Shown here: positions 1-64,000 of the stretch, one piece after another | Position numbering within the stretch: the first letter of the stretch is position 1 | Layout: each line of letters starts with the position of its first letter | Source: Elusimicrobia bacterium GWD2_63_28 | GTDB taxonomy: Bacteria > Elusimicrobiota > Elusimicrobia > Elusimicrobiales > UBA9959 | Reading direction: 5' to 3' | Assembly: GCA_001799895.1 (NCBI GenBank) | Contig: MGUI01000014.1 | Location: 1 to 64,000, forward strand | DNA length: 64,000 nt | Program-made: the position numbers and the translations under genes | Notes under the pieces: model-generated | What the model saw: the letters and a program-made list of their open reading frames with translations, nothing else | The model's database searches: none | Told to the model about the DNA's origin: nothing

Positions 1-621
1 CAGCGCTGCGCCATGGAGCTGCTGCTCGACGACTCCGTCAAGCTGGTCACGCTGCTCGGCGCCGCCGGCACCGGCAAGACGCTGATGACGCTGGTCTGCG
101 GCCTGCAGAAGTCCGTCGAAGAAAGCGTCTACCGCAAGCTCATCATCTGCCGCCCGATCGTGCCCGTCGGCAAGGACATCGGCTTCATCCCCGGCACCAA
201 GGAAGAGAAGCTCTCCACCTGGATGGGCGCCATCTACGACAACCTCGAGTACGTGATGGACAAGCGCCACCAGGAAAGCGCGCTGGAAAAATTCGAGTAC
301 CTGCTGCAGAACGAGAAGATCGAGATCGCCTCGGTGACGCATATCCGCGGCCGCTCGCTGCCCAAGCAGTACATGATCGTCGACGACGCCCAGAACCTGA
401 CGCCGCACGAGATCAAGACCATCCTCAGCCGCGCCGGCGAGGGCACCAAGGTCGTCGTGACCGGCGACCCGTACCAGATAGACAACCCCTACCTGGACAT
501 AGCTTCGAACGGCCTGACCTACATCGTGGACCGCATGCGCGGCCAGAAGCTCTACGGCCACCTGACCTTCACCAAGACCGAGCGCAGCCAGCTGGCCGCC
601 CTCGTGGCCGAGCTGCTGTAG
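1..621 (+). CDS. PhoH-family ATPase (3' part, runs in from upstream)
   Basis: The frame is open from base 1, so the true start and any N-terminal PIN domain lie outside the window. What is visible is the PhoH ATPase domain. It has a Walker A motif GAAGTGKT about 16 residues after the first in-window Met (position 13), a Walker B-like MIVDDAQN about residue 121, and VVVTGDPYQID near residue 147, which matches the conserved block after Walker B in PhoH proteins. PhoH proteins are cytoplasmic ATPases, and those fused to PIN domains act on RNA. The gene ends in TAG and is followed by a GC hairpin. The family is clear; the exact role is not known. Confidence 0.9.
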   Translation, partial: QRCAMELLLDDSVKLVTLLGAAGTGKTLMTLVCGLQKSVEESVYRKLIICRPIVPVGKDIGFIPGTKEEKLSTWMGAIYDNLEYVMDKRHQESALEKFEYLLQNEKIEIASVTHIRGRSLPKQYMIVDDAQNLTPHEIKTILSRAGEGTKVVVTGDPYQIDNPYLDIASNGLTYIVDRMRGQKLYGHLTFTKTERSQLAALVAELL

Positions 622-634
622 CGGCCGGGGTCCG

Positions 635-654
635 CCGGGGGCCCGCGCCCCCGG
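635..654 (+). terminator. GC-rich hairpin after the PhoH gene
   Basis: A perfect 8-bp stem (CCGGGGGC / GCCCCCGG) with a 4-nt loop lies 14 nt after the PhoH stop and ends 4 nt before the next ATG. No U-tract follows. It may be a weak terminator or pause, or it may occlude initiation of the membrane-protein gene. Function is inferred from position only. Confidence 0.35.
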
Positions 655-658
655 CCCT

Positions 659-2641
659 ATGACCGCCTTCTTCCTTATACTTTCCGCGGCCTGCCTGGCC
701 GCGTGCCTCGCCGCCCTGGCGCGGGAGCTGCACGCCCTGCGGCCCGGCCGCGCGGCCATAGCCGCCGCGCTCTGCGTCTGCGCCGCCTGGCTGGCGCTGG
801 CGGCGCAAGTCCCGGCGCGCGGCGGTTACGACAATGAGCACGATTTCGCCGCGCTGAGCGTGAACCCGGGCGACGGGTTCGGCCTCGCCGCCGCCGGGTT
901 CATGAAAGAGATCTCGCCGCTGGCGGCCGACGCCGCCTGGGACGCCGCAGCGGGCCTGTTCACGGACCGGCCGCTGCCCCTGGTCCTGTGGAAGAACCGC
1001 CTGCTGGCGCTGGCCGCGGCCGCGGCCCTCGGCCTGGGAGCTTACGCGCTGGCCGGTGCGGCCGCCGGTATGGCCGCCGCAGTCCTCTGCCTCTTCAGTT
1101 TCCTTACCTTACTCAATTCCTCGTCGCTGGCCTCCACTTCGGCCAACCTTTTCTTCCTGGCCTCGGCCGTCTGCGCCGTCAGCTTTTACTGGCGCCGCCG
1201 GACGGCCGCGGATTTTTACTGGAGCCTGGCTTCGCTCTGGCTGCTGGCCGCCGGACGCGCCGAGCTGGCGCTGTTCCCGCTGGCCGTTTTCCTGGGGCTC
1301 TGGTCTGTTTCCTTCGTGCGCCGGCTGGCCGCCGGGCCCCGCGGCCGCGCCCTGGCGGTTGAAGGCGCCGCGGCCGCCGTCTACCTGTGCTGCCTCGCCC
1401 TGTGGGGGCTGCGGCTGAAATCCGTAGCCGCTTACAACGGTCCTTCGCCGGGAGAAGCGCTGGGCTGGCTGAAGCATCTCGAATATCAGCTGGGAACGGC
1501 CAATTTGGCGCTGCTGGCGCCCGCCCTGGGAGGATGGGCCGCCTGGCTGGCCGCCGGCGCAGCCCTGGCGGCGCTGCTGCTGCCGGCGGCGCTGCCGCCC
1601 GGCGACAGGCTGCGCCGCAGCACCGCCGGCGGGGCGCTGGCGCTCTGGGTGATCTGCCTGTCCGTGTTCTTTTTACCGCTCGAGCGGTACCCGCTGCATT
1701 TTATGCGGCACCAGATTTATTTCTTTTTCCCGGCGGCGCTGCTGTTCTCTTACGCCCTGGGGCAGGCGGCCGCGCTGCTGCCCTCCCGTCGGGGCGCTTA
1801 CGCCGTTGGCCTGGCCGCGGCCGTCCTCTACGCCGGGCTAAATTACCGGGCGGCCCGGGCGCTCGACGGGGAACTGCGCACCAATGACAGGGAATGGCAG
1901 GCGCTGCTGGAGGGATCACGGTCCCTGCCGCGGAACTGCGCTGTGGTTTATCCGGAGCTGTTCGATTCCAGGCACGCCCTGCTGAAAAAATATTTCCGTT
2001 TGGCCGAAACCGAAGAGGCGCTGGCCGGAAGCTGCTTCGTGAAATATGTCACTCCGCTCTACCAAACGGCGCAGCAAAAACCGGCGCGGTTCCTGCAGAA
2101 CTATAACCCGGCCTCGCCGGACTACGCCGGCGGCTGTGAGAAACCGCTGGCCGGTGGGTCTTTTGCCCACAAATTCTACACAGCCTGGGACGGGCCGTCA
2201 GCCACGCAGACTGTGCGCGCCGCGTTCTGCCCGGCGGACACGCCGCGCGACCGCGCCTGGCGGCTGAACTTCAGGGCCAGCCTGCGCCAGCCCGGCGAGG
2301 GGGGCGAAGCCGAGAAATTCCTGCGGGAGGCCATAGCGCTGGACCCAAACTGCGACGTCTGCCGCTATAGCCTGGCCCTCAAACTGGCCCTGCGCGGTGA
2401 CGCAAAAGGCTCCGGCCTTCAACTGGACCAGGCGATAAAGCGGGACATGCTGCCCGGCAGGGAAGCGCTGGCTTCGGCCATCGCCGCCATAGCGCTCGGC
2501 GACAGGCGCGCCGCCGCGGAGGACCTCCGGGCTTTCTCGACGGTGAGCGGGGGCGGCATGTTCTACAGGCTCGCCGTTTCGGCCGCCCAGGCGCTGGAAG
2601 AAGATGGCGTTAAGGCGGAAGGAACTTCCGCCCGGCGTTAA
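659..2641 (+). CDS. Polytopic membrane protein, possible GT-C type glycosyltransferase
   Basis: This 660-residue protein has roughly ten hydrophobic segments across the first ~420 residues and then a soluble C-terminal part of about 240 residues. An acidic motif YDNEHDF sits just after the first two membrane spans, where GT-C (GT39/ArnT/PMT-like) glycosyltransferases carry catalytic acidic residues. The C-terminus (about 560-650, with paired helices around EAIALDPNC) looks TPR-like. No clear Shine-Dalgarno is seen. Its stop overlaps the convergent radical SAM gene by 4 nt. The GT-C call is inferred from architecture; an uncharacterised membrane protein is the alternative. Confidence 0.5.
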   Translation: MTAFFLILSAACLAACLAALARELHALRPGRAAIAAALCVCAAWLALAAQVPARGGYDNEHDFAALSVNPGDGFGLAAAGFMKEISPLAADAAWDAAAGLFTDRPLPLVLWKNRLLALAAAAALGLGAYALAGAAAGMAAAVLCLFSFLTLLNSSSLASTSANLFFLASAVCAVSFYWRRRTAADFYWSLASLWLLAAGRAELALFPLAVFLGLWSVSFVRRLAAGPRGRALAVEGAAAAVYLCCLALWGLRLKSVAAYNGPSPGEALGWLKHLEYQLGTANLALLAPALGGWAAWLAAGAALAALLLPAALPPGDRLRRSTAGGALALWVICLSVFFLPLERYPLHFMRHQIYFFFPAALLFSYALGQAAALLPSRRGAYAVGLAAAVLYAGLNYRAARALDGELRTNDREWQALLEGSRSLPRNCAVVYPELFDSRHALLKKYFRLAETEEALAGSCFVKYVTPLYQTAQQKPARFLQNYNPASPDYAGGCEKPLAGGSFAHKFYTAWDGPSATQTVRAAFCPADTPRDRAWRLNFRASLRQPGEGGEAEKFLREAIALDPNCDVCRYSLALKLALRGDAKGSGLQLDQAIKRDMLPGREALASAIAAIALGDRRAAAEDLRAFSTVSGGGMFYRLAVSAAQALEEDGVKAEGTSARR

Positions 2642-3555
2642 AACCGCTCAGGCTTTATCCGGGCCGGGTCTTTGGCCGAAGTTTTTAATTCTTTAAGTCC
2701 GCGCACCCGCGCGTAGTCGCGGCGGGCGCCGCAGCAGGCCGGCTTCAGGCGGCAGCTGGCGCAGGCGCCGCAGCGCGCGGGCCTGGCCACCCCGTCCTCG
2801 AACACCTTGTCGCCGCGCCGCCAGCGGTGGAATTCAAAAGAAAATCCTTCGAAGCCGCCGAGCAGGCAGAGCGGCACGTTCTGCACCACGGCCTTCATGC
2901 CGGCCAGTTTGAATTTAGCGAGGGTGATCTTTATGAACGGGGCCGCCTCGGTATAGGAAGGGACTATGGCCGGGTTGTCCTGCACGCGCCCGGCGTTGCG
3001 AACGAAGGTGAGGTTCACCAGCGCCGCCCTCCCGAAGTTGGCCGCAACCCAGTCGGCGAAAGCGGGCAGCGCTTTGAAGTTGGCGGCTGATACGATATGG
3101 AAAAGGCGCAGCCGGTCTTCGGCGCCGCAGACCTTCAGGTTCTTCAGGCCGCGCAGGGCGAGCGGGAACTTCACGCTGCGGGTCGCCCTGGCGTAGACGG
3201 CCGGCAGGTGCGAGGGGAAATTTACGGTGAACTGGTCGATCTCGGCGGCGGCGCGCGCGCAGAAGGCGCGGTCGGCCAGCGCCACGGCGTTGGTGGAGAG
3301 CATGAAATGCTCCACGCCGGCGGCGCGCAGTTTTTCTATAGTCTCAAAGAAGTCAGGGTTGGTGGTCGGCTCGCCGCCGCCCTCCAGGCTGACGGCCTTT
3401 ATGCCGCGGCGCTTCACTGCGGCCAGCGCCCGCGCGAGCGTGGGGATCTTCCCGTCCGGGGGGTTCTGGCAACAGGCGCAGTAGAGGTTGCAGGTCCCGG
3501 CGGCCTGCACGCAGATCTGTTCGCTTATCCATCCCGCTTTCGCTGTTTTAGCCAC
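2638..3555 (-). CDS. Radical SAM enzyme with C-terminal Cys cluster
   Basis: A 305-residue protein with CNLYCACC at residues 22-29, giving the CxxxCxxC site for the SAM-binding [4Fe-4S] cluster, and LEGGGEPT, the GGE motif that contacts SAM. A C-terminal Cys group (CGACASC ... ACC) about residues 262-277 suggests an auxiliary cluster. It resembles the small Twitch-type enzymes at 8963, 11981 and 16637 of this window. The start is GTG, with an extended -10 element only 6 nt away and no Shine-Dalgarno, so the mRNA may be leaderless. Substrate unknown. It is transcribed away from the barnase pair and ends inside the convergent membrane-protein gene. Confidence 0.85.
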   Translation of the reverse strand: MAKTAKAGWISEQICVQAAGTCNLYCACCQNPPDGKIPTLARALAAVKRRGIKAVSLEGGGEPTTNPDFFETIEKLRAAGVEHFMLSTNAVALADRAFCARAAAEIDQFTVNFPSHLPAVYARATRSVKFPLALRGLKNLKVCGAEDRLRLFHIVSAANFKALPAFADWVAANFGRAALVNLTFVRNAGRVQDNPAIVPSYTEAAPFIKITLAKFKLAGMKAVVQNVPLCLLGGFEGFSFEFHRWRRGDKVFEDGVARPARCGACASCRLKPACCGARRDYARVRGLKELKTSAKDPARIKPERF

Positions 3556-3561
3556 GGTGTT

Positions 3562-3570
3562 ATTCTATCA
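3562..3570 (-). promoter_or_regulatory. Extended -10 promoter, leaderless start of the 3555 gene
   Basis: Reading the minus strand, TGATAGAAT (TG-n plus TAGAAT) is followed by six bases (AACACC) and then the GTG start. A transcript starting about 7 nt after the -10 would begin at the start codon. No good -35 was identified. Confidence 0.6.
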
Positions 3571-3611
3571 AATCGTTTCCCCGCCCCGGCCTCCGCGCGA
3601 GATATGAAATT

Positions 3612-3649
3612 GGGCCTAAGGGCCCAGGCCGGTCTGGGCCCAAGGGCCC
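3612..3649. repeat. GGGCCC-rich inverted repeat upstream of the barnase gene
   Basis: GGGCC(C) occurs four times at 3612, 3620, 3636 and 3644. The middle two form an 8-bp hairpin (GGGCCCAG at 3620-3627, CTGGGCCC at 3634-3641, 6-nt loop). It lies between divergent genes, upstream of the extended -10 at 3669, so it could be an operator or a structural element. Function unknown. Confidence 0.5.
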
Positions 3650-3668
3650 TAGGCATAATAATCCTATT

Positions 3669-3677
3669 TGTTAAACT
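3669..3677 (+). promoter_or_regulatory. Extended -10 promoter for the barnase-barstar pair
   Basis: TGTTAAACT (TG-n-TAAACT) lies 46 nt before the ATG at 3723. No convincing -35 is present. The barnase ATG has a Shine-Dalgarno-like AAAGGA about 9 nt upstream. Confidence 0.4.
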
Positions 3678-3722
3678 ATAAGGGACAGGTTGCCGAAAAT
3701 ACAATTAAAAGGATATTCAACA

Positions 3723-4310
3723 ATGCTTAAAATCAGAACACTCCTCTTGAATGCCGCAGCCGTCCTGGCCCTGTCCGCCTGGACTACTACCGTTTTCGCA
3801 GCCCCCGAAGTAAAGCAGGCGCCCAGGGCGTCGGCTTACGGCGAGCTTGTAGGCACCGCCGTGCTCGAGGGCTTCGACGCCATTCCCTCTCCCGCCGAGA
3901 TCACGGTGCCCGAAGCTCCAGTCCAGGAAGCTAACGACACCCGCGCCGGCCTGGCCCCGAAGCCCGGCAAGGATTTTACCCCGGTCGTGGAAGACCAGGC
4001 CCGCATCAAGGCCATCATGAAGCTGGTTTCCGACATCTACAACGGCGTTCACCTGCCTTATTCGCAGGACGGCTCTACCTTCAAGAACAAGGAAGGCAAG
4101 CTGCCGGCGCAGCCCGCCGGCTTCTATAAAGAATATACCCTGCTTACCGGCGACGCCCCCCACAAGGTGACCATAGGCGGCAAAACCTACACGGTAGCCC
4201 CTGACCTGAGCGCGCGCGGCTCCGAGCGGATCATCGTAGGCGGCGGCGAGAAGATCTATTACACCCCGGACCATTACGCCAACTTCATACTGCTTACGGT
4301 AGTGTACTAA
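3723..4310 (+). CDS. Secreted barnase-family ribonuclease
   Basis: A 195-residue precursor with a signal peptide (residues 1-26, hydrophobic LLLNAAAVLALSAW, cleavage near VFA/AP), a Pro-rich spacer of ~60 residues, and a microbial-ribonuclease domain about 90-195. The block FKNKEGKLP matches barnase FSNREGKLP. Catalytic equivalents are visible: E137 in FYKEYT, R169 in SERII, and H184 in TPDHYANF near the C-terminus, as in barnase E73, R87 and H102. It should cleave RNA, and the signal peptide indicates export. An earlier in-frame start at 3690 exists, but the ATG at 3723 has the ribosome site and begins the signal peptide. The barstar gene follows 5 nt downstream. Confidence 0.92.
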   Translation: MLKIRTLLLNAAAVLALSAWTTTVFAAPEVKQAPRASAYGELVGTAVLEGFDAIPSPAEITVPEAPVQEANDTRAGLAPKPGKDFTPVVEDQARIKAIMKLVSDIYNGVHLPYSQDGSTFKNKEGKLPAQPAGFYKEYTLLTGDAPHKVTIGGKTYTVAPDLSARGSERIIVGGGEKIYYTPDHYANFILLTVVY

Positions 4311-4315
4311 CGGCG

Positions 4316-4705
4316 ATGGCCCTGCCCGGGGAGGAAGGACTTTTCCTGGACATGCGGCCCGCGGGGACGGCGGAGGGAATAATTGAAAAATTCCCTCCGC
4401 CGGCCTATTTTACGGCTTTCATAGACGGGGGCAAGGCCCGGGACAAGGCCGGCCTGATGGCCGAAATAGCTCCCGCCTTCCGTTTCCCCTCCTATTTCGG
4501 CAAGAACTGGGACGCCCTGCTGGACTGCCTGCGCTCGCTGCCGGACGAAGTGCCGGCCGGGGGCTACGTGCTGGCCGTGCGCAATGCCGGGGACTTTCTC
4601 GCCTCCTCCCCCAAAGACCAGGAAGACTTCGCGGACGTGGCCGGGGAGGCCCGGGCCTTCCTGCGCGAGAAATTCAAGGCCGATCTCGTCATAATCCTCC
4701 TTTAA
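4316..4705 (+). CDS. Barstar-family ribonuclease inhibitor
   Basis: A 129-residue cytoplasmic protein with no signal peptide. The motif YFGKNWDALLDCL (residues 60-72) corresponds to barstar YYGENLDALWDCL. D66 and D70 occupy the places of barstar D35 and D39, the residues that plug the barnase active site. The C-terminus KADLVIILL matches the last barstar strand. About 30 extra N-terminal residues precede the barstar core. It lies 5 nt after the ribonuclease gene, as expected for an immunity protein that protects the producer before export. Confidence 0.92.
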   Translation: MALPGEEGLFLDMRPAGTAEGIIEKFPPPAYFTAFIDGGKARDKAGLMAEIAPAFRFPSYFGKNWDALLDCLRSLPDEVPAGGYVLAVRNAGDFLASSPKDQEDFADVAGEARAFLREKFKADLVIILL

Positions 4706-4735
4706 ATCCTCTCTGAATCCTCACAGGCGCTCCCA

Positions 4736-4764
4736 TTGAAAACCGGGGACTTTTCTGCTATGCT
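4736..4764 (+). promoter_or_regulatory. Sigma-70-type promoter for the secreted protein/Hxs operon
   Basis: TTGAAA (4736-4741), a 17-bp spacer and TATGCT (4759-4764), with TGC directly before the -10 as an extended element. An AT-rich stretch follows. The next start (ATG 4829) has GGAGG about 7 nt upstream. This is the best full promoter seen in the window and probably serves the genes from 4829 onward. Confidence 0.6.
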
Positions 4765-4828
4765 ATATTTATATATATAAGCGAAACTGCGGTAAACCCG
4801 GTTTGCGCTGAGCGGCGCCGGAGGTTTT

Positions 4829-5647
4829 ATGGAAGCCACCGAACTTAATATCAGGATCTCTTTCGGCAGGAAGCACGCGCTGGCCCTGCTGTCGGCCTTT
4901 TTCCTCTGCTGGCACCCGGGCTTTATCGGCTCGGAGACGCTGCAGCTCACCACTTTCTACCCCGCCCCCTACGGCGGCTATGTCAGCCTGCTGACCACGG
5001 GCGGCACCAATACCGTGCCCGCCAACACCATCCTGGCCCGCAACGCCGGCCGCGTGGGCGTAGGCACCGGGACCCCCGACAGCAAGGTGGACATCAGGAT
5101 CCCGGTAGGCCTGGGCGCCAACGGCGTGCAGATCACGGACGATAACGCCAACCCCGACACGCGCAGTTACGCCACTTTGGGCGTTACCCGCGCCGCCTCG
5201 GGCAACAATTTGGCCTACATAGGCCTCACCAAGCAGGGCACCTACCCCTGGGCCATAGGCGTGGCCGGCAGCAACGACCTCATCATGGGCGCTTCCTCGG
5301 CCGGCAACAGGACCATTCCCTCCCCGATGTTCAGCATTGATACCGGCGGCCAGATAGCCATGGGCGGCGGCGCCGAGGCGGGCCGGCGCCTGCGCGTGGT
5401 GGGCGACCTGCGCGTCACCGGCGATATTTACGTCAATGGCCGCATACAGGGCCTCTGCCAGCGCATCGGCTACAGCATTACCGGCGTGACCTCCTGCCCC
5501 TGGAATCACAACGTTATAGGCTTTCTAGGCGACGGCGTGGCCCGCGTTTCCGGCTTTTTGCCCGCCAGCGCCACCACCAGCGGCGTGGGCCGCTTCATAG
5601 TGCTGGGAGAGGACTGGGGCGGCACGATGATCTGCTGCAGGTTCTAG
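4829..5647 (+). CDS. Secreted tail-fibre-like protein with YPAPYGGY motif
   Basis: A 272-residue protein with an N-terminal hydrophobic export signal (about residues 17-35), then LQLTTFYPAPYGGY. The middle has the VGVGTGTPDSKVDI and LRVVGDLRVTGDIYVNG style repeats seen in trimeric, beta-structured tail-fibre or spike stalks. The C-terminal third carries several Cys, including a terminal ICCRF. I associate YPAPYG-type exported proteins with Elusimicrobiota; this is from memory. The start is supported by GGAGG. It is the first gene before the HxsD/HxsB set, so it could be a client of those enzymes or simply a surface protein. It has no His-Xaa-Ser repeats. Confidence 0.6.
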   Translation: MEATELNIRISFGRKHALALLSAFFLCWHPGFIGSETLQLTTFYPAPYGGYVSLLTTGGTNTVPANTILARNAGRVGVGTGTPDSKVDIRIPVGLGANGVQITDDNANPDTRSYATLGVTRAASGNNLAYIGLTKQGTYPWAIGVAGSNDLIMGASSAGNRTIPSPMFSIDTGGQIAMGGGAEAGRRLRVVGDLRVTGDIYVNGRIQGLCQRIGYSITGVTSCPWNHNVIGFLGDGVARVSGFLPASATTSGVGRFIVLGEDWGGTMICCRF

Positions 5648-5677
5648 CCCGCGGATATTGTTTTCAAGGAGCGCAGT

Positions 5678-6145
5678 TTGTCCAAGAATATCTCCATACA
5701 GGTCAGCCTGAATAAATATACCCCTGAGTCCATACGCTACGCCGCCCACTCGCTGGGCGGCGCGGCTTACGCCCTGCTCAAGCCGCTGCCCGGCGGCAGG
5801 GTCCTGGTCGAACTGACGCCGAAGAGCGGCGCCGGAGCCGGCCTGGCGCGGCGCTTCCGCGCCGAGCTCGAGGACGAGAAGCTGCGCGAGCGCGTGGCCT
5901 CCGAGAACCGCGAATTGCGCGAGTTCATGCTGCTGAAGGCGCTCACCTGGCGGCCGCGCCCGCAGGAGAAGGACGATGCCGGCCTCACCCCGCAGCAGGA
6001 GAAGGAACTTAACGACCTGATAGCGCAGATCGAGACCGAGATCAAGGCCGAAGCCACCGGCGCCCCTTCCGCGGACCCCCTCGGCATAACCAGCACCTGG
6101 GAAGACAAGTATGACAACAAGAAACGCGCCCCCAAAAAGCGCTAA
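5678..6145 (+). CDS. hxsD: HxsD-like protein of a His-Xaa-Ser system (TTG start)
   Basis: A 155-residue protein whose first ~90 residues resemble HxsD. They have an N-terminal strand (ISIQVSLNKYTPESIRYAAH), then ELEDEKLRERV, corresponding to the family hallmark LLNDYxLRE, and NRELREFMLLKAL. It carries a polar tail of ~60 residues, longer than the usual ~100-residue HxsD. The start is TTG, backed by AAGGAG six bases upstream. HxsD proteins accompany the radical SAM pair HxsB/HxsC; their biochemical role is not established. The gene overlaps hxsB by 35 nt in another frame. Confidence 0.7.
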   Translation: MSKNISIQVSLNKYTPESIRYAAHSLGGAAYALLKPLPGGRVLVELTPKSGAGAGLARRFRAELEDEKLRERVASENRELREFMLLKALTWRPRPQEKDDAGLTPQQEKELNDLIAQIETEIKAEATGAPSADPLGITSTWEDKYDNKKRAPKKR

Positions 6146-7574
6146 GCCCCGCGCCGGGTCCCTCCCCTATTTCACTTTCCGCCGCCTGGACGGCCGCGTG
6201 CTCCTGTCCAACGACGCCGGCTTCACCGCCTCCCTTTCCGCGGCCGACTTCGCCCGCTTCTCGGCGGGCAAACTGCCGGCCGGCGCCCCGCTGCGCGCGG
6301 AGCTGGCGGCCAAGGGCTTCGTGCGCGAGCAGACCGATTTCGAGGGCTGCGCCGCCGCCTGCTCCAAGAAGAACGCCTTCCTGGGCGCGGGTCCCGGCCT
6401 GCACATCCTGGTGATGACGCTGCGCTGCAACCACAAGTGCCTGTACTGCCAGTCCAGCGCCATCGGCGAGAAGGGCGGCTCCGGCACCGACATGAGCCGG
6501 GCCGTGGCGCGCCGCAGCGTGGATTTCGCGCTGCAGAGCACCAACCCCGGCATCACCATAGAGTTCCAGGGCGGCGAGCCGCTGCTCAACTGGGACGTGC
6601 TGAAGGACGCGGTCCTCTACGCGCGGCGCCGCGGCCGGGAACTGGGCCGCGAGGTGCGCCTGGCGCTGGTCTCCAATTTCAGCCTGATGACGGAGGAGAA
6701 AGCCCACTTCCTGCTCGCCAACGAGGTCTCCATCTGCACCTCGCTCGACGGCCCCGCGGACCTGCACAACAGGAACCGGATCTACGCCGGCGGCAACTCG
6801 CACGCCGCCACCGCCCGCTGGCTCAAATATTTCAACGCCCGCGCCGCCAAACAGGTGCCGGAATACCGCACCTTCAACCCGAGCGCGCTGCTGACGGTCT
6901 CCAAATATTCCCTCGGCCGGGAGAAGGAGATAGTCGACGAATACCTGAAGCGCGGCCTCTCCGATATCTTCGTGCGGCCCCTGGCCCCGATAGGCTTCGC
7001 CAGGAACCTCTGGCCCCGCATAGGCTACTCCGCCGCCGAGTTCGCCCGCTTTTACCGCAATTCCCTGGACTATATGCTCAAGCTCAGCGCCGCCGGCAAA
7101 AAGATCCGCGAGCGCAACGCCGTGATCATGCTCGAGAAGATCGTGAACGGCGGGGACCCCGGCTACCTGGACATGCGCTGCCCCTGCGGCGCGGCCATCG
7201 GGCAGCTCGCCTACAACTACAACGGCGACCTCTATACCTGCGACGAGGGCCGCATGGTGGGTTGGCAGGGCGACGACCTTTTTAAAGTGGGCAACGTGCT
7301 GAAGGACAGCTACCGCAAGGTGATGCTGGCCCCGGCCTCCCGCGCCTGCGCCGCCGCCTCCAACCTGGAGTCGCAGCCGCAGTGCTCGCGCTGCGCCTAC
7401 AAGCCCTTCTGCGGCGTCTGCCCGGTCTACAATTACGAGACCCAGGGCTCGCTGTGGGGAGACATGCCCGCCAACGAGCGCTGCGCGCTCTCGATGGGCG
7501 TCTTCGACGCGCTCTTCGCCCTGCTGGCGAAGCCGGCCAGCGCCAAAATACTTAAAGGATGGGTGGGCAAATGA
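6111..7574 (+). CDS. hxsB: HxsB-type radical SAM maturase
   Basis: A 487-residue protein with the HxsB layout. An N-terminal domain (residues 20-95, YFTFRRLDGRVLLSNDAG) resembles a peptide-recognition region. The radical SAM core has C106xxxC110xxC113 and FQGGEPLLN near 153. A Cys-rich SPASM-like C-terminus (CPCG at 357, C377, CSRCAYKPFCGVCP at 425-438, C458) should bind auxiliary [4Fe-4S] clusters. HxsB is defined by co-occurrence with HxsC, HxsD and His-Xaa-Ser repeat precursors, and a peptide modification is inferred for the family. A second copy is at 22859. It lies between two HxsD-like genes. Confidence 0.85.
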   Translation: MTTRNAPPKSAKPRAGSLPYFTFRRLDGRVLLSNDAGFTASLSAADFARFSAGKLPAGAPLRAELAAKGFVREQTDFEGCAAACSKKNAFLGAGPGLHILVMTLRCNHKCLYCQSSAIGEKGGSGTDMSRAVARRSVDFALQSTNPGITIEFQGGEPLLNWDVLKDAVLYARRRGRELGREVRLALVSNFSLMTEEKAHFLLANEVSICTSLDGPADLHNRNRIYAGGNSHAATARWLKYFNARAAKQVPEYRTFNPSALLTVSKYSLGREKEIVDEYLKRGLSDIFVRPLAPIGFARNLWPRIGYSAAEFARFYRNSLDYMLKLSAAGKKIRERNAVIMLEKIVNGGDPGYLDMRCPCGAAIGQLAYNYNGDLYTCDEGRMVGWQGDDLFKVGNVLKDSYRKVMLAPASRACAAASNLESQPQCSRCAYKPFCGVCPVYNYETQGSLWGDMPANERCALSMGVFDALFALLAKPASAKILKGWVGK

Positions 7575-7864
7575 AGCCGGAAAAAACAGGCGCGCTTTTT
7601 TTTAGCCGCGAGATCTACTCCGAAGAGGCCGTGCGGCTGGCCGCGGCGGTCTTCGAGGGCCGCGCGGAAGTTCTTGTTTCCAAAAAAACGGGCGGCACCG
7701 CCGCCGAAGTTTCCGGCCCCGGGAACCCGGCCGGGGACTTCGCCAACGAGGTGCTCAACCAGCAGTGCCGCATAGACCTGGGCCGCAAAAACTCCAGGCT
7801 CGCCTCGCTCATCTCCACCAAGGCGCTGCTCTCGGCGGCGGGAGAGAAGCTCTCCAGGCGGTAA
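7571..7864 (+). CDS. Second HxsD-like protein
   Basis: A 97-residue protein, the normal HxsD size. It has an N-terminal strand (ALFFSREIYSEEAVRLAAAVF) and a C-terminal helix (ANEVLNQQCRIDLGRKNSRL) followed by ISTKALL. This fits the HxsD pattern of LLNDYxLRE, an N-containing helix and an AL end. I chose ATG 7571, which overlaps the hxsB stop as ATGA, over the in-frame ATG at 7559. Two HxsD-like genes flanking one HxsB is unusual. They may pair with different enzymes or precursors. Confidence 0.6.
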   Translation: MKPEKTGALFFSREIYSEEAVRLAAAVFEGRAEVLVSKKTGGTAAEVSGPGNPAGDFANEVLNQQCRIDLGRKNSRLASLISTKALLSAAGEKLSRR

Positions 7865-7865
7865 A

Positions 7866-8966
7866 ATGAAAAAATGGCAGGTACTGGCGGCCGCGCTGCT
7901 GTTCGCCCTGGCGGGCGGGCTGAAGCTGCTGCAGCACAGGCGGGCCGCCGGCCAGGGCGAACTGCCGCCGGTACACGTGCTGCCCGGCGGGCAGCTGCTG
8001 CCCGAGGACACTACCCAGTATTATATCCCCGAGGAATTCCTGGCCGTGCCGCCCAAGTCAGGCGCGCCCGATACCTACGGCGCGCTGCCCACCATCAAGA
8101 ACGAGATCTACGACCGGGGCCCCTGCTCCGGCGGTTCGCTCAACGAGATACTGTCCTCGCACGGCAGGACCTGGGGTTACGAGGCCCGCCACGCCGCGTT
8201 CAGCGGCGAGGAAACCATGGAGGTCTACGGCCTGCTTGAGCGCTACCTGGCCTGCGTCGCCCTGTCCCGCCGCTCGCCGGGCTACTGCGATTACCTGCCC
8301 GCCCAGAGCCGCGGCGGGGACCTGAAGATAGGGCGCTTCGAAAGCCCGAACTACAAGTGCCGGGAGAATTACATGAACGTCTCCTTCCCGGCCTTCGCCG
8401 CCGGGCGGGAAAAATCGGAGACGGCCTGCCGCATACTGCTCTCCGGGCAGAGCATGAACGAGGGCAGGCAGGTCTCCGGCCAGGATTTCTGCGCCGCGGC
8501 GGCCAAGGGGATGGAGAACATCTGCGCAAGCGCCTCCGCTTCCCTTAGCGCCGAGCGGATGCGGGAATGCCGCCGCTTCCTGCCCGCGTCCGCAGACGAC
8601 TGCGGCTCCGATAAAAACTGCCTGGACCGGCTCGCCATTTACGGCGCCATGAAGGCCGGCGACGCAGCCGCCTGCCCCGCGGATTACCGCGGGCTCTGCG
8701 GCGCCTTCCTGGCGGAGAAAGAAGGCGCCTGCGCCGTTATCCTGGTGCGGCTCGAAACCGTTTACTGCGACTACCTGGCGAAGGCCAGGAAGAAGGGGCG
8801 CGGCTACGCCGGCTATTCCCCCGAGGAAGTCAAAGAGGCCATCCGGCTGGAAGCCGAAGCGCAGGCCGATAAAGAAAAGAACGAGGCCGAGGCCAGGCGG
8901 CTGACCGAAGAGGTCAACCGCCGCGCCAGGAAAATGCTGGGCAAGCCGGGGGCGGAACCAAAGTGA
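7866..8966 (+). CDS. Cys-rich exported protein, hxsB-linked family, copy 1
   Basis: A 366-residue protein with an N-terminal signal or anchor (KKWQVLAAALLFALAGG), about 14 Cys in the exported part, and a charged helical C-terminal tail. Its paralogue at 24333 shares length, Cys spacing and the motifs CxGGS, SHG(R/K)xWGY, DFCAAAAKG, CPA...LC, AGY(S/T)xxE and VNxRxRK(M/L)xGK. Both copies follow an hxsB gene, and in the second locus the copy sits directly before the His-Xaa-Ser precursor. I recognise no named family. An extracytoplasmic partner, carrier or receptor of the mature peptide is the simplest guess. Confidence 0.7.
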   Translation: MKKWQVLAAALLFALAGGLKLLQHRRAAGQGELPPVHVLPGGQLLPEDTTQYYIPEEFLAVPPKSGAPDTYGALPTIKNEIYDRGPCSGGSLNEILSSHGRTWGYEARHAAFSGEETMEVYGLLERYLACVALSRRSPGYCDYLPAQSRGGDLKIGRFESPNYKCRENYMNVSFPAFAAGREKSETACRILLSGQSMNEGRQVSGQDFCAAAAKGMENICASASASLSAERMRECRRFLPASADDCGSDKNCLDRLAIYGAMKAGDAAACPADYRGLCGAFLAEKEGACAVILVRLETVYCDYLAKARKKGRGYAGYSPEEVKEAIRLEAEAQADKEKNEAEARRLTEEVNRRARKMLGKPGAEPK

Positions 8967-9880
8967 AACGCATAGACCTCAAGATCGGCTTCAACTGCAA
9001 TAACTTCTGCGATTTCTGCGCGCAGGGCGGCAAGCGCTCGCGCGTCGGCCGCAAGAGTTTCGCCGAGATAAAGAAGACGCTCGCCCGCGCCAGGAAGGAA
9101 GGGGCGACCGGCGCCGTGTTCACCGGCGGCGAACCCACGCTGCACCCCGACCTGCTGGCCTCGGTGCGCGCCGCGCGCGGCATGGGCTACGAGAGCGTGC
9201 AGATCCAGACCAACGGCCGCCGCTTCGCCTATTACGATTACTGCCTGGAGCTGAAGAAGGCCGGCGTCACCGAGATGGGGCCGTCGCTGCACGGCTCAAA
9301 GGCGGAGATCCACGAGGCGCTCACCCGCGCGCCCGGCAGCTTTAAAGAGGTGGTGCAGGGCATCCTCAACTGCAAGAAGCTCGGCATGTACGTGCTGACC
9401 AATTCCGTCATAACCTCCGTGAATTACAAGGACCTGCCGGAGCTGGCCCGCCTGCTGGTGCATTTGAAGGTCAACCAGTTCCAGTTCGCCTACGTGCACC
9501 TGGTGGGCTCGGCGTGGGACAACCGCAAGACGCTGGCCCCGAAGAAGACCGCCGTGATGCCCTACCTGCGCCGCGCGCTGGCCGTGGGCCTCAAGAGCGG
9601 CACGGCCTGCTATACCGAGGCCATCCCGTTCTGCCTGATGAAGGGCTATGAGCAATGCGTGGCCGAGAGCGTCATTCCCGAGGGGCCGGTGGCCGACGCT
9701 GATTTTTACATAGAGAACTACGGGGATTACCGCCGCGGCGAGGGCAAGGCCAAGCGCCCGGAATGCCGGCCCTGCCGCTGGTTCGCCGCCTGCGAGGGCC
9801 CCTGGCGCGAGTACCCCGGCCTTTACGGCTGGGATGAATTTAAACCGGTGAAGGGGAAAAAAGTCCCGGCCCCCCGCTGA
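8963..9880 (+). CDS. Small radical SAM enzyme with C-terminal Cys cluster
   Basis: A 305-residue protein with C12NNFC16DFC19, FTGGEPTLHPD (GGE motif) and IQTNGRRF. The C-terminus CRPCRWFAACEG...YGWDEFKPV carries a C-x2-C-x5-C-x-G motif followed by Y...YGW. The same ending occurs in the enzymes at 9901, 11981, 12907 and 29810. It overlaps the Cys-rich gene by 4 nt, so it belongs to the Hxs operon. Probably a peptide- or small-molecule-modifying enzyme; substrate unknown. Confidence 0.85.
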   Translation: MKRIDLKIGFNCNNFCDFCAQGGKRSRVGRKSFAEIKKTLARARKEGATGAVFTGGEPTLHPDLLASVRAARGMGYESVQIQTNGRRFAYYDYCLELKKAGVTEMGPSLHGSKAEIHEALTRAPGSFKEVVQGILNCKKLGMYVLTNSVITSVNYKDLPELARLLVHLKVNQFQFAYVHLVGSAWDNRKTLAPKKTAVMPYLRRALAVGLKSGTACYTEAIPFCLMKGYEQCVAESVIPEGPVADADFYIENYGDYRRGEGKAKRPECRPCRWFAACEGPWREYPGLYGWDEFKPVKGKKVPAPR

Positions 9881-9900
9881 GCCGGCGCCGCCCTTTTACT

Positions 9901-10794
9901 ATGCCCGATATCCCGGTCTGGAACAAATGCGACAACCGGTGCGTGATGTGCACCAACGAGCCGGCCTTCGCCCTGCAGGCCGCGGCGCATTACGGGCTCG
10001 CCAACCAGGTGCGCAAGCTGGAGCGCTGGCTCAAGGGGCTGGGACCCGTTTACCTCAAGAACCCCGGCCGCGCCGGCTTCGTCAGCCTCACCGGAGGCGA
10101 GCCCACGCTGCACCCTGACTTCTTCAAGCTGCTGGCCTATTTCCGGCTCCGGCTGCCGGGAGTGCCCATCACCCTGCTGTCCAACGGCCGCCGCTTCGGG
10201 AACCGCGCCTTCGCCGAAAAATTCTGCGCCGCGGCGCGCCCGCCTTTTTCAGTGGCGGTGGCGCTGCACGGGCCGTCGGCGCGGCTGCACGACGCCGTGA
10301 GCGGCGTGAAGGGCAGCTTCGCCCAGACCGCCGCCGGCTTCAGGAATTTGCTGGCCCTGCCCGGCGCGCCCTTCCTGGAGATCAGGCTGGTGCTGCACCG
10401 CAGGAACATCGCCGCGCTGGACAAGACGCTGGGCTTCCTGCTCCGGGAGTTCCCGGACACCAACAGGTACCGCGTGACGGCCATCCATTACGAGATCGAG
10501 GGCATGTCGCTGGCCAACCACAGGAAACTGGCGCTGAAACTGTCCGCCTCCGCCGCCAAGCTGGGCGAGTGCCTGCCGCAGATAAAGCGCTTCGCGGATT
10601 TCCGCCTCTACCATTTCCCGCTCTGCGTCGTGCGCAAAGAGCTGCGGCCGCTCTGCCGCGTGACCCTGCCGCCGGAAGACAGGGTTTACCCGGCGCACAA
10701 ATGCGGGCGCTGCGCCGCCCGCAAGAGCTGCCTGGGCCTGATGGCCGAGTACCGGAAATTTTTCGGGGACGCCGAGCTGAAGCCGCTTAAATGA
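9901..10794 (+). CDS. HxsC-like radical SAM enzyme
   Basis: A 297-residue protein with a WNKCDNRCVMC site (CxxxCxxC, about residues 9-16), SLTGGEPTLHPDFF, TLLSNGRRF, an HYEIEGM stretch, FPLCVV, and a C-terminal CGRCAARKSCLG...FGDAELKPL. This order (CxNRCxMC, LTGGEPTL, NGRxF, xxxEGM/GLE, LCVL, CxxC...C) resembles HxsC, the second maturase of His-Xaa-Ser systems, which normally lies next to hxsB. The start is 20 nt after the previous gene. The HxsC label rests on remembered motifs and should be tested against the family model. Confidence 0.6.
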   Translation: MPDIPVWNKCDNRCVMCTNEPAFALQAAAHYGLANQVRKLERWLKGLGPVYLKNPGRAGFVSLTGGEPTLHPDFFKLLAYFRLRLPGVPITLLSNGRRFGNRAFAEKFCAAARPPFSVAVALHGPSARLHDAVSGVKGSFAQTAAGFRNLLALPGAPFLEIRLVLHRRNIAALDKTLGFLLREFPDTNRYRVTAIHYEIEGMSLANHRKLALKLSASAAKLGECLPQIKRFADFRLYHFPLCVVRKELRPLCRVTLPPEDRVYPAHKCGRCAARKSCLGLMAEYRKFFGDAELKPLK

Positions 10795-11942
10795 AAAACC
10801 TCTCCCTGCTTTTCCTCGCCGCTTTCACCGCCTGGGCCGTAGCCGTGGTGGGCAAGGACCTGGCCACGCGCAAGATCCCCAACGCCAGCATAAAGACCGG
10901 CCTGCAGCTGCTGGCCGCCGCGCTGCTGGTGTTCGGCGCCTATACCTGGCTGGGCTACTACGGCCGCGTCCAGAGTTTTTTGAACCTGAATTTTTACTGG
11001 CTGCTCTGCCTGCACCTTTTCTGGACTATCCTGGCCGGGGTGCTGCTCTGGTACGCCGAGATCTGGCCGGCGGGTGACGCCAAGTTCTTCATTCTGGTCT
11101 CGGCCGCGCTGCCGCTGGCCAACCCCTACCTGAAGAATTTCCCGTCCTTCCTGTTCCTCAGCCTGCTGATAAACATCTTCGTGGCCGCCGCTTTCTGGGC
11201 CGTGGGCTCCCACATCGCCTCGGGCTTCGCCTCCGCCTCGCCTTCTGATTTCTTCGCCGAGATGTGGCGGGACGTGAAGAACCGGCTCGGCAGCCTGGCC
11301 GCCGGCAGCGGCAAGCTGGCCGCCGGCGCCTACGTGCTGAACCTGGGTTTCCTGTTCCTGCTGCAGCAGGTCATGTCGATGGAGGCCCGCGGCTTCCTCA
11401 GCCGCTTCTTCTCCCGGGCGGACCTGCTCTTCTTCTTCCTGTTCATACTCTGGGACAAGGTGGGCGAGGTCTTCCGCAGCCGCCGCTGGGTCATCGTTAC
11501 CGCCGTCTGCTACCTGCTGTATTTCTTCCTGGGCTACTTCCTGTTCCGCGAGCGCCTCTGGCTGCTGCTGACGGCGGCCGTGACCAACGTCATAAAATTC
11601 AGCCTGCTGCTTTTCGCCGGCCGCTTCATGCTGGAGTTCCTGATGGAGCGCAAGGATACCGTCTGCCTGACGGCCGCGGAGCTGGAGCCGGGCGTGGTAT
11701 TGACCTCCAAGGCCGCGCGCGAGTTCAAGGCCAACCCGGTCTTCGACGGTCTGTTCGACGACTGTTTCAAGGACGGCCTTACCGCTGAGCAAACGGACGC
11801 CGTCAAAGACTGGCTGAAGAAGCTGCCTGTGCGGGACCCGAAAGTGGAAACGGTGCGGGGCCGACCCTTCGCCCTGTGGATCTTCGCGGGCGCCGCCCTG
11901 CTGCTGGCGCTGGACCGCAACATCGCCGGGCTATTGAAGTAG
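10791..11942 (+). CDS. Prepilin-peptidase-like (A24) membrane protein
   Basis: A 383-residue protein with about eight hydrophobic segments in its first ~290 residues. Two aspartates match the A24 aspartic prepilin peptidases. D23 lies in KDLATRKIPN at the end of the first span (the DxxxRxIPN motif), and D96 lies in AGDAKFF (the GD-x-K motif). The N-terminal methylase-type Cys domain is absent, as in CpaA/FlaK-type enzymes. About 90 soluble residues form the C-terminus. It overlaps the HxsC-like gene by 4 nt, and no pilin genes are nearby. It may process a peptide leader in this operon. Confidence 0.7.
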   Translation: MKNLSLLFLAAFTAWAVAVVGKDLATRKIPNASIKTGLQLLAAALLVFGAYTWLGYYGRVQSFLNLNFYWLLCLHLFWTILAGVLLWYAEIWPAGDAKFFILVSAALPLANPYLKNFPSFLFLSLLINIFVAAAFWAVGSHIASGFASASPSDFFAEMWRDVKNRLGSLAAGSGKLAAGAYVLNLGFLFLLQQVMSMEARGFLSRFFSRADLLFFFLFILWDKVGEVFRSRRWVIVTAVCYLLYFFLGYFLFRERLWLLLTAAVTNVIKFSLLLFAGRFMLEFLMERKDTVCLTAAELEPGVVLTSKAAREFKANPVFDGLFDDCFKDGLTAEQTDAVKDWLKKLPVRDPKVETVRGRPFALWIFAGAALLLALDRNIAGLLK

Positions 11943-11980
11943 ATTTTTATACGCGGAAATATCGCCGTCTTGCTTTTGGT

Positions 11981-12910
11981 ATGAAAGAAGAGAAGAAACT
12001 CAAGATCGTGCTGTTCACGGGGTACGCGTGCAATAACAATTGCGCGTTCTGCATCGACGCCGACAAGCGCGCCTTCCCGCAGAAGACCACCGCCGAGCTG
12101 CTGCGCGAGACCGCGCGCGCCAGCCGCAAGGGCGCCTACATACTCGAGATCATCGGCGGGGAGGCCACCATCCGCCCCGACTTCACGCGCGTTGTGGCGG
12201 CCGCCAAGGCGCTGGGCATCCCGCAGGTGGCCTGCGCCACCAACGGCCGCGTCTTCGCCGATCCCGCCGCCGCCCGCCGCATAGCCCGCTCCGGCATAGA
12301 CTCCCTCATCTTCTCCGTCCACGGCCCCGACGCCCGCACGCACGACGCCCTCACCCGCGCCCCCGGCAGCTTCGCGCAGCTGAAGAAGGGGCTCGCCAAC
12401 CTGCGAGCCCTCGGCTTTAAAAGGATCAGCGGCAATACCACGGTGGTGAAGCAGAACCTGGCCGCCCTGCCCGCGCTGGCGAAGTTCTATATCAGGAACC
12501 GGATAAACAACGTGGAATACATCTTCGTGGACCCCAACTACGGCGGGGCGAAGAACGATTTTGAAAAGCTGGTCCCCCGCATCGCCAAGGCCGCGCCGGC
12601 CATGCGCCGGGCCCTGGCGCTGGGCCGCGCCGCCGGCCTGGACCAGTGGAAGGCCCGCTACGTGCCGCTCTGCCATTTCAAAGATTGCCTGGACCAGATC
12701 AGCGAGATCAACGAGCGCGAGATCTTCTTCACCGAGCACTGGGCGCCGGATTTCGTCAACAAGGACGCCATCGCCTCGCGCGCGGCGGTGGGGCGCCGCA
12801 AGACGGCCCGCTGCCGCGGCTGCCTGCTGTACGCCTCCTGCGAGGGGCTCTGGACCGAGTACCTGAAGAACTACGGCGACGCCGAACTGAAGCCGTTGAG
12901 GGCCCTATGA
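11981..12910 (+). CDS. Small radical SAM enzyme
   Basis: A 309-residue protein with C17NNNC21AFC24, IIGGEATIRPDF (GGE motif with Ala in place of Pro) and FSVHGPDARTHDALT. The C-terminus CRGCLLYASCEG...YGDAELKPL is the same Cys ending as in the 8963 and 9901 enzymes. An in-frame upstream ATG at 11876 lies within the previous gene; I prefer ATG 11981, 38 nt after that gene's stop, because it begins the conserved domain. It overlaps the next gene by 4 nt. Confidence 0.85.
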   Translation: MKEEKKLKIVLFTGYACNNNCAFCIDADKRAFPQKTTAELLRETARASRKGAYILEIIGGEATIRPDFTRVVAAAKALGIPQVACATNGRVFADPAAARRIARSGIDSLIFSVHGPDARTHDALTRAPGSFAQLKKGLANLRALGFKRISGNTTVVKQNLAALPALAKFYIRNRINNVEYIFVDPNYGGAKNDFEKLVPRIAKAAPAMRRALALGRAAGLDQWKARYVPLCHFKDCLDQISEINEREIFFTEHWAPDFVNKDAIASRAAVGRRKTARCRGCLLYASCEGLWTEYLKNYGDAELKPLRAL

Positions 12911-14100
12911 CGAAGAACGCTTCCGGCAAATGCTACGAGCTGATCCTCAACTACAACTGCAACGCGCGCTGCGAATTCTGCTCGCAGGGGGATTTCGACA
13001 AGTCGCTCAACGCCCCGTTCGCCGACATAGCCCGCAACGTTTACACCGCCTGGAAGGACGGCTACCGCCGCCTCGGCCTCACAGGGGGCGAGCCGCTGAT
13101 CCGGCCGGATATCCTGAAGGTCATCGCCCTCGGCAAGTCGGTGGGCTTCCGCTTCATCCGCGTGCAGACCAACGGCATAAAGCTGGCGGATCCCGTTTTC
13201 TGCCGCGCCCTGGTGAAGGCCGGCCTAACCTTCTGCAAGTTCTCGTTCACCACTGACAGGGCTCCGGACCACGACGCGCTGGTGGGCGTGCCTGGCGCCC
13301 TGAAGAAAGCGCTGGCCGGCCTGGACCATCTCCGCAAATTAAAGATACGACTCGGCACCAATATCCTGGTCAACAAACGCAACTACAAGCGCCTGCCTGA
13401 GATCATAAAATTCTATCTGGACCGCGGCATAACCAACTTCGTCATCATCTACCCGGTCTACAACGGCGCCATGGCCGCCAACGCCAAAAAGCTCGGCGTG
13501 AGCCTGCGGGACTGCGAGCCGCGCTTCGACGCGGCGGTGAAAGTCATGGAGGCCGCCGGCCTGCCGGGAGAGATCCTTTTCCTTAATACCCCGCCCTGTT
13601 TCCTGCGGGGGCGCGAGGCGCTGGCCATCGGCCTGGACCTGTTCAATACGCTGGTGACCGACCCGCTGGGCGGGCGCACGGACCTGGACGCCAACGCCGC
13701 CGCCGCCAAGGTGAAGGGGCCGCCGTGCCGGAGCTGTGCGCTTAACGGCAAATGCCGGGGGGCCGACGCGCATTATATAGAGAATTTCGGCTGGGCCGGC
13801 TTCGTGCCGGTCAAGAAAGCGGGCGCGGCAAAAGAAACGGCCGCGGCCGGGCGCGTTTATTTTTCCGACAATGAGCGCTGCCTCGTGGAGATACTGCGCC
13901 GCCAGCCGGGAGCCTCCACCAGGCAGGTGCTCGCGCTCTCTAAAAAGATAGTCCTCTGCCGGGACTGCTCCGACGGCAACGCGGTCATGACCGCGGCCGC
14001 CAGCCTTACGGCCAAGGGCCTGGTGAAGAGCTCCTTCGGCGGCGGCGTCTACCGCTGGTCGCTCGCCAGGCCGTACGGGGAAATAAAGGAAGGGCTTTGA
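12907..14100 (+). CDS. Radical SAM enzyme with C-terminal DCSDGN winged-helix-like domain
   Basis: A 397-residue protein. The radical SAM core has C18NARC22EFC25, LTGGEPLIRPD and VQTNGIKL. An auxiliary CRSCALNGKCRG...FGWAGFVPV lies about 277-306. An extra ~75-residue C-terminal domain begins at NERCLVEILRR. It contains LCRDCSDGNAV and ends FGGGVYRWSL, with the look of a small winged helix carrying two Cys. The enzyme at 29810 has the same two-part design. The start ATG at 12907 overlaps the previous stop. The added domain could recognise a leader or a partner protein. Confidence 0.85.
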   Translation: MTKNASGKCYELILNYNCNARCEFCSQGDFDKSLNAPFADIARNVYTAWKDGYRRLGLTGGEPLIRPDILKVIALGKSVGFRFIRVQTNGIKLADPVFCRALVKAGLTFCKFSFTTDRAPDHDALVGVPGALKKALAGLDHLRKLKIRLGTNILVNKRNYKRLPEIIKFYLDRGITNFVIIYPVYNGAMAANAKKLGVSLRDCEPRFDAAVKVMEAAGLPGEILFLNTPPCFLRGREALAIGLDLFNTLVTDPLGGRTDLDANAAAAKVKGPPCRSCALNGKCRGADAHYIENFGWAGFVPVKKAGAAKETAAAGRVYFSDNERCLVEILRRQPGASTRQVLALSKKIVLCRDCSDGNAVMTAAASLTAKGLVKSSFGGGVYRWSLARPYGEIKEGL

Positions 14101-14107
14101 CGCCGCT

Positions 14108-14980
14108 ATGAGAATAAAGGTCGGGATCAAATCGCTCGAAGAGGCCGGGTATTTCCTGCGCAACGGCGCGGACGAGGTCTACTTCGGCCTGAAGATGGTG
14201 CCCAGTCACAACGCCTCCTTCGCCGACGAGGAGCAGATCGTGCCGGTGATCAGGCTGGCCAGGCGCCTGCGCAAGAAATCGCTGCTGGCGCTCAACGAGA
14301 TCTACCAGCCCGAAAAATATCCCTTCATCCTGGACCACGCGCGCCGCATGACGGACCAGGGGCTCGACGGCATCATCGTCTGCGACCCGGCGCTGCTGGA
14401 GTATTTCAAGGCCAAACGTTTCTCCACCTATTTCGTCTCCAGCGTGGTCAGCGCCTGCTTCAATTCCCAGGCCATGGAATTCTACAGGGAGCTGGGCGTG
14501 CGGCGCGTCACGCTGCACAACCAGGTCATGCCGTCGGAGGCGAAGAAGATGATGAAGGCCGCCTCCGGCATGGAAACGGCGATCTTCGTGCCCTCCGTCT
14601 TCAGGATGGAGAACATCGTGCCCTTCTGCTTCTTCATGTACCCGGATTCGCAGGGCATGTACGGCATGTGCCACCACGCCTGCACGCTGAAGTATAAATG
14701 CGGGCGGCGCGACTTCGCCCAGCCCTCGGCCAACCTCTACGAGCAGGCGCATTTTCTTTACGACTTCCACAAACTGGGCGTGGACTGGCTGAAAGTTCCG
14801 CGGCAGCTGAACACCCCCAAGCTGGTGGCCGAATTCACCATAACCAAGTTCCTCAACGGCCTGCTCGAAAAGGGCCTGGACCGGGACACCTTTGCCGTCG
14901 CGCTGGCGGAACTTATAGAAAGAGTGGATATGAACAAATATGGAAAAAGCTTTGATCTTAAGCCCTTCCCTAAGGGCTAA
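14108..14980 (+). CDS. U32-family (UbiU-like) Fe-S protein, copy 1
   Basis: A 290-residue protein with the U32 beta-barrel start (KVGIKSLEEAGYFLRNGADEVYFG), the LNEIY strand, GLDGIIVCDPALLEYF and LGVRRVTLHNQV. Cys clusters near CFFMYP and MCHHACTLKYKC resemble the [4Fe-4S]-ligating Cys of UbiU/UbiV. Some U32 proteins are collagenase-like or RNA-modifying; UbiU/UbiV do O2-independent hydroxylation. It is the first of three consecutive U32 genes between radical SAM genes, and the 15760 gene is a close paralogue. The activity is inferred. Confidence 0.8.
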   Translation: MRIKVGIKSLEEAGYFLRNGADEVYFGLKMVPSHNASFADEEQIVPVIRLARRLRKKSLLALNEIYQPEKYPFILDHARRMTDQGLDGIIVCDPALLEYFKAKRFSTYFVSSVVSACFNSQAMEFYRELGVRRVTLHNQVMPSEAKKMMKAASGMETAIFVPSVFRMENIVPFCFFMYPDSQGMYGMCHHACTLKYKCGRRDFAQPSANLYEQAHFLYDFHKLGVDWLKVPRQLNTPKLVAEFTITKFLNGLLEKGLDRDTFAVALAELIERVDMNKYGKSFDLKPFPKG

Positions 14981-15758
14981 ATACGGCGCCGCGGCGCTGA
15001 AAAAATACGACACGGTCTGCCTGGGCGACGAGTTCTGCATACACAAGCAGCCCTCCTTCGCCGACCTCGCGGCCGTCAAGAAACTCACCGGCAAAACGCC
15101 GGTGCTCGTGAGCACCCTCCTAACCGAGCCCGCCCTGGAGCGCTGGGCCGCGCTGCTGGCGGAGTGCGCGAAAAAAGAGCCGGGCGCGGAGATCGTGGTC
15201 AACGACCTGGGGCTGCTGCACTTCATAAACAAGAAATACCGCGGGCGGTTCAGGGTGACGCTGGGGCGCCTGATGACCTATTTCTTCGACCGCAAGAAGA
15301 TGCTGGCCCCCGGCTCGGAGGCCGGGCTGGGCCTGGAGGGCGAGAGGCCGGAGACCTGGGAGAGCGGCATCGACGTGACGCCGGTGGACTACCTCAAGGG
15401 CTTCCTGAAGCGCTACGCCGTGGGGCGGGTGGAGACCGACAACGAGCACCTGCTGCGGAAATACGCCGACAATACGGACGTGAAGATCTCCTTCCATTAC
15501 CCGCTGAGCCTGATGGCCCTGACGCGCTTCTGCCCCTTCAAAGGCGGGCTTACCCTTGACTGCAAGGCCCCCTGCGGGGAACGCCTGCTGAAGCTTTCCA
15601 GCCGGCACCTGGATTACCCGCTCTATTCCAAAGGCAACGCCTATTTCGTAAAGAACAAGCTGGTGAAACATCCCAGGGTGGACCGGGCCGTCTTCACGCC
15701 CAGCGTGAACAGCCCGGGCTTCAAGATGGCCATAAACGAGGGGTCTATACGGGGCTGA
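14940..15758 (+). CDS. U32-like (UbiV-like) protein
   Basis: A 272-residue, more divergent U32-type protein. It has a TPVLVSTLLTEPALERW strand, VVNDLGLLHFI, GRLMTYFFDRKKM, YPLSLMALTRFCPF and a Cys group (FCPF...DCKAPCG) about 197-215 that could ligate an Fe-S cluster. It overlaps the preceding U32 gene by 41 nt and sits 1 nt before the next, which suggests the products form a complex as UbiU-UbiV do. LGRLMTYF at mid-protein is typical of the UbiV-type branch. Substrate unknown. Confidence 0.7.
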   Translation: MEKALILSPSLRAKYGAAALKKYDTVCLGDEFCIHKQPSFADLAAVKKLTGKTPVLVSTLLTEPALERWAALLAECAKKEPGAEIVVNDLGLLHFINKKYRGRFRVTLGRLMTYFFDRKKMLAPGSEAGLGLEGERPETWESGIDVTPVDYLKGFLKRYAVGRVETDNEHLLRKYADNTDVKISFHYPLSLMALTRFCPFKGGLTLDCKAPCGERLLKLSSRHLDYPLYSKGNAYFVKNKLVKHPRVDRAVFTPSVNSPGFKMAINEGSIRG

Positions 15759-15759
15759 G

Positions 15760-16635
15760 ATGCGCATAACCATAGGCGTCAAATCTTCCGAAGAGGCCGG
15801 GTATTTCCTGCGCAACGGCGCGGACGAGATCTATTTCAGCCTCAGCGCGGCGCGCGGTCACCGTACCGCCGCCTTCTCGTCCGAGGCGGACCTGATCGCC
15901 GCGATCAGGCTGGCCCGGCGGCTGCGCAGGAAGACCATGCTTGCCCTGAACGCGGTTTACCCGCGGGAAAATTACCCGGCCATCCTGGACCACGCCCGCC
16001 GCCTGACCGACAAGGGGCTGGACGGTGTCATCGTGCGCGACCCGGCGCTGCTGGAATATTTCGCCGACCACGACTACCGGCCTTACCTGGTGGCCAGCGT
16101 GCTGTGCGCCTGCTTCAACTCCCAAACCATGGAATTTTACCGGGACCTGGGCGTGCGCCGCTTCACGCTCAACAGCCAGGTCATGCCGGCCGACGCCGCC
16201 AGGATGATGGCGGCGCTGCCCGGGGTGGAAACGGTGATCTTCGTGCCCTGCCTGTGCCTCGAGGCCAACATAGAGCCCTACTGCTTTTTCCCCTACCCCG
16301 GCGGCCCCAGCGGCGCCTGCCTGCATGCCTGCACGCTCAGGTACAAATGCGGCGCCAACGCCTTCCGCATGGTAGACACGAACCTCTATTACCAGGCCGA
16401 CCTCCTGTATGATTTCCACAAGCTGGGCGTAGAGTGGCTGAAGGTCTCGAGACAGCCGAACACCCCCAAGCTGATGGCCGAATTCAAGGTGGCCGTTTTC
16501 CTGAACCGCCTGCTGGAGCGGGGGCTGGGCAGGGCAGCCTTCGCCGCGAGCGTGGTCGAATTGATCGAAAGGCTGGACATGAACAAATTCGGGCCGAGCT
16601 ACGACTTCAAACCTTTCCCGGGGAGCGCGCGCTAA
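15760..16635 (+). CDS. U32-family (UbiU-like) Fe-S protein, copy 2
   Basis: A 291-residue paralogue of the 14108 protein. It shares the start (SSEEAGYFLRNGADEIYF), GLDGVIVRDPALLEYF, LGVRRFTLNSQV, the Cys motif CLHACTLRYKC and the end DMNKFGPSYDFKPFPG. Retention of both copies flanking the UbiV-like gene suggests two alternative heterodimers, or two positions hydroxylated on the product. The start ATG at 15760 follows the previous stop by 1 nt. Confidence 0.8.
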   Translation: MRITIGVKSSEEAGYFLRNGADEIYFSLSAARGHRTAAFSSEADLIAAIRLARRLRRKTMLALNAVYPRENYPAILDHARRLTDKGLDGVIVRDPALLEYFADHDYRPYLVASVLCACFNSQTMEFYRDLGVRRFTLNSQVMPADAARMMAALPGVETVIFVPCLCLEANIEPYCFFPYPGGPSGACLHACTLRYKCGANAFRMVDTNLYYQADLLYDFHKLGVEWLKVSRQPNTPKLMAEFKVAVFLNRLLERGLGRAAFAASVVELIERLDMNKFGPSYDFKPFPGSAR

Positions 16636-16636
16636 A

Positions 16637-17482
16637 ATGCCGCTGATACACCTCTTCCGCAAATGCAACCAGCGCTGCGTCTTCTGCTCCTACCCCGAGG
16701 AGGGGGGGGCGGAAGAGGGGGTTTCGCTGAAGGACTGGCTGAAGGAGATAGCCGCCATGCCGCCCGGGCTGGTGCAGATCTCCGGCGGCGAGCCGCTGCT
16801 GGCCGGGGCGGGGGGGCTGTGCCTGCTGCTGGCCGCCGTAAAAAAGCTGGGCCGCCGGGCCGAGCTGCAGACCAATGCGCTGGCCGCCGCCGGCCTTCGG
16901 TCCGAAAACATCTCTAAAATCGTGAAAGCCCTCAATGCCGCCGACGGCTATTTCAACGTGAACTTCCCCGCGGACACGGCCGCGCTGGACTACAGGATAA
17001 CCAGGACCCGCGGGGCCTTCAAAAAACGCCTGGCGGGGGTCGGCCGCCTGATAAAGGCCGGCGCCCGCGTGCGGCTGACGCATATCATCAGCTCGCTCAA
17101 TTATAAACGCCTGCCGGAATTCGCCGCTTTCGCGGTGAAGAAGCTCAAAGGCGCGGCCTGGCTGCAGTTCAGCTATATCAAGGGCATCGGCCGCGCCGGC
17201 GATGGGGTCTTCCTGCCGCGGTACGCCGAGGTGCGGCCTTACCTGGAGCGGGCCCTCTTCATTTGCGAAAAGAACGGCCTGCACTGCGAGGTGGACCATA
17301 TCCCGCCCTGCTTCCTGGGCGGCTTCTACAGGCTGAACGTGGATATTGTTAAAATGAAAGAAGGCCGGCCCGGCCCGCACCTGGAAGAAAAAGAGAGGGT
17401 GCCCGCCTGCCGCGGCTGCCGCTACTTGGAGGTCTGCCCCGGCCCGCGCAAGGATTATATCGCCGTGCACAAGACTTTATGA
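16637..17482 (+). CDS. Small radical SAM enzyme
   Basis: A 281-residue protein with C10NQRC14VFC17, ISGGEPLLAG, LQTNALA and FNVNFPADTAALDYRITR. The C-terminus is CRGCRYLEVCPGPRKDY, a C-x2-C-x5-C-x-G motif. FNVNFP and CxLGGF also occur in the enzyme at 2638-3555, making it the closest relative here. The 4-nt overlap with the aminotransferase gene indicates coupled translation. Confidence 0.85.
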   Translation: MPLIHLFRKCNQRCVFCSYPEEGGAEEGVSLKDWLKEIAAMPPGLVQISGGEPLLAGAGGLCLLLAAVKKLGRRAELQTNALAAAGLRSENISKIVKALNAADGYFNVNFPADTAALDYRITRTRGAFKKRLAGVGRLIKAGARVRLTHIISSLNYKRLPEFAAFAVKKLKGAAWLQFSYIKGIGRAGDGVFLPRYAEVRPYLERALFICEKNGLHCEVDHIPPCFLGGFYRLNVDIVKMKEGRPGPHLEEKERVPACRGCRYLEVCPGPRKDYIAVHKTL

Positions 17483-18726
17483 AGAAGAACATCGCCGCGC
17501 TGAACTCCGAATTTCCCACGCTCAACGAGCGCTTCGGCGGGCGCCGGCTGGTCTACCTCGACAGCGCCTGCACCGTGCTGAAAATGCGCTGCGCGGCCGA
17601 CGCCCAGCGCCGCCACATGCTGCTGCTGGGCGGCTGCGGCGGCAAGCGTTCCCTGCACTCGCTGGCCTCCGCCATGGAAGAGGACTTTTATGGAGCGCGC
17701 TCGAAAGTGGCGTCCTTCATGGGGGCGGAGTCCCCGGAGGAGATCATTTTTACCTCGGGCGTGACCGACGCTGCCAATCTGCTGGCCAACGCCTTTCCCT
17801 TCACCCCGCTGCGCAACGAAGTGGTGTTTTCGCCGCTGGAGCATAACGCGGTCTTTTTGCCCTTCGAGCGGCTGGCCGCCGCGGGCAGGATAAAAATAAA
17901 AGTGGCGCCGCTGAAGGATTTCAAGGTCGACATGGGCGGGCTAGAGAAACTGGTCGGCGCGAAAACCGCGCTGGTCTGCGTGACGCACGCCCCCAATATT
18001 TTCGGCGGGACCTGCGACGCGGCGGCCGCGGCGCGGATCGCGCACGCCGCCGGGGCTTACCTCTTCTGCGACGACGCGCAGTACGCCCCTTCGCACGGGC
18101 GCTGCGGCGCGGCCGACGGGGCCGACGCCTGCGCCTTCTCTGGCCACAAACTGGGCGCGCCCTATTTCACCGGCGCCCTCTGCGTTAAAAAACCGCTGCT
18201 CGGGCGCCTGCGCCCGTGGCGGGTGGGCGGCGGCACCGTGGAGAGCGTGACGCGTTCCGCCCGGGGCTACGGCGCTAAATATCTCGGCGGCTACCAGGGC
18301 TTCGAAGCCGGGGTGCAGAACTATTCCGGAGCCGCCGGGCTCGCCGCCGCGCTGGCGCGGCTCGACAGGGCCGGTTTCGGCGCCATCCGGGAGCACGTTT
18401 CGTCGCTGACCGCCGGCGCGCTGAAGGCGCTGGACGGCGTAAAGGGCGTAAGGGTGCTCGGCGACAGGGCGGCTATCCCTGACGGCTCGCTCATTTCCAT
18501 CGCGCCGTCAAAGAAAGGTTTTTCAGTGCCGGACTTTAACCTGTTCCTGAACCAGGAAGTTAAGGGCCGCCTGGTGGCCGTGCGCACCGGCCGCCACTGC
18601 GCCGACCTGGCCTGCCTCAACTCAGGCTACAGCGAGACCATCCGGCTTTCCTTCTTCTCCTATAATACGCAGGCCGACACGGACTGCTTCGTCTCGGCCC
18701 TGGAAAAGTACCTGTCGCTCTTATGA
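17479..18726 (+). CDS. Class V aminotransferase / cysteine-desulfurase-like enzyme
   Basis: A 415-residue PLP enzyme of the SufS/CsdA type. It has a YLDSACTVL start (family: YLDNAATS), FTSGVTDAANLLA, LEHNAVFLPF, FCDDAQYAPSH (the PLP-pyridine Asp), and the Schiff-base Lys K224 in SGHKLGAPY. C374 in RTGRHCADLACL matches the SufS catalytic Cys (RAGHHCAQ). It could mobilise sulfur for the many Fe-S enzymes of the operon or for a sulfur insertion. A selenocysteine-lyase or C-S lyase activity is possible. Confidence 0.8.
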   Translation: MKKNIAALNSEFPTLNERFGGRRLVYLDSACTVLKMRCAADAQRRHMLLLGGCGGKRSLHSLASAMEEDFYGARSKVASFMGAESPEEIIFTSGVTDAANLLANAFPFTPLRNEVVFSPLEHNAVFLPFERLAAAGRIKIKVAPLKDFKVDMGGLEKLVGAKTALVCVTHAPNIFGGTCDAAAAARIAHAAGAYLFCDDAQYAPSHGRCGAADGADACAFSGHKLGAPYFTGALCVKKPLLGRLRPWRVGGGTVESVTRSARGYGAKYLGGYQGFEAGVQNYSGAAGLAAALARLDRAGFGAIREHVSSLTAGALKALDGVKGVRVLGDRAAIPDGSLISIAPSKKGFSVPDFNLFLNQEVKGRLVAVRTGRHCADLACLNSGYSETIRLSFFSYNTQADTDCFVSALEKYLSLL

Positions 18727-20153
18727 AAAAACCGGCCGCGCTGCTGATAAAAAGCCGCGCCCGCGGCTCCAAGGTGCCCAACGCTGTGCCGCCGCTCGGC
18801 ATACTTTACCTGGCCGCCAGCCTGCGCGCACGCCTGGGCGCGGAGGTGCGCCTCATCGACGCCTACTTTGAATCGGACGCGCCCGGGGCCGCCGCCCGCG
18901 CCGTCAGGGAACTGAAGCCGGACGTCGTAGGCATCAGCTGCCTGACCGCCGAGTCGCCGCTGGCGTACAAGATAGCCGCCGCGGTAAAGGCCGAGAGCCC
19001 CGGTACGGCCGTAGTCCTGGGCGGGCCCCATCCCTCTTCGGACCCGGGCGACGCGCTGACAACCCCCGCCGTGGACGCTGCCGTGCTAGGCGAGGGCGAA
19101 GAAACTTTCACCGAGCTGGTCTCCCTGATAAAAGCCGCCGGCCCGGAGTGGAAGAAGCCGGAAAACCTGCGCCGGGTGCCCGGGCTGGCCTTCAGGGGCG
19201 AAGGGGGGGTGGAGTTCTCAGCCCCCCGCCCGCCGATACAGGACCTGGATTCGCTGCCTTTTCCCGCCTGGGACCTGCTGGACTACCGCCGCTACTGGCA
19301 GGTTAACGGCATGTCCACTATGGGCAACAGGGCTTACCTGCCCATGACCACTTCGCGCGGCTGCCCGTACCATTGCGTGTTCTGCCACCGCATCTTCGGC
19401 AAGGCCTTCAGGGCCCGCTCGCCGGAGAGCGTGGCGGAAGAAGCCGCGCTGATAAAAAAACTCGGCGCCGGCCACGTGGAATTCTACGACGATATCGCCA
19501 ACCTCGACGCCGCCCGCTTCACCCGCATCCTGGAGCTGCTGGCGGCGCGGGGGCCGGACCTGGCGCTGAGCTTTCCGAACGGCCTGCGGGCCGACCTGCT
19601 CGACGAGCCGCAGATAGAACTGCTGCAGCGGGCTGGCGCGCGGGAGGTGTCGGTGGCCGTGGAGACGGCCTCGCCCCGCCTGCAGAAGATGCTCGACAAG
19701 AACCTTTCGCTCGAGAAAACCACGCGCGCCATAAACCTGCTGGCCGACAGGCGCATTTTCACAAGGGGCTTCTTCATGCTGGGCCTGCCGACGGAGACCG
19801 CCGGCGAAATGATGGAGACCATCCGCTACGCGCACCGGTCCCGGCTGCACATGGCCTTCTTCTTCACGCCCAACCCTTACCCCAATACGGAGCTGTACGA
19901 AATGTTCGCTAAAGCCGGGCGCCTGCCCGCCGGGGCCAGCGCCGCCGACTACGAATACCACGCGGCCCCGTTCAACGCCAGCGAGATGAGCGGCCTGGAA
20001 TACCGCCTGCTCTACAAGTGGGCCTTCCTGGGCTTCTTCCTGAATCCCTTGCGCATGTACCGCGCGGCGCGCGACGGTGGCTTCGGCTGGGACATGCCGC
20101 TGCGCGGCTGGCAGCTGCTGCGCAACTCCATCTCCTTCAGCCCCCGCCGCTGA
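18723..20153 (+). CDS. B12-binding-type radical SAM protein
   Basis: A 476-residue protein with an N-terminal Rossmann-like B12-binding domain (PPLGILYLAASLR, VVLGGPHPSS, VLGEGEETF), then a radical SAM core with RGCPYHCVFC about residue 215, and a helical C-terminus. The canonical DxHxxG cobalamin motif is not evident, as is common in this class. Members methylate unactivated carbons or cyclise substrates. It ends the operon and overlaps the aminotransferase gene by 4 nt. A rho-independent terminator follows. Confidence 0.85.
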   Translation: MKKPAALLIKSRARGSKVPNAVPPLGILYLAASLRARLGAEVRLIDAYFESDAPGAAARAVRELKPDVVGISCLTAESPLAYKIAAAVKAESPGTAVVLGGPHPSSDPGDALTTPAVDAAVLGEGEETFTELVSLIKAAGPEWKKPENLRRVPGLAFRGEGGVEFSAPRPPIQDLDSLPFPAWDLLDYRRYWQVNGMSTMGNRAYLPMTTSRGCPYHCVFCHRIFGKAFRARSPESVAEEAALIKKLGAGHVEFYDDIANLDAARFTRILELLAARGPDLALSFPNGLRADLLDEPQIELLQRAGAREVSVAVETASPRLQKMLDKNLSLEKTTRAINLLADRRIFTRGFFMLGLPTETAGEMMETIRYAHRSRLHMAFFFTPNPYPNTELYEMFAKAGRLPAGASAADYEYHAAPFNASEMSGLEYRLLYKWAFLGFFLNPLRMYRAARDGGFGWDMPLRGWQLLRNSISFSPRR

Positions 20154-20204
20154 ACCCCGCCCGCGCCGGGTGAACGCGAATTCCTGAACCGTGTAAAATA
20201 AAAA

Positions 20205-20228
20205 CCCCGGGACGGCCCGGGGTTTTTT
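20205..20228. terminator. Bidirectional rho-independent terminator
   Basis: CCCCGGG / CCCGGGG stem (20205-20211 and 20216-20222) with loop ACGG, followed by six T on the plus strand and preceded by an A-run. It therefore works for both the plus operon ending at 20153 and the minus ygeY-ygeW operon ending at 20245. Confidence 0.9.
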
Positions 20229-20244
20229 ACTGGGTCGGGCGCTT

Positions 20245-21429
20245 TTACTGCACGCGCTTCTGACCGGCCTTCAGCAGTTCGCCGAGGAGCTTCGCGGGCT
20301 GCTTCTTGGAGCAGGCGGCGATCATCGCGGCGATGACGAAAGGCTTGTAACCGGCTTCCTTGTAGGTGCCGATGCGGGCTTTCTCGAAGACGGACGCGCT
20401 CACCTCGCCGGCCTTGCAGCTGACGTCTGTGATGTCGGCGGGCAGGCAGTGCATGTACACGGCCTTGCCGCCCTTCGTGAGCGCCATCTTGGCCTCGTCG
20501 CATTCCCAGCTCTTGAACTTGGCGTTGTTCTCGAGGCACTCTTTCTCGAGGCCCTTGAGGCCGGCGTGGTCGTTGGCTTCCAGCAGCGCGGTGCGGCGCT
20601 CCATCACCTTGAACGGCGCCCAGCTCTTGGGGTAGACGATATCGGCGTTCTTGAAGGCGCTCTCCATGCTGTTGGAGACCTTGAACGAGCCGCCGGAGGC
20701 CGCGGCGTGCTTCTTGGCCACTTCGATGGTGTCCGGCAGCAGGTCGTAGCCCTCGGGGTAGGCGAGCTCCACTTCCATGCCGAAGCGGCTCATCAGGGTG
20801 ATGACGCCCTGCGGCACGGACAGCGGCTTGCCGTAGCTGGGGGAGTAGGCCCAGGTCATCGCGATCTTCTTGCCTTTGAGGTTCTCGAAGCTCCCGAAGT
20901 GGTTCTTGATGAACAGCAGGTCGGACATGCTCTGGGTGGGGTGGTCCAGGTCGCACTGCAGGTTCACCACCGGGGGGCGCTGGTTCAGCACGCCCTGTTT
21001 GAAGCCGTCGTCGAGGGCTTCGGCGACTTCCTTCATGTAGGTGTGGCCCTTGCCGATGAACATGTCGTCGCGGATGCCGATGGCCTCGGTGAGGAACGAG
21101 ATCATGTTGGCGGTCTCGCGCACGGTCTCGCCGTGGGCGATCTGGCTCTTGCCCTCGTCGAGGTCCTGCACCGCCAGGCCCAGCAGGTTGCAGGCGCTCG
21201 AGAACGAGAAGCGCGTGCGGGTGGAGTTGTCGCGGAAGTTGGACACGGCCAGGCCGGTCTTGAACATGGTCGCGTCTATGTTCTGCGCGTGCATCTCTTT
21301 GAGGATCTCGGCGATCTTGAGCACCGCGTGGATCTCGGCGTCGTTCTTCTGCCAGGTCAGCAGGAAGTCCTTGTGATAGAGGTCGGCGTTGAGCTGCTCC
21401 AGCTCGGCGATAGCGGTCTTAATGTCCAT
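20245..21429 (-). CDS. ygeW: YgeW-family knotted carbamoyltransferase
   Basis: A 394-residue protein nearly collinear with E. coli YgeW. Visible blocks are KDFLLTW, FRDNSTRTRFS (the carbamoyl-phosphate STRT-type motif), DEGKSQIAHGETV, NLQCDLDHPTQSM, MTWAYSPSYGKPLSVPQG, YPKSWAPFKVME and MHCLPADI. It transfers or phosphorolytically removes a carbamoyl group; the natural substrate of this family is unsettled. Start ATG 21429 is chosen because AGGAG lies 6 nt upstream; an earlier ATG at 21456 lacks this. It follows ygeY by 27 nt. Carbamate kinase is present at 61968 and could use the carbamoyl phosphate. Confidence 0.93.
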   Translation of the reverse strand: MDIKTAIAELEQLNADLYHKDFLLTWQKNDAEIHAVLKIAEILKEMHAQNIDATMFKTGLAVSNFRDNSTRTRFSFSSACNLLGLAVQDLDEGKSQIAHGETVRETANMISFLTEAIGIRDDMFIGKGHTYMKEVAEALDDGFKQGVLNQRPPVVNLQCDLDHPTQSMSDLLFIKNHFGSFENLKGKKIAMTWAYSPSYGKPLSVPQGVITLMSRFGMEVELAYPEGYDLLPDTIEVAKKHAAASGGSFKVSNSMESAFKNADIVYPKSWAPFKVMERRTALLEANDHAGLKGLEKECLENNAKFKSWECDEAKMALTKGGKAVYMHCLPADITDVSCKAGEVSASVFEKARIGTYKEAGYKPFVIAAMIAACSKKQPAKLLGELLKAGQKRVQ

Positions 21430-21456
21430 GGTTTTCTCCTGTGTAAGTGTAGTCAT

Positions 21457-22692
21457 TTAATTTTTCCTGTAGACCTGCGTGAACAGCGCGTAGAAGGCCG
21501 CGGCCTTCACGAGGTGTTCCACCGGCACCTGGTCGTTGACCGAGTGGGCGAACTTCTCGTTGGCGGGGCCGAAGCCGATGGTGGGGATGCCGAACATGCC
21601 CATCGTGGCGATGCCGTTGGTGGAGAAGGTCCACTTGTCCACGAGCGGCGCCTTGCCGAAGGCGTTCTCGAAGGTCTTCACGCCGGCCTTGCAGACGGGG
21701 TGATTCTCCTCGAGCACCCAGGTCGGGTAGTACTTCTCCGTCGGGTACTTCAGGCCGGTGTAGCTGGGCGTGTCGTAGCGCAGCACCTCCACCTTGAACT
21801 CGGAGGGCTTGAGGCCGGTGCGCTTCACGGCGTCGGTGACCTGCTTGACGGCCAGGGCCTTGGTCTCGCCCTTGGTCAGGCGGCGGTCCAGGTGGATGTA
21901 GCTCTGGTTGGGCACGGCGCAGAGCGACGGGGTCTTGCAGTCGATGTAGCTGATGGTGACCGTGCCTTTGCCGAGGAACTTGTCGCCCTTCAGGCGGGTG
22001 TTGAGCTTCTCTATCTCGTTGGCCACCTTGGCCATCATGTACACGGCGTTCTTGCCGCGCTCGGGGGCGGAGCCGTGGCAGGACACGCCGTAGGTGGTAA
22101 CGGCGATCTCCATGCGGCCGCGGTGGCCGCGGTAGATGTTGAGGTTGGTGGGCTCGGTGATGATGACGCAGTCCGGGCGCAGCTTGTCTTCTTTGTAGAT
22201 GTACTGCCAGCACAGGCCGTCGCAGTCCTCTTCCTGGACGCTGCCCACGACGTAGAGCGTGAAGTCCTTATCGAGCCCCAGGTCCTTGAGGATCTTGCCC
22301 GCGTAGACCATGCTCACCATGCCGCCTTCCTGGTCGGAGGCGCCGCGGCCGTAGATGATCCCTTTGTCCAGCTTGCCCTTGTACGGGTTCCATTTCCATT
22401 CTTTCAGGCTGCCGATGCCCACGGTGTCGATGTGTGCGTCCATGGCTATCACGGTCTTGCCGCTGCCGATGCGCCCGATGATATTGCCCATCGGGTCGAT
22501 GGTGATCTTGTCGAAGCCGGTCTTCTGCATTTCTTTCTTGATGCGAAGGACCACTTCCTTCTCCTGGCAGCTCTCGCTGGGGATGGCGATCATGTCCCTC
22601 ATGAACTTGATCATGTCCTTTTCGTACTTCTTGGCCCCGGCGTTGATCTTGCGGGAAAGTTCTTTGATGTCGACAGCAGCGGTTTTTGCCAT
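21457..22692 (-). CDS. ygeY: YgeY-family M20-like metallohydrolase
   Basis: A 411-residue M20/ArgE-type zinc hydrolase. It has AMDAHIDTVG (first metal ligands), GRGASDQEGGMV, SVQEEDCDGL (catalytic EE) and ITEPTNLNIYRGHRGRMEI. The close match is to YgeY, assigned to a putative selenium-metabolism hydrolase family. An AGAGGT ribosome site precedes the ATG. With ygeW it forms a two-gene operon like the ygeW-ygeX-ygeY locus of enterobacteria, here without ygeX. The pair probably degrades a carbamoylated amino-acid or purine-derived amide. Confidence 0.88.
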   Translation of the reverse strand: MAKTAAVDIKELSRKINAGAKKYEKDMIKFMRDMIAIPSESCQEKEVVLRIKKEMQKTGFDKITIDPMGNIIGRIGSGKTVIAMDAHIDTVGIGSLKEWKWNPYKGKLDKGIIYGRGASDQEGGMVSMVYAGKILKDLGLDKDFTLYVVGSVQEEDCDGLCWQYIYKEDKLRPDCVIITEPTNLNIYRGHRGRMEIAVTTYGVSCHGSAPERGKNAVYMMAKVANEIEKLNTRLKGDKFLGKGTVTISYIDCKTPSLCAVPNQSYIHLDRRLTKGETKALAVKQVTDAVKRTGLKPSEFKVEVLRYDTPSYTGLKYPTEKYYPTWVLEENHPVCKAGVKTFENAFGKAPLVDKWTFSTNGIATMGMFGIPTIGFGPANEKFAHSVNDQVPVEHLVKAAAFYALFTQVYRKN

Positions 22693-22843
22693 TTGGGTTT
22701 TACCTCTTTTAAAGTATGCGCGGGCGGCCGCGGGCAGCGCCTCCCGGCGGATCGGCCGTCTGAAGGTCCATTAATTAAATGTCTTTCGCTATTATATTGT
22801 CAAGGAGGTGCGGTCCCGGAAAACAGGCGCCGCGGATTTTAGA

Positions 22844-22849
22844 TATAAT
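22844..22849 (+). promoter_or_regulatory. TATAAT -10 element 9 nt before the second hxsB
   Basis: A perfect TATAAT at 22844-22849 is followed by nine bases and ATG 22859. No Shine-Dalgarno lies in the gap. The AAGGAGGTG at 22802-22810 is too far upstream to serve ATG 22859. This fits a leaderless or near-leaderless transcript. The 166-bp divergent region 22693-22858 otherwise shows AT-rich sequence only. Confidence 0.55.
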
Positions 22850-22858
22850 CGAATAGCT

Positions 22859-24259
22859 ATGAAGAAGCCGCAAAGCAAACCTTCCTACTTCAATTTTCGC
22901 CGCCTGCCGCATGGCGTGCTCGTGGCCGGCGACCTGGGCGGCTGGGCGCTGCTCACGCCGGCGGAATTCAAACTCTTCTCATCGGGGAAACTGACGAAGG
23001 GCCCCGGGCTGGCAAAGCTGGAGCGCGCCGGGCTGATCAGCTCCCGCCTTGATTTCGACGCGCTCTGCGCAGACTGGCGCGATTCCAACGACTACCTGGA
23101 GCGCGGGCCCGGCCTGCACATTTTAGTGCTGACCCAGAACTGCAACCACGGCTGCGTCTACTGCCAGGCCGGCTCGGGCCGGGGCGCAAGCATGAGTCCC
23201 GCCGCGGCCCGCCGCGCGGTGGATTTCGCCTTCTCCGCCCCGGTGGAGGGGCTGACCCTGGAGTTTCAGGGCGGCGAGCCGCTGCTGAACTGGCCGGCGC
23301 TGAAAGCGGCCGCCCTCTACGCGCGGAGCAAGGCGGCGAAGACGGGCAAAGAGCTCGCGCTCGCGCTGGTCTCTAATTTCAGCACCATGACGGAGGAAAA
23401 GGCGGAGTTCCTGATCAGCAACGACATTTCCGTCTGCACCTCGCTCGACGGGCCGGCGGACCTCCATAACGCCAACCGCCCCTTCTCCGGCGGGGATTCC
23501 CACGCCCGCGCGGTCAAGTGGATAAAATACTTCCAGCGCCGTCGCGGCGGCCTGCCGCCCGGCGGGCCCAGCGCCCTGCTGACCGTCACCCGGGCTTCGC
23601 TCGGCCGCGCCCCGGAGATAGTGGACGAATACGCCCGCCTCAAGCTGCCTTACGTGTTCCTGCGGCCGCTCACGCCCATGGGCCAGGCCCCGAAGCGCTG
23701 GGGGGAGATAGGCTACGGGCCGGAGGAGTTCCTGGAATTCTACCGGGCCGGCCTGAACCGCGTGCTGGCCCTCAACAGGCGCGGCGTGAAGATAAAAGAG
23801 AAAACGGCTTTCCTGCTGGTCAAGAAGATCCTGGGTTCCCAGGACAACAAGTACGTGGACCTGCGCTGTCCCTGCGGCGCGGGGCTGGGCCAGCTGGCCT
23901 ACGACTGCGACGGCGGGATCTATACCTGCGACGAAGGGCGGATGCTGGCCAGGGACGGGGACAACTCTTTCCGCCTGGGCGGCGTGAGGGACGGCTACGC
24001 CCGGATCATCAATTCCTTCCCGGTTAAGGCCTGCGCCCTTTCCTCCAGCCTGGACCTGCAGCCGGCCTGCGCCCGCTGCGCCTACAAGGCCTGGTGCGGC
24101 GCGTGCCCCGCCTACAACAGCGCGGCGCAGGGCGGTTTCTGGGGTTCCATGCCCTCTAACGCCCGCTGCCGCATCCTTACCGGGGTTTTCGACCATATCT
24201 TCGCGCTCCTCGCGGGAAAAGACAACTTAAATATATTTAATCAGTGGCTTGAAAATTAG
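22859..24259 (+). CDS. hxsB: HxsB-type radical SAM maturase, second copy
   Basis: A 466-residue paralogue of the 6111 protein. It has the same N-terminal recognition region (YFNFRRLPHGVLVAGDLG), C95NHGC99VYC102, FQGGEPLLNW, VCTSLDGPADLHNANR, the CPCGAGLGQLAYDCDG block and the C-terminal CARCAYKAWCGACP. I chose ATG 22859, where homology begins; an in-frame GTG at 22808 would add 17 unrelated residues. It heads a locus with the Cys-rich exported protein and the His-Xaa-Ser precursor. No HxsC or HxsD homologue lies beside it, so it may share those from the first locus. Confidence 0.85.
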   Translation: MKKPQSKPSYFNFRRLPHGVLVAGDLGGWALLTPAEFKLFSSGKLTKGPGLAKLERAGLISSRLDFDALCADWRDSNDYLERGPGLHILVLTQNCNHGCVYCQAGSGRGASMSPAAARRAVDFAFSAPVEGLTLEFQGGEPLLNWPALKAAALYARSKAAKTGKELALALVSNFSTMTEEKAEFLISNDISVCTSLDGPADLHNANRPFSGGDSHARAVKWIKYFQRRRGGLPPGGPSALLTVTRASLGRAPEIVDEYARLKLPYVFLRPLTPMGQAPKRWGEIGYGPEEFLEFYRAGLNRVLALNRRGVKIKEKTAFLLVKKILGSQDNKYVDLRCPCGAGLGQLAYDCDGGIYTCDEGRMLARDGDNSFRLGGVRDGYARIINSFPVKACALSSSLDLQPACARCAYKAWCGACPAYNSAAQGGFWGSMPSNARCRILTGVFDHIFALLAGKDNLNIFNQWLEN

Positions 24260-24332
24260 TGATTTATGTGGTAAAACATAGGGATAGGCCTGCCGGCCCT
24301 GCCGGGAGGCTGCGGGGTATTTTTGACCAAAT

Positions 24333-25430
24333 ATGAAAAAGATAATTATCGCCGTTATCGTGGTGCTGGCCGGCGCGCTGATCGGCCTTAAATATTTCGC
24401 CTCCAGGGAACAGTCCCCCGCCGCCCGCCCCTCCGGGCAGGCGCAGCAGACCGCCGCCGAGGGCGTGGCCCTGCCTGCCGCGGCTACGGACAACCCCGTT
24501 ATCCCCCAGGAGTCCACCTATATCCCTACGCAGGCCTCCGGCAGCTACGAACTGCTGACCATGCCCCCGGCCATCATGGGGCTGAAGGGTTCCTGCGAGG
24601 GCGGTTCGCCCAAGGAGATAATGGAGAGCCATGGCAAGGTCTGGGGCTATTTTACCGGCCGCCGCGCCTCTTTCGACGCCAAGAAGACGCAGGAGATGTA
24701 CGATTTCATGGGCAGCTATTACTCCTGTCTGGCCGCCGCGCGGCAGGATATCACGATCTGCAACGATCTCCCCGGCGAGGCCGAGAAGGACGGCGTCAAG
24801 GTGGACGTAAGCATGAGCCCGCTCGGCAGCTGCCGGACCAAGGCCGGCCTTTTCCTCTTCAGGGCTTATATAGCCGGCAGGGCCAAGGATACCCAGAACT
24901 GCATGGGGTACCTGAGCGACTGGAACGCCACCAACCTGGCCAGGATCTCCCCGCCGGATTTCTGCGCCGCCGCGGCCAAGGGCCCGGAAGCCATCATGGC
25001 CTACACCAAAGAGAAGCTGCCTGATATGTATTCCATGGCCGAAAACCTGTTGGCTTTTTCCAGGAAGGCCTGCGGCGCCGACCCCGTCTGCCTCAATAAC
25101 AATACCCTCTGGGAGGGCATAAAGAGCGGCAACCCGGAAAAGTGCCCCGCCTCCTTCGTGCCGCTCTGCTCCGCGCTGGTCCAGAAGAGCCAGGTGCCCT
25201 GCGCCGAGATCGTTTTCGAGATGTCCAGGAAATACTGCGTCTATTACAAGGAACTCGTGAAGGGCGGCGGCGGCTTCGCCGGGTATACCGCCGACGAGGC
25301 CAAGGAACAGCTGCGCGAGATGATGCAGAAGAAGGCCGAGGAAGACCGGCAGCGCAAGGAACAGGAATCCACTACCAAGCAGGTCAACGAGCGCGTGCGT
25401 AAACTTGTGGGCAAGCAGAGCGGGAACTAA
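24333..25430 (+). CDS. Cys-rich exported protein, hxsB-linked family, copy 2
   Basis: A 365-residue protein with an N-terminal signal anchor (KKIIIAVIVVLAGALIGLKYF), a Pro/Ala/Gln-rich linker, a domain with about 12 Cys (residues ~85-320) and a charged helical tail ending VRKLVGKQ. It is a clear paralogue of the 7866 protein: SCEGGSPKEI, ESHGKVWGY, DFCAAAAKG, KCPAS...LC and FAGYTADEAKE all align. It lies 73 nt after hxsB and 10 nt before the hxsA-like gene. A TATTTT 9 nt before the ATG may be a weak promoter. Function unknown; probably extracytoplasmic. Confidence 0.7.
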   Translation: MKKIIIAVIVVLAGALIGLKYFASREQSPAARPSGQAQQTAAEGVALPAAATDNPVIPQESTYIPTQASGSYELLTMPPAIMGLKGSCEGGSPKEIMESHGKVWGYFTGRRASFDAKKTQEMYDFMGSYYSCLAAARQDITICNDLPGEAEKDGVKVDVSMSPLGSCRTKAGLFLFRAYIAGRAKDTQNCMGYLSDWNATNLARISPPDFCAAAAKGPEAIMAYTKEKLPDMYSMAENLLAFSRKACGADPVCLNNNTLWEGIKSGNPEKCPASFVPLCSALVQKSQVPCAEIVFEMSRKYCVYYKELVKGGGGFAGYTADEAKEQLREMMQKKAEEDRQRKEQESTTKQVNERVRKLVGKQSGN

Positions 25431-25440
25431 AGGCGGCTAT

Positions 25441-25749
25441 ATGATAAAGAAAACCTCTAAACTTAAAAAGAACATCCGCATGTTCCTCAGCAGCGAGGAA
25501 GGCAAGATGCTCGACGCTGACATCGTAAAGACCGGGCTGGCCCTGGGCATCCTGGGCACGGCGATGGTGGAGCAGGCCTCCGCGCAGGTGCACTCCAACT
25601 ACTTCACCACCAACGCGCACGTCAGCCACCAGAGCCACGGCTCCCACGGGTCCCACGGCTCTCACGGCTCTCACGCTTCCCACGGCTCCCACGGCTCCCA
25701 CGGCTCCCACGGCTCTCACGGGTCCCACGGCAGCCACGGGTCGTATTGA
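25441..25749 (+). CDS. hxsA: HxsA-like precursor with His-Xaa-Ser repeats
   Basis: A 102-residue precursor. Residues 1-22 are basic with FLSSEEGKM. Residues 28-44 are hydrophobic (IVKTGLALGILGTAMVE), then QASA offers an AxA cleavage site before Q49. From H60 to S101 there are 14 uninterrupted His-Xaa-Ser triplets (one HVS, one HQS, one HAS, eleven HGS), ending in Tyr. Repeats of this kind define the substrates of HxsB/HxsC/HxsD systems. Start ATG 25441 is preferred over an upstream in-frame ATG at 25405. The modification is unknown; His and Ser are the obvious sites. Confidence 0.88.
   Translation: MIKKTSKLKKNIRMFLSSEEGKMLDADIVKTGLALGILGTAMVEQASAQVHSNYFTTNAHVSHQSHGSHGSHGSHGSHASHGSHGSHGSHGSHGSHGSHGSY
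25618..25743 (+). repeat. Tandem 9-bp coding repeat (His-Xaa-Ser)
   Basis: Fourteen consecutive 9-bp units of the form CAC-(GGN/GCT/CAG/GTC)-(TCN/AGC). Synonymous codons vary between units (GGC/GGG; TCC, TCT, TCG, AGC) while His-Gly-Ser stays fixed, so the repeat is kept at the protein level. Confidence 0.9.
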
Positions 25750-25762
25750 CGGAAAACGCCCT

Positions 25763-26881
25763 GTGCCCGGGCGACGCGTTTTTTACCTTCATAATCCCTC
25801 GGGGGATATCGGGCACGCCGTACACTTGTTGCGGCTGCTTGCGGCGCTGGAAGCCCGCGGCGGCCGCAATTTAATTTTCCTCCGCGCCCCCTCCGTTTAC
25901 CCGCACAAGCTCCTCGAAAACTACGGCGAAGTAAGGGCGCTGCCCGCCCTGCCTTCGGCCGCCTCCGGCCGCGCCCTGGCCGCCGCCGTTACGCGCTTCC
26001 GGCCGACGGCGCTGGTCACTGAATACTTCCCCTTCGGCCGGTCCGAATGCCTCCCCGAGATACTGCCGGCGCTAGCCGCGGCCGCCCGGCGCGGGGCCAG
26101 GCTTTTCGCCAGCGTGCCCATGCCGTATTTCACGGCCCCGGCCGTCGCCCTGCCCTCCCTGCTGGAGGCCTGCGCGCGCTACGACAAGATCCTGGTGCAC
26201 AGCCCCGGGGGGGCGGACCTGCCCTACATGGCCAAGGCCGTAGCGCTGGAACGCCGCGTTTCAGCGGGAGCTTTCCTTTCGGTCTTCGAAGCGCTGCGGG
26301 CGAAAATAGTTTTCACCGGCTATTTGCTCCCGCCGCCGGCGCGCGCCGGTTCTAAAAAAGATTTCATCCTCGTGACGCGGGGGGGCGGCTCCACTTCCGA
26401 CCGCCTGGTTGAGGCTGCGATAGGGGCCGCCCGGCTCACGGGCCGGCCTTTCCTGATCATCGCCGGGCCTTCCACCACGCCCGCCCGGCTGGAGCGCTTC
26501 CGCCGGCTGGCCGCCGCCAGCGGCGGCAACGCCGCGGTGCTCTTCGCCTTCGCGGACATGCCCGGCCTGATGGCGCGGGCCGCCGCCTGCGTATCTACCG
26601 CCGGCGGCTCGGTGTACGAGATGCTGGCCCTGCGCAAGAAGATGGTGCTCGCGCCCTACTGCGGGGCCAAGGGGCGGGAGCATTCGGACCAGCTGGCCCG
26701 CGCCTGGCTGGCCCGCGACCTGGCCGGCGCCGAGCTGCTGCTGCCCGCCGACCTCACGCCGGAAAAGATCGCCGCCGCCGTAGAGCGCGCGCTCGCCCGG
26801 CCGCTCAAGGTCTCGAAAAAAATAAAACCGTCCTGGTTTCTCGGCGCGCAGCGATCCGCCCGCGAACTGAAGGGCCTGTGA
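25763..26881 (+). CDS. GT28-like (MurG-type) glycosyltransferase
   Basis: A 372-residue protein with a GTG start 13 nt after hxsA. The N-terminus (VFYLHNPSGDIGHAVHLLRLL) has the nucleotide-sugar transferase GxGH-like loop. The C-terminal half ends with STAGGSVYEMLALRKKMVLAP...HSDQLARAWL, matching the GT28 C-terminal acceptor/UDP-binding signature (GG...EAL...P...Q). No membrane segments. Its position directly after the precursor suggests it could glycosylate the peptide Ser residues or make a sugar for the product. A role unrelated to the peptide cannot be excluded. Confidence 0.65.
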   Translation: MPGRRVFYLHNPSGDIGHAVHLLRLLAALEARGGRNLIFLRAPSVYPHKLLENYGEVRALPALPSAASGRALAAAVTRFRPTALVTEYFPFGRSECLPEILPALAAAARRGARLFASVPMPYFTAPAVALPSLLEACARYDKILVHSPGGADLPYMAKAVALERRVSAGAFLSVFEALRAKIVFTGYLLPPPARAGSKKDFILVTRGGGSTSDRLVEAAIGAARLTGRPFLIIAGPSTTPARLERFRRLAAASGGNAAVLFAFADMPGLMARAAACVSTAGGSVYEMLALRKKMVLAPYCGAKGREHSDQLARAWLARDLAGAELLLPADLTPEKIAAAVERALARPLKVSKKIKPSWFLGAQRSARELKGL

Positions 26882-27840
26882 CAGAGAACGTGATGATGGA
26901 GCTCACCTGGCGCTGCGGCGCCGGCTGCGCTTTCTGCTACCTCGGCGAAACGGGCCGCCTGAACCGGCGCGGCCCCGAAATGACTACGGCGGAGATAAAG
27001 GCTTTCCTGCGCTCCTTCCCCGCCGGGACGCGTTTTTATTTCACCGGCGGCGAGCCTTTTCTGCGCAAGGACATCTTCAGCGTGCTGGGGTACGCCTCGT
27101 CGCGCGGCTTCACCTGGGGCGTGAACACCAATGGCCTGGCCCTGAACCGCCCCAAAATCAAAAGACTGATGGCCCTCGGCCCCGCCTATGTGATCTTCTC
27201 GCTGCACGGCCCCGCCGCCGCGCACGACAGACTGACAGGGGTGAAGGGCGCGCACGCGAAGGTGCTGGCCAATGTGGGGATTGCCGCGGAATTGAAGCGG
27301 CCGGGGACCGAGGTCATAACCAACTGCGTGATAAATTCAGCCAATGTCCGGCTGCTGCCCGCCGTTTACCTGGAGGCGGCCCGCGCCGGCGCGGACCGTG
27401 CTATCTTCGAGCATCTGCAGTTCCTGAAGAAGGGGGAGGCGCCCGGGCTGTCGCCGGCGGAGGTGATGACGCCGTTCCTGCCCGGCTACCGGCTGGACAC
27501 GGCGGCGTTCGAGCGCTCCGTGGGGAAAATAACGGCCCTGCGCGGCGAGTTCGAAACTCATTTCGAACTGAGGCCCGACTTTAGTCGCCGGGAACTGGCG
27601 CGCTACTATAACGGGCGGATGAAGCCTGCGGGCGCCTGCCCCGCGCTGCTCTCTACTCTCAACGTGGAGCCCGACGGGCGGCTGCGCACCTGCGTGCTGT
27701 ATTGCGCGCCCGCCGGCGGCACCGTGAAGAAGTTGGACCGGGCCGGCCTGAGGGTGGCCAAGCGCCGGCTGGTGAAGGGCGGGTTGCCGCGGGGCTGCGC
27801 CCGCTGTTGCCAGCGCTTCGCTATCGAACGGATTTTTTAA
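26878..27840 (+). CDS. Radical SAM enzyme with SPASM-like C-terminus
   Basis: A 320-residue protein with a GTG start overlapping the previous stop (GTGA). C13GAGC17AFC20, YFTGGEPFLRKD, GVNTNGLAL and FSLHGPAAAHDRLTG mark the core. The C-terminus has CPALLSTLNVEPDGRLRTCVLYC and CARCC, a SPASM-type layout binding auxiliary clusters. SPASM enzymes often modify ribosomal peptides, so it is a second candidate maturase for the hxsA product. It converges with and overlaps the deacetylase gene by 20 nt. Confidence 0.85.
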   Translation: MTENVMMELTWRCGAGCAFCYLGETGRLNRRGPEMTTAEIKAFLRSFPAGTRFYFTGGEPFLRKDIFSVLGYASSRGFTWGVNTNGLALNRPKIKRLMALGPAYVIFSLHGPAAAHDRLTGVKGAHAKVLANVGIAAELKRPGTEVITNCVINSANVRLLPAVYLEAARAGADRAIFEHLQFLKKGEAPGLSPAEVMTPFLPGYRLDTAAFERSVGKITALRGEFETHFELRPDFSRRELARYYNGRMKPAGACPALLSTLNVEPDGRLRTCVLYCAPAGGTVKKLDRAGLRVAKRRLVKGGLPRGCARCCQRFAIERIF

Positions 27841-28534
27841 TTATTTCCGAGGCCAGGACGAAACGGGCGAGGCCGCGGGCCTCGAGGTCCTTGAGAAAAA
27901 CCGCGTAGTCCGAGAAAACCTTAAAATCTTCAGCTGAAAAGTCGGCGTGGTGGAAGTAAACGCCCGCCGGCCCTTTTTCTTTTACCGCGGCCAGCGTGCG
28001 GGACTTGAGCAGCTTCAGGTCCAGCGGCCGCGGCGCCAGGTTCAGATCGTATTCGTTCACCGTCACGCGCGTGGGCAGGAAGGCCAGGCCGCGCGGCAGC
28101 GGGGCCTCCAGCCGGCGGCTCGCCGACAGCGCTTTGAAGCCGCGCGCCTTGAGCGCCTTGAGCGTGTCCGAATTGTAGGCGTGGAAAGGCGGCACGAAGA
28201 CCGGCTTGGATAATTTCCCAAAAAGTTCCAACATCCTTTTTTTGCCGGCGGCTATGTCCGCCCCCTGCTCCGCCAGGCTGCGGGAAGGGCCGAACTCGTG
28301 CTTGAGGTATTTGTTGCCGGCGCGCTCGGCGTGGCTGTAGCCGTGCTGCAGCGCCTCCAGCCGCGCCCCGGCGGCCGCCGCGCGGCGCAGGTACGACGCC
28401 AGGGCCGCGCCGGCCCCGGCGGGGATCACGGCGCAGGAGAGGGGCAGGCCGAGTTTATGCAGCAGGCCCGCGGCGCGCAGGAAAGCCCGGTCGGGCTTTA
28501 CCACATCGTCGCAGCGCAGGAAAAAAGTTTTCAT
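27821..28534 (-). CDS. Polysaccharide-deacetylase-like (NodB fold) protein
   Basis: A 237-residue protein. FFLRCDDVVKPD gives the catalytic/metal Asp pair, LQHGYSHAE the HxxxH metal site, and FVPPFHAYN the active-site block; VYFHHADF supplies the C-terminal His. No signal peptide, so it is probably cytoplasmic or acts on a lipid-linked sugar at the inner face. It is the last gene of the seven-gene minus operon and overlaps its neighbour by 4 nt. The substrate is probably an N-acetyl sugar, by family. Confidence 0.7.
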   Translation of the reverse strand: MKTFFLRCDDVVKPDRAFLRAAGLLHKLGLPLSCAVIPAGAGAALASYLRRAAAAGARLEALQHGYSHAERAGNKYLKHEFGPSRSLAEQGADIAAGKKRMLELFGKLSKPVFVPPFHAYNSDTLKALKARGFKALSASRRLEAPLPRGLAFLPTRVTVNEYDLNLAPRPLDLKLLKSRTLAAVKEKGPAGVYFHHADFSAEDFKVFSDYAVFLKDLEARGLARFVLASEIIKKSVR

Positions 28535-29817
28535 CTCTTCATCCAGGGGTCGGCGCCGAAAGGATCTCCGGCCTGGAAGCGGCTGCCGCCCAGGCAGACG
28601 CTAAGCATGGCGCAAGCCCTGCAGCGCCCGGGCAGCCAGGCGCAGCGCCGGGTCTTCTTCAGGAAAGGGTGGGCCCAGGCCCCGGCCAGGCTTTTTCCCA
28701 GGAACTGTTTGGAGGGGTAGGAAGGCTTGTAACGCCCGTTGGCGTCCAGCACCAGCCGGGTCCAGCCGTCGTCGAAGCGGGCCCCCAGCGCGAAAGGCCG
28801 CGCCGCCGCGGGCAGCGCGCAGAGCGGCACGGGGTTGGCCAGCACGGCCCTTGCCCCTTCGCCCTGGCGCGCCACGGCCTTCGCCAGCGCTGTGAAATCT
28901 TTCGCCGAAACTTTAAATTCAGGCGCGGCGGTCAGCCCCTCCGGAGTCATCATCGGCCGGTAAAGCTCCCAAATATCGAAGCCGAGGGCGCTGACGGCCT
29001 TGTGCCAGCTCCGGAAATTCCCGGCGAGGTCCTTCGAAACCACGGTGCCGGCCCGCACCACCTTGACGCCGGCCGCGCGCAGCCGCTTCACCGCGGCGGC
29101 CTTGGCGGCGAAGGTGCCCGCTCTGCCGGAGCCCGCGGCGTGGGAGGCTTCGTCGGCGCCGGGCAGGGAGATGAGCGCGTTGTCCACCAGCCCGGCCAGC
29201 GCCCGCGCTTTGGCCGGGGTCAGGAGCACGGCGTTGGTGTTGAGCAAAGTGTAGAACCCAAGTTTCCTGGCCAGCTTCAGGAGCCGCTCCAGGCCGTCGT
29301 AAAGCAGCGGCTCGCCGCCGGTAAAGCGCGCGCTCTTCACGCCCAGGGCGGCGGCCTCGCGCAGCGCCTGCTCCGCCTGTTTGAGCGAAAGCTCTTCGCC
29401 GGTGCGACCGAAGCAGGCCCGGCAGGCCAAATTGCAATTCTTATTGAGCTCAATTACGATTTCCGACGGCGCGGCCAGCGCGGGCTTTAAAAGGCGGGAG
29501 CCGGCCCAGTCCCGGTTCAGGCCGGGGCAGCGCCCCTTCAGCGAACAGCGCACGCAGACCTTGGCGGCACTGAAGGGCCCGCGCGCGCCGCGCGGCCAGG
29601 CGAAGTGCTCGGCAGCGTCGGGCATCAGGCAGGGCGGCGCGCCTTCTATCGTGAAAAGGAACCTGTCTTCCAGGGCAGTCAGCAGCGGGTAGAGCAGGGC
29701 CCGCGCTTTTTCAGCATCGGCGCCGGGCAGGAGGGTCGCCCTGAAGCGGCGCTCGCGCCTGTAAATGGCGAGGTCCAGGCCGCAGGGGCCGGCGGCGCGG
29801 AACAAAGCCTCAAGCAT
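28531..29817 (-). CDS. Radical SAM enzyme with N-terminal Cys domain
   Basis: A 428-residue protein. An N-terminal region of ~120 residues carries CVRCSLKGRCPG (C-x2-C-x5-C-x-G), normally a C-terminal motif in the small enzymes of this window. The core follows with NCNLACRAC, RFTGGEPLL and LLNTNAVLL. A second auxiliary motif CRACAMLSVCLGG is near the C-terminus. The placement before and after the core suggests two auxiliary clusters. It overlaps both neighbours. Confidence 0.8.
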   Translation of the reverse strand: MLEALFRAAGPCGLDLAIYRRERRFRATLLPGADAEKARALLYPLLTALEDRFLFTIEGAPPCLMPDAAEHFAWPRGARGPFSAAKVCVRCSLKGRCPGLNRDWAGSRLLKPALAAPSEIVIELNKNCNLACRACFGRTGEELSLKQAEQALREAAALGVKSARFTGGEPLLYDGLERLLKLARKLGFYTLLNTNAVLLTPAKARALAGLVDNALISLPGADEASHAAGSGRAGTFAAKAAAVKRLRAAGVKVVRAGTVVSKDLAGNFRSWHKAVSALGFDIWELYRPMMTPEGLTAAPEFKVSAKDFTALAKAVARQGEGARAVLANPVPLCALPAAARPFALGARFDDGWTRLVLDANGRYKPSYPSKQFLGKSLAGAWAHPFLKKTRRCAWLPGRCRACAMLSVCLGGSRFQAGDPFGADPWMKR

Positions 29818-30958
29818 GTTTCAGCCTCCAGGAATACACCCCGGCGCCGAAGCGCCGTTCGATCAAGCCTTTCTTTACCAAAGCCTGCCCTGTAACTAAA
29901 ACGCTGTTGCCGTCGGAACAATCATAGCAGAGCGGCACAGTCTTGGCCGCCTTCAGGACCTGCGCCGTGGTCAGGGTCTTGCCGCCGCGCAGCACTTCCA
30001 GAAAACATTTCTCGTTATTGGTCAGGCGCGGGCCGGCTGTTTCCGGGGCGGGGCGGGGCTTTCCCCTGACCGGCGCTATTCCCTTCCAGCCGAAAATTTC
30101 CAGATACTTGCCATCCACGCCGCGGCAGGTCTTTTTAAAGAAACAGCGCGCGCAGGGCGGACCCTGCAGCCGGTCAGCCGCCGTGCAGGTGTCCAGGTCG
30201 CGGGCTTCGCCGGAGGCGGCTACCACGACAGTATTGAACTTGTAGAGCCCGGCGGCGCGGCTTTCGTAGCCGGGCAGCAGGCAGGGCGGGACATTGAGAG
30301 CCTTTACTTCCCGGCCCAGCCCGGCCTCACCGGCCAGCCGCAGCGCCTTCACTATGAAAGGGGCCGCCGCCGGCAGGCTCACCTGGAGCGCGGCGGCGCG
30401 GGCCATGGCGCCGGTATAGATGGGGTAGATCAGCACAAAATTAGCGACGCCGCGGTCCATGAAAAATTTAAGCGTCCGCGGCAGGCTCTTGTAATTGGCC
30501 GCCGTGATCAGCAGGTTTATCCCGACGGCGGCCTTCAGCCGCAGCATGTTCTCCAGCCCGGCCAGGCTTTTCTCGAAGGCTCCCGGTTTTCCTACCAGCT
30601 TGTCGTGCAGCGCCGGGGTATGGCCGGCGAAGGTGAACTTGCAGACGGTAAGGCCGGCCTCCACCAGGCGCGCCGCCGCCTGCCGCGAGGCCAGGCGCAT
30701 GCCGTTGGTCTGCAGGCGCACGGCCTTGAAGCCTACCTCCCGCGCGGCCCGCACCAGCAGCGGCAGGTCCCGCCGCAGCAGCGCCTCGCCGCCGGAGAAG
30801 CCCAGCCGGGTGAACCCCGCCTTCCTGGCGGCGTAGATATGCCGCACGGCGGCGGCCGGCTGCATCAGGGCCGCGGAATTGAAATCGGCTTGCGAGCAGA
30901 ACCCGCAGCGCAGGTCGCAGGCGTGGTTCAGTATTATTTCGCAGCAGTCCCTTTTCAT
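29810..30958 (-). CDS. Radical SAM enzyme with C-terminal DCSDGN winged-helix-like domain
   Basis: A 382-residue paralogue of the 12907 protein. C14DLRC18GFC21, FSGGEALLRRD and LQTNGMRL form the core. CARCFFKKTCRG...FGWKGIAPV is the auxiliary motif. NEKCFLEVLRGG...LCYDCSDGN...FGAGVYSWRL is the added ~70-residue domain. Start ATG 30958 overlaps the previous stop; an in-frame ATG at 30988 would add ten residues. The pair sits in different operons, which suggests the added domain docks on a common partner. Confidence 0.85.
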   Translation of the reverse strand: MKRDCCEIILNHACDLRCGFCSQADFNSAALMQPAAAVRHIYAARKAGFTRLGFSGGEALLRRDLPLLVRAAREVGFKAVRLQTNGMRLASRQAAARLVEAGLTVCKFTFAGHTPALHDKLVGKPGAFEKSLAGLENMLRLKAAVGINLLITAANYKSLPRTLKFFMDRGVANFVLIYPIYTGAMARAAALQVSLPAAAPFIVKALRLAGEAGLGREVKALNVPPCLLPGYESRAAGLYKFNTVVVAASGEARDLDTCTAADRLQGPPCARCFFKKTCRGVDGKYLEIFGWKGIAPVRGKPRPAPETAGPRLTNNEKCFLEVLRGGKTLTTAQVLKAAKTVPLCYDCSDGNSVLVTGQALVKKGLIERRFGAGVYSWRLKHA

Positions 30959-31734
30959 TTGTTCAGTATTTCCCGCATCGGGCCCCAATCGAAGGCGGCC
31001 AGCAGCGCATCCGCTTTAATTGGGACGCTGTTAACATTGTAGTATTGAACGGCCCGCTTGTAAAAAGGCAGGCCGGGCGGCGGGGCGGCGTCGAATTCCC
31101 AGGAGTGGAAATAAAGCACGGCCGGCAGCCCGCCGCGGTTGAGCGCGGCCACCCTGCCCTTCAGGAAATCCAGGCCGGCCCAGCGCAGGAAGGTGCCGCC
31201 GAGGAATGGCAGGCCGAGGCCGCAGCAGCGGGCAACGGACGGGGGGAATTCCAGGAGACCGTCGAGCGCCTGGTAGGGCCCGCGGGGGGCGCCCGGGCCG
31301 AGGCCGTAGAGGCTGGAATCGTAACTGAAGCCGGCCGCGCGGATCAGCGGCAGGAATTCGGCCTCGCGTCCCTTCAGGGACCAGGTGGGAGCCCTGTAGC
31401 CGGCGGGCTCGACGCCGGAGGCGGCTTTTATGGATTCGCGGGAGCGGGCCAGGTCTTCGGCGAACTCCGCGGCGGTCAGCCGCCAGAGCGAGCGGTGCTC
31501 CTGGCCGTGGCTGGCCAGTTCGTGGCCCGCCGACACGATGGCGCGCGCCGTTGCCGGGTAAGCCGCGGCCAGCCGGCCCAGCATGAAAAAAGTTGCTTTG
31601 ACGCCCCGGCGTTCCAGCAGGGCCAGGATGTCTTCCACGTTGCGGGCGAAATTCCCGGCGCCGTTCCCGGGGTTTCCTTCGAACAGCACCGTGTCGTGCC
31701 ATTCTTCCAGGTCTATCGTCACGGCGTTCCTCAC
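30955..31734 (-). CDS. Polysaccharide deacetylase
   Basis: A 259-residue protein with a GTG start inside GTGA. The motifs are AVTIDLEEWHD (catalytic Asp/Glu pair), ATFFMLGRLA, HELASHGQEHRS (HxxxH-type metal ligands), GYRAPTWSL and a C-terminal VLYFHSWEFD. The WEFD ending resembles deacetylases linked to exopolysaccharide/exosortase loci. It probably removes N-acetyl from an envelope glycan intermediate. It is the second deacetylase of this operon. Confidence 0.85.
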   Translation of the reverse strand: MRNAVTIDLEEWHDTVLFEGNPGNGAGNFARNVEDILALLERRGVKATFFMLGRLAAAYPATARAIVSAGHELASHGQEHRSLWRLTAAEFAEDLARSRESIKAASGVEPAGYRAPTWSLKGREAEFLPLIRAAGFSYDSSLYGLGPGAPRGPYQALDGLLEFPPSVARCCGLGLPFLGGTFLRWAGLDFLKGRVAALNRGGLPAVLYFHSWEFDAAPPPGLPFYKRAVQYYNVNSVPIKADALLAAFDWGPMREILNK

Positions 31735-33755
31735 GCGCGGCCCGCCGAAGAATAGGGTTCGCGGCCGCAGCGGCGGCAGGCGGGCAGGAAGCCGCCGTTC
31801 TTAATCAGCAGTTTCCGGAAAGCGGCGTAGGCGGGGCCATTGTAGGTTTCGGGCCCGCCTATCTTCACGGCCAGCGGCTGGCAGGTGAGCAGTTGCCCGG
31901 AGGGCGAAAGCCAGGCGGCGCTGAACTGGCCGCGGCAGAAGCCCGATTTTTTGAACCGCGCTCCTGGGGAATACCAGGCGCGCAGGGCGGGGCCGGGAAG
32001 ATCCGGGTAGAAAGAAACTGAATTCCCGGCTTCGGCTTTGATCTTGGAAATTTCTGCGGCCAGCACCTTCGCGTCAATTCCCTTCGCCAGCCCGGCAGAG
32101 CTTTTCATCGGCGTGGAGAGGCCAGCGCCTTCCAGCAGTCCTTGCGTGGCCGCCAGGTCCTTTTCAGAGCAGAATTCCAAATGGTTGAAGGCTATCCCGT
32201 CGGGGCCGAGGGCCTTGAGGGTTTTCCAGACCCGGTGCAGGCGGGCATGGTTGGCGGAGTTGATGGTGCACCAGAGGGTCAGCCGCGTGCCGGGGGCGCG
32301 GCGCTTCTTTATAAGCTCCAGATTGCGCAGCGCCGTCTTCCACGCGCCGGGCGCGCCGGCCGACCGCTCGTGCAGGGCGGGCCAGCCGTGCACCGAGACC
32401 ACTATCTCGCCGGGCCCGGCTTTTGCCAGAGCGGCCGCCGCGGCAGCCGGGGCGAACAGGGCGGTGGTGACCAGGGAGGAATGGCCTAGGGCGTTCAGCT
32501 TTTTAACCAGCTGCGGCAGGAAGGGCGCCAGCAGCGGCTCGCCGCCGGTCAGGTAAAATTTCTTCGCGCCCGGCCCGAGGTCTTTTATCAGTTTCAGCCA
32601 GCCGGCCAGGCCGAGTTCCCGGCCCCCGGCGAGGCCATGCCGCTTCACGAAGCAGAAAGAGCAGTCCAGGCCGCAGCGGTAGGTCAGGTCCAGGGCTATA
32701 TATGAAGGCGGCGGAAATTTTTTTCCCGGCGTCGGGGCGGGCGCGGTCTTAAAGCGGTCGAGGTGTTTCTTTACCAGCGCGGCGGCGCGCCGACATTCGG
32801 CAGCGGTCATCAGGGGCCAGGCCGGCAAATGCAGGGCCGAACGCCAGTACTCGTCCGCAACCGGCAATACCCCCGGCAATTTTTTTTCCAGCCGCAGCGG
32901 CTTGTAGATGCGTTCCAGCGGCACGCCGGCCGCCTTGAAGATTTTTTCAGCGCCCGCCCTGTCGGGGATCAGCAGCGGGAATTCCTGCGTCTTCGGGCTG
33001 ATGCCGGCCGGTATATAGCGCCCGTAGTCTTTCAGCGCGGCGCGGTAAACGGCATTGGCCGCCCGCGAAGTTTCCAGCGTGGCGTCCAGCCGGGCAAGTT
33101 TCAGTTTCAGGAAAGGCAGCGCCTGCGGCTTGGGGGGGGGCGGGTTGAGCGCCAGGAGTTTTTTGTAAATTTCCGGGGAATCACAGAGCAGCGCGCCGGC
33201 CCTGGCGAAAGGAGAAGAGACCGGTTTGTAGGGGGAGAGCGACAGCACGCCGATATCGCCGAAAGAGCCGTACTTCCTGCCGCGCAGCGCCCCGCCCAGT
33301 ATCTGCGAGGCGTCTTCTATCACCGCGAAGCCGTGCCGGCGCGCCAGGCGCAGGGCTGCTTCTATCGGCGCCGGGGTGGCGAACATATGCGGCAGCAGCA
33401 GCAGGTCCAGGCCCGGCGCCGCTTTTTTTAAGGCGGTTTCAGACAGGTTCAGCGTCCGGGGATCTATGTCGAGGGGCAGCAGTTTAAAGCCTTCGGCGGC
33501 TTCGGCCAGGGACGGGTGCGTTATGTCCGGGAAGGCCGCGGTGCCGCCGCCGGGCCGCAGCGCCAGGACGGCCAGCCGCAGCGCCGTCCGCCCGCTGTCG
33601 GTCAGCAGGCAGTAGCGGCGGCCCAGGTAGGAAGCGAAACTTTTCTCCAGCGCGGCGCGGTAAGCCGCGGGGCCGGCGGCCTTAAGGGCGCGGGTCTCGC
33701 GCGCGGCCGCGCGCATCAATTTGCGGTCCAGCCTGTACGGGTCGAAGGGCTTCAC
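31731..33755 (-). CDS. DegT-type aminotransferase fused to a radical SAM enzyme
   Basis: A 674-residue fusion. Residues ~25-335 form a DegT/DnrJ/EryC1 PLP aminotransferase, with TDSGRTALRLA, IEDASQILGG (D148) and the Schiff-base Lys K177 in SPYKPVSS. Residues ~350-670 form a radical SAM enzyme, with C361GLDC365SFC368, YLTGGEPLLAP and a C-terminal Cys set (CRGQ...LLTCQPL...CRRCG). DegT enzymes aminate keto-sugars or similar ketones, so the fusion may couple amination with a radical step on the same substrate. It overlaps its neighbours by 4 nt each. I know of no named family with this order. Confidence 0.85.
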   Translation of the reverse strand: MKPFDPYRLDRKLMRAAARETRALKAAGPAAYRAALEKSFASYLGRRYCLLTDSGRTALRLAVLALRPGGGTAAFPDITHPSLAEAAEGFKLLPLDIDPRTLNLSETALKKAAPGLDLLLLPHMFATPAPIEAALRLARRHGFAVIEDASQILGGALRGRKYGSFGDIGVLSLSPYKPVSSPFARAGALLCDSPEIYKKLLALNPPPPKPQALPFLKLKLARLDATLETSRAANAVYRAALKDYGRYIPAGISPKTQEFPLLIPDRAGAEKIFKAAGVPLERIYKPLRLEKKLPGVLPVADEYWRSALHLPAWPLMTAAECRRAAALVKKHLDRFKTAPAPTPGKKFPPPSYIALDLTYRCGLDCSFCFVKRHGLAGGRELGLAGWLKLIKDLGPGAKKFYLTGGEPLLAPFLPQLVKKLNALGHSSLVTTALFAPAAAAAALAKAGPGEIVVSVHGWPALHERSAGAPGAWKTALRNLELIKKRRAPGTRLTLWCTINSANHARLHRVWKTLKALGPDGIAFNHLEFCSEKDLAATQGLLEGAGLSTPMKSSAGLAKGIDAKVLAAEISKIKAEAGNSVSFYPDLPGPALRAWYSPGARFKKSGFCRGQFSAAWLSPSGQLLTCQPLAVKIGGPETYNGPAYAAFRKLLIKNGGFLPACRRCGREPYSSAGRA

Positions 33756-34627
33756 GCCGCCACCCCGTTACGCTTTACCGCCAGGCAAACGGTATTGCCC
33801 AGGCCCAGGGCGGTGTCGGCTTTCGTAAACCGGGCCGCCAGGGACAGTGCCCTGACCCAGCCCGGCAGGGGCCGCTTGAGCGTCAGGAAAAGCCTGTCCT
33901 CGTCGGCCGCTATGCTGGCCTGCGAAAAGTGCTGCGCCTCCAGGCCGGCTTGCGCCAGCAGGAAGCGCAGCGATTTCGGCGTAAAGAAATTGAGATGCCC
34001 GTGGTGCAGCGGGCTGCCGCTATAGAGCCCCAAAGCTTTTCTGAAGGCGGCGCGCAGCCCCAGCAGGGATTCGTCGGGAACTTCGATGTAAACTTTCCCG
34101 CCTGGCTTCAGCGCGCTCAGCGCGGCGCGCAAGAATTCCAGCGGCCCGGGCGAGAACTGCAGCACATCCACCAGCACCACCAGGTCGAAGCGGCCTCGGT
34201 GCTGCGGGCCCGGCAGGTGGGCGCCCTCCACTTTGCCGGCCAGCTCTTTGAAATTTTCAGCCAGGCAGCCCCGGAAGACCGGGGAGGCCTCCAGCCCGGC
34301 GTAAGTCCCGGCGGATTTAGAAAGGTGAGAGGCCAGGCAGCCCAGGCCCGCGCCGATCTCCAGCACGGCCAAGCCTGAAAGGCTTCCGCCGGCCAAAGCG
34401 GCGATCCGCTCCGCCCGGCGGCCGTCCACCCGCAGCCGTGCCTCCAGGAAGCCCGGCTCGGCCAGGCGGTCTATGCACCGGTCCTCGCAGGCCGCGCATT
34501 TTGACGCGACGCAGCCGCGGTAGGGCTCGCGGAAGAGGAAGCCGCACTCCGGGCAGCGCAGGATGGCGCTGTCCTGCGAGCGCAGCAGTTCGCGCGGCGC
34601 GTTCCCGCCGCAGAGCTTGCAGTTCAT
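33752..34627 (-). CDS. SAM-dependent methyltransferase with N-terminal zinc ribbon
   Basis: A 291-residue protein. The N-terminal Cys pairs CKLCG and CPECGFLF form a zinc-ribbon-like region, with further Cys (CVASKCAACEDRC). The class I methyltransferase core has VLEIGAGLGCLA (SAM-binding motif I), FDLVVLVDVLQF and LKPGGKVYIEVPD. This pattern matches sugar- or lipid-modifying Methyltransf_23 proteins. The ATG at 34627 overlaps the SDR stop; the longer frame upstream lies inside the SDR gene. Confidence 0.8.
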   Translation of the reverse strand: MNCKLCGGNAPRELLRSQDSAILRCPECGFLFREPYRGCVASKCAACEDRCIDRLAEPGFLEARLRVDGRRAERIAALAGGSLSGLAVLEIGAGLGCLASHLSKSAGTYAGLEASPVFRGCLAENFKELAGKVEGAHLPGPQHRGRFDLVVLVDVLQFSPGPLEFLRAALSALKPGGKVYIEVPDESLLGLRAAFRKALGLYSGSPLHHGHLNFFTPKSLRFLLAQAGLEAQHFSQASIAADEDRLFLTLKRPLPGWVRALSLAARFTKADTALGLGNTVCLAVKRNGVAA

Positions 34628-35358
34628 TCCGGTTTTTTCCAGCGCGGAGAGCGCTGCATGAAAGGCCTCAGCAGCACATAGTGCCAGCGCGTCATCCCCT
34701 CGTGCATGAAGTCGGGCAGGTTGCGGTAGGCGGCGGCCAGCCACCGCCAGTAGCCGGGGATATAGGCGCTGCGCCGCCCCTGCAGGAGGGCGTCCAGCAT
34801 TGCCCTGCCTGCGCCGGCCCCGTCGCCTATGTAGGCGGGGATGATATTGGTGACTGAAATTTTGGCGCCGGCGGCCGCGGCGTTCTGCCGCAGGCCCTCA
34901 AGGTAGTTGAAGAGGAAAGCCTTGGAGGCGTTGTAGGCCGGGCAGCGCGCATTGCCCCGCACCCCGCCTATGGAAGAGACGCAGGCCAGCCGCCCGCCGC
35001 CTTTCCGGCGGAAATGCGCGTAGGCGGCGTTGAGCGCGGCGGCGCAGCCGGCTGCGTTGACGGCTATGGTCTTTTCCTCAGCGGCCCAGTCGTTTTCCGG
35101 GTTGTCGGCGTAGAAGCCGGCGCAGACCGCCACGGCGTCGGCCCCGCCCAGCGAGGCCAGCAGGGTTTCCACCCTGGCGTGCGCCCCGGGAACGGACAGG
35201 TCCAGCCTGGAGACGCGGGCGGAGGGGTAGCTGTCTGAAAAATCTTTTATCGCTTCTTCGCGCACGCCTGTCACGGCCGTGTCCCAGCCGGCGGCCAGGA
35301 ATTCGGCCGCGAGGGCCCTGCCCAGTCCCGAAGTGCCGCCTATGACCAGAGCTTTCAT
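34624..35358 (-). CDS. Short-chain dehydrogenase/reductase
   Basis: A 244-residue SDR with IGGTSGLGRAL (NAD(P)-binding TGxxxGxG variant), VCAGFYAD, SSIGG with the catalytic Ser, and YNASK with the catalytic Tyr and Lys. It oxidises or reduces a hydroxyl/keto group. It is the first gene of the seven-gene minus operon and has a TATAAT element 9 nt before its ATG with no ribosome site, suggesting a near-leaderless mRNA. Confidence 0.88.
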   Translation of the reverse strand: MKALVIGGTSGLGRALAAEFLAAGWDTAVTGVREEAIKDFSDSYPSARVSRLDLSVPGAHARVETLLASLGGADAVAVCAGFYADNPENDWAAEEKTIAVNAAGCAAALNAAYAHFRRKGGGRLACVSSIGGVRGNARCPAYNASKAFLFNYLEGLRQNAAAAGAKISVTNIIPAYIGDGAGAGRAMLDALLQGRRSAYIPGYWRWLAAAYRNLPDFMHEGMTRWHYVLLRPFMQRSPRWKKPE

Positions 35359-35367
35359 ATGTTTGAT

Positions 35368-35373
35368 ATTATA
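35368..35373 (-). promoter_or_regulatory. TATAAT -10 element of the SDR operon
   Basis: On the minus strand TATAAT lies 9 nt before ATG 35358, with AT-rich flanks and no Shine-Dalgarno. It shares the 83-bp divergent region with the plus-strand promoter at 35411. Confidence 0.55.
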
Positions 35374-35410
35374 ATAAATAGCGCCCCGGGGATATATTTC
35401 GCGAAAATAC

Positions 35411-35434
35411 TATAATTAATGGATTCACCGGAGG
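35411..35434 (+). promoter_or_regulatory. -10 element and ribosome site of the epimerase operon
   Basis: TATAAT at 35411-35416 lies 25 nt before ATG 35442, and GGAGG at 35430-35434 lies 7 nt before it. Unlike the divergent SDR operon, this transcript has a leader with a normal ribosome site. Confidence 0.55.
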
Positions 35435-35441
35435 AAACAGC

Positions 35442-36443
35442 ATGGGAATTACGCTAGTGACCGGCGCGGCCGGCTTTATCGGTTCGCACCTTACCGAAGC
35501 GCTGGTCAAATCCGGCCGCAAAGTGCGCGCCTTCGTGCAGCCCGACAGCTGGCATCTTGAATTTGTAAAAGGCCTGGGTGTAGAGGTCTTCTACGGCGAC
35601 CTGTTCGACAAGGACAGCCTGGCGCGGGCCATGGAGGGCGTGGACGAGGTCTACCACCTGGCGGCCTCGGTGCGCCCGGCCGACTGGGTCTATTCCAGGA
35701 CGGGGCTGCTGGCCGAGATGAACCGCGTGAACTGCGAAGGTACGCGCAACCTGGCCGAAGCCGCGCGCGGCCGCGTGAAGAATTTTATTTACTACAGCAG
35801 CATCGCCGCCGCCGGCGTGCGCGCGCGGATGGACGAGACCTGCGACGCCCTGCCCGAGACCGAATACGGCTGGAGCAAGTACAACGGCGAGAAGTACCTG
35901 CTGGAACTGCACAAGACGGAAGGGTTCCCTGTGAAGGTGGTGCGCCCCGGCTCCGTCTTCGGCCCGCGCCACCTGAACATGGCGCTGATCTTCAAATTCC
36001 TGCGCTTCTCTTTCTTCCCTTTCTTCGGGCCGGGCAACAATACCGTGCCGTTCACTTACGTCGAGAACCTCATGGACGCCACGCTGCTCGTAGCCGAGAA
36101 GGCCCCGTTCGGCGAGGTCTACTTCGTGACCGAAGACCCGGTCAGCATGCGGGCTTTCTTCGGCGGCATAGCCGCCGCCGCCGGCCGCCGGCTCAGCGGC
36201 TTCTACGTGCCCCTCTGGCTGCTCTACCCCGGTTTCCTGCTGAAGGAGGCCGTAGAGGGCCTGTTCCGCTTCCGGTTCTTCCCGCTGCGCATGGACCTGC
36301 GCCTGGATTCGGTGCGGGTAGCCTCGGGCGACTGGGTCTGCAGCAGCGACAAGATAAGGAAGCTTGGCTGGAAGCCCCGCTTCACCCTTAACGAAGCGCT
36401 CGAAAAGACGGGCCGCTGGTACAAGGAGCAGGGCCTGGCCTGA
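35442..36443 (+). CDS. NAD-dependent epimerase/dehydratase
   Basis: A 333-residue extended SDR with VTGAAGFIGSHL (GxxGxxG), VYHLAAS, YYSSIAAAG with catalytic Ser and a Tyr/Lys pair in YGWSKYNGEKY, and RPGSVFGPRH. It resembles sugar-nucleotide or sterol-type 3-beta-hydroxy epimerases. A paralogue is at 56771. The stop shares one base with the next start, so it leads an operon of radical SAM genes. Confidence 0.85.
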   Translation: MGITLVTGAAGFIGSHLTEALVKSGRKVRAFVQPDSWHLEFVKGLGVEVFYGDLFDKDSLARAMEGVDEVYHLAASVRPADWVYSRTGLLAEMNRVNCEGTRNLAEAARGRVKNFIYYSSIAAAGVRARMDETCDALPETEYGWSKYNGEKYLLELHKTEGFPVKVVRPGSVFGPRHLNMALIFKFLRFSFFPFFGPGNNTVPFTYVENLMDATLLVAEKAPFGEVYFVTEDPVSMRAFFGGIAAAAGRRLSGFYVPLWLLYPGFLLKEAVEGLFRFRFFPLRMDLRLDSVRVASGDWVCSSDKIRKLGWKPRFTLNEALEKTGRWYKEQGLA

Positions 36444-37438
36444 TGTACTTCGAAGCTTCCCTCGCCGAGAAGGCGCGCAAGTTCTTCAGGCTGGTCCTGA
36501 GGCGCGCTATTTTTCCGCCCAGGGACATCACCATAGAGGTCACCACTAAATGCGGCCGCGGCTGCGCGGTCTGCTTCAGGGGCCCGCTCGGGGTGCGCCA
36601 GACTGAAATGTCCCGGGAGCTCTTCGGGCAAGTGCTGGGCGCCATAAGGGAGGCCTATGGCGGCGGCGGCCCGCGCTATCTGAATTTCGTGGGGCTGGGC
36701 GAGCCTTTCTGCCATCCGCGCCTGCCGGAATTCCTGCGGCTGGCTGCTGAGTACTTTCCCGGCACTTCCCTCAATGTCTCCACCGGGCTGGCCCCTTTCG
36801 ACCGGGAGGGTTTCGCCGGGCTGGTGGAGGACGGCGTTATAAACCGCCTCAGCGTTTCCCTCGACGGGCTGGAGCCCGGGGGGAGCTTTCACGGCTTTAC
36901 AGAAGAAGTGCGCGGCAATCTGGAGTTCCTGGCTGACTTCAAGAAACGGAAGCCGGCTTTCAAGCTGCGCGTGCAGACCCTGATAACCTCGCGCGAGGCC
37001 GTGGAGGCCGCCGTGAAATACGCCGCCGGCGCCGGGGCAGAAGAGATACAGCTGATGCGCGTGGACCTGCACGCCTTCGGCGAGCAGCCGCCGGTCTCCC
37101 GCCCCGGCTTCGAAGAGGAGCGGGAGATAGTGCAAGGAGCCGCGGCGCTGGCCGGGTCGCTGGGCCTGCGCTGCCGCAATAACAACGCCTATAACTTTTT
37201 CATGGACCTGGCCTCGGGCTTCGACCGCTATTGCCTCACCTCCGACGATCACGTTTTCATCAGCGCCGAGGGCGACGCGCTGCCCTGCTTCTACCTGCGC
37301 GCCGTAAAGTTCGGCAACCTGGCCGCGCAGCCGCTCTGGGCCACAACGGCCGCGCGCGAGGATTTCTACGGGCGGCAGGCCGAGCTGTGCCGCGGCTGCG
37401 ACATCTACAAGCGCTGCCACGCCGGGGGGAACTCATGA
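36443..37438 (+). CDS. Radical SAM/SPASM enzyme
   Basis: A 331-residue protein with CGRGCAVC about residues 37-44, NFVGLGEPFCHP (a GLGEP variant of the GGE motif), SVSLDGLEP, and a SPASM-like C-terminus (YCLTSDDHVFISAEGDALPCFY...CRGCDIYKRCH). The C-terminal CRGC...C motif should bind an auxiliary cluster. It is the first of six radical SAM genes in this plus operon. Substrate unknown. Confidence 0.85.
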   Translation: MYFEASLAEKARKFFRLVLRRAIFPPRDITIEVTTKCGRGCAVCFRGPLGVRQTEMSRELFGQVLGAIREAYGGGGPRYLNFVGLGEPFCHPRLPEFLRLAAEYFPGTSLNVSTGLAPFDREGFAGLVEDGVINRLSVSLDGLEPGGSFHGFTEEVRGNLEFLADFKKRKPAFKLRVQTLITSREAVEAAVKYAAGAGAEEIQLMRVDLHAFGEQPPVSRPGFEEEREIVQGAAALAGSLGLRCRNNNAYNFFMDLASGFDRYCLTSDDHVFISAEGDALPCFYLRAVKFGNLAAQPLWATTAAREDFYGRQAELCRGCDIYKRCHAGGNS

Positions 37439-38850
37439 GGGTGCTCCTGGTACACCCGCCGCAGCGCCTCGACCGCGCCCAACGCGAGCTTGAGAACCTC
37501 ATGCCGCCTCTGAATTTGCTGTACCTGGCCGGCGCGCTCAAGAAGGCCGGCCACGAGGTGAAGGTGCTGGACCTTTACGCTTCCCCGAGGCCGCCCGAGG
37601 AAGAACTGGAAGCCATGACCGCTTTCAAGCCGGAGCTGGCCGGCTTCGCCACCTACCCCGGCAGCTTCGACGAAACCTGCCGGCTGGTAAAAGCTTTGAG
37701 GACGGCCTCGCCCGGGGTTTTCATAACACTGGGCGGCCTTTACGCCAGCTACCTGCCGGAGATAGCCCTCTCGCAATGCCCGGCCGACGCCGCCGTGCTG
37801 GGCGAGGGAGAGGTCACCATAGTCCACCTGGCCGCCGCCGTGGCGGATAAGTCGCCGCTGGCCAAGGTCTCAGGGCTCTGCTACCGCAGGCACAACTCCA
37901 CCTTCCGCAGCGCCCCGCGCGCGCCGGTGGCCAATATAGACGCTATCCCCTGGCCGGCTTACGACCTGATAGATTTCGACGCCTACCGCCTGCCGCCCAC
38001 GCGGGCCGTGACGCGCGGGCGCGTCTCTTCGGTGCTCTCCGCGCGCGGCTGCAATTTCAACTGCAGTTTCTGCAGCCACCACTATGGCCTCTTCTGCCAT
38101 ATCCGCTCGCGCAAGCCGGAGGACGTGGTGGAGGAGATGCGCCACGTGTCGCGCATGTACGGCGTGAAGGAGTTCCGCTTCGAGGACTGCGCCTTTACCG
38201 CCGTGCCGGAGCGGGCCAAAAAGATCTGCGCCCTGCTGAAAGAGCGCCTGCCGGGGATCGCCTGGAACTGCGACGCGCGCGCCGATACCGCCTCCGACGA
38301 GCTGTTCGCCGCCATGGCGGGCGCCGGCTGCTCGCGCGTCTTCCTGGGCGTGGAGACCGGCTCGCAGAAGATGCTGGGCGAGCTGGGCGCCAACAAGGGC
38401 ATACGCCTGGACCAGGTGCGCAACGCGGTGGCGCTGGCCAAGAAGTACGGCATGCGGGTGAACTGCTCCTTCGTGCTGGGCCTGCCCGGCGAAACGCGCG
38501 AGACCGCGCAGGAGAGCCTGGATTTCGCGCTGGAGCTGGACCCGGATTACGCCATGTTCGCCGTGCTGATGCCGGTGGTCGGCTCGAGCATCTTCGAGCA
38601 GGCGGTGAAGCAGGGCAAGATCAACCCGGCCACCTACCGCGGCGGCCATTACCTGGCCGCCTACGCCGGCGCCAAAGACGTCGTGTCGATGTGCGACCTC
38701 CCGGCCGGCGAACTGGTCAAGCTGATGCACTGGTTCAACAAGAAGTTCTATTCCAGGCCCGGCTATTTGCTGCGGCGTCTATTCGCCGTGCGCTCGCTGG
38801 CCGAGCTCAAGAGTCTGGCCGACGGCGCGATGCACATCTTCCCCATATGA
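37435..38850 (+). CDS. B12-binding-type radical SAM protein
   Basis: A 471-residue protein. The N-terminal B12-type domain has LLVHPPQ, MPPLNLLYLAGALKKAGHEVKVLDLY and VLGEGEVT. The core has ARGCNFNCSFCSHHYG about residue 200, VETGSQKML and FVLGLPGETRET. A ~100-residue C-terminal region follows. The CSHHYG motif and general plan are shared with the 40231 protein, so these two are close paralogues; BchE-type cyclases and methylases have this organisation. Start ATG 37435 overlaps the previous stop, and the longer frame is read-through of another gene. Confidence 0.88.
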   Translation: MRVLLVHPPQRLDRAQRELENLMPPLNLLYLAGALKKAGHEVKVLDLYASPRPPEEELEAMTAFKPELAGFATYPGSFDETCRLVKALRTASPGVFITLGGLYASYLPEIALSQCPADAAVLGEGEVTIVHLAAAVADKSPLAKVSGLCYRRHNSTFRSAPRAPVANIDAIPWPAYDLIDFDAYRLPPTRAVTRGRVSSVLSARGCNFNCSFCSHHYGLFCHIRSRKPEDVVEEMRHVSRMYGVKEFRFEDCAFTAVPERAKKICALLKERLPGIAWNCDARADTASDELFAAMAGAGCSRVFLGVETGSQKMLGELGANKGIRLDQVRNAVALAKKYGMRVNCSFVLGLPGETRETAQESLDFALELDPDYAMFAVLMPVVGSSIFEQAVKQGKINPATYRGGHYLAAYAGAKDVVSMCDLPAGELVKLMHWFNKKFYSRPGYLLRRLFAVRSLAELKSLADGAMHIFPI

Positions 38851-40229
38851 AAGTGCTGCTGGTGAACCCGCCGCACTCTTTTTCCACGGCCAACCCGCTG
38901 GCCGGGGCCGGCCTCTCCCTGCCGCCGCTGGGCCTGCTGTCCGTGGCCGCCTACCTGCGCCGCGAGCTGCCCGGAGTGAAACTGAAGGTGCTGGACTGGC
39001 CCGGTGCCAGGCTGAACCCCGAAGCCTTCGCGCGCGAAGTTTCGGCCTTCGGGCCGGACCTCGCCGGGGTCAGCGTCCACACCGGCACCTTTTCCGCTTC
39101 GGTCGCCGCCGCCGCGGCCATAAAAAAAATCTCCCCGGCCTGCTTCACTGCGGCGGGCGGGCACCACGCCTCGGCCCGGCCGGCGCAGTGCCTGAAATAT
39201 TTCGACGCGGCGGTGATAGGGGAAGGGGAGAAAACTTTCAGCGAGCTGGCCCGGCGGCTGGCGGCCGGCGCGCCCCCGGGCGGCCTGCCCGGGCTGCTGA
39301 CGAAGCCCGGAGACCCGCCGACCCGCCCCGAGCCCCTCGATATAGATTCGCTGCCCTTCCCCGCGCGCGACCTGCTGGATCTTTCCGTTTACCGCCCGGC
39401 GATCTTCGCCTACCGGCGGCAGCCGGTCACCAGCATGGTCACCTCCCGCGGCTGCCCGTACGCCTGCGGCTTCTGCTCCAAGAGCGTGTTCGGCCCTACC
39501 TGCCGCGCGCAAAGCCCGGGCCGAGTGCTGGCCGAGATGAAAGAGCTGGCCGAAAATTACGGGATCAAGGAAATAAGTTTCCAGGACGACACTTTTACCG
39601 CCGACAGGGAGCGGGTGCTGCGCCTCTGCGCGCTGATAAAAGAGAACCGGCTGGACCTCACCTGGGCCTGCATGACGCGGGTGGACCTGGTGGACCCCGG
39701 GCTGTTGTCCGCGATGGCGGGGGCCGGCTGCTTCTCCATCGCCTTCGGCATAGACGGCGCCAGCGACGGCTCCTGCGGCCTGATGGGCAAAGGCTTTGAC
39801 ACGGCCAGGGCCCGCGCCGCCGTCTCTTCGGCCCGCGCCGCCGGCATAGAGACGCGTGGCTACTACATGTTCGGCTACCCCGGCGAAACCTTCGCCTCCC
39901 TGAGGGCCTCGTTCGAGAAGATAAAAGAGATCGACACCGACCACGTCTTCTTCGCCTTCGCGCATCCCTTCTTCGACACCCCGCTGTACCGCGAGGCGAA
40001 AGAGAAGGGCCTGCTGGACGCCACGGACGAGGAGCTGCTGGACGCGCACGACAATTCAGTCCCGCTGATAAAGGTGCCCGGGGCGTCCCGGGAGGACCTG
40101 GTTAAATTTTACAAGCGGGCCTACCTCCGCTATTACCTCAGGCCGGCCAGCCTGGCGCGGCGCCTGGCCTCGCCGCGGGCACTGGCCGACACCTTCAGGG
40201 CCGCCCTGTATTTCGTAAGATGGTATTGA
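38847..40229 (+). CDS. B12-binding-type radical SAM protein
   Basis: A 460-residue protein with LLVNPPHS, LPPLGLLSVAAYLRRE, VIGEGEKTF and the core RGCPYACGFC about residue 204, then QDDTFTADRERV and YMFGYPGETFAS. It is less similar to its neighbours than they are to each other, so it probably acts on a different carbon or step. It starts at an ATGA overlap and is followed after one base by the next paralogue. Confidence 0.87.
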   Translation: MKVLLVNPPHSFSTANPLAGAGLSLPPLGLLSVAAYLRRELPGVKLKVLDWPGARLNPEAFAREVSAFGPDLAGVSVHTGTFSASVAAAAAIKKISPACFTAAGGHHASARPAQCLKYFDAAVIGEGEKTFSELARRLAAGAPPGGLPGLLTKPGDPPTRPEPLDIDSLPFPARDLLDLSVYRPAIFAYRRQPVTSMVTSRGCPYACGFCSKSVFGPTCRAQSPGRVLAEMKELAENYGIKEISFQDDTFTADRERVLRLCALIKENRLDLTWACMTRVDLVDPGLLSAMAGAGCFSIAFGIDGASDGSCGLMGKGFDTARARAAVSSARAAGIETRGYYMFGYPGETFASLRASFEKIKEIDTDHVFFAFAHPFFDTPLYREAKEKGLLDATDEELLDAHDNSVPLIKVPGASREDLVKFYKRAYLRYYLRPASLARRLASPRALADTFRAALYFVRWY

Positions 40230-40230
40230 A

Positions 40231-41706
40231 ATGAAAGTACTGCTCGTCTCACCGGCGCTCAAGACCATGGACGTGTACCAGGTGCGCGCGCGCGGCTGCA
40301 TGCCGCCGCTCAACCTGCTGTATATAGCCGCCGTCCTGGCGCGCGGCGGCCATGAAGTTAAAATAATAGACCTCTACGCCGAGGGCCTCTCCGAAGAAGA
40401 ATTCCTCTCCCGCGCCCGCGCTTTCGGCCCGCAGCTCGCCGGCTTCGCCACCTATACGGCCAGTTTCGACATGGCCGCGGCGGGTGCCCGCCTGCTGAAA
40501 GAAAATTTTCCTGGTTTGAAAACCGTAGCCGGCGGCATACACGCCAGCTATCTGCCGGCCCAGTGCCTGAAGGGCGGCGCTTTCGACTGCGTCGTCGTCG
40601 GCGAGGGCGAGCTCACCATGCTGGAACTGGCGGACGCCCTGGCGGCGAAGGCCGATCTTTTCGCGGTCCCTGGCCTGGTGCTGCCGAAGGACGGGGGAGC
40701 ATTCGCCACGCCGCGGCGGCCCCTAATCGAGGACCTGGCCGCGCTCCCGCTTCCGGATTACTCGCTCGTAGACCTCTCAAAATATTATCTCGGCATTACC
40801 CGCGCCGTCAGTACTGCGCCAGCCGCCTCCGTGCTGACCATGCGCGGCTGTCCTTACCAGTGCACCTTCTGCAGCCACCATTACGGCTACGGCGGCCGCG
40901 TGCGCAAGCGCGCTCCCGCCGGGGTAGTGTCGGAGATGAAGGCCCTCTACGATAATTACGGCGTGCGCGAGTTCCAGATCGAGGACCCGTCCTTCACCTG
41001 CGACCCCGCCCACGTGCGCGAGATCTGCCGGCTGATAGTAGAGAGCGGCATGAAAATTTCCTGGAACTGCAATGTGCGTGCCAACACCGCTTCGGAAGAA
41101 CTTTTCTCCTCCATGGCGGGAGCCGGCTGCCGGCGGGCGCTGCTGGGCGTGGAGTCGGGCTCGCAGGAACTGCTGGACCGCATGAAGAAAGGCATCACCT
41201 TGGAGGCCGTGCGCCGCACCATGGCGCTGGCCAAAAAACACGGCATGCGCGTCAACGCCGCCTTCCTCCTGGGTACGCCGGGAGAGACGCTGGAGACAGC
41301 CAGGCGCACCTACGAGTTCGCGCTGGAGTTGGACCCGGACTACGTAATGTTCTCCGTCTACATCCCCAGCCCCGGCGGCGAGCTGTTCGACGGCTTGGCG
41401 GGCGAGGGCAGGCTGGACCTGGACAAGGTTTACGGGGCCGACTATATAACGGTCTATTCCGAGCGGGAGCCGATGGTAGAGCTGAGCGAAGTGCCGGCGG
41501 CGCAGCTGCTGTCCCTGATGGAAACTTACACGCGCGGCTTCTACCTGCGTCCCTCTTACGTCTTCAAGCGGCTGCGCACCCTGCTGCTGCCCGGCGAGAT
41601 CAGCCGGGTGCTCTGGGGCGTGGCGCTGATCTTCAGCCACCGGTTCAGGCGCCTGGCGGACAGGCTGGCCGGCAAAAAACTGGATGAAAATAGCTGGACA
41701 TATTAA
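40231..41706 (+). CDS. B12-binding-type radical SAM protein, paralogue of 37435
   Basis: A 491-residue protein with MPPLNLLYIAAVLARGGHEVKI, a GGIHASYLPAQC loop, VVGEGELTM, RGCPYQCTFCSHHYGYG, SWNCNVRANT and FLLGTPGETLET. The shared CSHHYG motif, the WNC(D/N)xRA(D/N)T block and the C-terminal FYxRPxYxxRRL region show recent duplication with the 37435 gene. It overlaps the following radical SAM gene by 23 nt. Confidence 0.88.
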   Translation: MKVLLVSPALKTMDVYQVRARGCMPPLNLLYIAAVLARGGHEVKIIDLYAEGLSEEEFLSRARAFGPQLAGFATYTASFDMAAAGARLLKENFPGLKTVAGGIHASYLPAQCLKGGAFDCVVVGEGELTMLELADALAAKADLFAVPGLVLPKDGGAFATPRRPLIEDLAALPLPDYSLVDLSKYYLGITRAVSTAPAASVLTMRGCPYQCTFCSHHYGYGGRVRKRAPAGVVSEMKALYDNYGVREFQIEDPSFTCDPAHVREICRLIVESGMKISWNCNVRANTASEELFSSMAGAGCRRALLGVESGSQELLDRMKKGITLEAVRRTMALAKKHGMRVNAAFLLGTPGETLETARRTYEFALELDPDYVMFSVYIPSPGGELFDGLAGEGRLDLDKVYGADYITVYSEREPMVELSEVPAAQLLSLMETYTRGFYLRPSYVFKRLRTLLLPGEISRVLWGVALIFSHRFRRLADRLAGKKLDENSWTY

Positions 41707-42661
41707 ACGGCTGGCCTTGCTCTACAAGGTCTTCGCCCGGCGCGCCGGGATCGGCCTGCTGCCGCGCCTGGCCGCCTTCGCCTGGAACCGCTACGCCCTG
41801 CGCCGCTCCGTGCCGCTGACCGTGATGATAGCAGTGACGGGCCGCTGCCAGTGCGACTGCGCCCATTGCTCCGCCAGCGGCCTGCCGGCCGGCAACGAAC
41901 TGTCCACGGATGAAATTAAAAAAATTATAGAGAGCGCGCGGGCTATAGGCGCCCCGAAGATCGGTTTTACAGGCGGCGAGCCCCTTCTGCGCGATGACCT
42001 GGCCGAGCTGGCGGCGCACGCCTCCGGGCTCGGCCTCAGCGTCTCCACGGACACCAATGGCATTCTGCTCGACGCCGCCAGGGCGCGCGAACTGGCGGCG
42101 GCCGGGATCTCCAATATAAACGTCAGCCTGGACTCGCCGGACGCCCGCCGCCACGACCGGCTGCGCAATTATCCCGGCTGTTTCGACGCGGCGCTGGGCG
42201 CCGTAAAAAATTGCGCCGCGGCCGGCATTCCCTGCGTGGTCTCCACCTACCTCACCGACCGGGCCCTCTCAGAAGGCCGGCTGGACGAACTGATAGCGCT
42301 GGCCCGCGCCTCGGGGGCCTCGGCCGTGCGCGCCCTGTTTCCCATCTATACCGGCAAGCTGGGCGGCCGCATTCGCCCGCTGCTTTCCCGGGAGCATAAA
42401 GAACTTTTCTTCAAAAAATACGCCGACCCCTCTTTCGTCTACTCTGAAAGCCCGCTTTACGACTACCTCGACGGCTCCATGCAGTGCACGGCCGGCCGCC
42501 GGCTGAGCGTCTATGTCGGCGCCGACGGCGCCGTGCGCAACTGCTATGTTTCCAGCAAGCCCATGGGCAATGTCCGGGACGGCGGCCTGGCCGCCGTGCT
42601 GGAGCGGGCGGGTTATTTTGGCGGCACTTCCGGCTGCGGGCCGGACTGCGGGGCCTGCTGA
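41684..42661 (+). CDS. PqqE-like radical SAM enzyme with CQCxCxxC site
   Basis: A 325-residue protein with C55QC57DC59AHC62. C55, C59 and C62 form the usual CxxxCxxC, and C57 is extra. GFTGGEPLLRDDL and STDTNGILL follow, then NVSLDSPDARRHDRLR. The C-terminus has MQCTAGRRLSVYVGADGAVRNCYVSSKPMGNVRDGG and a terminal CGPDCGAC. It belongs with the 44070, 45023, 46089 and 53938 enzymes and the second half of the 48437 protein. Confidence 0.87.
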   Translation: MKIAGHIKRLALLYKVFARRAGIGLLPRLAAFAWNRYALRRSVPLTVMIAVTGRCQCDCAHCSASGLPAGNELSTDEIKKIIESARAIGAPKIGFTGGEPLLRDDLAELAAHASGLGLSVSTDTNGILLDAARARELAAAGISNINVSLDSPDARRHDRLRNYPGCFDAALGAVKNCAAAGIPCVVSTYLTDRALSEGRLDELIALARASGASAVRALFPIYTGKLGGRIRPLLSREHKELFFKKYADPSFVYSESPLYDYLDGSMQCTAGRRLSVYVGADGAVRNCYVSSKPMGNVRDGGLAAVLERAGYFGGTSGCGPDCGAC

Positions 42662-44067
42662 TGGCGCGGCGCGCCGCCCTGCTCTGGCCCGGCGGCCTGG
42701 ACGCGCGCCGGGTGCTGCCGCTGGCCTATGCCTGGCTGGCGGCCAACACTCCTTCCGACCTCTGCGAGCTGAAACTCTTCGACCTCGCCCTTAACCCCCG
42801 CGCGCCGGGGGAACTTGAAAAAGAGATAGCGGCCTTCGCCCCTGACGTGATCGCCGTGAGCTGCTTCGCCATGAATTTCCCGCAGGCTCTTGAGGCCGTG
42901 CGCGCCGCCCGCCGCGCCGCGCCCAAGGCGGTGGTGGTGGCCGGCGGCCAGCACCCGAGTTCCTGGCCCGAGGGCGTGCTGGCCTGCCCGGAGATAGATT
43001 TTGTCATCAGGGGCGAAGGCGAACAGGCCTTCCCGGCTTTCCTCAGGGAAGCCTTCTCGGCCTCGCCGCGCTGGGAGGCGGTCCCCGGCCTGGTGCGGCG
43101 GGGCAATGGCGGCCTGATAGACGCGCCGCCCGCCGCGGTGGAAGACCTGGATTCGCTGGCGCTCCCTGATCATAAATTCATAAAGCTGGACGAATACCTG
43201 CGCCGCGGCTACCGGGTTTACGCCGACCACCGCCCGAGCGCGCCGCTGCAGACCACCCGCGGCTGCCCCTACGGCTGCGCCTTCTGCTGCGGCCCCGCCA
43301 TCAGCGGCCGGCGCCTGCGCCGCTTCAGCGTGCCCTACGCCCTGCGCGCGCTGGAGGCCCTGCACCGGGACTTCGGCGTCAAATGGTTCAATATCATCGA
43401 CGACAATTTTACCTTCCACCCGGAGGAGGCCAAGGAGTTCTGCCGGGCCGCGCTGAAACTGGGGATACCGGGGCTGCGCTTCGGCACGCCCAACGGCGTG
43501 AGGGCGCAGCACGGCGACAAAGAACTCTGGTCCCTCATGCGGGACGCCGGCTGGGACCACTTCACCGCGGCGCCGGAGAGCGGCTCTCAGCGCGTGCTGG
43601 ATCTGATGAAGAAGGATTTGCGGCCCGTAGATATGGAGCGGGCAGTAAGGGAGATGCGTCAGACCGGTCTGCCGGTCTGCGGCTTCTTCATTGTCGGCTA
43701 CCCCGGCGAGACGCCGGAAGATTTGCGGCTAACTATGGAGATGGTGAAAAAATTCGACCTGGTAGAGATGTTCGTCTTCCAGCCGCTGCCGGGCTCGCCG
43801 GTGTTCCGCGAACTGCTGGCCGCCGGGAAGATCAAGGCGGACTTCATCCCTTCAGTGGACGATTTTTCCTCGGGCCAGGCCAGCTATGTTTCGGAAGAAC
43901 TGCGCGGGGTGAACTTCTACCGGCTGGTGTTCCTGGTCCGGCTGGGCACCGCCCTGCGGCACCCGCTGACGGCGCTGGGCCATTTGCGCCATTTGGACCT
44001 GCCGGTGGCGGCGGCCAAGGTGTTCAGGCAGGCCCTCGGCCTGCTGGGCTTCCGCCCGTCCGATTAA
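42661..44067 (+). CDS. B12-binding-type radical SAM protein
   Basis: A 468-residue protein. The B12-type domain has VVAGGQHPSSWPEG and VIRGEGEQAF. The core has RGCPYGCAFCCGPAISG, NIIDDNFTFHPEEA, APESGSQRVLDLMKK and FFIVGYPGETPED. It shares one base with the previous stop. It ends 2 nt from the convergent minus gene, with no obvious terminator between them. Confidence 0.87.
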   Translation: MARRAALLWPGGLDARRVLPLAYAWLAANTPSDLCELKLFDLALNPRAPGELEKEIAAFAPDVIAVSCFAMNFPQALEAVRAARRAAPKAVVVAGGQHPSSWPEGVLACPEIDFVIRGEGEQAFPAFLREAFSASPRWEAVPGLVRRGNGGLIDAPPAAVEDLDSLALPDHKFIKLDEYLRRGYRVYADHRPSAPLQTTRGCPYGCAFCCGPAISGRRLRRFSVPYALRALEALHRDFGVKWFNIIDDNFTFHPEEAKEFCRAALKLGIPGLRFGTPNGVRAQHGDKELWSLMRDAGWDHFTAAPESGSQRVLDLMKKDLRPVDMERAVREMRQTGLPVCGFFIVGYPGETPEDLRLTMEMVKKFDLVEMFVFQPLPGSPVFRELLAAGKIKADFIPSVDDFSSGQASYVSEELRGVNFYRLVFLVRLGTALRHPLTALGHLRHLDLPVAAAKVFRQALGLLGFRPSD

Positions 44068-44069
44068 TA

Positions 44070-45026
44070 TTATTTCAGGAGTGCTTCCCAGCGCGCGCGC
44101 AGGGCGGGATCGTTGAGCGGGCAGTCCCCGCAGCCGGAGTGTTCCCGGTAGAGGGGGGCCGACCACATCCGTTTCACTATCTTGCCCAGGCCTTCATTGC
44201 GGATATTCCCGAAAGGCGCGGGGAAATAGGTGCAGGGCACCACGTCGCCGCCCGCCGTCACATCCACCTTCCAGCGGTCCAGCGAAGAACAGACATAATC
44301 AGCGTCTGCATTGTCCACCGGGGAAATTACCCAGTGCGCTTTGCCCGGTTCCAGCAGGGAACGGAGAATTCTTATCTCTTCCGGTCCCAGCGCCTCTCCC
44401 GGGTTTTCGGTCCAGCGCCCGGCCCGCATCGGCGAAAGTATCCTCAGCCTGGCCCCCAGCGATTCCGCTAACTTCTTCATCTGTGCCGCCCTGCCGTCGC
44501 GCAGGCGCGCCCTGTCGGCGCAGAAAGAAATATCCACAGGCACACCGAGTTTTACCAGCGCTCGCGCCCCCGCACAGGCCTTGTCCCAGAGGCCAGGCAC
44601 GCCGCGCCCCGCGTCGTGAACTTCGGGCGACGGGTCGTCCAGGCTAATCCCGGCCACGCTGAGGCCGGCCTCGGCCAGGCGGCGGGCCATGTTATTGTCG
44701 AGCAGCAGGCCGTTGGTGGTCAGCGCCGCGCGCAGGCCCAGGGCCCGCGCTCCCGCTATCAGGTCGGGCAGTTCCGGGCGCAGCAGCGGCTCGCCCCCGA
44801 AAAAACTAATTTCGCGGGCGCCCAGCGCGGCCGCTTCCTTCAGCAGTTTCAGAATTTCTTCAGCGGAAAGTTCGGGGGCGCCCTGCTTGTCTCCCGCGCT
44901 CACGGCGCAGCGGGCGCAGCTGCACTGGCAGCGGTTCGTGACCGAGAGCATGATGGCCGCGCCGTAGAGCGGCTTGAAGAGGCGCAGGACTGAAACCAGC
45001 GCGCGCGCCGTTCTGCCGGGCTTCAT
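44070..45026 (-). CDS. PqqE-like radical SAM enzyme with CQCxCxxC site
   Basis: A 318-residue protein with C33QCSCARC40, SFFGGEPLLRPEL, TTNGLLLDN and GISLDDPSPEVHD. The SPASM-type region has YVCSSLDRWKVDVTAGGDVVPCTYFPAPFGNIR, then a C-terminal CGDCPLND. This C...YGD/GGD..xC..FGN(I/L)R...CP(L/M)N ending is shared by its two upstream neighbours. Start ATG 45026 overlaps the previous stop. Confidence 0.87.
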   Translation of the reverse strand: MKPGRTARALVSVLRLFKPLYGAAIMLSVTNRCQCSCARCAVSAGDKQGAPELSAEEILKLLKEAAALGAREISFFGGEPLLRPELPDLIAGARALGLRAALTTNGLLLDNNMARRLAEAGLSVAGISLDDPSPEVHDAGRGVPGLWDKACAGARALVKLGVPVDISFCADRARLRDGRAAQMKKLAESLGARLRILSPMRAGRWTENPGEALGPEEIRILRSLLEPGKAHWVISPVDNADADYVCSSLDRWKVDVTAGGDVVPCTYFPAPFGNIRNEGLGKIVKRMWSAPLYREHSGCGDCPLNDPALRARWEALLK

Positions 45027-46078
45027 TGTCCGGCCCCCTTCTCGTATTCGCCCTGCCGCGCTATGAAGGTGGCGGCGTTCAGCGGGCAGCCGTCGTAGCC
45101 GGCCTCCGGCCCGAAGGTGTCGTAGGCCCACATGCGCGCCGCGGCTTCGGCCAGCGGCACTTCGCGGAGATTGCCGAAGGAGCGGGCCAGGTAGGGGCAG
45201 GCCGTGATGTCACCGTAGGCGGAGACATCGAAAGTGCTGCGCACGAAAGAGTGGCAAAGGAAGGGCACGCCGGGCCGGTCTATGAACTCGTAGCCCCAGC
45301 AGACCTTGCCGGGCTTCAGCCGGGCGCGCAGGCCGTCCAGTTCGCGTGCGCTCAGCGGTATGTCCTCCCGGTCCTTCCAGCGGCCGGCACGCACCGGCGG
45401 CAGCAGGCGCAGCATGGCTCCCAGTTCCCCGGCCAGCGCGGCCATGCCGTCGAGCCCGCCGGTTTCCAAACTCTCGTGGCTGGCGTAGTAATTTATGTAG
45501 ACGGGGATTCCCCCGGCGCGGCAATAGCGCAGCGCGTCCACGGCCTTCTGCCAGCTGCCGGGCACGCCGCGGAAAGAATCGTGCATGGCGGGGTCGTGGC
45601 TGTCGAGGCTGATATCCACGTTCTTCACCCCGGCGGCGGCCAGCTGTTTCGCCATGGCGGCGTCTATCAGCAGGCCGTTGGTGCCCAGCGCCGCGCGCAG
45701 GCCCAGCCGCGACGCTTCGGCGATATACTCCACGATCTCTTTCGCCAGCAGCGGCTCGCCGCCGAAGAAATGCACGCCTGCCCCGCCGCCGGCGCGCAGG
45801 TCGGCCAGCAGTTTGAAAACCTCGTCCTTTGACAGCTCGGGGCGCCCGCTCCGCGCGAAGGTGCCGGCGCCGCAGTGGCGGCACCTGCACTGGCAGCGGT
45901 AGGTCAGCGCCACCAGCGCGGTGGCCCCGAACAGCGGCTTGAATTTTCTTATCAGCGGCAGGCCGCGGCGCAGGGCGGTATACATCAGCCGCACCACCAG
46001 CGGGTGACCGGAATAAGAGCGCAGGGCGCGGCGGAAGGCCGGCACGTTGAAATAACTTCCGGGCGGGGGCAGGGACAT
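45023..46078 (-). CDS. PqqE-like radical SAM enzyme with CQCxCxxC site
   Basis: A 351-residue protein with ~55 residues before C62QCRCRHC69, then HFFGGEPLLAKE, GTNGLLIDAAMA and DISLDSHDPAMHDSFRG. The C-terminal part has FLCHSFVRSTFDVSAYGDITACPYLARSFGN and CPLNAATF. It is the second of three tandem paralogues, which differ enough to act on distinct substrates or positions. The start is 10 nt after the previous stop. Confidence 0.87.
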   Translation of the reverse strand: MSLPPPGSYFNVPAFRRALRSYSGHPLVVRLMYTALRRGLPLIRKFKPLFGATALVALTYRCQCRCRHCGAGTFARSGRPELSKDEVFKLLADLRAGGGAGVHFFGGEPLLAKEIVEYIAEASRLGLRAALGTNGLLIDAAMAKQLAAAGVKNVDISLDSHDPAMHDSFRGVPGSWQKAVDALRYCRAGGIPVYINYYASHESLETGGLDGMAALAGELGAMLRLLPPVRAGRWKDREDIPLSARELDGLRARLKPGKVCWGYEFIDRPGVPFLCHSFVRSTFDVSAYGDITACPYLARSFGNLREVPLAEAAARMWAYDTFGPEAGYDGCPLNAATFIARQGEYEKGAGQ

Positions 46079-46088
46079 AGAAAGCGGG

Positions 46089-47132
46089 TTAGCAGCGGCC
46101 GGCGGTCAGCTTGTCGCCGTGCTTCTTGATGAAGCCGGCGTCGTTCATCGGGCAGTCGAAATGCTTGGAGCCCTCTTTGAACATCTCGGAAGCCCACATG
46201 CGCTTCACTATCGCCTCGAGCGGCTCCTTGCGGATATTGCCGAAGCCGGCCGGCAGGTAGGCGCAGGCCAGCACCTCGCCGTAGGCGGAGATGTCGAACT
46301 TATTGCCCAGCATGGAGTTGCACCAGAAGGGCACGTCCTTGTGCTGTAAAAATTCCGTTTCCCAGCAGACGTCGGGGGCCAGCAGGCTCCGCAGCTTCTG
46401 TATTTCAGGAGGGGAGAGGTGAACTTCCTCCTGGCCCCAGCGGCCGGTCTGTATGGCCGACAGGAAACGCACGCCGACGCCGGTCTCGCGGGCCAGGGCT
46501 ATCATGGCCTCGAAATCGCCGCTGGCGAGATTTTCTTTGGTGGCGTAGAGCGACATGAAGCAGGGGATGCCGTGCTTCACGCAGAGCTTCATGCCGTCCA
46601 CCGCGCGGCGCCAGCAGCCTTTCACGCCGCGGTGGGCGTCGTGCTCTTCCTCGCGCGGGCTGTCCAGGCTGACGCGGATCAAATCTATGCCCGCTTCCTT
46701 CAGCTTCAGCACCATGGCCTCGTCGAGCAGCAGGCCGTTGGTGTCAATGGTGGCCACCAGGCCGCGCTCCTTTGTGCGCTTTACGTATTCCAGCAGCGCC
46801 GGGGCCATCAGAGGCTCGCCGCCGAAGAAATGGATGCAGGCCCCGCCCAGGCGGGCCAGGTCGTCTATGAATTTCAGCACCTCTTCGCGGCTCAGCTCTC
46901 CCTCGGGCTTCTTGGGGAACTTGCCCGCGCCGCAATGCGGGCAGGAGCACTGGCAGCGGTAGGACATGGAAAGTATCGCGGTCACGCCGTAGAGCGGCAC
47001 GAACCTGCGGATCTGAGGCAATATGCTGCGGAAATAGAAGGCCGTGAGGGCCGTGAGCCAGGAGGCGCCGTAGAAGCGGCGCAGCAGCGGGCGCAGGCTG
47101 AAAGTCAGGTTGGCTGAAGGTTTTGCGGCCAT
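46089..47132 (-). CDS. PqqE-like radical SAM enzyme with CQCxCxxC site
   Basis: A 347-residue protein with C60QCSCPHC67, HFFGGEPLMAPAL, TIDTNGLLLDEAMV and VSLDSPREEEHDAHRGV. The C-terminus has FWCNSMLGNKFDISAYGEVLACAYLPAGFGNIR and FDCPMNDAGF. It is the first of the three tandem paralogues and follows the U32 gene by 24 nt. Residues before C60 are basic and aromatic, as in its neighbours, and may contact membrane or partner. Confidence 0.87.
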   Translation of the reverse strand: MAAKPSANLTFSLRPLLRRFYGASWLTALTAFYFRSILPQIRRFVPLYGVTAILSMSYRCQCSCPHCGAGKFPKKPEGELSREEVLKFIDDLARLGGACIHFFGGEPLMAPALLEYVKRTKERGLVATIDTNGLLLDEAMVLKLKEAGIDLIRVSLDSPREEEHDAHRGVKGCWRRAVDGMKLCVKHGIPCFMSLYATKENLASGDFEAMIALARETGVGVRFLSAIQTGRWGQEEVHLSPPEIQKLRSLLAPDVCWETEFLQHKDVPFWCNSMLGNKFDISAYGEVLACAYLPAGFGNIRKEPLEAIVKRMWASEMFKEGSKHFDCPMNDAGFIKKHGDKLTAGRC

Positions 47133-47156
47133 GCTGGAATTTTACCTTTTTGGGGG

Positions 47157-48335
47157 TCAGTACCGCAGTATGTCACCGGAGATTATCTCTTCGAGGAACT
47201 TTTCGTGCACGCCCAGCAGCTCGGCGCAATGGGCGGGGGCGATCTTCACCGCCTTGCGGGCTATGTCGGCGCAGTAGCCGCATTCCGCGCAGTCCATGGA
47301 GCGGCAGTCGTTCTTCAGGAAAAAATCTATGAATCCTTCCAGCGCCTGGTTGTCGAGGCAGACCTCCAGGTCTTTGGCCACGCCGCGCTTGGCGTAGAGC
47401 TTGAAGACATTGAGCTTGAACGGGTGGAAATAGTGGCGCAGCTTGTGCAGCACCCCGGAGGTCTTCGACCAGTCCAGCCGCGAGGCGTTGGTGAACAGGT
47501 CGTAGAGGTTGCCCTTGTAGGACCGCGCGGCGTAGGCGGCGATGACGGCCCCCAGCGCCTGCGTGGTCATGGTCCGGTCCACCAGCTTGAAGCTGTCTAT
47601 GCCGGCCTCCTCGTAGACCTTCAGGTCCTCGGGCCTTATCCAGGTGGCCTTGATGAAATTAGCGGGGTCCGCCAGCATCAGGCGCCGGCAGGAGAGGCGG
47701 CAGTAGTCGAAGGTGTAGCTGCCGTAGCCCTCGGAGGACTGCGAGGCGTGGGCTATCACGTTGTGGTGGTAGGAGAAGAGCGGGCAGCCCTGCAGGCAGT
47801 TGTCGTTGGCCAGCAGCTGCAACCCGCATTTTACGGCCTTGCGCATTTTGCCGATAAGCCGGAAATCGCGGTTGACCTCGGTATGGTTGAGGGTGATGAC
47901 CGAGGCGCCGAGGCCTTCCCAGTACTTGGCCTTCTCAACGGAATTTACATTGGCCAGCACCGAGGCGGACAGCTTGAAATGGGGGTATTTTTTCCTGGCG
48001 TACTCGGCCAGGTAGGGCACGGCCACGGTGAGGCCCGCCACCTTTATCTCGGTGAGCCAGTCCAGCAGGCGGTTTATCTCTTTGTTGCCGTCGCGGGTCC
48101 ACTCGCGGTTACCGAGGCAGCCGGCGTTGAGCAGGTAATAGAAAGGCTTGCCGGCCTCCGCCAATTTCTTCACGTGCCGGGCCGCGGCGCGGCGCGAGAG
48201 CGCGCCCAGCATGCTCGACGGCCTGCCGCCGCCTATGAAATCGCGGCCGAGCTTGCCGTAAACGGCCGAAACCTCCGGCCGCGCGGCCGCCGCGATCAGG
48301 GCGTCGTCCCAATTGGTGGGAATAACCAGTTTCAT
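47157..48335 (-). CDS. U32-family protein, long form
   Basis: A 392-residue protein. It has YYLLNAGCLGNREW, FKLSASVLANVNSVEKAKYWEGLGASVITLNHTEV (U32-type strand order), a CLQGCPLF...CRLSCRRL Cys set and a C-terminal CRSMDCAECGYC cluster. Four or more Cys could ligate Fe-S clusters as in UbiU/UbiV. It heads the operon with three CQC-type radical SAM enzymes, repeating the U32/radical SAM association seen at 14-17 kb. The divergent region 48336-48436 holds promoters for both directions; no clear -10 could be fixed for this strand. Confidence 0.75.
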   Translation of the reverse strand: MKLVIPTNWDDALIAAAARPEVSAVYGKLGRDFIGGGRPSSMLGALSRRAAARHVKKLAEAGKPFYYLLNAGCLGNREWTRDGNKEINRLLDWLTEIKVAGLTVAVPYLAEYARKKYPHFKLSASVLANVNSVEKAKYWEGLGASVITLNHTEVNRDFRLIGKMRKAVKCGLQLLANDNCLQGCPLFSYHHNVIAHASQSSEGYGSYTFDYCRLSCRRLMLADPANFIKATWIRPEDLKVYEEAGIDSFKLVDRTMTTQALGAVIAAYAARSYKGNLYDLFTNASRLDWSKTSGVLHKLRHYFHPFKLNVFKLYAKRGVAKDLEVCLDNQALEGFIDFFLKNDCRSMDCAECGYCADIARKAVKIAPAHCAELLGVHEKFLEEIISGDILRY

Positions 48336-48421
48336 AATAACAATATCAATAATAGTCTATATTAGGCGCCGCCGTCCACACGGCCATTACTTTTAAATGA
48401 CAAAGGGCTCAGGCGGGGTTA

Positions 48422-48430
48422 TGCTAAAAT
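48422..48430 (+). promoter_or_regulatory. Extended -10 promoter, leaderless start of the 48437 gene
   Basis: TGCTAAAAT (TG-n-TAAAAT) is followed by six bases (TATCCA) and ATG 48437, so transcription should begin at or next to the start codon. No Shine-Dalgarno is present. The geometry is identical to the 3555 gene. Confidence 0.65.
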
Positions 48431-48436
48431 TATCCA

Positions 48437-50995
48437 ATGAAGATAGTGTTCGCCCGCGCCGCCACGGAGAGCCTGGGGCTGGAATATCTTTCCGCCGCCC
48501 TGAAGGCGCGCGGGCACGACACCGCGCTGGTTTACGAGCCGCTGCTCTTCAATTCCTTCCGCCTGCGCCTGCCTTTTTTTGAACCTGAAAGCGCCTCCTC
48601 CGCCGCCCGCCGAATAGCCGCCCTCAAGCCCGGGCTGGTCGGCTTTTCGGCCGAGTCCGACCATTTCGGCTGGGCGCTGGCCGTGGCCCGGGAATTCAAG
48701 CGGCTCAGCCGCGCCCCGGTGATCTTCGGCGGGGTGCACCCGAGCACGGCCCCCGAGGCCGCGCTGGCCAGGCCTGAGATAGACCTGCTCTGCGTGGCCG
48801 ACGGAGAAACCGCCGTCTGCGGCCTGGCGGACAGGCTGGAAAAAGGCCTGCCGCTCGACGGGCTGAACAATATCTGGTTCAAGCGCAACGGCGCCCTGGT
48901 GAAAAACCCTGTGCGCCTTGAGTGCGACCTGGACGCCCTGCCTTTCCCCGACAAGGATTTGTTCTTCAGCGAATATCCCGGCTTCGTCCTCGATACCTAC
49001 TCCATAGTCACCGGCCGCGGCTGCCCGAACGCCTGCACCTACTGCCACAACAGTTCCATGCGGCGCATGCTCTCGCGCCTGGGCTGCGGCGACAAGTTTT
49101 TGCGCCGCCGCTCCCCGGCCAATGTCCTGGCGGAGCTCAAAACGGCCAAGGCGAAATACGGCTTCTCCCGGATCTCGTTCTGCGACGACCTTTTTATTTC
49201 GGACCGGCCCTGGCTGGAAGAATTCGCGGCGGCCTACCCGCGGGAGGTGGGCCTCCCCTTCTTCTGCAATGTCCATCCCGCCGACGCGGACGAGGTGACC
49301 GTGGGGCTGCTGAAGGCCGCCGGCTGCACCGCCGCCAACATGGGCGTGCAGACGGTCAGCGAACAGATCAGGCGCGAATGTTTGGGCAGGGCCGAAAGCA
49401 CGGAAGACTCCGTGCGCGCCCTGCGCCTGCTGGCCGGCGCGGGCATCCACACCTACACCAATTTCATCTTCGGCCTGCCCGGCCAGGATACCGAAGAACT
49501 CAAGCGCGTAGCCGCCTTCGCCGCGGCGAACCCGGCCGGCTTCCACGACGTGAACTGGCTGCGCTATTACCCCGGCACCGCTATCCTGGAAAAAGCCCGG
49601 CGGGACGGCCTGCTGCCCGAGGGAGAAGCGGCCGGAGTGGAGGAAGGCGGCTTCTCGGTGCCTTACGGCCACGGCGGCCACAGCTACACTCCGGAGCGCG
49701 CGCGGCTGCGCAACCTGGTTTTCCTCGCTTCGCTCTTACCCGGAGCCGCCCGCAGGGCGCTGGCCGGCGGAAGTTGGCGCCTGCTGCCGGCTTTCAGCCT
49801 GCGCCTGCCGCTGATAGCCGCCTGCGGCCTGCTGGCGCGGCTGAAAGGGAATCCCAACCCTTATCCCAATTTCTCCCTGGCCGGCAGCCTGAAGTATTTC
49901 CTGCATTATCTCCTGAGCGTTTACCCCGGACGGGCCATAGCGCCTGCCGCCGCCGCGCTGAAGCGTCTTTATGTTTCCGCGCGCGGCGCTCTTTTCCTGG
50001 CCGGGCTGCTGAACCCGGCCCGCGCGGCGCGCTATGGAGTATATTTTTTTAAGCGCCGCCTGCTGGGCCGCAGGATCCCGGGGATGGCCGCCTTCGCCGC
50101 CACCTTCGCCTGCCAGTGCCGCTGCGGGGCCTGCTCTTCCGGGGGCTTCCGCGAGCGCTTCGGAAACGCCGTGATGGACAGGGAGAAGGCCTTGGCCCGC
50201 ATCTCGGAGTTAGCGGCTCTCGGTGTGCCGCGCGTCCATTTTACCGGCGGCGAGAACACGCTGGCGCCTTTCCTGCCCGAGCTGGTGCGCGCCTGCTCCA
50301 GCGCCGGCCTTACGGTCTTCGTGGAGACGAACGGGCTGAAGATAAGAGAGGAACTTGTGCTGGCGCTGAAAGGAGCTGGGCTCGCCTGCCTGAATGTCAG
50401 CCTGGACTCGGCGCTGCCGGCCGAGCACGACGGGGGGCGGAAGGCGGCCGGCTGCCACGCCGCGGCCCTGAACGCTCTGTCACTGGCAAAAAAACACGGC
50501 CTGCCGGCCATGGCTTCCTGCTACGCCACCAGGGAAACCTCCGCCGACGGCTCGCTGGCCGCGCTGCTGGCCGCGGCCCGGGCAGCCGGCGCTTCGGCCG
50601 TCCGCGTACTTCCGCCTGTGCCTTCGGGCTCGTGGTCGGGCCGCTTCGACGAACTTAAGCTCGAGGCCTCCGACAGGGAGGCCGTGCTTTCAGCCGCTTC
50701 AGCCGCTGGCCTGCCCGTGCTGGACAGGACGGGACTGGTGGACTGTGAACTGCCTTCGGCCTACAAGATAATGATCCTGCCGGACGGCAGCCTGGCGCCC
50801 TGCGAACATCTGCCCTACATTTTCAGCGGCTCGGAGAAACTCTCCCTGGCCGGCCTGATAGCCGCCGCCTACGGGGAAGACAAGTTCGGGCCGGTGGTTA
50901 AATGCTGGCCGCGCAACGCTGACTGGCGTGCTGCCCATCCCGAAGCCGCCGACGGGCGCGTGGTCTATCTCCCGGTGCCAGGGGAGGGACGGTGA
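48437..50995 (+). CDS. Fusion of a B12-type radical SAM protein and a CQC-type radical SAM enzyme
   Basis: An 852-residue protein. Residues 1-~175 form a B12-binding-type domain (FGGVHPSTAPE, VADGETAV). The first radical SAM core has C196PNAC200TYC203 and FIFGLPGQDTEE. Residues ~400-540 are mainly helical and hydrophobic. A second core has C559QC561RC563GAC566, HFTGGENTLAPF (Asn after GGE rather than Pro), VETNGL and NVSLDSALPAEHD, with a C-terminal Cys region (DGSLAPCEHLPY...CW). The fusion implies two radical steps on one product. It overlaps the next gene by 4 nt (GTGA). Confidence 0.88.
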   Translation: MKIVFARAATESLGLEYLSAALKARGHDTALVYEPLLFNSFRLRLPFFEPESASSAARRIAALKPGLVGFSAESDHFGWALAVAREFKRLSRAPVIFGGVHPSTAPEAALARPEIDLLCVADGETAVCGLADRLEKGLPLDGLNNIWFKRNGALVKNPVRLECDLDALPFPDKDLFFSEYPGFVLDTYSIVTGRGCPNACTYCHNSSMRRMLSRLGCGDKFLRRRSPANVLAELKTAKAKYGFSRISFCDDLFISDRPWLEEFAAAYPREVGLPFFCNVHPADADEVTVGLLKAAGCTAANMGVQTVSEQIRRECLGRAESTEDSVRALRLLAGAGIHTYTNFIFGLPGQDTEELKRVAAFAAANPAGFHDVNWLRYYPGTAILEKARRDGLLPEGEAAGVEEGGFSVPYGHGGHSYTPERARLRNLVFLASLLPGAARRALAGGSWRLLPAFSLRLPLIAACGLLARLKGNPNPYPNFSLAGSLKYFLHYLLSVYPGRAIAPAAAALKRLYVSARGALFLAGLLNPARAARYGVYFFKRRLLGRRIPGMAAFAATFACQCRCGACSSGGFRERFGNAVMDREKALARISELAALGVPRVHFTGGENTLAPFLPELVRACSSAGLTVFVETNGLKIREELVLALKGAGLACLNVSLDSALPAEHDGGRKAAGCHAAALNALSLAKKHGLPAMASCYATRETSADGSLAALLAAARAAGASAVRVLPPVPSGSWSGRFDELKLEASDREAVLSAASAAGLPVLDRTGLVDCELPSAYKIMILPDGSLAPCEHLPYIFSGSEKLSLAGLIAAAYGEDKFGPVVKCWPRNADWRAAHPEAADGRVVYLPVPGEGR

Positions 50996-52266
50996 ACCTG
51001 CGCGGGGAAATGGTGCTGCGCGCCGGGTGGCTGATCCACAAGGATTTCAGGGCCCGGGCCTCGGCCTTCGGGGCCGGCGGCGCGGATAAATTGGAGAGGC
51101 TGAACTTGCTGCTCCGACGGGCGCGCGCTGCCCTGCCGGAGTATGACGTGGCCTGCGCGGCCGCCCTGGAGGGCGCCGCGGGGCTGTCCTCGCCGGGCCA
51201 GTTCAGCGTGCTGCCGGTGATGCGGCGCGAAAACCTGGCCGGCTATGCCGGCGGGAGCGCGCTGGCCAGGCTGGCGAGCGGCGGAACCGCCGGCGGGGAC
51301 CGCTTCGAGACCAGGCTGGATTTGTCCGCCGTGGCCGCCAGGTACGCGGCGCTGCTGTCGGTGCTGAAAGCGGCCGGCTGGAAGATGGGCGACAGGACTG
51401 CGGCCCTGCACCCCGTGGAGTATTCCTATTTCGCCAATCTGCCGGCCATGCTCGCCGGAGGGCAGTTCGGCAAGGTCTTCTTCGAGTTCTTCCAGCAGTA
51501 CGTCCTTTACCGGCTGGTGCATAACAGGGTCAATGTATATTACGGCGGCTCCATATTTTCGGAGCCGGGCGCCGCGCTGGCGCTGGCCGAAGAGGCCGCT
51601 GCCCGCGAACCTGTCCTGCTGATCACGCGCCCTGACGCGCTGATGGCCGTGCTCAAAAGCCTGCGGGGCGGCGCCGGCCCGCGATTTAAAAAATTGAAAG
51701 CCGTGCTCACCGTGGGCACCCTGCTCGGCGAGAGCGTGCGCCGCGAGGCGCGCGAGCGGCTCGGGGCCGAGGTCTTCAACATGTACGCCTCCACCGAGCT
51801 CGGCTACGCGGCGCTGTCCTGCCCGCATTCCGAAGGCTGGCTGCACGCCGACGGCGCGGGGCATATCGTCGAGGCCGGGGCGGACGGGGAGATCCTCTGC
51901 ACGGACCTGGACAATGCGCTGGCCCCGCTGCTGCGCTACGGCACCGGCGACCTGGGCGAAACCGCCTCCCGCGGCTGCCTGTGCGGCCGGGCCGGGGAGA
52001 TGCTGCGGCTGAACGGCAGGAAAGGCAAATACGCCGAGACGGCCACCGGGCGGCTATATGAGGCCGGGGTGATAGACCGGGTTTTTCCGTCGGACCTGCC
52101 TTTCTTCCAGTTGGTGCCGGGCTCGGTGCTGCTGCCTGCCGGCGCAGGTGAGAAAGAGGCCGCGGCCGTGCGGGAGCTGCTGGGTGTGAAAGCCGCCGAC
52201 TATGGCGCGGCCGCGCCCGGAAGTTTTAAAATCTCCTCTTCGGGAAAGTTCTGCTACCTGCCATGA
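50992..52266 (+). CDS. PaaK/CapK-like adenylate-forming enzyme
   Basis: A 424-residue protein with a GTG start. LASGGTAGGDRF is the phosphate-binding loop, FNMYASTELGYAAL the A5 motif, and RYGTGDLGETASRGCLCGRAG the A7/A8 region with PaaK-type Cys. Such enzymes activate carboxylates as acyl-AMP for thioester or amide formation; close relatives occur in polysaccharide (CapK) and coenzyme F390 loci. No carrier protein is visible nearby. It probably ligates an acid to a sugar, lipid or peptide in this pathway. Confidence 0.75.
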   Translation: MNLRGEMVLRAGWLIHKDFRARASAFGAGGADKLERLNLLLRRARAALPEYDVACAAALEGAAGLSSPGQFSVLPVMRRENLAGYAGGSALARLASGGTAGGDRFETRLDLSAVAARYAALLSVLKAAGWKMGDRTAALHPVEYSYFANLPAMLAGGQFGKVFFEFFQQYVLYRLVHNRVNVYYGGSIFSEPGAALALAEEAAAREPVLLITRPDALMAVLKSLRGGAGPRFKKLKAVLTVGTLLGESVRREARERLGAEVFNMYASTELGYAALSCPHSEGWLHADGAGHIVEAGADGEILCTDLDNALAPLLRYGTGDLGETASRGCLCGRAGEMLRLNGRKGKYAETATGRLYEAGVIDRVFPSDLPFFQLVPGSVLLPAGAGEKEAAAVRELLGVKAADYGAAAPGSFKISSSGKFCYLP

Positions 52267-53930
52267 GAAAACTTGGTGAACTGCTGCGGCGTCTTTTCGA
52301 ACCCGGCGAGGGCGGCCTCTCCGCAGGGGGAGCGCTTCTTTTCGCCGCCGGGCTGGCGGCCTTCGCGGCCGTGGTCTGCAGCCCGCCGGCTTTCGAGCCG
52401 CGCTATTCCCTTTACCTCGACAGCGTCAGCTTTTACTGGATACAGGCGCTCTGGGATAAGGGCCTTTACTCCGGGGACCGCCTGGCGCAATTCTACGCCG
52501 CCAGCCTGAGCCCGCTGCACTACGAGTCGCTCTGGATCTGGCTGACCGCGCTGTTCATGAAGGCCTCCCCCTATACAGTGGGTTTGAAGGCGCTGGCCGT
52601 GCTGGCCTGCGCAGCGTCGGCGCTGATGGTCAGGCGCCTGGCGCTGGCCTCCCCGTCGCCCCGGGCCGCCGGGGCCGCCGCGCTGCTTTTTACCGCAACC
52701 TTCCTTTCGATGGATACCTTCTTCGGCGTGCCGCGGGTTTACGGCGCCCTCGCCTTCTTCGGCTTCGCGTGGGCCGCCGAGGCGCGGCGCTTCCTGCTGC
52801 TGCCGGCGCTGGTGGCGCTGGGCGTAGTGGTTTATCCCTCCGCCGCGGTCGGCCTGGCCTGCGCGGCGGCGCTGGTCCCTTTCTTTTTCAGGGCAGAGTT
52901 CACCGGGGCGGTGCTGAAGAAATACCTGGCGGTTTCCTTCGCCTGGGCGGTTCTCTGCGTGCTGCTGCTCAGCCAGGGCGGGCTGATGAATTATGTCCGG
53001 CCCGGCGCCGGGAGCAGCGAGTCCTTCCAGTCCTCGAAACTTTACCAGGGCGTGAGTTCGCACGTGGACCCGGGCAACCTGGCCGACGCCGTATTGAATT
53101 TCGCCCTCAACCTCAACGAGCATGGCCGGCTGTACATGATCTTCATGGTCCTGCTGGCCCTGATCTGGGGGCTGGGCAAGTTGGCCGCCCCCGGCCGGCC
53201 CGCCGGGTTGCCGCGCGCCGTCCTGGCGCTGCTGGCCGGCTGCGGAGCGGCCTTCCTGCTGCTTTATCCGTACCACCCGGTGTCGGCTTCCCGCCAACTG
53301 GTGATCATAGTTCCGCTGGCCCTGGTCTTCCTGGCCGCCGGCGGGCTGCTGGCGCTGGCCGAGGGGCGTTTCCGCGCCGGCGCGGCGGCCGCCGTCTGCG
53401 GGGCCGTTTTCGTCTGCTTGTATCCCTTCTTCGGCGAGATGGACTCGGTGCGGCGCTACGCCGGCGCATACCGGCTGATAGCCGCCCTGCCGCAGGGCGC
53501 GGTGCTGGCCGGCTACCCGGAGAGCGACCTGCTGCTTACCGCGCCGGTCTTTACCGGCAAGGCCGTCCTGCTGTCCGCCGAGACGGCCGACCAGGAGATA
53601 CTTTTTCTCAGCGGCCCGGAGACCTACGCGGCCAGGCGCCGCGCTTTGCTGGAGGCGCTCTACTGCGCTCGGCCAGGCGCCGCGGCGGCGCTGGTGCCCG
53701 GCGGCGCGGAGTGGCTGCTCTTCGAACGGAAATATTATGAGCCGGAGTTCCTGAACCGCGCGGCAGCCTCCGGCTCGCCGCTGCACAAGGAAGTTTCGGC
53801 CCTGCTTCGGAGCGGGCAGGAGCCCGCGGCCTGCTACAGGGCCGCCCGCGCTTCGGCCGCCTTCACCTGGAGCGGTGAGAGCGAGGGCTTCGCTCTGTAC
53901 CTTGGCGGCGCGGCCGGGGCGGTCAGATAA
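52263..53930 (+). CDS. Polytopic membrane protein, possible GT-C glycosyltransferase
   Basis: A 555-residue protein with about ten membrane spans over residues 25-400 and a soluble C-terminal part. After the first span, EPRYSLYLDSVSFYW contains an acidic site placed like those of GT39/ArnT-type enzymes. The second protein of this style in the window is at 659. The ATGA overlap with the adenylate-forming gene implies a joint pathway. It may transfer a lipid-linked sugar at the membrane; this is inferred from topology. Confidence 0.5.
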   Translation: MRKLGELLRRLFEPGEGGLSAGGALLFAAGLAAFAAVVCSPPAFEPRYSLYLDSVSFYWIQALWDKGLYSGDRLAQFYAASLSPLHYESLWIWLTALFMKASPYTVGLKALAVLACAASALMVRRLALASPSPRAAGAAALLFTATFLSMDTFFGVPRVYGALAFFGFAWAAEARRFLLLPALVALGVVVYPSAAVGLACAAALVPFFFRAEFTGAVLKKYLAVSFAWAVLCVLLLSQGGLMNYVRPGAGSSESFQSSKLYQGVSSHVDPGNLADAVLNFALNLNEHGRLYMIFMVLLALIWGLGKLAAPGRPAGLPRAVLALLAGCGAAFLLLYPYHPVSASRQLVIIVPLALVFLAAGGLLALAEGRFRAGAAAAVCGAVFVCLYPFFGEMDSVRRYAGAYRLIAALPQGAVLAGYPESDLLLTAPVFTGKAVLLSAETADQEILFLSGPETYAARRRALLEALYCARPGAAAALVPGGAEWLLFERKYYEPEFLNRAAASGSPLHKEVSALLRSGQEPAACYRAARASAAFTWSGESEGFALYLGGAAGAVR

Positions 53931-53937
53931 AACTCTT

Positions 53938-55674
53938 ATGAACACTGAAAGACCTTCTTCGCTGAACCGCTTCATCAAGAAAAGCCTGGGCGGGCTGCTC
54001 TCCGGCCCCGCCGGCGCGGCGCTGGCGCGCTTCTACAGCCTGAAGGTGCAGCCGGCCGCGCGGCGCTGGCGCCCGCTGTTCGGCGTAACGGTGATGGCCG
54101 GCGTCACTTACAAATGCCAGTGCCGCTGCGTGCATTGCGGCACCTCTCCCTACGGCGACCCGGCCAAGCCCGAGCTGACCGAGGACGAGATGCTGGCGCT
54201 GATCCGCCAGGCCGCGGCCCTGGGCGCCGGCGGCTTCTACTTTTTCGGCGGCGAGCCGCTGCTGCTGCCCTGGCTGCCCGGCCTGGTACGCGAGGTGCGG
54301 CGGCTGGGCATGGTGGCCACCCTGGACACCAACGGCCTGCTGCTAAACCGCTCCATGGCCGCGCGGCTGCGCGAGGCCGGCCTGGACCGCATCGGCGTTA
54401 GCCTGGACAGCGCCGACGAGGCCGAGCACGACAGGCTGCGCGGCAGGCCCGGCACCTTCCGCGCCGCGCTGGACGCCATGGGCTTCTGCCGGGACGAAGG
54501 GATGGACGTTTCCCTCTCCACCTACGCCACCAAAGAGAGCCTGCGCGATGGCGGGCTGGACCGCGTGATAGCGCTGGGCCGGGGGCTGGGGGTGCGGACC
54601 CGCGTGCTGTCCTCCCTGCGCGCCGGCAAATGGCTGGAGCGGACCGACGTGCCTTTCGGTGAGGATGATATAGAACTGCTGCGCTCCAGGCTGGCCCCCG
54701 ACGTGTACTGGGAGACCCTGTCGGTGTCCTCGCCGCGCGCCAGTTTCGTCTGCGGCTGTTCGGCCCGTACCCATTTCTACGTCTCGCCTTACGGCGAGGT
54801 GCAGGCCTGCTGTTACGTGCCGCTCTCTTTCGGCAATGTGCGCACCGAGCCGCTGGGAAAAATAGCGCGCCGCATGTGGGGCTCGGCCATGTTCTCGGCG
54901 CTGGACTCGCGCACCGACTGCCCGATGAACTCTCCTAAATTCCTCGAGACCTTCGGCGGCGTACTCTCGCGGCCCGGCCCCGGCCCGCATCCCGCCGAGC
55001 TGACCTCCTCCCCCAATGACCCGGCCGAGTGGGACGCCTGGGCGCAGGACTACGGCTCCGACGTGGACTGGGTAGAGGAAATACATAATTCCGACCTGCT
55101 GGAACTGGCGGCCCCCGCTGGCCGGCGGATCCTGGATATCGGCTGCGGCACCGCCCGCCGGGCGCGCGCCGTCTTTGCCGGCGCGGCCAGGCTGACGGCG
55201 GTGGATTCTTCCCGCGGCATGGCGGCCGTGGCGCGCGGGGTCCTTAAAGATCTGAAACAGGCGGAAGTGCTGGAGCTCGATATCGAAAAGGATGAATTGC
55301 CCCCGGGACCTTTCGACGCCGCGGTGGCGGTTTCCACCATGCACCATATCCGCGACGCCGAGGGCGCGCTGGCGCGGATCAAAGAGCGCCTGGCGCCCGG
55401 CGGCGTGCTGATCATCGTGGACGCCCTGGCGGGCAACCCGCCGCTGACGGCGCTGAAATATTACCGGGACATGCTGGGGCTGCACAATCCCTTCAGGCTG
55501 GCGCTGGGCTTCTTCCGGGCTTTCTTCCTGGACACGCGCGTGGCGCGCCACAAGGCGCGCGAGGTCCACCTGACCTTCGACGAGTTCTCACGGCGCTACG
55601 CCGCCATTCTTCCTGGCGCGAAGACCGGGGTGAGGCACGGCATTTTTGGCTATTTAGTTTGGAGAAAGCCCTAG
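53938..55674 (+). CDS. CQC-type radical SAM enzyme fused to a SAM methyltransferase
   Basis: A 578-residue fusion. The radical SAM part has C60QCRCVHC67, YFFGGEPLLLPWL, TLDTNGLLL, FVCGCSARTHFYVSPYGEVQACCYVPLSFGNVR and CPMNSPKF. From about residue 375 there is a class I methyltransferase: ILDIGCGTARRAR (motif I), FDAAVAVSTMHHI, LAPGGVLIIVD. The fused enzyme could carry out a radical change followed by methyl transfer. Start ATG 53938 lies 7 nt after the previous stop. A terminator follows. Confidence 0.88.
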   Translation: MNTERPSSLNRFIKKSLGGLLSGPAGAALARFYSLKVQPAARRWRPLFGVTVMAGVTYKCQCRCVHCGTSPYGDPAKPELTEDEMLALIRQAAALGAGGFYFFGGEPLLLPWLPGLVREVRRLGMVATLDTNGLLLNRSMAARLREAGLDRIGVSLDSADEAEHDRLRGRPGTFRAALDAMGFCRDEGMDVSLSTYATKESLRDGGLDRVIALGRGLGVRTRVLSSLRAGKWLERTDVPFGEDDIELLRSRLAPDVYWETLSVSSPRASFVCGCSARTHFYVSPYGEVQACCYVPLSFGNVRTEPLGKIARRMWGSAMFSALDSRTDCPMNSPKFLETFGGVLSRPGPGPHPAELTSSPNDPAEWDAWAQDYGSDVDWVEEIHNSDLLELAAPAGRRILDIGCGTARRARAVFAGAARLTAVDSSRGMAAVARGVLKDLKQAEVLELDIEKDELPPGPFDAAVAVSTMHHIRDAEGALARIKERLAPGGVLIIVDALAGNPPLTALKYYRDMLGLHNPFRLALGFFRAFFLDTRVARHKAREVHLTFDEFSRRYAAILPGAKTGVRHGIFGYLVWRKP

Positions 55675-55698
55675 AGAGGCGCTGGTCGCGCCAGAAAG

Positions 55699-55729
55699 AC
55701 GCCGCCTTCGAGGGCGGCGTTTCTTTTTT
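55699..55729. terminator. Rho-independent terminator between convergent operons
   Basis: ACGCCGCC (55699-55706), loop TTCGAG, GGCGGCGT (55713-55720), then a T-rich tract to 55729. The T tract runs into the end of the convergent FemAB-like gene, and the purine-rich left flank would give a partial T tract on the other strand. Confidence 0.85.
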
Positions 55730-56774
55730 ATTTACCGGCGTGGCGCCGGATGGCCGGTCCTATGGCCTTGAGCAGGGCGATGGGGGCATGGCGCAGCAGC
55801 AGTTTCGGCAGGGCGAAGCGGGCCTGTTCGGGGTCCAGCTCCAGGCGCAGTCCCGGCTTGTAGGGCCTGTAAAAATATTTTATCGGTATCTCGCGGCCGC
55901 CCCACTTCTTTTTATGTTCGTAGACGCCCGAACCGGCGCGGGTGCGCATGAAGTCGTAGCGGCGCAGGCCGCCGGCGCAGGCCGGCTTTATGGTTTCGTC
56001 GAACAGTTTTACCTTGGGAAAGAAGGTTTCGAACTCCGGCAGGCCGGCATTGACGTCGGCGTAGAAGATCCCGCCCCATACCAGGGCGAACAGGAATGCC
56101 GCCGCCCTGCCGCCCACCGAGGCGGTATACAGGCGGCCGGCGCCCGAGGCCAGCAGGCGCTCGAAATGCGCCGCCGGCAGCGGCGGGGAGCCGAAGCTCC
56201 GCATCTGCCGCAGATAGATACCGTAAACACCGGCGAAGTCCGCCGGGTTGCGGCTTTCTTTGACCGTCACGAACTTGTCAGCCTTGCGCAAATTCTTCGG
56301 TATGTTGATGTTGAAATCTGCCCGCAGCTCCTCGTAAGGCCGCGTAGTATCTAAGACCAGCCTCAGGTAGGGAGCCGCGGGCACGAAGCGCGCGTCTTCT
56401 CCCGGGAAAAGCAGGTCCGCGCCGCGCAATTCGGCGTACTCCGCGCCTGTTTCGGCCGCCGCCGCGTCCAGTTCTTTAACCAGGGAATCTTTCAGTCCTG
56501 AAATTTCAGCCGGGTTAAGGGAGACGCCCGGGGCCAGCCACAGCCCAGGCTCGTCTGAAAAAGGCAGGGAGATGAGGCGCGTCCCGAACAGGGGCGAGCG
56601 CACTACGGCGCAGGCGAAACCGCCTATTGCCTCCTGCCCCCTGAGGACCTGGTACTGCCGCAAATCGTAGCGGTAAACCTGTTTGTACAGTTCCGCCCAG
56701 GCCGGCGAGCAGGAATACGGAGCGCCGGCGCCGGGGGGCATTTTGCCCGGGGGCAGTTGCGATAGTTTTATCAT
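55728..56774 (-). CDS. FemAB/GNAT-type acyl transferase
   Basis: A 348-residue protein with the double-GNAT layout of FemAB-like enzymes: FACAVVRSPLFGTRLISLPFSDEPGL, INIPKNLRKADKF, IYLRQMRSFGSPPLP, GGIFYADVNAG and a C-terminal basic helix. FemAB proteins move amino acids from aminoacyl-tRNA to peptidoglycan; relatives occur in exopolysaccharide loci. Start ATG 56774 overlaps the previous stop; the longer frame from 56855 adds 27 unrelated residues. It is the last gene of the operon from 60514. Confidence 0.75.
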   Translation of the reverse strand: MIKLSQLPPGKMPPGAGAPYSCSPAWAELYKQVYRYDLRQYQVLRGQEAIGGFACAVVRSPLFGTRLISLPFSDEPGLWLAPGVSLNPAEISGLKDSLVKELDAAAAETGAEYAELRGADLLFPGEDARFVPAAPYLRLVLDTTRPYEELRADFNINIPKNLRKADKFVTVKESRNPADFAGVYGIYLRQMRSFGSPPLPAAHFERLLASGAGRLYTASVGGRAAAFLFALVWGGIFYADVNAGLPEFETFFPKVKLFDETIKPACAGGLRRYDFMRTRAGSGVYEHKKKWGGREIPIKYFYRPYKPGLRLELDPEQARFALPKLLLRHAPIALLKAIGPAIRRHAGK

Positions 56775-57757
56775 GACCGGGTCCCCATCGAGATAGCCAG
56801 GGCGCGCGCAGTGGGAACGGCCGGCTTCCAGCCCAGGGCCCGGATGCCTTCGCAATTGTGCGACCAGGAAGCGCAGGCTTCGTGCAGCCGCGCCGGGTCG
56901 GCGCCCATAAAACCAGGCAGGTAAAGGCCGGTCAGTCCCAAGGATGCGCCGAAGATAGCCGAGACGGTTTTAAGGAGAGCTACGGGCAGGGGGATCAGTG
57001 CCGGGCTTTTGTCCAGCGCCGCGCCCAGTGTGAAAAGCAGGTCCATGATGCTGAGCGAGCCTTCGCTGATATTGAAGGCCGAACCAAAGGGCGCCTTTTC
57101 GGCGGCCAGCAGCGCAGCGTCCAGGAAATTTTCTATATAGCAGACCGAGACCGTGTTTGCGGCATTCCCGGGCACCGCGGCCCTGCCGCGCCGGGCCGCG
57201 CCGAACAGCGGCTCCCAGCCGGCGGCCCCGGGGCCGTAGATCATCGAAGGGCGGAGTATGATGTGGTCGAGCCCCAGCGTCGCCGCGGTGGTTTTCAGCA
57301 GCAGTTCGCCGGCCAGCTTGGATCGGCCGTAGTAAGTCAGGGGCTTGGGCTCGGCGCCGTCGCCCAGATCCTCGCCGGGGCCGAGCGCGGCTATCGAACT
57401 GAAATGGATGAAGCGCCTGACGCCGGCGCCGGCCGCCGCCTCAGCCAGCCGCGCGGGAGCCTGCTCGTTGATCGCCCGAAACTGCTCCAAAAGTTTTTTT
57501 CTGCTGACGAGAGTGCCGGGAGGCCGCACCAGCGCGGCCAGGTGCCAGACGCGGCCGGCCCCGGCCAGGGCTCCAGGAAGACAGGCCGGGTCCAGCAGGT
57601 CGCCGGTGAAAAATTCCACGCCGGGCAGGTTCAGCCGGGAGATGTCTCCGCCCGGGCGGACCAGGCAGCGTACGCGCTCTCCGGCTTCGGAGAGCCTGCG
57701 CACCAGGGCCCGCCCTATGAAACCGGTAGCCCCGGTCACAAGGTTAAGTTCAGGCAT
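56771..57757 (-). CDS. NAD-dependent epimerase/dehydratase
   Basis: A 328-residue extended SDR with VTGATGFIGRALV, VWHLAAL, HFSSIAALG, YYGRSKLAGE (Tyr/Lys) and RPSMIYGPGA. It is a paralogue of the 35442 protein. The ATG lies within the last codons of the preceding B12 radical SAM gene, so translation is coupled. It likely acts on a nucleotide-sugar or hydroxylated lipid of the same pathway. Confidence 0.85.
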   Translation of the reverse strand: MPELNLVTGATGFIGRALVRRLSEAGERVRCLVRPGGDISRLNLPGVEFFTGDLLDPACLPGALAGAGRVWHLAALVRPPGTLVSRKKLLEQFRAINEQAPARLAEAAAGAGVRRFIHFSSIAALGPGEDLGDGAEPKPLTYYGRSKLAGELLLKTTAATLGLDHIILRPSMIYGPGAAGWEPLFGAARRGRAAVPGNAANTVSVCYIENFLDAALLAAEKAPFGSAFNISEGSLSIMDLLFTLGAALDKSPALIPLPVALLKTVSAIFGASLGLTGLYLPGFMGADPARLHEACASWSHNCEGIRALGWKPAVPTARALAISMGTRS

Positions 57758-59192
57758 TGCCCCTCAGTTTAGCAAAGATAAAATGCGAGTAGAGGTGCAG
57801 GAAACGGCCGGTGTGGAAGTCTTTGCGCGGCCGGCTGAGCAGCCGCGAGATCATCCGCAGGCCGAGGCCGCCGGCAAAGCCGAAGAGCCCCGGGCGCGCG
57901 GCGAAAAAGGAGCGCGAAAAGGCCGGCAGGCGCGGCAGCAGCGTGAGCAGGGTGAAATAGGCGCGCTGCTTGCCGGGCGGCAGCGGCGAATGGCCTGAAG
58001 GCCGCATCAGCCCGCCGGGGGCGTCCGCTCCGGCGCCGCAGCGGGCCGCCAGCGGCGTGCCGGGGTAGAGGCGCAGGAAGAAAACCTCGTTGTGGTCCGG
58101 TGTGTTTTCGGCGTAGAACCCGGCCAGGGCCGCCAGCTCTTCGGCGCTTTCGTCGGGCAAATCCAGGATATTGTCGCAGGTGACGTAAATGCCGGCGGCC
58201 TTCAGCCCCTTTATGGCGGCGGCTATGTCGGAGTTAGCAGCGCGGCGGCCCAGCAGGTCGGCCCGCTTCTCTTCGTCGAAGCGCTGCACGCCCAGCTGCA
58301 CCTTGAAGCAGCCGGCCGCGGCCAGCGCCGGCGCCAGGGCGGCCAGGCGGCTGTCGGGAAAGGCGAAACAGGAGAAGGGCAGAGCGGCCCTGGCCTTGTA
58401 TTTCGGCAGGAAGTCTTCCAGCCAGGCGTAATCGGAATTAAAAACCTCGTCGGTGAAATGCACGAAGCCGGGCGCCCCGGCTTTCGCCGCTTCCAGCTCG
58501 GTTAAAACATTTTCGGCGCTCCTGCGGCGCAGGCAGGGCACGCCCGAGGCCCGGTAGAGTTCGCGGTAGACGCTGTTGCAGCAGTAGGCGCAGCTGTGCG
58601 GGCAGCCGCGCGAAGAGGAAATGAGGTAGCCGGAGCCGAAGACCGGAGCCGCCGCGGCGAAAAGCTGCTTATCGGGGAAAGGCAGCGCGTCCAGTACGGC
58701 CGGCGGCGAGGGCGGGGGGCCTTTCACCACGGACCCGTCTTTTTTACCCCAGATCCCGGCCGGCAACGGGCCGCCGCCTTCCAGGTGCTCGGCCAGAGCC
58801 GGCAACGCCAGGTCGCCTTCGCCGAGGCAGACGAAATCCACGGCGCCTTCTTTTATCACAGCTTCGGATACGCTGGAAGAGTGTATGCCGCCGAAGACGG
58901 TCCTGGCGCCGGTGGCGGCTTTTATCTCCCCGGCCAGCGCCAGGGCCCAGGGCCAGGTGTCGGTGAAGACCGAGAAGGCGGCCAGGTCTGGCTTGAACTC
59001 CGCCGCCTTGCGCAGCAGGGCGGCGCGCGCGCTGAACAGGCGGGCCAGCGCGGGCGAGCGCCAGAAGCCCGCCTCGTCGAAGAGGCAGGGGTCTATGAGC
59101 AGGGCGGTCTCGTGCCCGGCCGCCTTGAGGGCGGCCGAGAGGTATTCGATGCCCAGGCTTTCGTAGCCGTTGTGGACGAACAGTATTTTCAT
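57750..59192 (-). CDS. B12-binding-type radical SAM protein
   Basis: A 480-residue protein related to the first half of the 48437 protein: the starts (ILFVHNGYESLGIEYLSAAL against IVFARAATESLGLEYLSAAL), FGGIHSSSVSE, LGEGDLAL, RGCPHSCAYC and VQLGVQRFDEEKR all correspond. It lacks the second radical SAM unit of that fusion. Start ATG 59192 overlaps the previous stop; the in-frame ATG at 59243 is inside the previous gene. Confidence 0.87.
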   Translation of the reverse strand: MKILFVHNGYESLGIEYLSAALKAAGHETALLIDPCLFDEAGFWRSPALARLFSARAALLRKAAEFKPDLAAFSVFTDTWPWALALAGEIKAATGARTVFGGIHSSSVSEAVIKEGAVDFVCLGEGDLALPALAEHLEGGGPLPAGIWGKKDGSVVKGPPPSPPAVLDALPFPDKQLFAAAAPVFGSGYLISSSRGCPHSCAYCCNSVYRELYRASGVPCLRRRSAENVLTELEAAKAGAPGFVHFTDEVFNSDYAWLEDFLPKYKARAALPFSCFAFPDSRLAALAPALAAAGCFKVQLGVQRFDEEKRADLLGRRAANSDIAAAIKGLKAAGIYVTCDNILDLPDESAEELAALAGFYAENTPDHNEVFFLRLYPGTPLAARCGAGADAPGGLMRPSGHSPLPPGKQRAYFTLLTLLPRLPAFSRSFFAARPGLFGFAGGLGLRMISRLLSRPRKDFHTGRFLHLYSHFIFAKLRGNA

Positions 59193-60514
59193 CCGAGGTG
59201 TTTTTTGATCTTGTCGGCGGCGGCCCAGGCGTCCAGCAGGCATTCCTCGGTGTCCAGGTAGGCGTGGGCGCCGGTGCGGCCGCAGGGCAGCAAATTGGGG
59301 AAGGCCGCCAGTTCCTTCTTGACCGCCGCCAGCGGCGCTTCGGAGCCGGCGTAAAGCAGCGGGTAGGCGTGCGGCAGGCGCTCCACGGCGGCCGGGCCGG
59401 TTTCAAAGTCTCCGGCCAGCCGGCGGAAGGCCGGGGAACCCAGCGCCAGGGAGAGCAGGTCCTTCTCGGGCGTGTTCCAGAGGCTGTCGCCCTCGTCGCA
59501 GAAAAACTCAAAAGTCATTGGCAGCCAGCCCCCCGGCGCCATCAGCGGGCTCCAGTTGGCCAACTCGCAGATGCGGGAGAACTCCGCGTCCCGGTCGGGG
59601 AAATAAACCCAGTGATGAGGCAGGGCTTTCTTCCTGCGCAGCGCGGCGAACAGCACCACCAGCGCGCGGTATTTGATGCCGTCGGCCAGGCCGGGGGGGA
59701 AACCGGGCAGGAGGGCCGCCAGGGACTTGAGCGGTATGGTGGAGACCAAAAATTTGAAGTGCACGGTATGCTTTTCCCCGCCGCGCAGGAAGGTGAGGGC
59801 GGCCGGCTTGCCGTCTTTGAACTTTAGCTCCAGCGGCTCGGCCTTGGTCAGCAGTTCGGCGCGGGGGCCGGCGCCGGCCAGCAGCGCGGCGGGCAGTTCG
59901 CCTATGCCTTTCTCCGGGTAGAGGAAGCGGGCGGCGTTCTCTTTCGAGGACAGCTTGCCGCCGAACAGCTCCAGCAGCAGGGTCTTCACGCTGAAGCCGC
60001 CGCCTATGCGGCGCTCGGCCCAGAGCGGGGAAAGCTCGCCGGTGCCGAGGCCCCAGACCTTTTTTGTGTAATCCCTGAAATAGCGGTCATGGACGCGCGG
60101 CCCCAGCCGCCCGTCCAGCCAGTCCTTGAGGGTGGCCGGCGGTTTGGCCCCGGAAACCCGGCGCCCCTTGGAGAAAAGCACGGGCGCGGCGTATAGTATG
60201 CCGTTGAGGAAAGTAGGGGGGTATTTCAGCAGGCGGCCGCCGGTGTAGATGGCGCTGCTGCGCTTGGGCCGCAGCAGGGCCCGTCCGGCCAGCAGGCGCT
60301 CGGTGCGCGCGCGGACTTCGGGCTTGGAGAAATAGAGCCGGTGCCCGCCCAGGTCGAAAAGGAATTCCCCGGCCCTGGCGGTACGGGAGAGCCCGCCCGG
60401 CTCCCCGGCTTTTTCCAGGACCAGCGTTTTCAGGCCGGAATCTTTCAGGGCTTCGGCCAGCGCCAGCCCCGTAATCCCGCCGCCGAGCGCGAGTACGTCC
60501 GTCTTCAGTTCCAT
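59189..60514 (-). CDS. FAD-dependent oxidoreductase (UDP-galactopyranose-mutase / amine-oxidase-like)
   Basis: A 441-residue flavoprotein with ALGGGITGLALAEAL (FAD Rossmann motif), VLEKAGEPGGLSRT and FDLGGHRLYF. The mutase-like DYTKKVWGLGTGEL follows, and the C-terminal LPCGRTGAHAYLDTEECLLDAW corresponds to the second FAD contact. DLGGHRLY and KKVWG recall UDP-galactopyranose mutases and related protoporphyrinogen-oxidase-fold enzymes. It starts the minus operon, with TAGAAT 8 nt before the ATG and no ribosome site. Confidence 0.75.
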   Translation of the reverse strand: MELKTDVLALGGGITGLALAEALKDSGLKTLVLEKAGEPGGLSRTARAGEFLFDLGGHRLYFSKPEVRARTERLLAGRALLRPKRSSAIYTGGRLLKYPPTFLNGILYAAPVLFSKGRRVSGAKPPATLKDWLDGRLGPRVHDRYFRDYTKKVWGLGTGELSPLWAERRIGGGFSVKTLLLELFGGKLSSKENAARFLYPEKGIGELPAALLAGAGPRAELLTKAEPLELKFKDGKPAALTFLRGGEKHTVHFKFLVSTIPLKSLAALLPGFPPGLADGIKYRALVVLFAALRRKKALPHHWVYFPDRDAEFSRICELANWSPLMAPGGWLPMTFEFFCDEGDSLWNTPEKDLLSLALGSPAFRRLAGDFETGPAAVERLPHAYPLLYAGSEAPLAAVKKELAAFPNLLPCGRTGAHAYLDTEECLLDAWAAADKIKKHLG

Positions 60515-60522
60515 CGCGTAAT

Positions 60523-60528
60523 ATTCTA
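60523..60528 (-). promoter_or_regulatory. TAGAAT -10 element 8 nt before the 60514 gene
   Basis: Minus-strand TAGAAT at 60528-60523 is followed by eight bases and the ATG, again without a Shine-Dalgarno. It is another candidate near-leaderless operon start. Confidence 0.55.
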
Positions 60529-60536
60529 CAACTTTA

Positions 60537-60558
60537 CCCTGCCCGGCGGCGGGCAGGG
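60537..60558 (-). terminator. GC hairpin between the zinc-ribbon gene and the flavoprotein gene
   Basis: CCCTGCCCG / CGGGCAGGG, a perfect 9-bp stem with a 4-nt loop, lies downstream of the 60589 stop on the minus strand and just upstream of the -10 at 60528. No U-tract. It probably ends or insulates the zinc-ribbon transcript. Confidence 0.45.
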
Positions 60559-60588
60559 TTCCCCGCGGCAGCGGGTTTTAAGGAAGGA

Positions 60589-61101
60589 TTAAAGTACCAG
60601 TTCGGCCAGGATCTTTTCGGTGCCGGATTCCAGGATGTTCAGCGCGGTTGAATCTTTGCCTAAAGCCTTGTTCCATTCCCCGGCCACTATGGACAGCACC
60701 TGTTTCTGCTGGTCGGTGGAGAGGTTCGCGAAGCGCTTGTCCACGTAAAGGCAGAGGGTATCGCCCTTGTAGCCGACATTGGCCACGCCTACGGCGCTGA
60801 AAGAGGTGGCGCCCTTCTTCTTGATCGCCTCCACCGCCCCGTCTTTGGGGTTTCCGAGCCCAGTGATGACCTGCAGCGAGGAGGCTTCGGGATCGGCGGG
60901 TTCGGATTTGGCGCGGGTGGCCAGCGCGGCGGTGACCGTCAGCGCGGCGGCCGCCAGGAAAATGGCGAGCAGCGGCGAGCCGGGCTTCTTAGCTACGCCG
61001 GATTCCTGCCTGGCGCCCAGCTTGGCGCCGCAGCGCGGACAGGCCTTCGCGTCCTGGTCCGCTTCGGTCATGCAGATATAACATTTCTTGGCCGTACCCA
61101 T
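60589..61101 (-). CDS. Zinc-ribbon membrane protein
   Basis: A 170-residue protein. CYICMTEADQDAKACPRCG (residues 7-25) forms a zinc ribbon (CxxC...CxxC). One membrane span follows, about residues 43-62 (LLAIFLAAAALTVTAALA), then a soluble domain of ~105 residues. The domain includes LCLYVDKRFANLSTDQQKQVLSIVAGEWNKALG, a small alpha/beta unit that I do not recognise. GGAGA lies 6 nt upstream of the ATG. Function unknown; membrane-bound sensor or assembly factor are possibilities. Confidence 0.7.
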   Translation of the reverse strand: MGTAKKCYICMTEADQDAKACPRCGAKLGARQESGVAKKPGSPLLAIFLAAAALTVTAALATRAKSEPADPEASSLQVITGLGNPKDGAVEAIKKKGATSFSAVGVANVGYKGDTLCLYVDKRFANLSTDQQKQVLSIVAGEWNKALGKDSTALNILESGTEKILAELVL

Positions 61102-61211
61102 AGTTGTCTCCCTGTCGATGTAACATACAGCTGGCTGAGCCTAAATTATATAAACAAACGCCCCGGCGGGTAACGGATAAAAAAGCGGCGCGCGGCTTTA
61201 AGGGGGTGGCC

Positions 61212-61247
61212 GGGGCCCCTGATAAAGATTAAGGGCCCCCATTTTTT
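61212..61247 (+). terminator. Terminator-like hairpin upstream of the hydrolase gene
   Basis: GGGGCCC (61212-61218) pairs with GGGCCCC (61233-61239) across a 14-nt loop and is followed by six T. It lies between divergent genes, 35 nt before ATG 61282, where no plus-strand transcript is expected to end. It could be an attenuator or the end of a small RNA. A short second hairpin (CCCGG-TCTT-CCGGG, 61261-61274) follows. Confidence 0.5.
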
Positions 61248-61281
61248 ATATTATATTAAGCCCGGTCTTCCGGGTTTACAG

Positions 61282-61971
61282 ATGAAACGCCTCCTGCCTT
61301 TATTGCTGCTCCTGCTCCCCGCCTGCGCCGGGAACGAGGCCCGCCTGCGCCGCGGCGGGGACGTTTACCCGAGCCTGACGGCGTTAAGGGCCGTGCATAC
61401 CGAAGGCCTGGATTACTCCCGCGAGGTCTACGCCCGCGGCGCCGCCGTCTCGGTCTTCGCCATACACGGCGGCGATATCGAAAAGACCACCTCCAGGCTG
61501 GCCCGCCGCGTGGCCTCGGGCGATTTGAACCTTTATATCTTCAACGGCTGGCTGGGGGCCGGCAGCGGCAAGCTGCACGTGACCGCCACCCGCTTCGACG
61601 ACCCCGACGCCGTGCGCCTGGCCACCGCCGCCGTGCTGGGCATCTCCCTGCACGCGCAGGCCGACCGCGGGGCCTGGGTCTGCGTGGGCGGCTCCAATAC
61701 GAGGGCCGCCTCCCTGGTGGTGCGGCGCCTGGAAGACGCGGGCTTCGCCGCTGAAACCCCCTGCGCCCGCCTGCCCGGCACCTCGCCCAGGAACCTGGTG
61801 AACCGCGCCGCGGCCGGAGGGGTGCAGCTGGAGCTCACGCTGCGCCTGCTCGACATGCTCGAAACGGACGAAGAGTCTCTGTCAAAATTTACAAGCGCCG
61901 TCAGGCTGGCGGCTTTCGAATTTGTAAGCACGGTCCCAGGGACCGAAATCAAACAGGAGATCCCACAATGA
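61282..61971 (+). CDS. Poly-gamma-glutamate-hydrolase-like lipoprotein
   Basis: A 229-residue lipoprotein precursor: hydrophobic LLPLLLLLL, then the lipobox LPAC (Cys15). The mature part fits the zinc-dependent poly-gamma-glutamate hydrolase family: YPSLTALRAVH, VFAIHGGDIEKTTS (metal His), LYIFNGW, LHVTATRFDDPDAV and GISLHAQAD (second His). Family members from phage and bacilli cut gamma-glutamyl polymers. It overlaps carbamate kinase by 4 nt. It may scavenge glutamyl polymers outside the inner membrane; the substrate is inferred. Confidence 0.75.
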   Translation: MKRLLPLLLLLLPACAGNEARLRRGGDVYPSLTALRAVHTEGLDYSREVYARGAAVSVFAIHGGDIEKTTSRLARRVASGDLNLYIFNGWLGAGSGKLHVTATRFDDPDAVRLATAAVLGISLHAQADRGAWVCVGGSNTRAASLVVRRLEDAGFAAETPCARLPGTSPRNLVNRAAAGGVQLELTLRLLDMLETDEESLSKFTSAVRLAAFEFVSTVPGTEIKQEIPQ

Positions 61972-63068
61972 AAAAGATCAGGATATTCGCTTTCGGCGGC
62001 AACGAGGTTTCCCCCGTAGGCCTCAAGGATAAGGACGGCAAGACCATCAATCCCGACATCGCCATGCAGTGGCAGCGCACGGCCGAGACCGGCAAGCTGG
62101 TGGCCGACATCTTTGAGAAGCACCCCAACGACCGCTACGTGATGACGCACGGCAACGGCCCGCAGGTAGGCAATATCCTGATGCGCGCCGAGATGTGCCG
62201 CCCCTCCATGTTCCCGCTGCCGCTCGACGTTTGCGTGGCCGACACCCAGGGCGCCATGTCCTACATGCTGGCGCAGCTCAATAACGAGCTGAATATCCGC
62301 GGCATAGACAATATCGTGGCCGGCATCGTGACGCAGGTGGTGGTCAACAAGGACGACCCCGATTTCAAGAACCCCTCCAAGTACGTCGGGCAGTCTTATA
62401 CCGCCGACGAGGCCAAACAGCGCACGGCCGAGGGCTGGGTGATGAAGCTCTACAAGAAGGACGCGGCCGGCAACGAGATCTGGCGCCGCGTGGTGCCTTC
62501 CCCCGTGCCGGTGGACATAGTCGAGATAGACGCCATCGAGGCCATGCTCGACAAGGGCATAGTGCCGATCACCGTGGGCGGCGGCGGCATCCCGGTGCGC
62601 GAAGTGCCGGCCGAAGTGAAGGACGGCAAGGAAATTTACACCACCAATTTCGGCGTGCAGTTCACCAAGCCGCACAAGGGCGACAAGCCGCTGAAGATGT
62701 ATACCGGCGTGGAGGCCGTGATAGACAAGGACCTGGCCTCCGCCCTGCTGGGCTGCATGCTGATGAAGCGCGCCAAGGCCCGCGGCGAAGAGGTGGAGGT
62801 CAGCCTGACCATCTTCACCGGCGAGGACGGCGCCAAGCTGAACTACCAGAAGCCCGACGAGAAGGCCCTGCGGGTGATCAAGGTCTCCGAGCTGGAAGCC
62901 ATCTACAACCAGGTGCCGGCGCCGTTCCCGCCCGGCTCGATGGGCCCCAAGATCAAGGCCGTGATAGAGTTCATCAAGAACGGCGGTTCCGTGGCCTATA
63001 TCGCCAAGACCGAACTGTTCGAAGAGACCCTGGCCGGCAAAGCCGGCACCACCGTCCTGCCCGGCTAG
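61968..63068 (+). CDS. arcC: Carbamate kinase
   Basis: A 366-residue amino-acid-kinase-fold enzyme: FAFGGNEVSP (family GGNA), VMTHGNGPQVGNIL, MSYMLAQLNNEL, WRRVVPSPVPVDIVE, VTVGGGGIPV and the C-terminal GSMGPKIKAVIEFIKNGG. It makes ATP from carbamoyl phosphate and ADP, or the reverse. It is some 50 residues longer than typical (~310), with insertions around residues 190-245. The ATG lies in the overlap with the preceding stop, with AGGAG upstream. It could draw on carbamoyl phosphate released by the YgeW homologue. Confidence 0.9.
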   Translation: MKKIRIFAFGGNEVSPVGLKDKDGKTINPDIAMQWQRTAETGKLVADIFEKHPNDRYVMTHGNGPQVGNILMRAEMCRPSMFPLPLDVCVADTQGAMSYMLAQLNNELNIRGIDNIVAGIVTQVVVNKDDPDFKNPSKYVGQSYTADEAKQRTAEGWVMKLYKKDAAGNEIWRRVVPSPVPVDIVEIDAIEAMLDKGIVPITVGGGGIPVREVPAEVKDGKEIYTTNFGVQFTKPHKGDKPLKMYTGVEAVIDKDLASALLGCMLMKRAKARGEEVEVSLTIFTGEDGAKLNYQKPDEKALRVIKVSELEAIYNQVPAPFPPGSMGPKIKAVIEFIKNGGSVAYIAKTELFEETLAGKAGTTVLPG

Positions 63069-63071
63069 GGG

Positions 63072-63180
63072 AGGGGACGCTGATTCCTAATTCCTAATTC
63101 ATGGCGAAAGCCGTGTTTTGCGAATCAGGGACCGGTGTTGCCCAGAATTTAGAATTAGGAATTAGGAATCAGCGTCCCCT
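63072..63180. repeat. 109-bp palindromic element with perfect 29-bp arms
   Basis: Left arm 63072-63100 and right arm 63152-63180 are exact reverse complements; 51 bp lie between them. Each arm contains two copies of TTCCTAA/TTAGGAA. The form is that of a MITE or a REP-type palindrome. It starts 3 nt after the arcC stop and ends directly before ATG 63181. Confidence 0.85.
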
Positions 63181-64000
63181 ATGAAAAAAATAAAGACTTT
63201 ACAGTGCATTCGGTGCGGCAAGGACCACAAACTGTTGGAGACCAAGTACATCTGCACCGCCTGCGGCGGCAACCTGCAGGTGCTCTACGATTACAACCTG
63301 ATCAAGAAGCGCCTGAACTACGACGAACTGAAGGATAACCCCGAGCGCAGCATCTGGCGCTATCTCGACATCCTGCCGGTGACCAGCATAAAGAACGTCC
63401 CCCCGGTACAGGTGGGCTGGACCCCTCTTTACAGGGCTGAAAAGCTGGGCGACGAGGCCGGGATAAACAACCTCTGGATAAAGGACGAGGGCCGCAACCC
63501 CAGCGCTTCCTTCAAGGACAGGGCCAGCGCCGTGGTGACCGCCCGCGCCCTGGAGATAGAGGAGCGGGTGATAACCTGCGCCTCTACCGGCAACGCCGCC
63601 TCCTCCCTGGCCTGCCTGACCGGCAGCCTGGACATGAAGACCATGATCTTTGTGCCCGAGACGGCGCCCGCCGCCAAGGTGGCGCAGCTGCTGGTCTTCG
63701 GGGCCACGGTCATCATGGTCAAGGGCACCTATGACGACGCCTTCGAGCTGTGCCTGAAGGCCTCGGCCGAGTACGGCTGGTACAACCGCAGCACCGGCGT
63801 CAATCCTTTCACCCGCGAGGGCAAGAAGACCTGCGCTTTCGAGATCTGCGAGCAGCTTGACTGGGAGACGCCCGACAAGGTGTTCGTGCCCGTGGGCGAC
63901 GGCAATATCATCAGCGGCATCTGGAAGGGCTTCGTGGAGTTCCACCGCCTGGGCATCATCGAGCGCCTGCCGCAGCTGGTGGCCGTGCAGGCCGAGCATT
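63181..64000 (+). CDS. thrC: Threonine synthase (5' part, runs off the window)
   Basis: The first 273 residues are visible and the frame is open at the window end. An N-terminal Cys4 zinc-ribbon-like motif (CIRCGKDH...YICTACGG) is typical of one thrC branch. PLP-binding Lys is K112 in SASFKDRAS, with VGWTPLY before it and CASTGNAASSLA and VPVGDGNIISG after it. It converts O-phosphohomoserine to threonine. The start has no Shine-Dalgarno because the palindromic element abuts the ATG. Another fold-type II lyase is possible but less likely. Confidence 0.85.
   Translation, partial: MKKIKTLQCIRCGKDHKLLETKYICTACGGNLQVLYDYNLIKKRLNYDELKDNPERSIWRYLDILPVTSIKNVPPVQVGWTPLYRAEKLGDEAGINNLWIKDEGRNPSASFKDRASAVVTARALEIEERVITCASTGNAASSLACLTGSLDMKTMIFVPETAPAAKVAQLLVFGATVIMVKGTYDDAFELCLKASAEYGWYNRSTGVNPFTREGKKTCAFEICEQLDWETPDKVFVPVGDGNIISGIWKGFVEFHRLGIIERLPQLVAVQAEH

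Follow-up and report, generated by a model that had tools for sequence, protein, structure and literature searches.

The His-Xaa-Ser (HxS) system, reportedly described by Haft and Basu in 2011, comprises HxsA, HxsB, HxsC and HxsD, and the naming of such systems from sequence goes back more than ten years. The glycosyltransferases of glycocins, a group of glycosylated RiPPs, are GT-A family 2 enzymes that act on Cys or Ser. A passage in PMC9062424 credits the HxS system to Haft and Basu (2011); its family models are NCBIfam TIGR03976-03978 and NF038313. In the literature searched, we found passing mentions only of HxsA and HxsB and no characterised HxS product. Here we describe an HxS gene set in a window of 64,000 nucleotides, the whole stretch of Elusimicrobia DNA that was analysed. 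The precursor and HxsB of this set can be assigned to named families; what is new is the glycosyltransferase module and the split of the pathway over two loci.

Gene content of the two loci

Locus A (22859-27840) consists of five successive plus-strand genes. The first encodes HxsB, the second a Cys-rich protein with a membrane anchor, the third the HxsA4 precursor, the fourth a glycosyltransferase of GT-B type (GT) and the last a radical SAM enzyme (rS2); the intervals are 73, 10, 13 and -4 bp. The sequence-only reading had placed five adjoining genes within 5 kb, and all were found at those positions; the locus is indeed compact, but it is not self-contained. HxsB, named correctly from the outset, scores 425 bits against its family model (cut-off 370) and has the conserved cysteines of a radical SAM and SPASM protein: C95, C99 and C102 are invariant in 64 homologues, and C404, C407, C413 and C437 occur in at least 98%. 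The last gene had been taken for a SPASM radical SAM enzyme. Its radical SAM assignment stands, with a CxxxCxxC motif invariant in 20 homologues, but no SPASM model is among the profile matches listed, and the conserved extra cysteines of rS2 (C150, C254, C272, C307 and C310) fit a smaller, twitch-like domain.

The Cys-rich protein matched no family in profile searches; its homologues occur in 59 of 341 genomes of the phylum, nearly all beside HxsA4. Its model (pLDDT 84) gave no PDB match and no Foldseek match at E≤0.001, and in VIA it reached Z≤4.7 on single helices only, which does not by itself prove a new fold. TGA codons, which might have pointed to selenocysteine, appear inside some matches to this protein; comparison of coordinates in two such cases showed that the match overruns the gene's own stop. 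Beyond rS2, the convergent DUF2334 protein has invariant D9, D10, H64 and H68, and the radical SAM enzyme rS3 is kept in type A loci even where GT is absent.

Locus B (3.7-14 kb) contains HxsD-like proteins, a second HxsB, an HxsC4-like protein, an A24-type peptidase and more radical SAM enzymes, and no precursor. hxsC and hxsD had been read as missing from 22859-27840 and present at 5.7-10.8 kb. Related genes do lie there, but they score below the family cut-offs: the best values in the window for HxsC (TIGR03977, cut-off 267.9) and HxsC4 (NF038332, cut-off 500) are 95.3 and 144.7, both from 8963-9880, and 16637-17482 gives 74.6 bits for HxsC. No protein of the window reaches the HxsD cut-off (TIGR03976, 50), which another copy from this genome, on contig C2, passes with 54.9. 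A further HxsC4-like radical SAM gene, that of rS4, is situated just beyond 22859-27840 on the opposite strand. HxsD-like profile matches were obtained in 30 of the 32 genomes of the genus. The A24-like protease, present in 28 of these 32, scores 18.5 bits against PF01478 (E=0.0028; gathering threshold 26.5); six of 12 homologues match this model (best 3.4e-5), and both catalytic Asp motifs, D23 and G95-D96-x-K98, are invariant. The last two radical SAM genes (11981-12910 and 12907-14100) are kept in B loci wherever the contig reaches.

A locus B without precursor recurs in 15 genomes. In these, the HxsC4-like gene is single-copy and situated either in locus A (5) or in locus B (10), never in both; here it is the gene at 8963-9880 in locus B. 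The pathway is split: the five genes of locus A make up one half of it, and locus B, which has lost its own precursor, makes up the other. Comparison between genomes strongly supports a supply of the putative HxsC and HxsD functions from the 5.7-10.8 kb locus.

Table 1. Features of locus A, its flank and locus B.
Feature	Position	Strand	Basis or remark
HxsD-like protein	5678..6145	+	TIGR03976 22.8 bits (cut-off 50)
Second HxsB	6111..7574	+	TIGR03978 477 bits
Second HxsD-like protein	7571..7864	+	NF038315/TIGR03976 23 bits, below cut-offs
Cys-rich protein paralogue, 33% identical	7866..8966	+	Sequence comparison
HxsC4-like radical SAM protein	8963..9880	+	NF038332 144.7 bits (cut-off 500); TIGR03977 95.3 (cut-off 267.9)
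Radical SAM-like protein	9901..10794	+	In all 14 other precursorless B loci
A24 (prepilin peptidase)-like membrane protease	10791..11942	+	PF01478 homologue matches; catalytic Asp motifs
Radical SAM gene	11981..12910	+	PF04055
Radical SAM gene	12907..14100	+	45% identical to rS4
HxsB, radical SAM/SPASM maturase of locus A	22859..24259	+	TIGR03978
Membrane-anchored Cys-rich protein, 12 Cys	24333..25430	+	All-helical model
HxsA4 precursor, 102 aa, 14 HxS triplets then Tyr	25441..25749	+	NF038313
Leader, aa 1-49: FLSSEEGK motif, hydrophobic stretch, ASA end	25441..25587	+	Conserved in aligned precursors
HxS array, 14 triplets	25618..25743	+	Codon comparison with L040 and L041
GT-B glycosyltransferase (GT), MurG-like	25763..26881	+	PF04101 E=1e-7
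Radical SAM enzyme rS2	26878..27840	+	PF04055 E=1.3e-16; overlaps GT gene by 4 bp
DUF2334 deacetylase-like protein, convergent	27821..28534	-	PF10096 3.6e-14
Radical SAM enzyme rS3	28531..29817	-	PF04055
HxsC4-like radical SAM enzyme rS4	29810..30958	-	NF038332 94.2 bits (cut-off 500); TIGR03977 71.8 (cut-off 267.9)
Polysaccharide deacetylase, XrtA-system-like	30955..31734	-	TIGR03006 171.5 bits (cut-off 276.2)
DegT aminotransferase-radical SAM fusion	31731..33755	-	PF01041 + PF04055

The precursor and its array

The precursor scores 85 bits against NF038313 (cut-off 55) and ends in an unbroken His-Xaa-Ser repeat. Counting yielded exactly the 14 triplets previously noticed, in the order HVS, HQS, four HGS, HAS and seven HGS, followed by Tyr. 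Comparison of the array codons with those of two close relatives revealed 12-14 synonymous and no nonsynonymous differences, and the array is therefore under strong purifying selection. The exact triplets, the curated family match and the lack of nonsynonymous changes rule out a chance array.

The precursor is probably a small exported protein. None of the HxsA4 precursors from 59 genomes of the family matched the Flp/Tad prepilin model PF04964, and we rejected a Flp prepilin leader; the single weak match (L114) adjoins an unrelated type IV pilin-like ORF. The hairpin at 25757-25773, between precursor and GT, resembles a terminator but did not exceed shuffled expectation.

The glycosyltransferase among HxS loci

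GT scores 32.6 bits against the GT28 C-terminal domain PF04101 (gathering threshold 22); the C2 copy in the same genome matches GT28 at 6e-4. Its AlphaFold model (AF2; pLDDT 89.5) aligns with GT-B enzymes, MurG among them, at E-values of about 1e-10 (MurG 7d1i: E 2.8e-10, TM 0.60-0.67), which bears out the GT28-like glycosyltransferase of the sequence-only reading. The invariant residues GTAGG..YE and SDQxAR resemble a MurG-type donor site.

Among the 341 genomes of the phylum, 19 contain a total of 20 GT genes, all of them together with HxsA4 and none outside HxS loci. Eighteen lie ≤300 bp downstream of the HxsA4 gene on the same strand, most at gaps of 1-32 bp; of the other two, one still shares the operon (1.6 kb), and the second (G107) has its place between HxsB and rS2. 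This confinement, together with the position beside HxsA4, rules out a chance neighbour. The sequence-only reading had hinged on both GT and the Cys-rich gene recurring beside HxS precursors, and both do so, GT in related genomes and the Cys-rich gene across the family. GT accompanies 20 of 28 Tyr-ended precursors and none of 21 of the sister type ending in RGGWC (Fisher p=1.3e-7, with loci counted as independent and no phylogenetic correction, whereas they are not independent samples and were drawn within one bacterial family). Three Tyr-ended type A loci (L052, L062 and L103) lack GT together with its neighbours; their arrays show no visible change, so a conserved array does not require GT. 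We saw no acceptor motif that separates precursors with GT from those without. In the tree, the GT from a third HxS locus of this genome branches within the locus-A GTs (support 100/99), which indicates that a GT gene has moved into a second type of HxS locus and has kept its place next to precursors.

Proposed pathway, alternatives and known systems

We propose that locus A is the precursor-bearing half of a two-locus HxS modification pathway. The HxsA4 leader would recruit the maturases; by analogy with the HxS family, HxsB would introduce radical SAM modifications into the His-Gly-Ser array, with help from the HxsD-like and HxsC4-like proteins of locus B, whose genes are 13-17 kb upstream. 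GT and the coupled rS2, often with the DUF2334 deacetylase, would form an accessory module whose most likely task is to add a nucleotide-activated sugar to the HxsA4 product, and to trim it, before export. To this two-locus pathway with a glycosylating module we assign a probability of roughly 0.55. Gene content, conservation, the split, conserved catalytic residues and purifying selection on the array are what the analysis establishes; we infer the acceptor role of the peptide, which residue and sugar are involved, export and the sequence of steps. Glycosylation, perhaps on Ser, had been suggested previously. Glycosylation of the product is our best reading as well, but acceptor and sugar are not readable from sequence, and Ser, Tyr or a crosslink are candidate sites. 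Three features suggest an extracytoplasmic role for the mature array: a hydrophobic leader that carries an A-x-A site, a Cys-rich partner anchored in the membrane, and a protease of A24 type.

These enzymes could just as well serve an envelope glycan. GT, the DUF2334 and XrtA-type deacetylases and the DegT fusion would then build a polysaccharide or lipid-linked sugar, and the HxS peptide would be a radical SAM-modified but unglycosylated companion, such as a surface or metal-binding protein. The MurG-like fold, the adjoining polysaccharide deacetylase and sugar-aminotransferase genes and the likeness of Tyr-ended arrays without GT fit this explanation; the position of GT immediately downstream of the precursor, its confinement to HxS loci even on moving between two locus types, and the lesser constancy of the deacetylase and DegT genes argue against it, and we consider it somewhat unlikely.

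It is improbable that the GT-B protein is a repurposed non-transferase serving rS2, for instance a binding protein or an enzyme akin to sugar epimerases: Foldseek does list non-hydrolysing UDP-sugar 2-epimerases at similar E-values and the GT28 sequence matches are modest, but transferases dominate the fold matches and the invariant residues fit a glycosyltransferase donor site. We give still less credence to an unmodified, His-rich exported protein (metal-binding or structural) whose neighbouring enzymes act on other substrates. Low-complexity His/Gly/Ser composition, an exported-looking leader and the lack of a known product speak for it; against it, NCBIfam curates HxsB and HxsA4 as an enzyme-substrate pair, HxsB adjoins or is near HxsA4 in most loci, and Ser and His are retained at every triplet while the codons drift. 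A more ambitious version of the glycosylation reading is doubtful: here the array would be multiply radical SAM-modified and glycosylated at many positions by its dedicated GT, its prepilin-like leader would be cut by a dedicated A24-type protease, and it would be released or displayed with the Cys-rich membrane protein as cell-surface partner. Such a product would represent a new class of repeat peptides that are both glycosylated and radical SAM-modified.

A conserved module of GT and radical SAM enzyme, plus a set of parts that recurs in 15 split genomes, tells which genes to co-express and which mass shifts to seek, and so makes the chemistry of His-Xaa-Ser peptides easier to probe. If the peptide is glycosylated, this would be, as far as the literature searched shows, the first identified modification of an HxS product.

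Compared with the described HxS system, HxsA4 and HxsB pass the curated cut-offs and HxsD- and HxsC-like proteins are encoded in the same genome; however, those of the window fall below cut-off, they and the precursor are in two loci, and GT, rS2, the DUF2334 protein, the Cys-rich membrane protein and the A24-type protease are added. As in prepilin processing by A24 peptidases at class III signal peptides, the protease has both catalytic Asp motifs and, by eye, the FLxSEEG motif of the leader looks like a prepilin signal, but no precursor matches Flp_Fap, Lys follows the Gly and recurs inside the hydrophobic stretch, and an A-x-A site is also present. GT shares the GT-B fold and donor-site-like residues with MurG, CalG1, OleD and GtfA (GT28-type and antibiotic GT-B enzymes) at only 13-17% identity; unlike them, it forms a subfamily that is confined to Elusimicrobia in the collections searched and tied to HxS loci. 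Glycocins likewise have a glycosyltransferase gene beside the precursor peptide, whereas here a GT-B enzyme occurs together with radical SAM enzymes and would be the one to glycosylate the product.

The five genes of the focal locus

The positions given for the five genes by the sequence-only reading were matched exactly, and the 14 unbroken triplets counted there in the HxsA4 precursor were confirmed as HVS HQS HGSx4 HAS HGSx7, followed by a terminal Tyr. The last of the five genes encodes a radical SAM protein (rS2) as judged by family profile search. It had been taken for a SPASM enzyme, but the conserved cysteines near its C-terminus suggest a twitch-like and not a full SPASM domain.

Features of the window, with supporting observations
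Feature	Position	Observation
Exported barnase-type ribonuclease, then barstar	3723-4705	PF00545, 4.7e-12; PF01337, 1.7e-21
Exported protein	4829-5647	LxLTTxYPAPYGGY motif; conserved CC near C-terminus; no family match
Site of precursor loss in type B locus	8960-8970	
A24-type protease	10791-11942	Both A24 catalytic Asp motifs invariant
Three U32-like genes	14108-16635	UbiU/TrhP relatives
HxsC-like radical SAM	16637	
SufS-like	17479	
BchE-like B12 radical SAM	18723	
YgeW/YgeY pair	20245-22692	Selenium-metabolism-linked; over cut-offs
HxsB	22859-24259	Above curated cut-off of TIGR03978
Cys-rich protein	24333-25430	N-terminal hydrophobic helix; no family match in family profile searches
HxsA4 precursor	25441-25749	Above curated cut-off of NF038313
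Glycosyltransferase (GT)	25763-26881	GT28 C-terminal domain (family profile search)
DegT sugar aminotransferase fused with radical SAM domain	31731-33755	

In the aligned precursors, the HxsA4 leader comprises a conserved F[LF]xSEEGK motif, a hydrophobic stretch and an A-x-A-like end, and most precursors carry an HxNY motif ahead of the array. Close relatives differ only silently in the array: compared with loci L040 and L041, its codons show 12 and 14 synonymous and no nonsynonymous differences. Serine codons of both boxes are used, and almost every type A precursor has HAS or HSS as triplet 7.

Locus types and distribution of the glycosyltransferase

Of 341 genomes from the phylum, 93 carry HxsA4; 62 stretches around HxS genes were read. 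Type A loci, such as the focal one, have the order (HxsD), HxsB, (HxsD2), Cys-rich protein, HxsA4 with an HGSY end, GT and rS2; DUF2334, the radical SAM genes rS3 and rS4, and others are convergent to these. Type B loci run from a barnase-like ribonuclease through barstar, an exported protein, HxsD, HxsB, HxsD2 and a Cys-rich protein to HxsA4 with an RGGWC end, followed by radical SAM genes; many also include an A24-type protease. The ribonuclease-barstar order upstream of HxsD is kept in most type B loci, and relatives of the window's exported protein lie directly upstream of HxsD in many loci. Sister precursors of L045, L049, L051, L055 and other type B loci end in RGGWC, not Tyr; their C-terminal Cys could carry a distinct modification.

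The structural model of GT (pLDDT 89.5) matched MurG, CalG1, OleD and other GT-B enzymes, and a MurG-like donor-site signature is among its invariant residues. The main rival to a role in tailoring the HxS product is that GT acts for an envelope glycan. In the profile search of the phylum, each of the 19 of 341 genomes bearing GT also carried HxsA4; close GT relatives lie on contigs of Elusimicrobia MAGs or of MAGs titled only 'bacterium'. Eighteen of 20 GT genes are found <300 bp downstream of a precursor on the same strand. On another contig of the window's genome (G000:C2) GT lies 1.6 kb from the precursor in the same operon, and in genome G107 it is located between HxsB and rS2, facing DUF2334, rS3 and rS4, and a Tyr-ended precursor lies ∼26 kb away. 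GT accompanies 20 of 28 Tyr-ended precursors (two of the 20 from one locus, L005) versus none of 21 ending in RGGWC (p=1.3e-7, uncorrected for phylogeny). The eight Tyr-ended precursors without GT belong to a third locus type (L039, L047, L048, L096), to L108, which is cut by a contig end, and to the type A loci L052, L062 and L103. Since these last three jointly lack GT, rS2 and DUF2334, the pattern points to a module. The tree places GT from the third HxS locus of the window's genome within the type A GTs (support 100/99), so the gene has moved to a different HxS locus while remaining close to precursors.

That third locus of the window's genome (L005, 6399-12458) contains two Tyr-ended precursors, and downstream of each comes an exported protein of no assigned family. 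The locus also includes an HxsD that scores above its cut-off, an HxsC4-like radical SAM gene and GT. There, as in L131 of genome G138, DegT and radical SAM are separate adjacent genes. The YgeW/YgeY pair lies between the two HxS loci of the window, and in many relatives YgeW is also found next to type A loci. U32-like genes, which may encode oxygen-independent hydroxylases, also recur at further HxS loci.

A pathway divided between two loci

Locus B of the window (3.7-14 kb) has no precursor, and its Cys-rich gene directly abuts the HxsC4-like gene; at the same site, relatives such as L064 carry HxsA4 with an RGGWC end and extra HxsB-like genes. Precursorless B loci were also compared from 14 other genomes that have a type A locus. 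HxsB, HxsD2, one radical SAM gene and an A24-like gene occurred in all 14 and HxsD in 13, with the G155 contig breaking off within HxsB; an HxS array or SEEGK leader was found in none. Each of the 15 genomes, the window's included, has one copy of the HxsC4-like gene, either within locus B (n=10: G000, G130, G137, G141, G142, G144, G148, G149, G151, G155) or beside locus A (n=5: G125, G126, G138, G145, G146), never at both. Of all the evidence that loci A and B are one pathway, this complementary placement is the strongest. One exception, G139, combines a type A locus with a type B locus carrying its own precursor. The earlier remark that hxsC and hxsD lie apart from the focal genes was thus essentially right, although both proteins score below curated cut-offs.

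In the genus, 28 of 32 genomes encode the A24-type protease; three of the remaining four also lack HxsA4, and G128 carries HxsA4 but not the protease. Half of the relatives of the protein match PF01478, weakly.

Proposed mechanism and known systems

As in other HxS systems, HxsB would most likely modify the array together with the HxsD-like and HxsC4-like proteins. GT and rS2, often joined by the DUF2334 deacetylase, would most likely tailor the same product, which would then leave the cytoplasm; the A24-type protease might cleave the HxsA4 leader. We infer the peptide as acceptor, the sugar, the acceptor residue, the product's export and the cleavage of its leader. By eye alone, the HxsA4 leader resembles prepilin signals. 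The literature searched yielded no account of the GT-radical SAM module, the Cys-rich membrane partner, the A24-type protease or the two-locus split. HxsA4 and HxsB are already named families, so the system is of a known kind.
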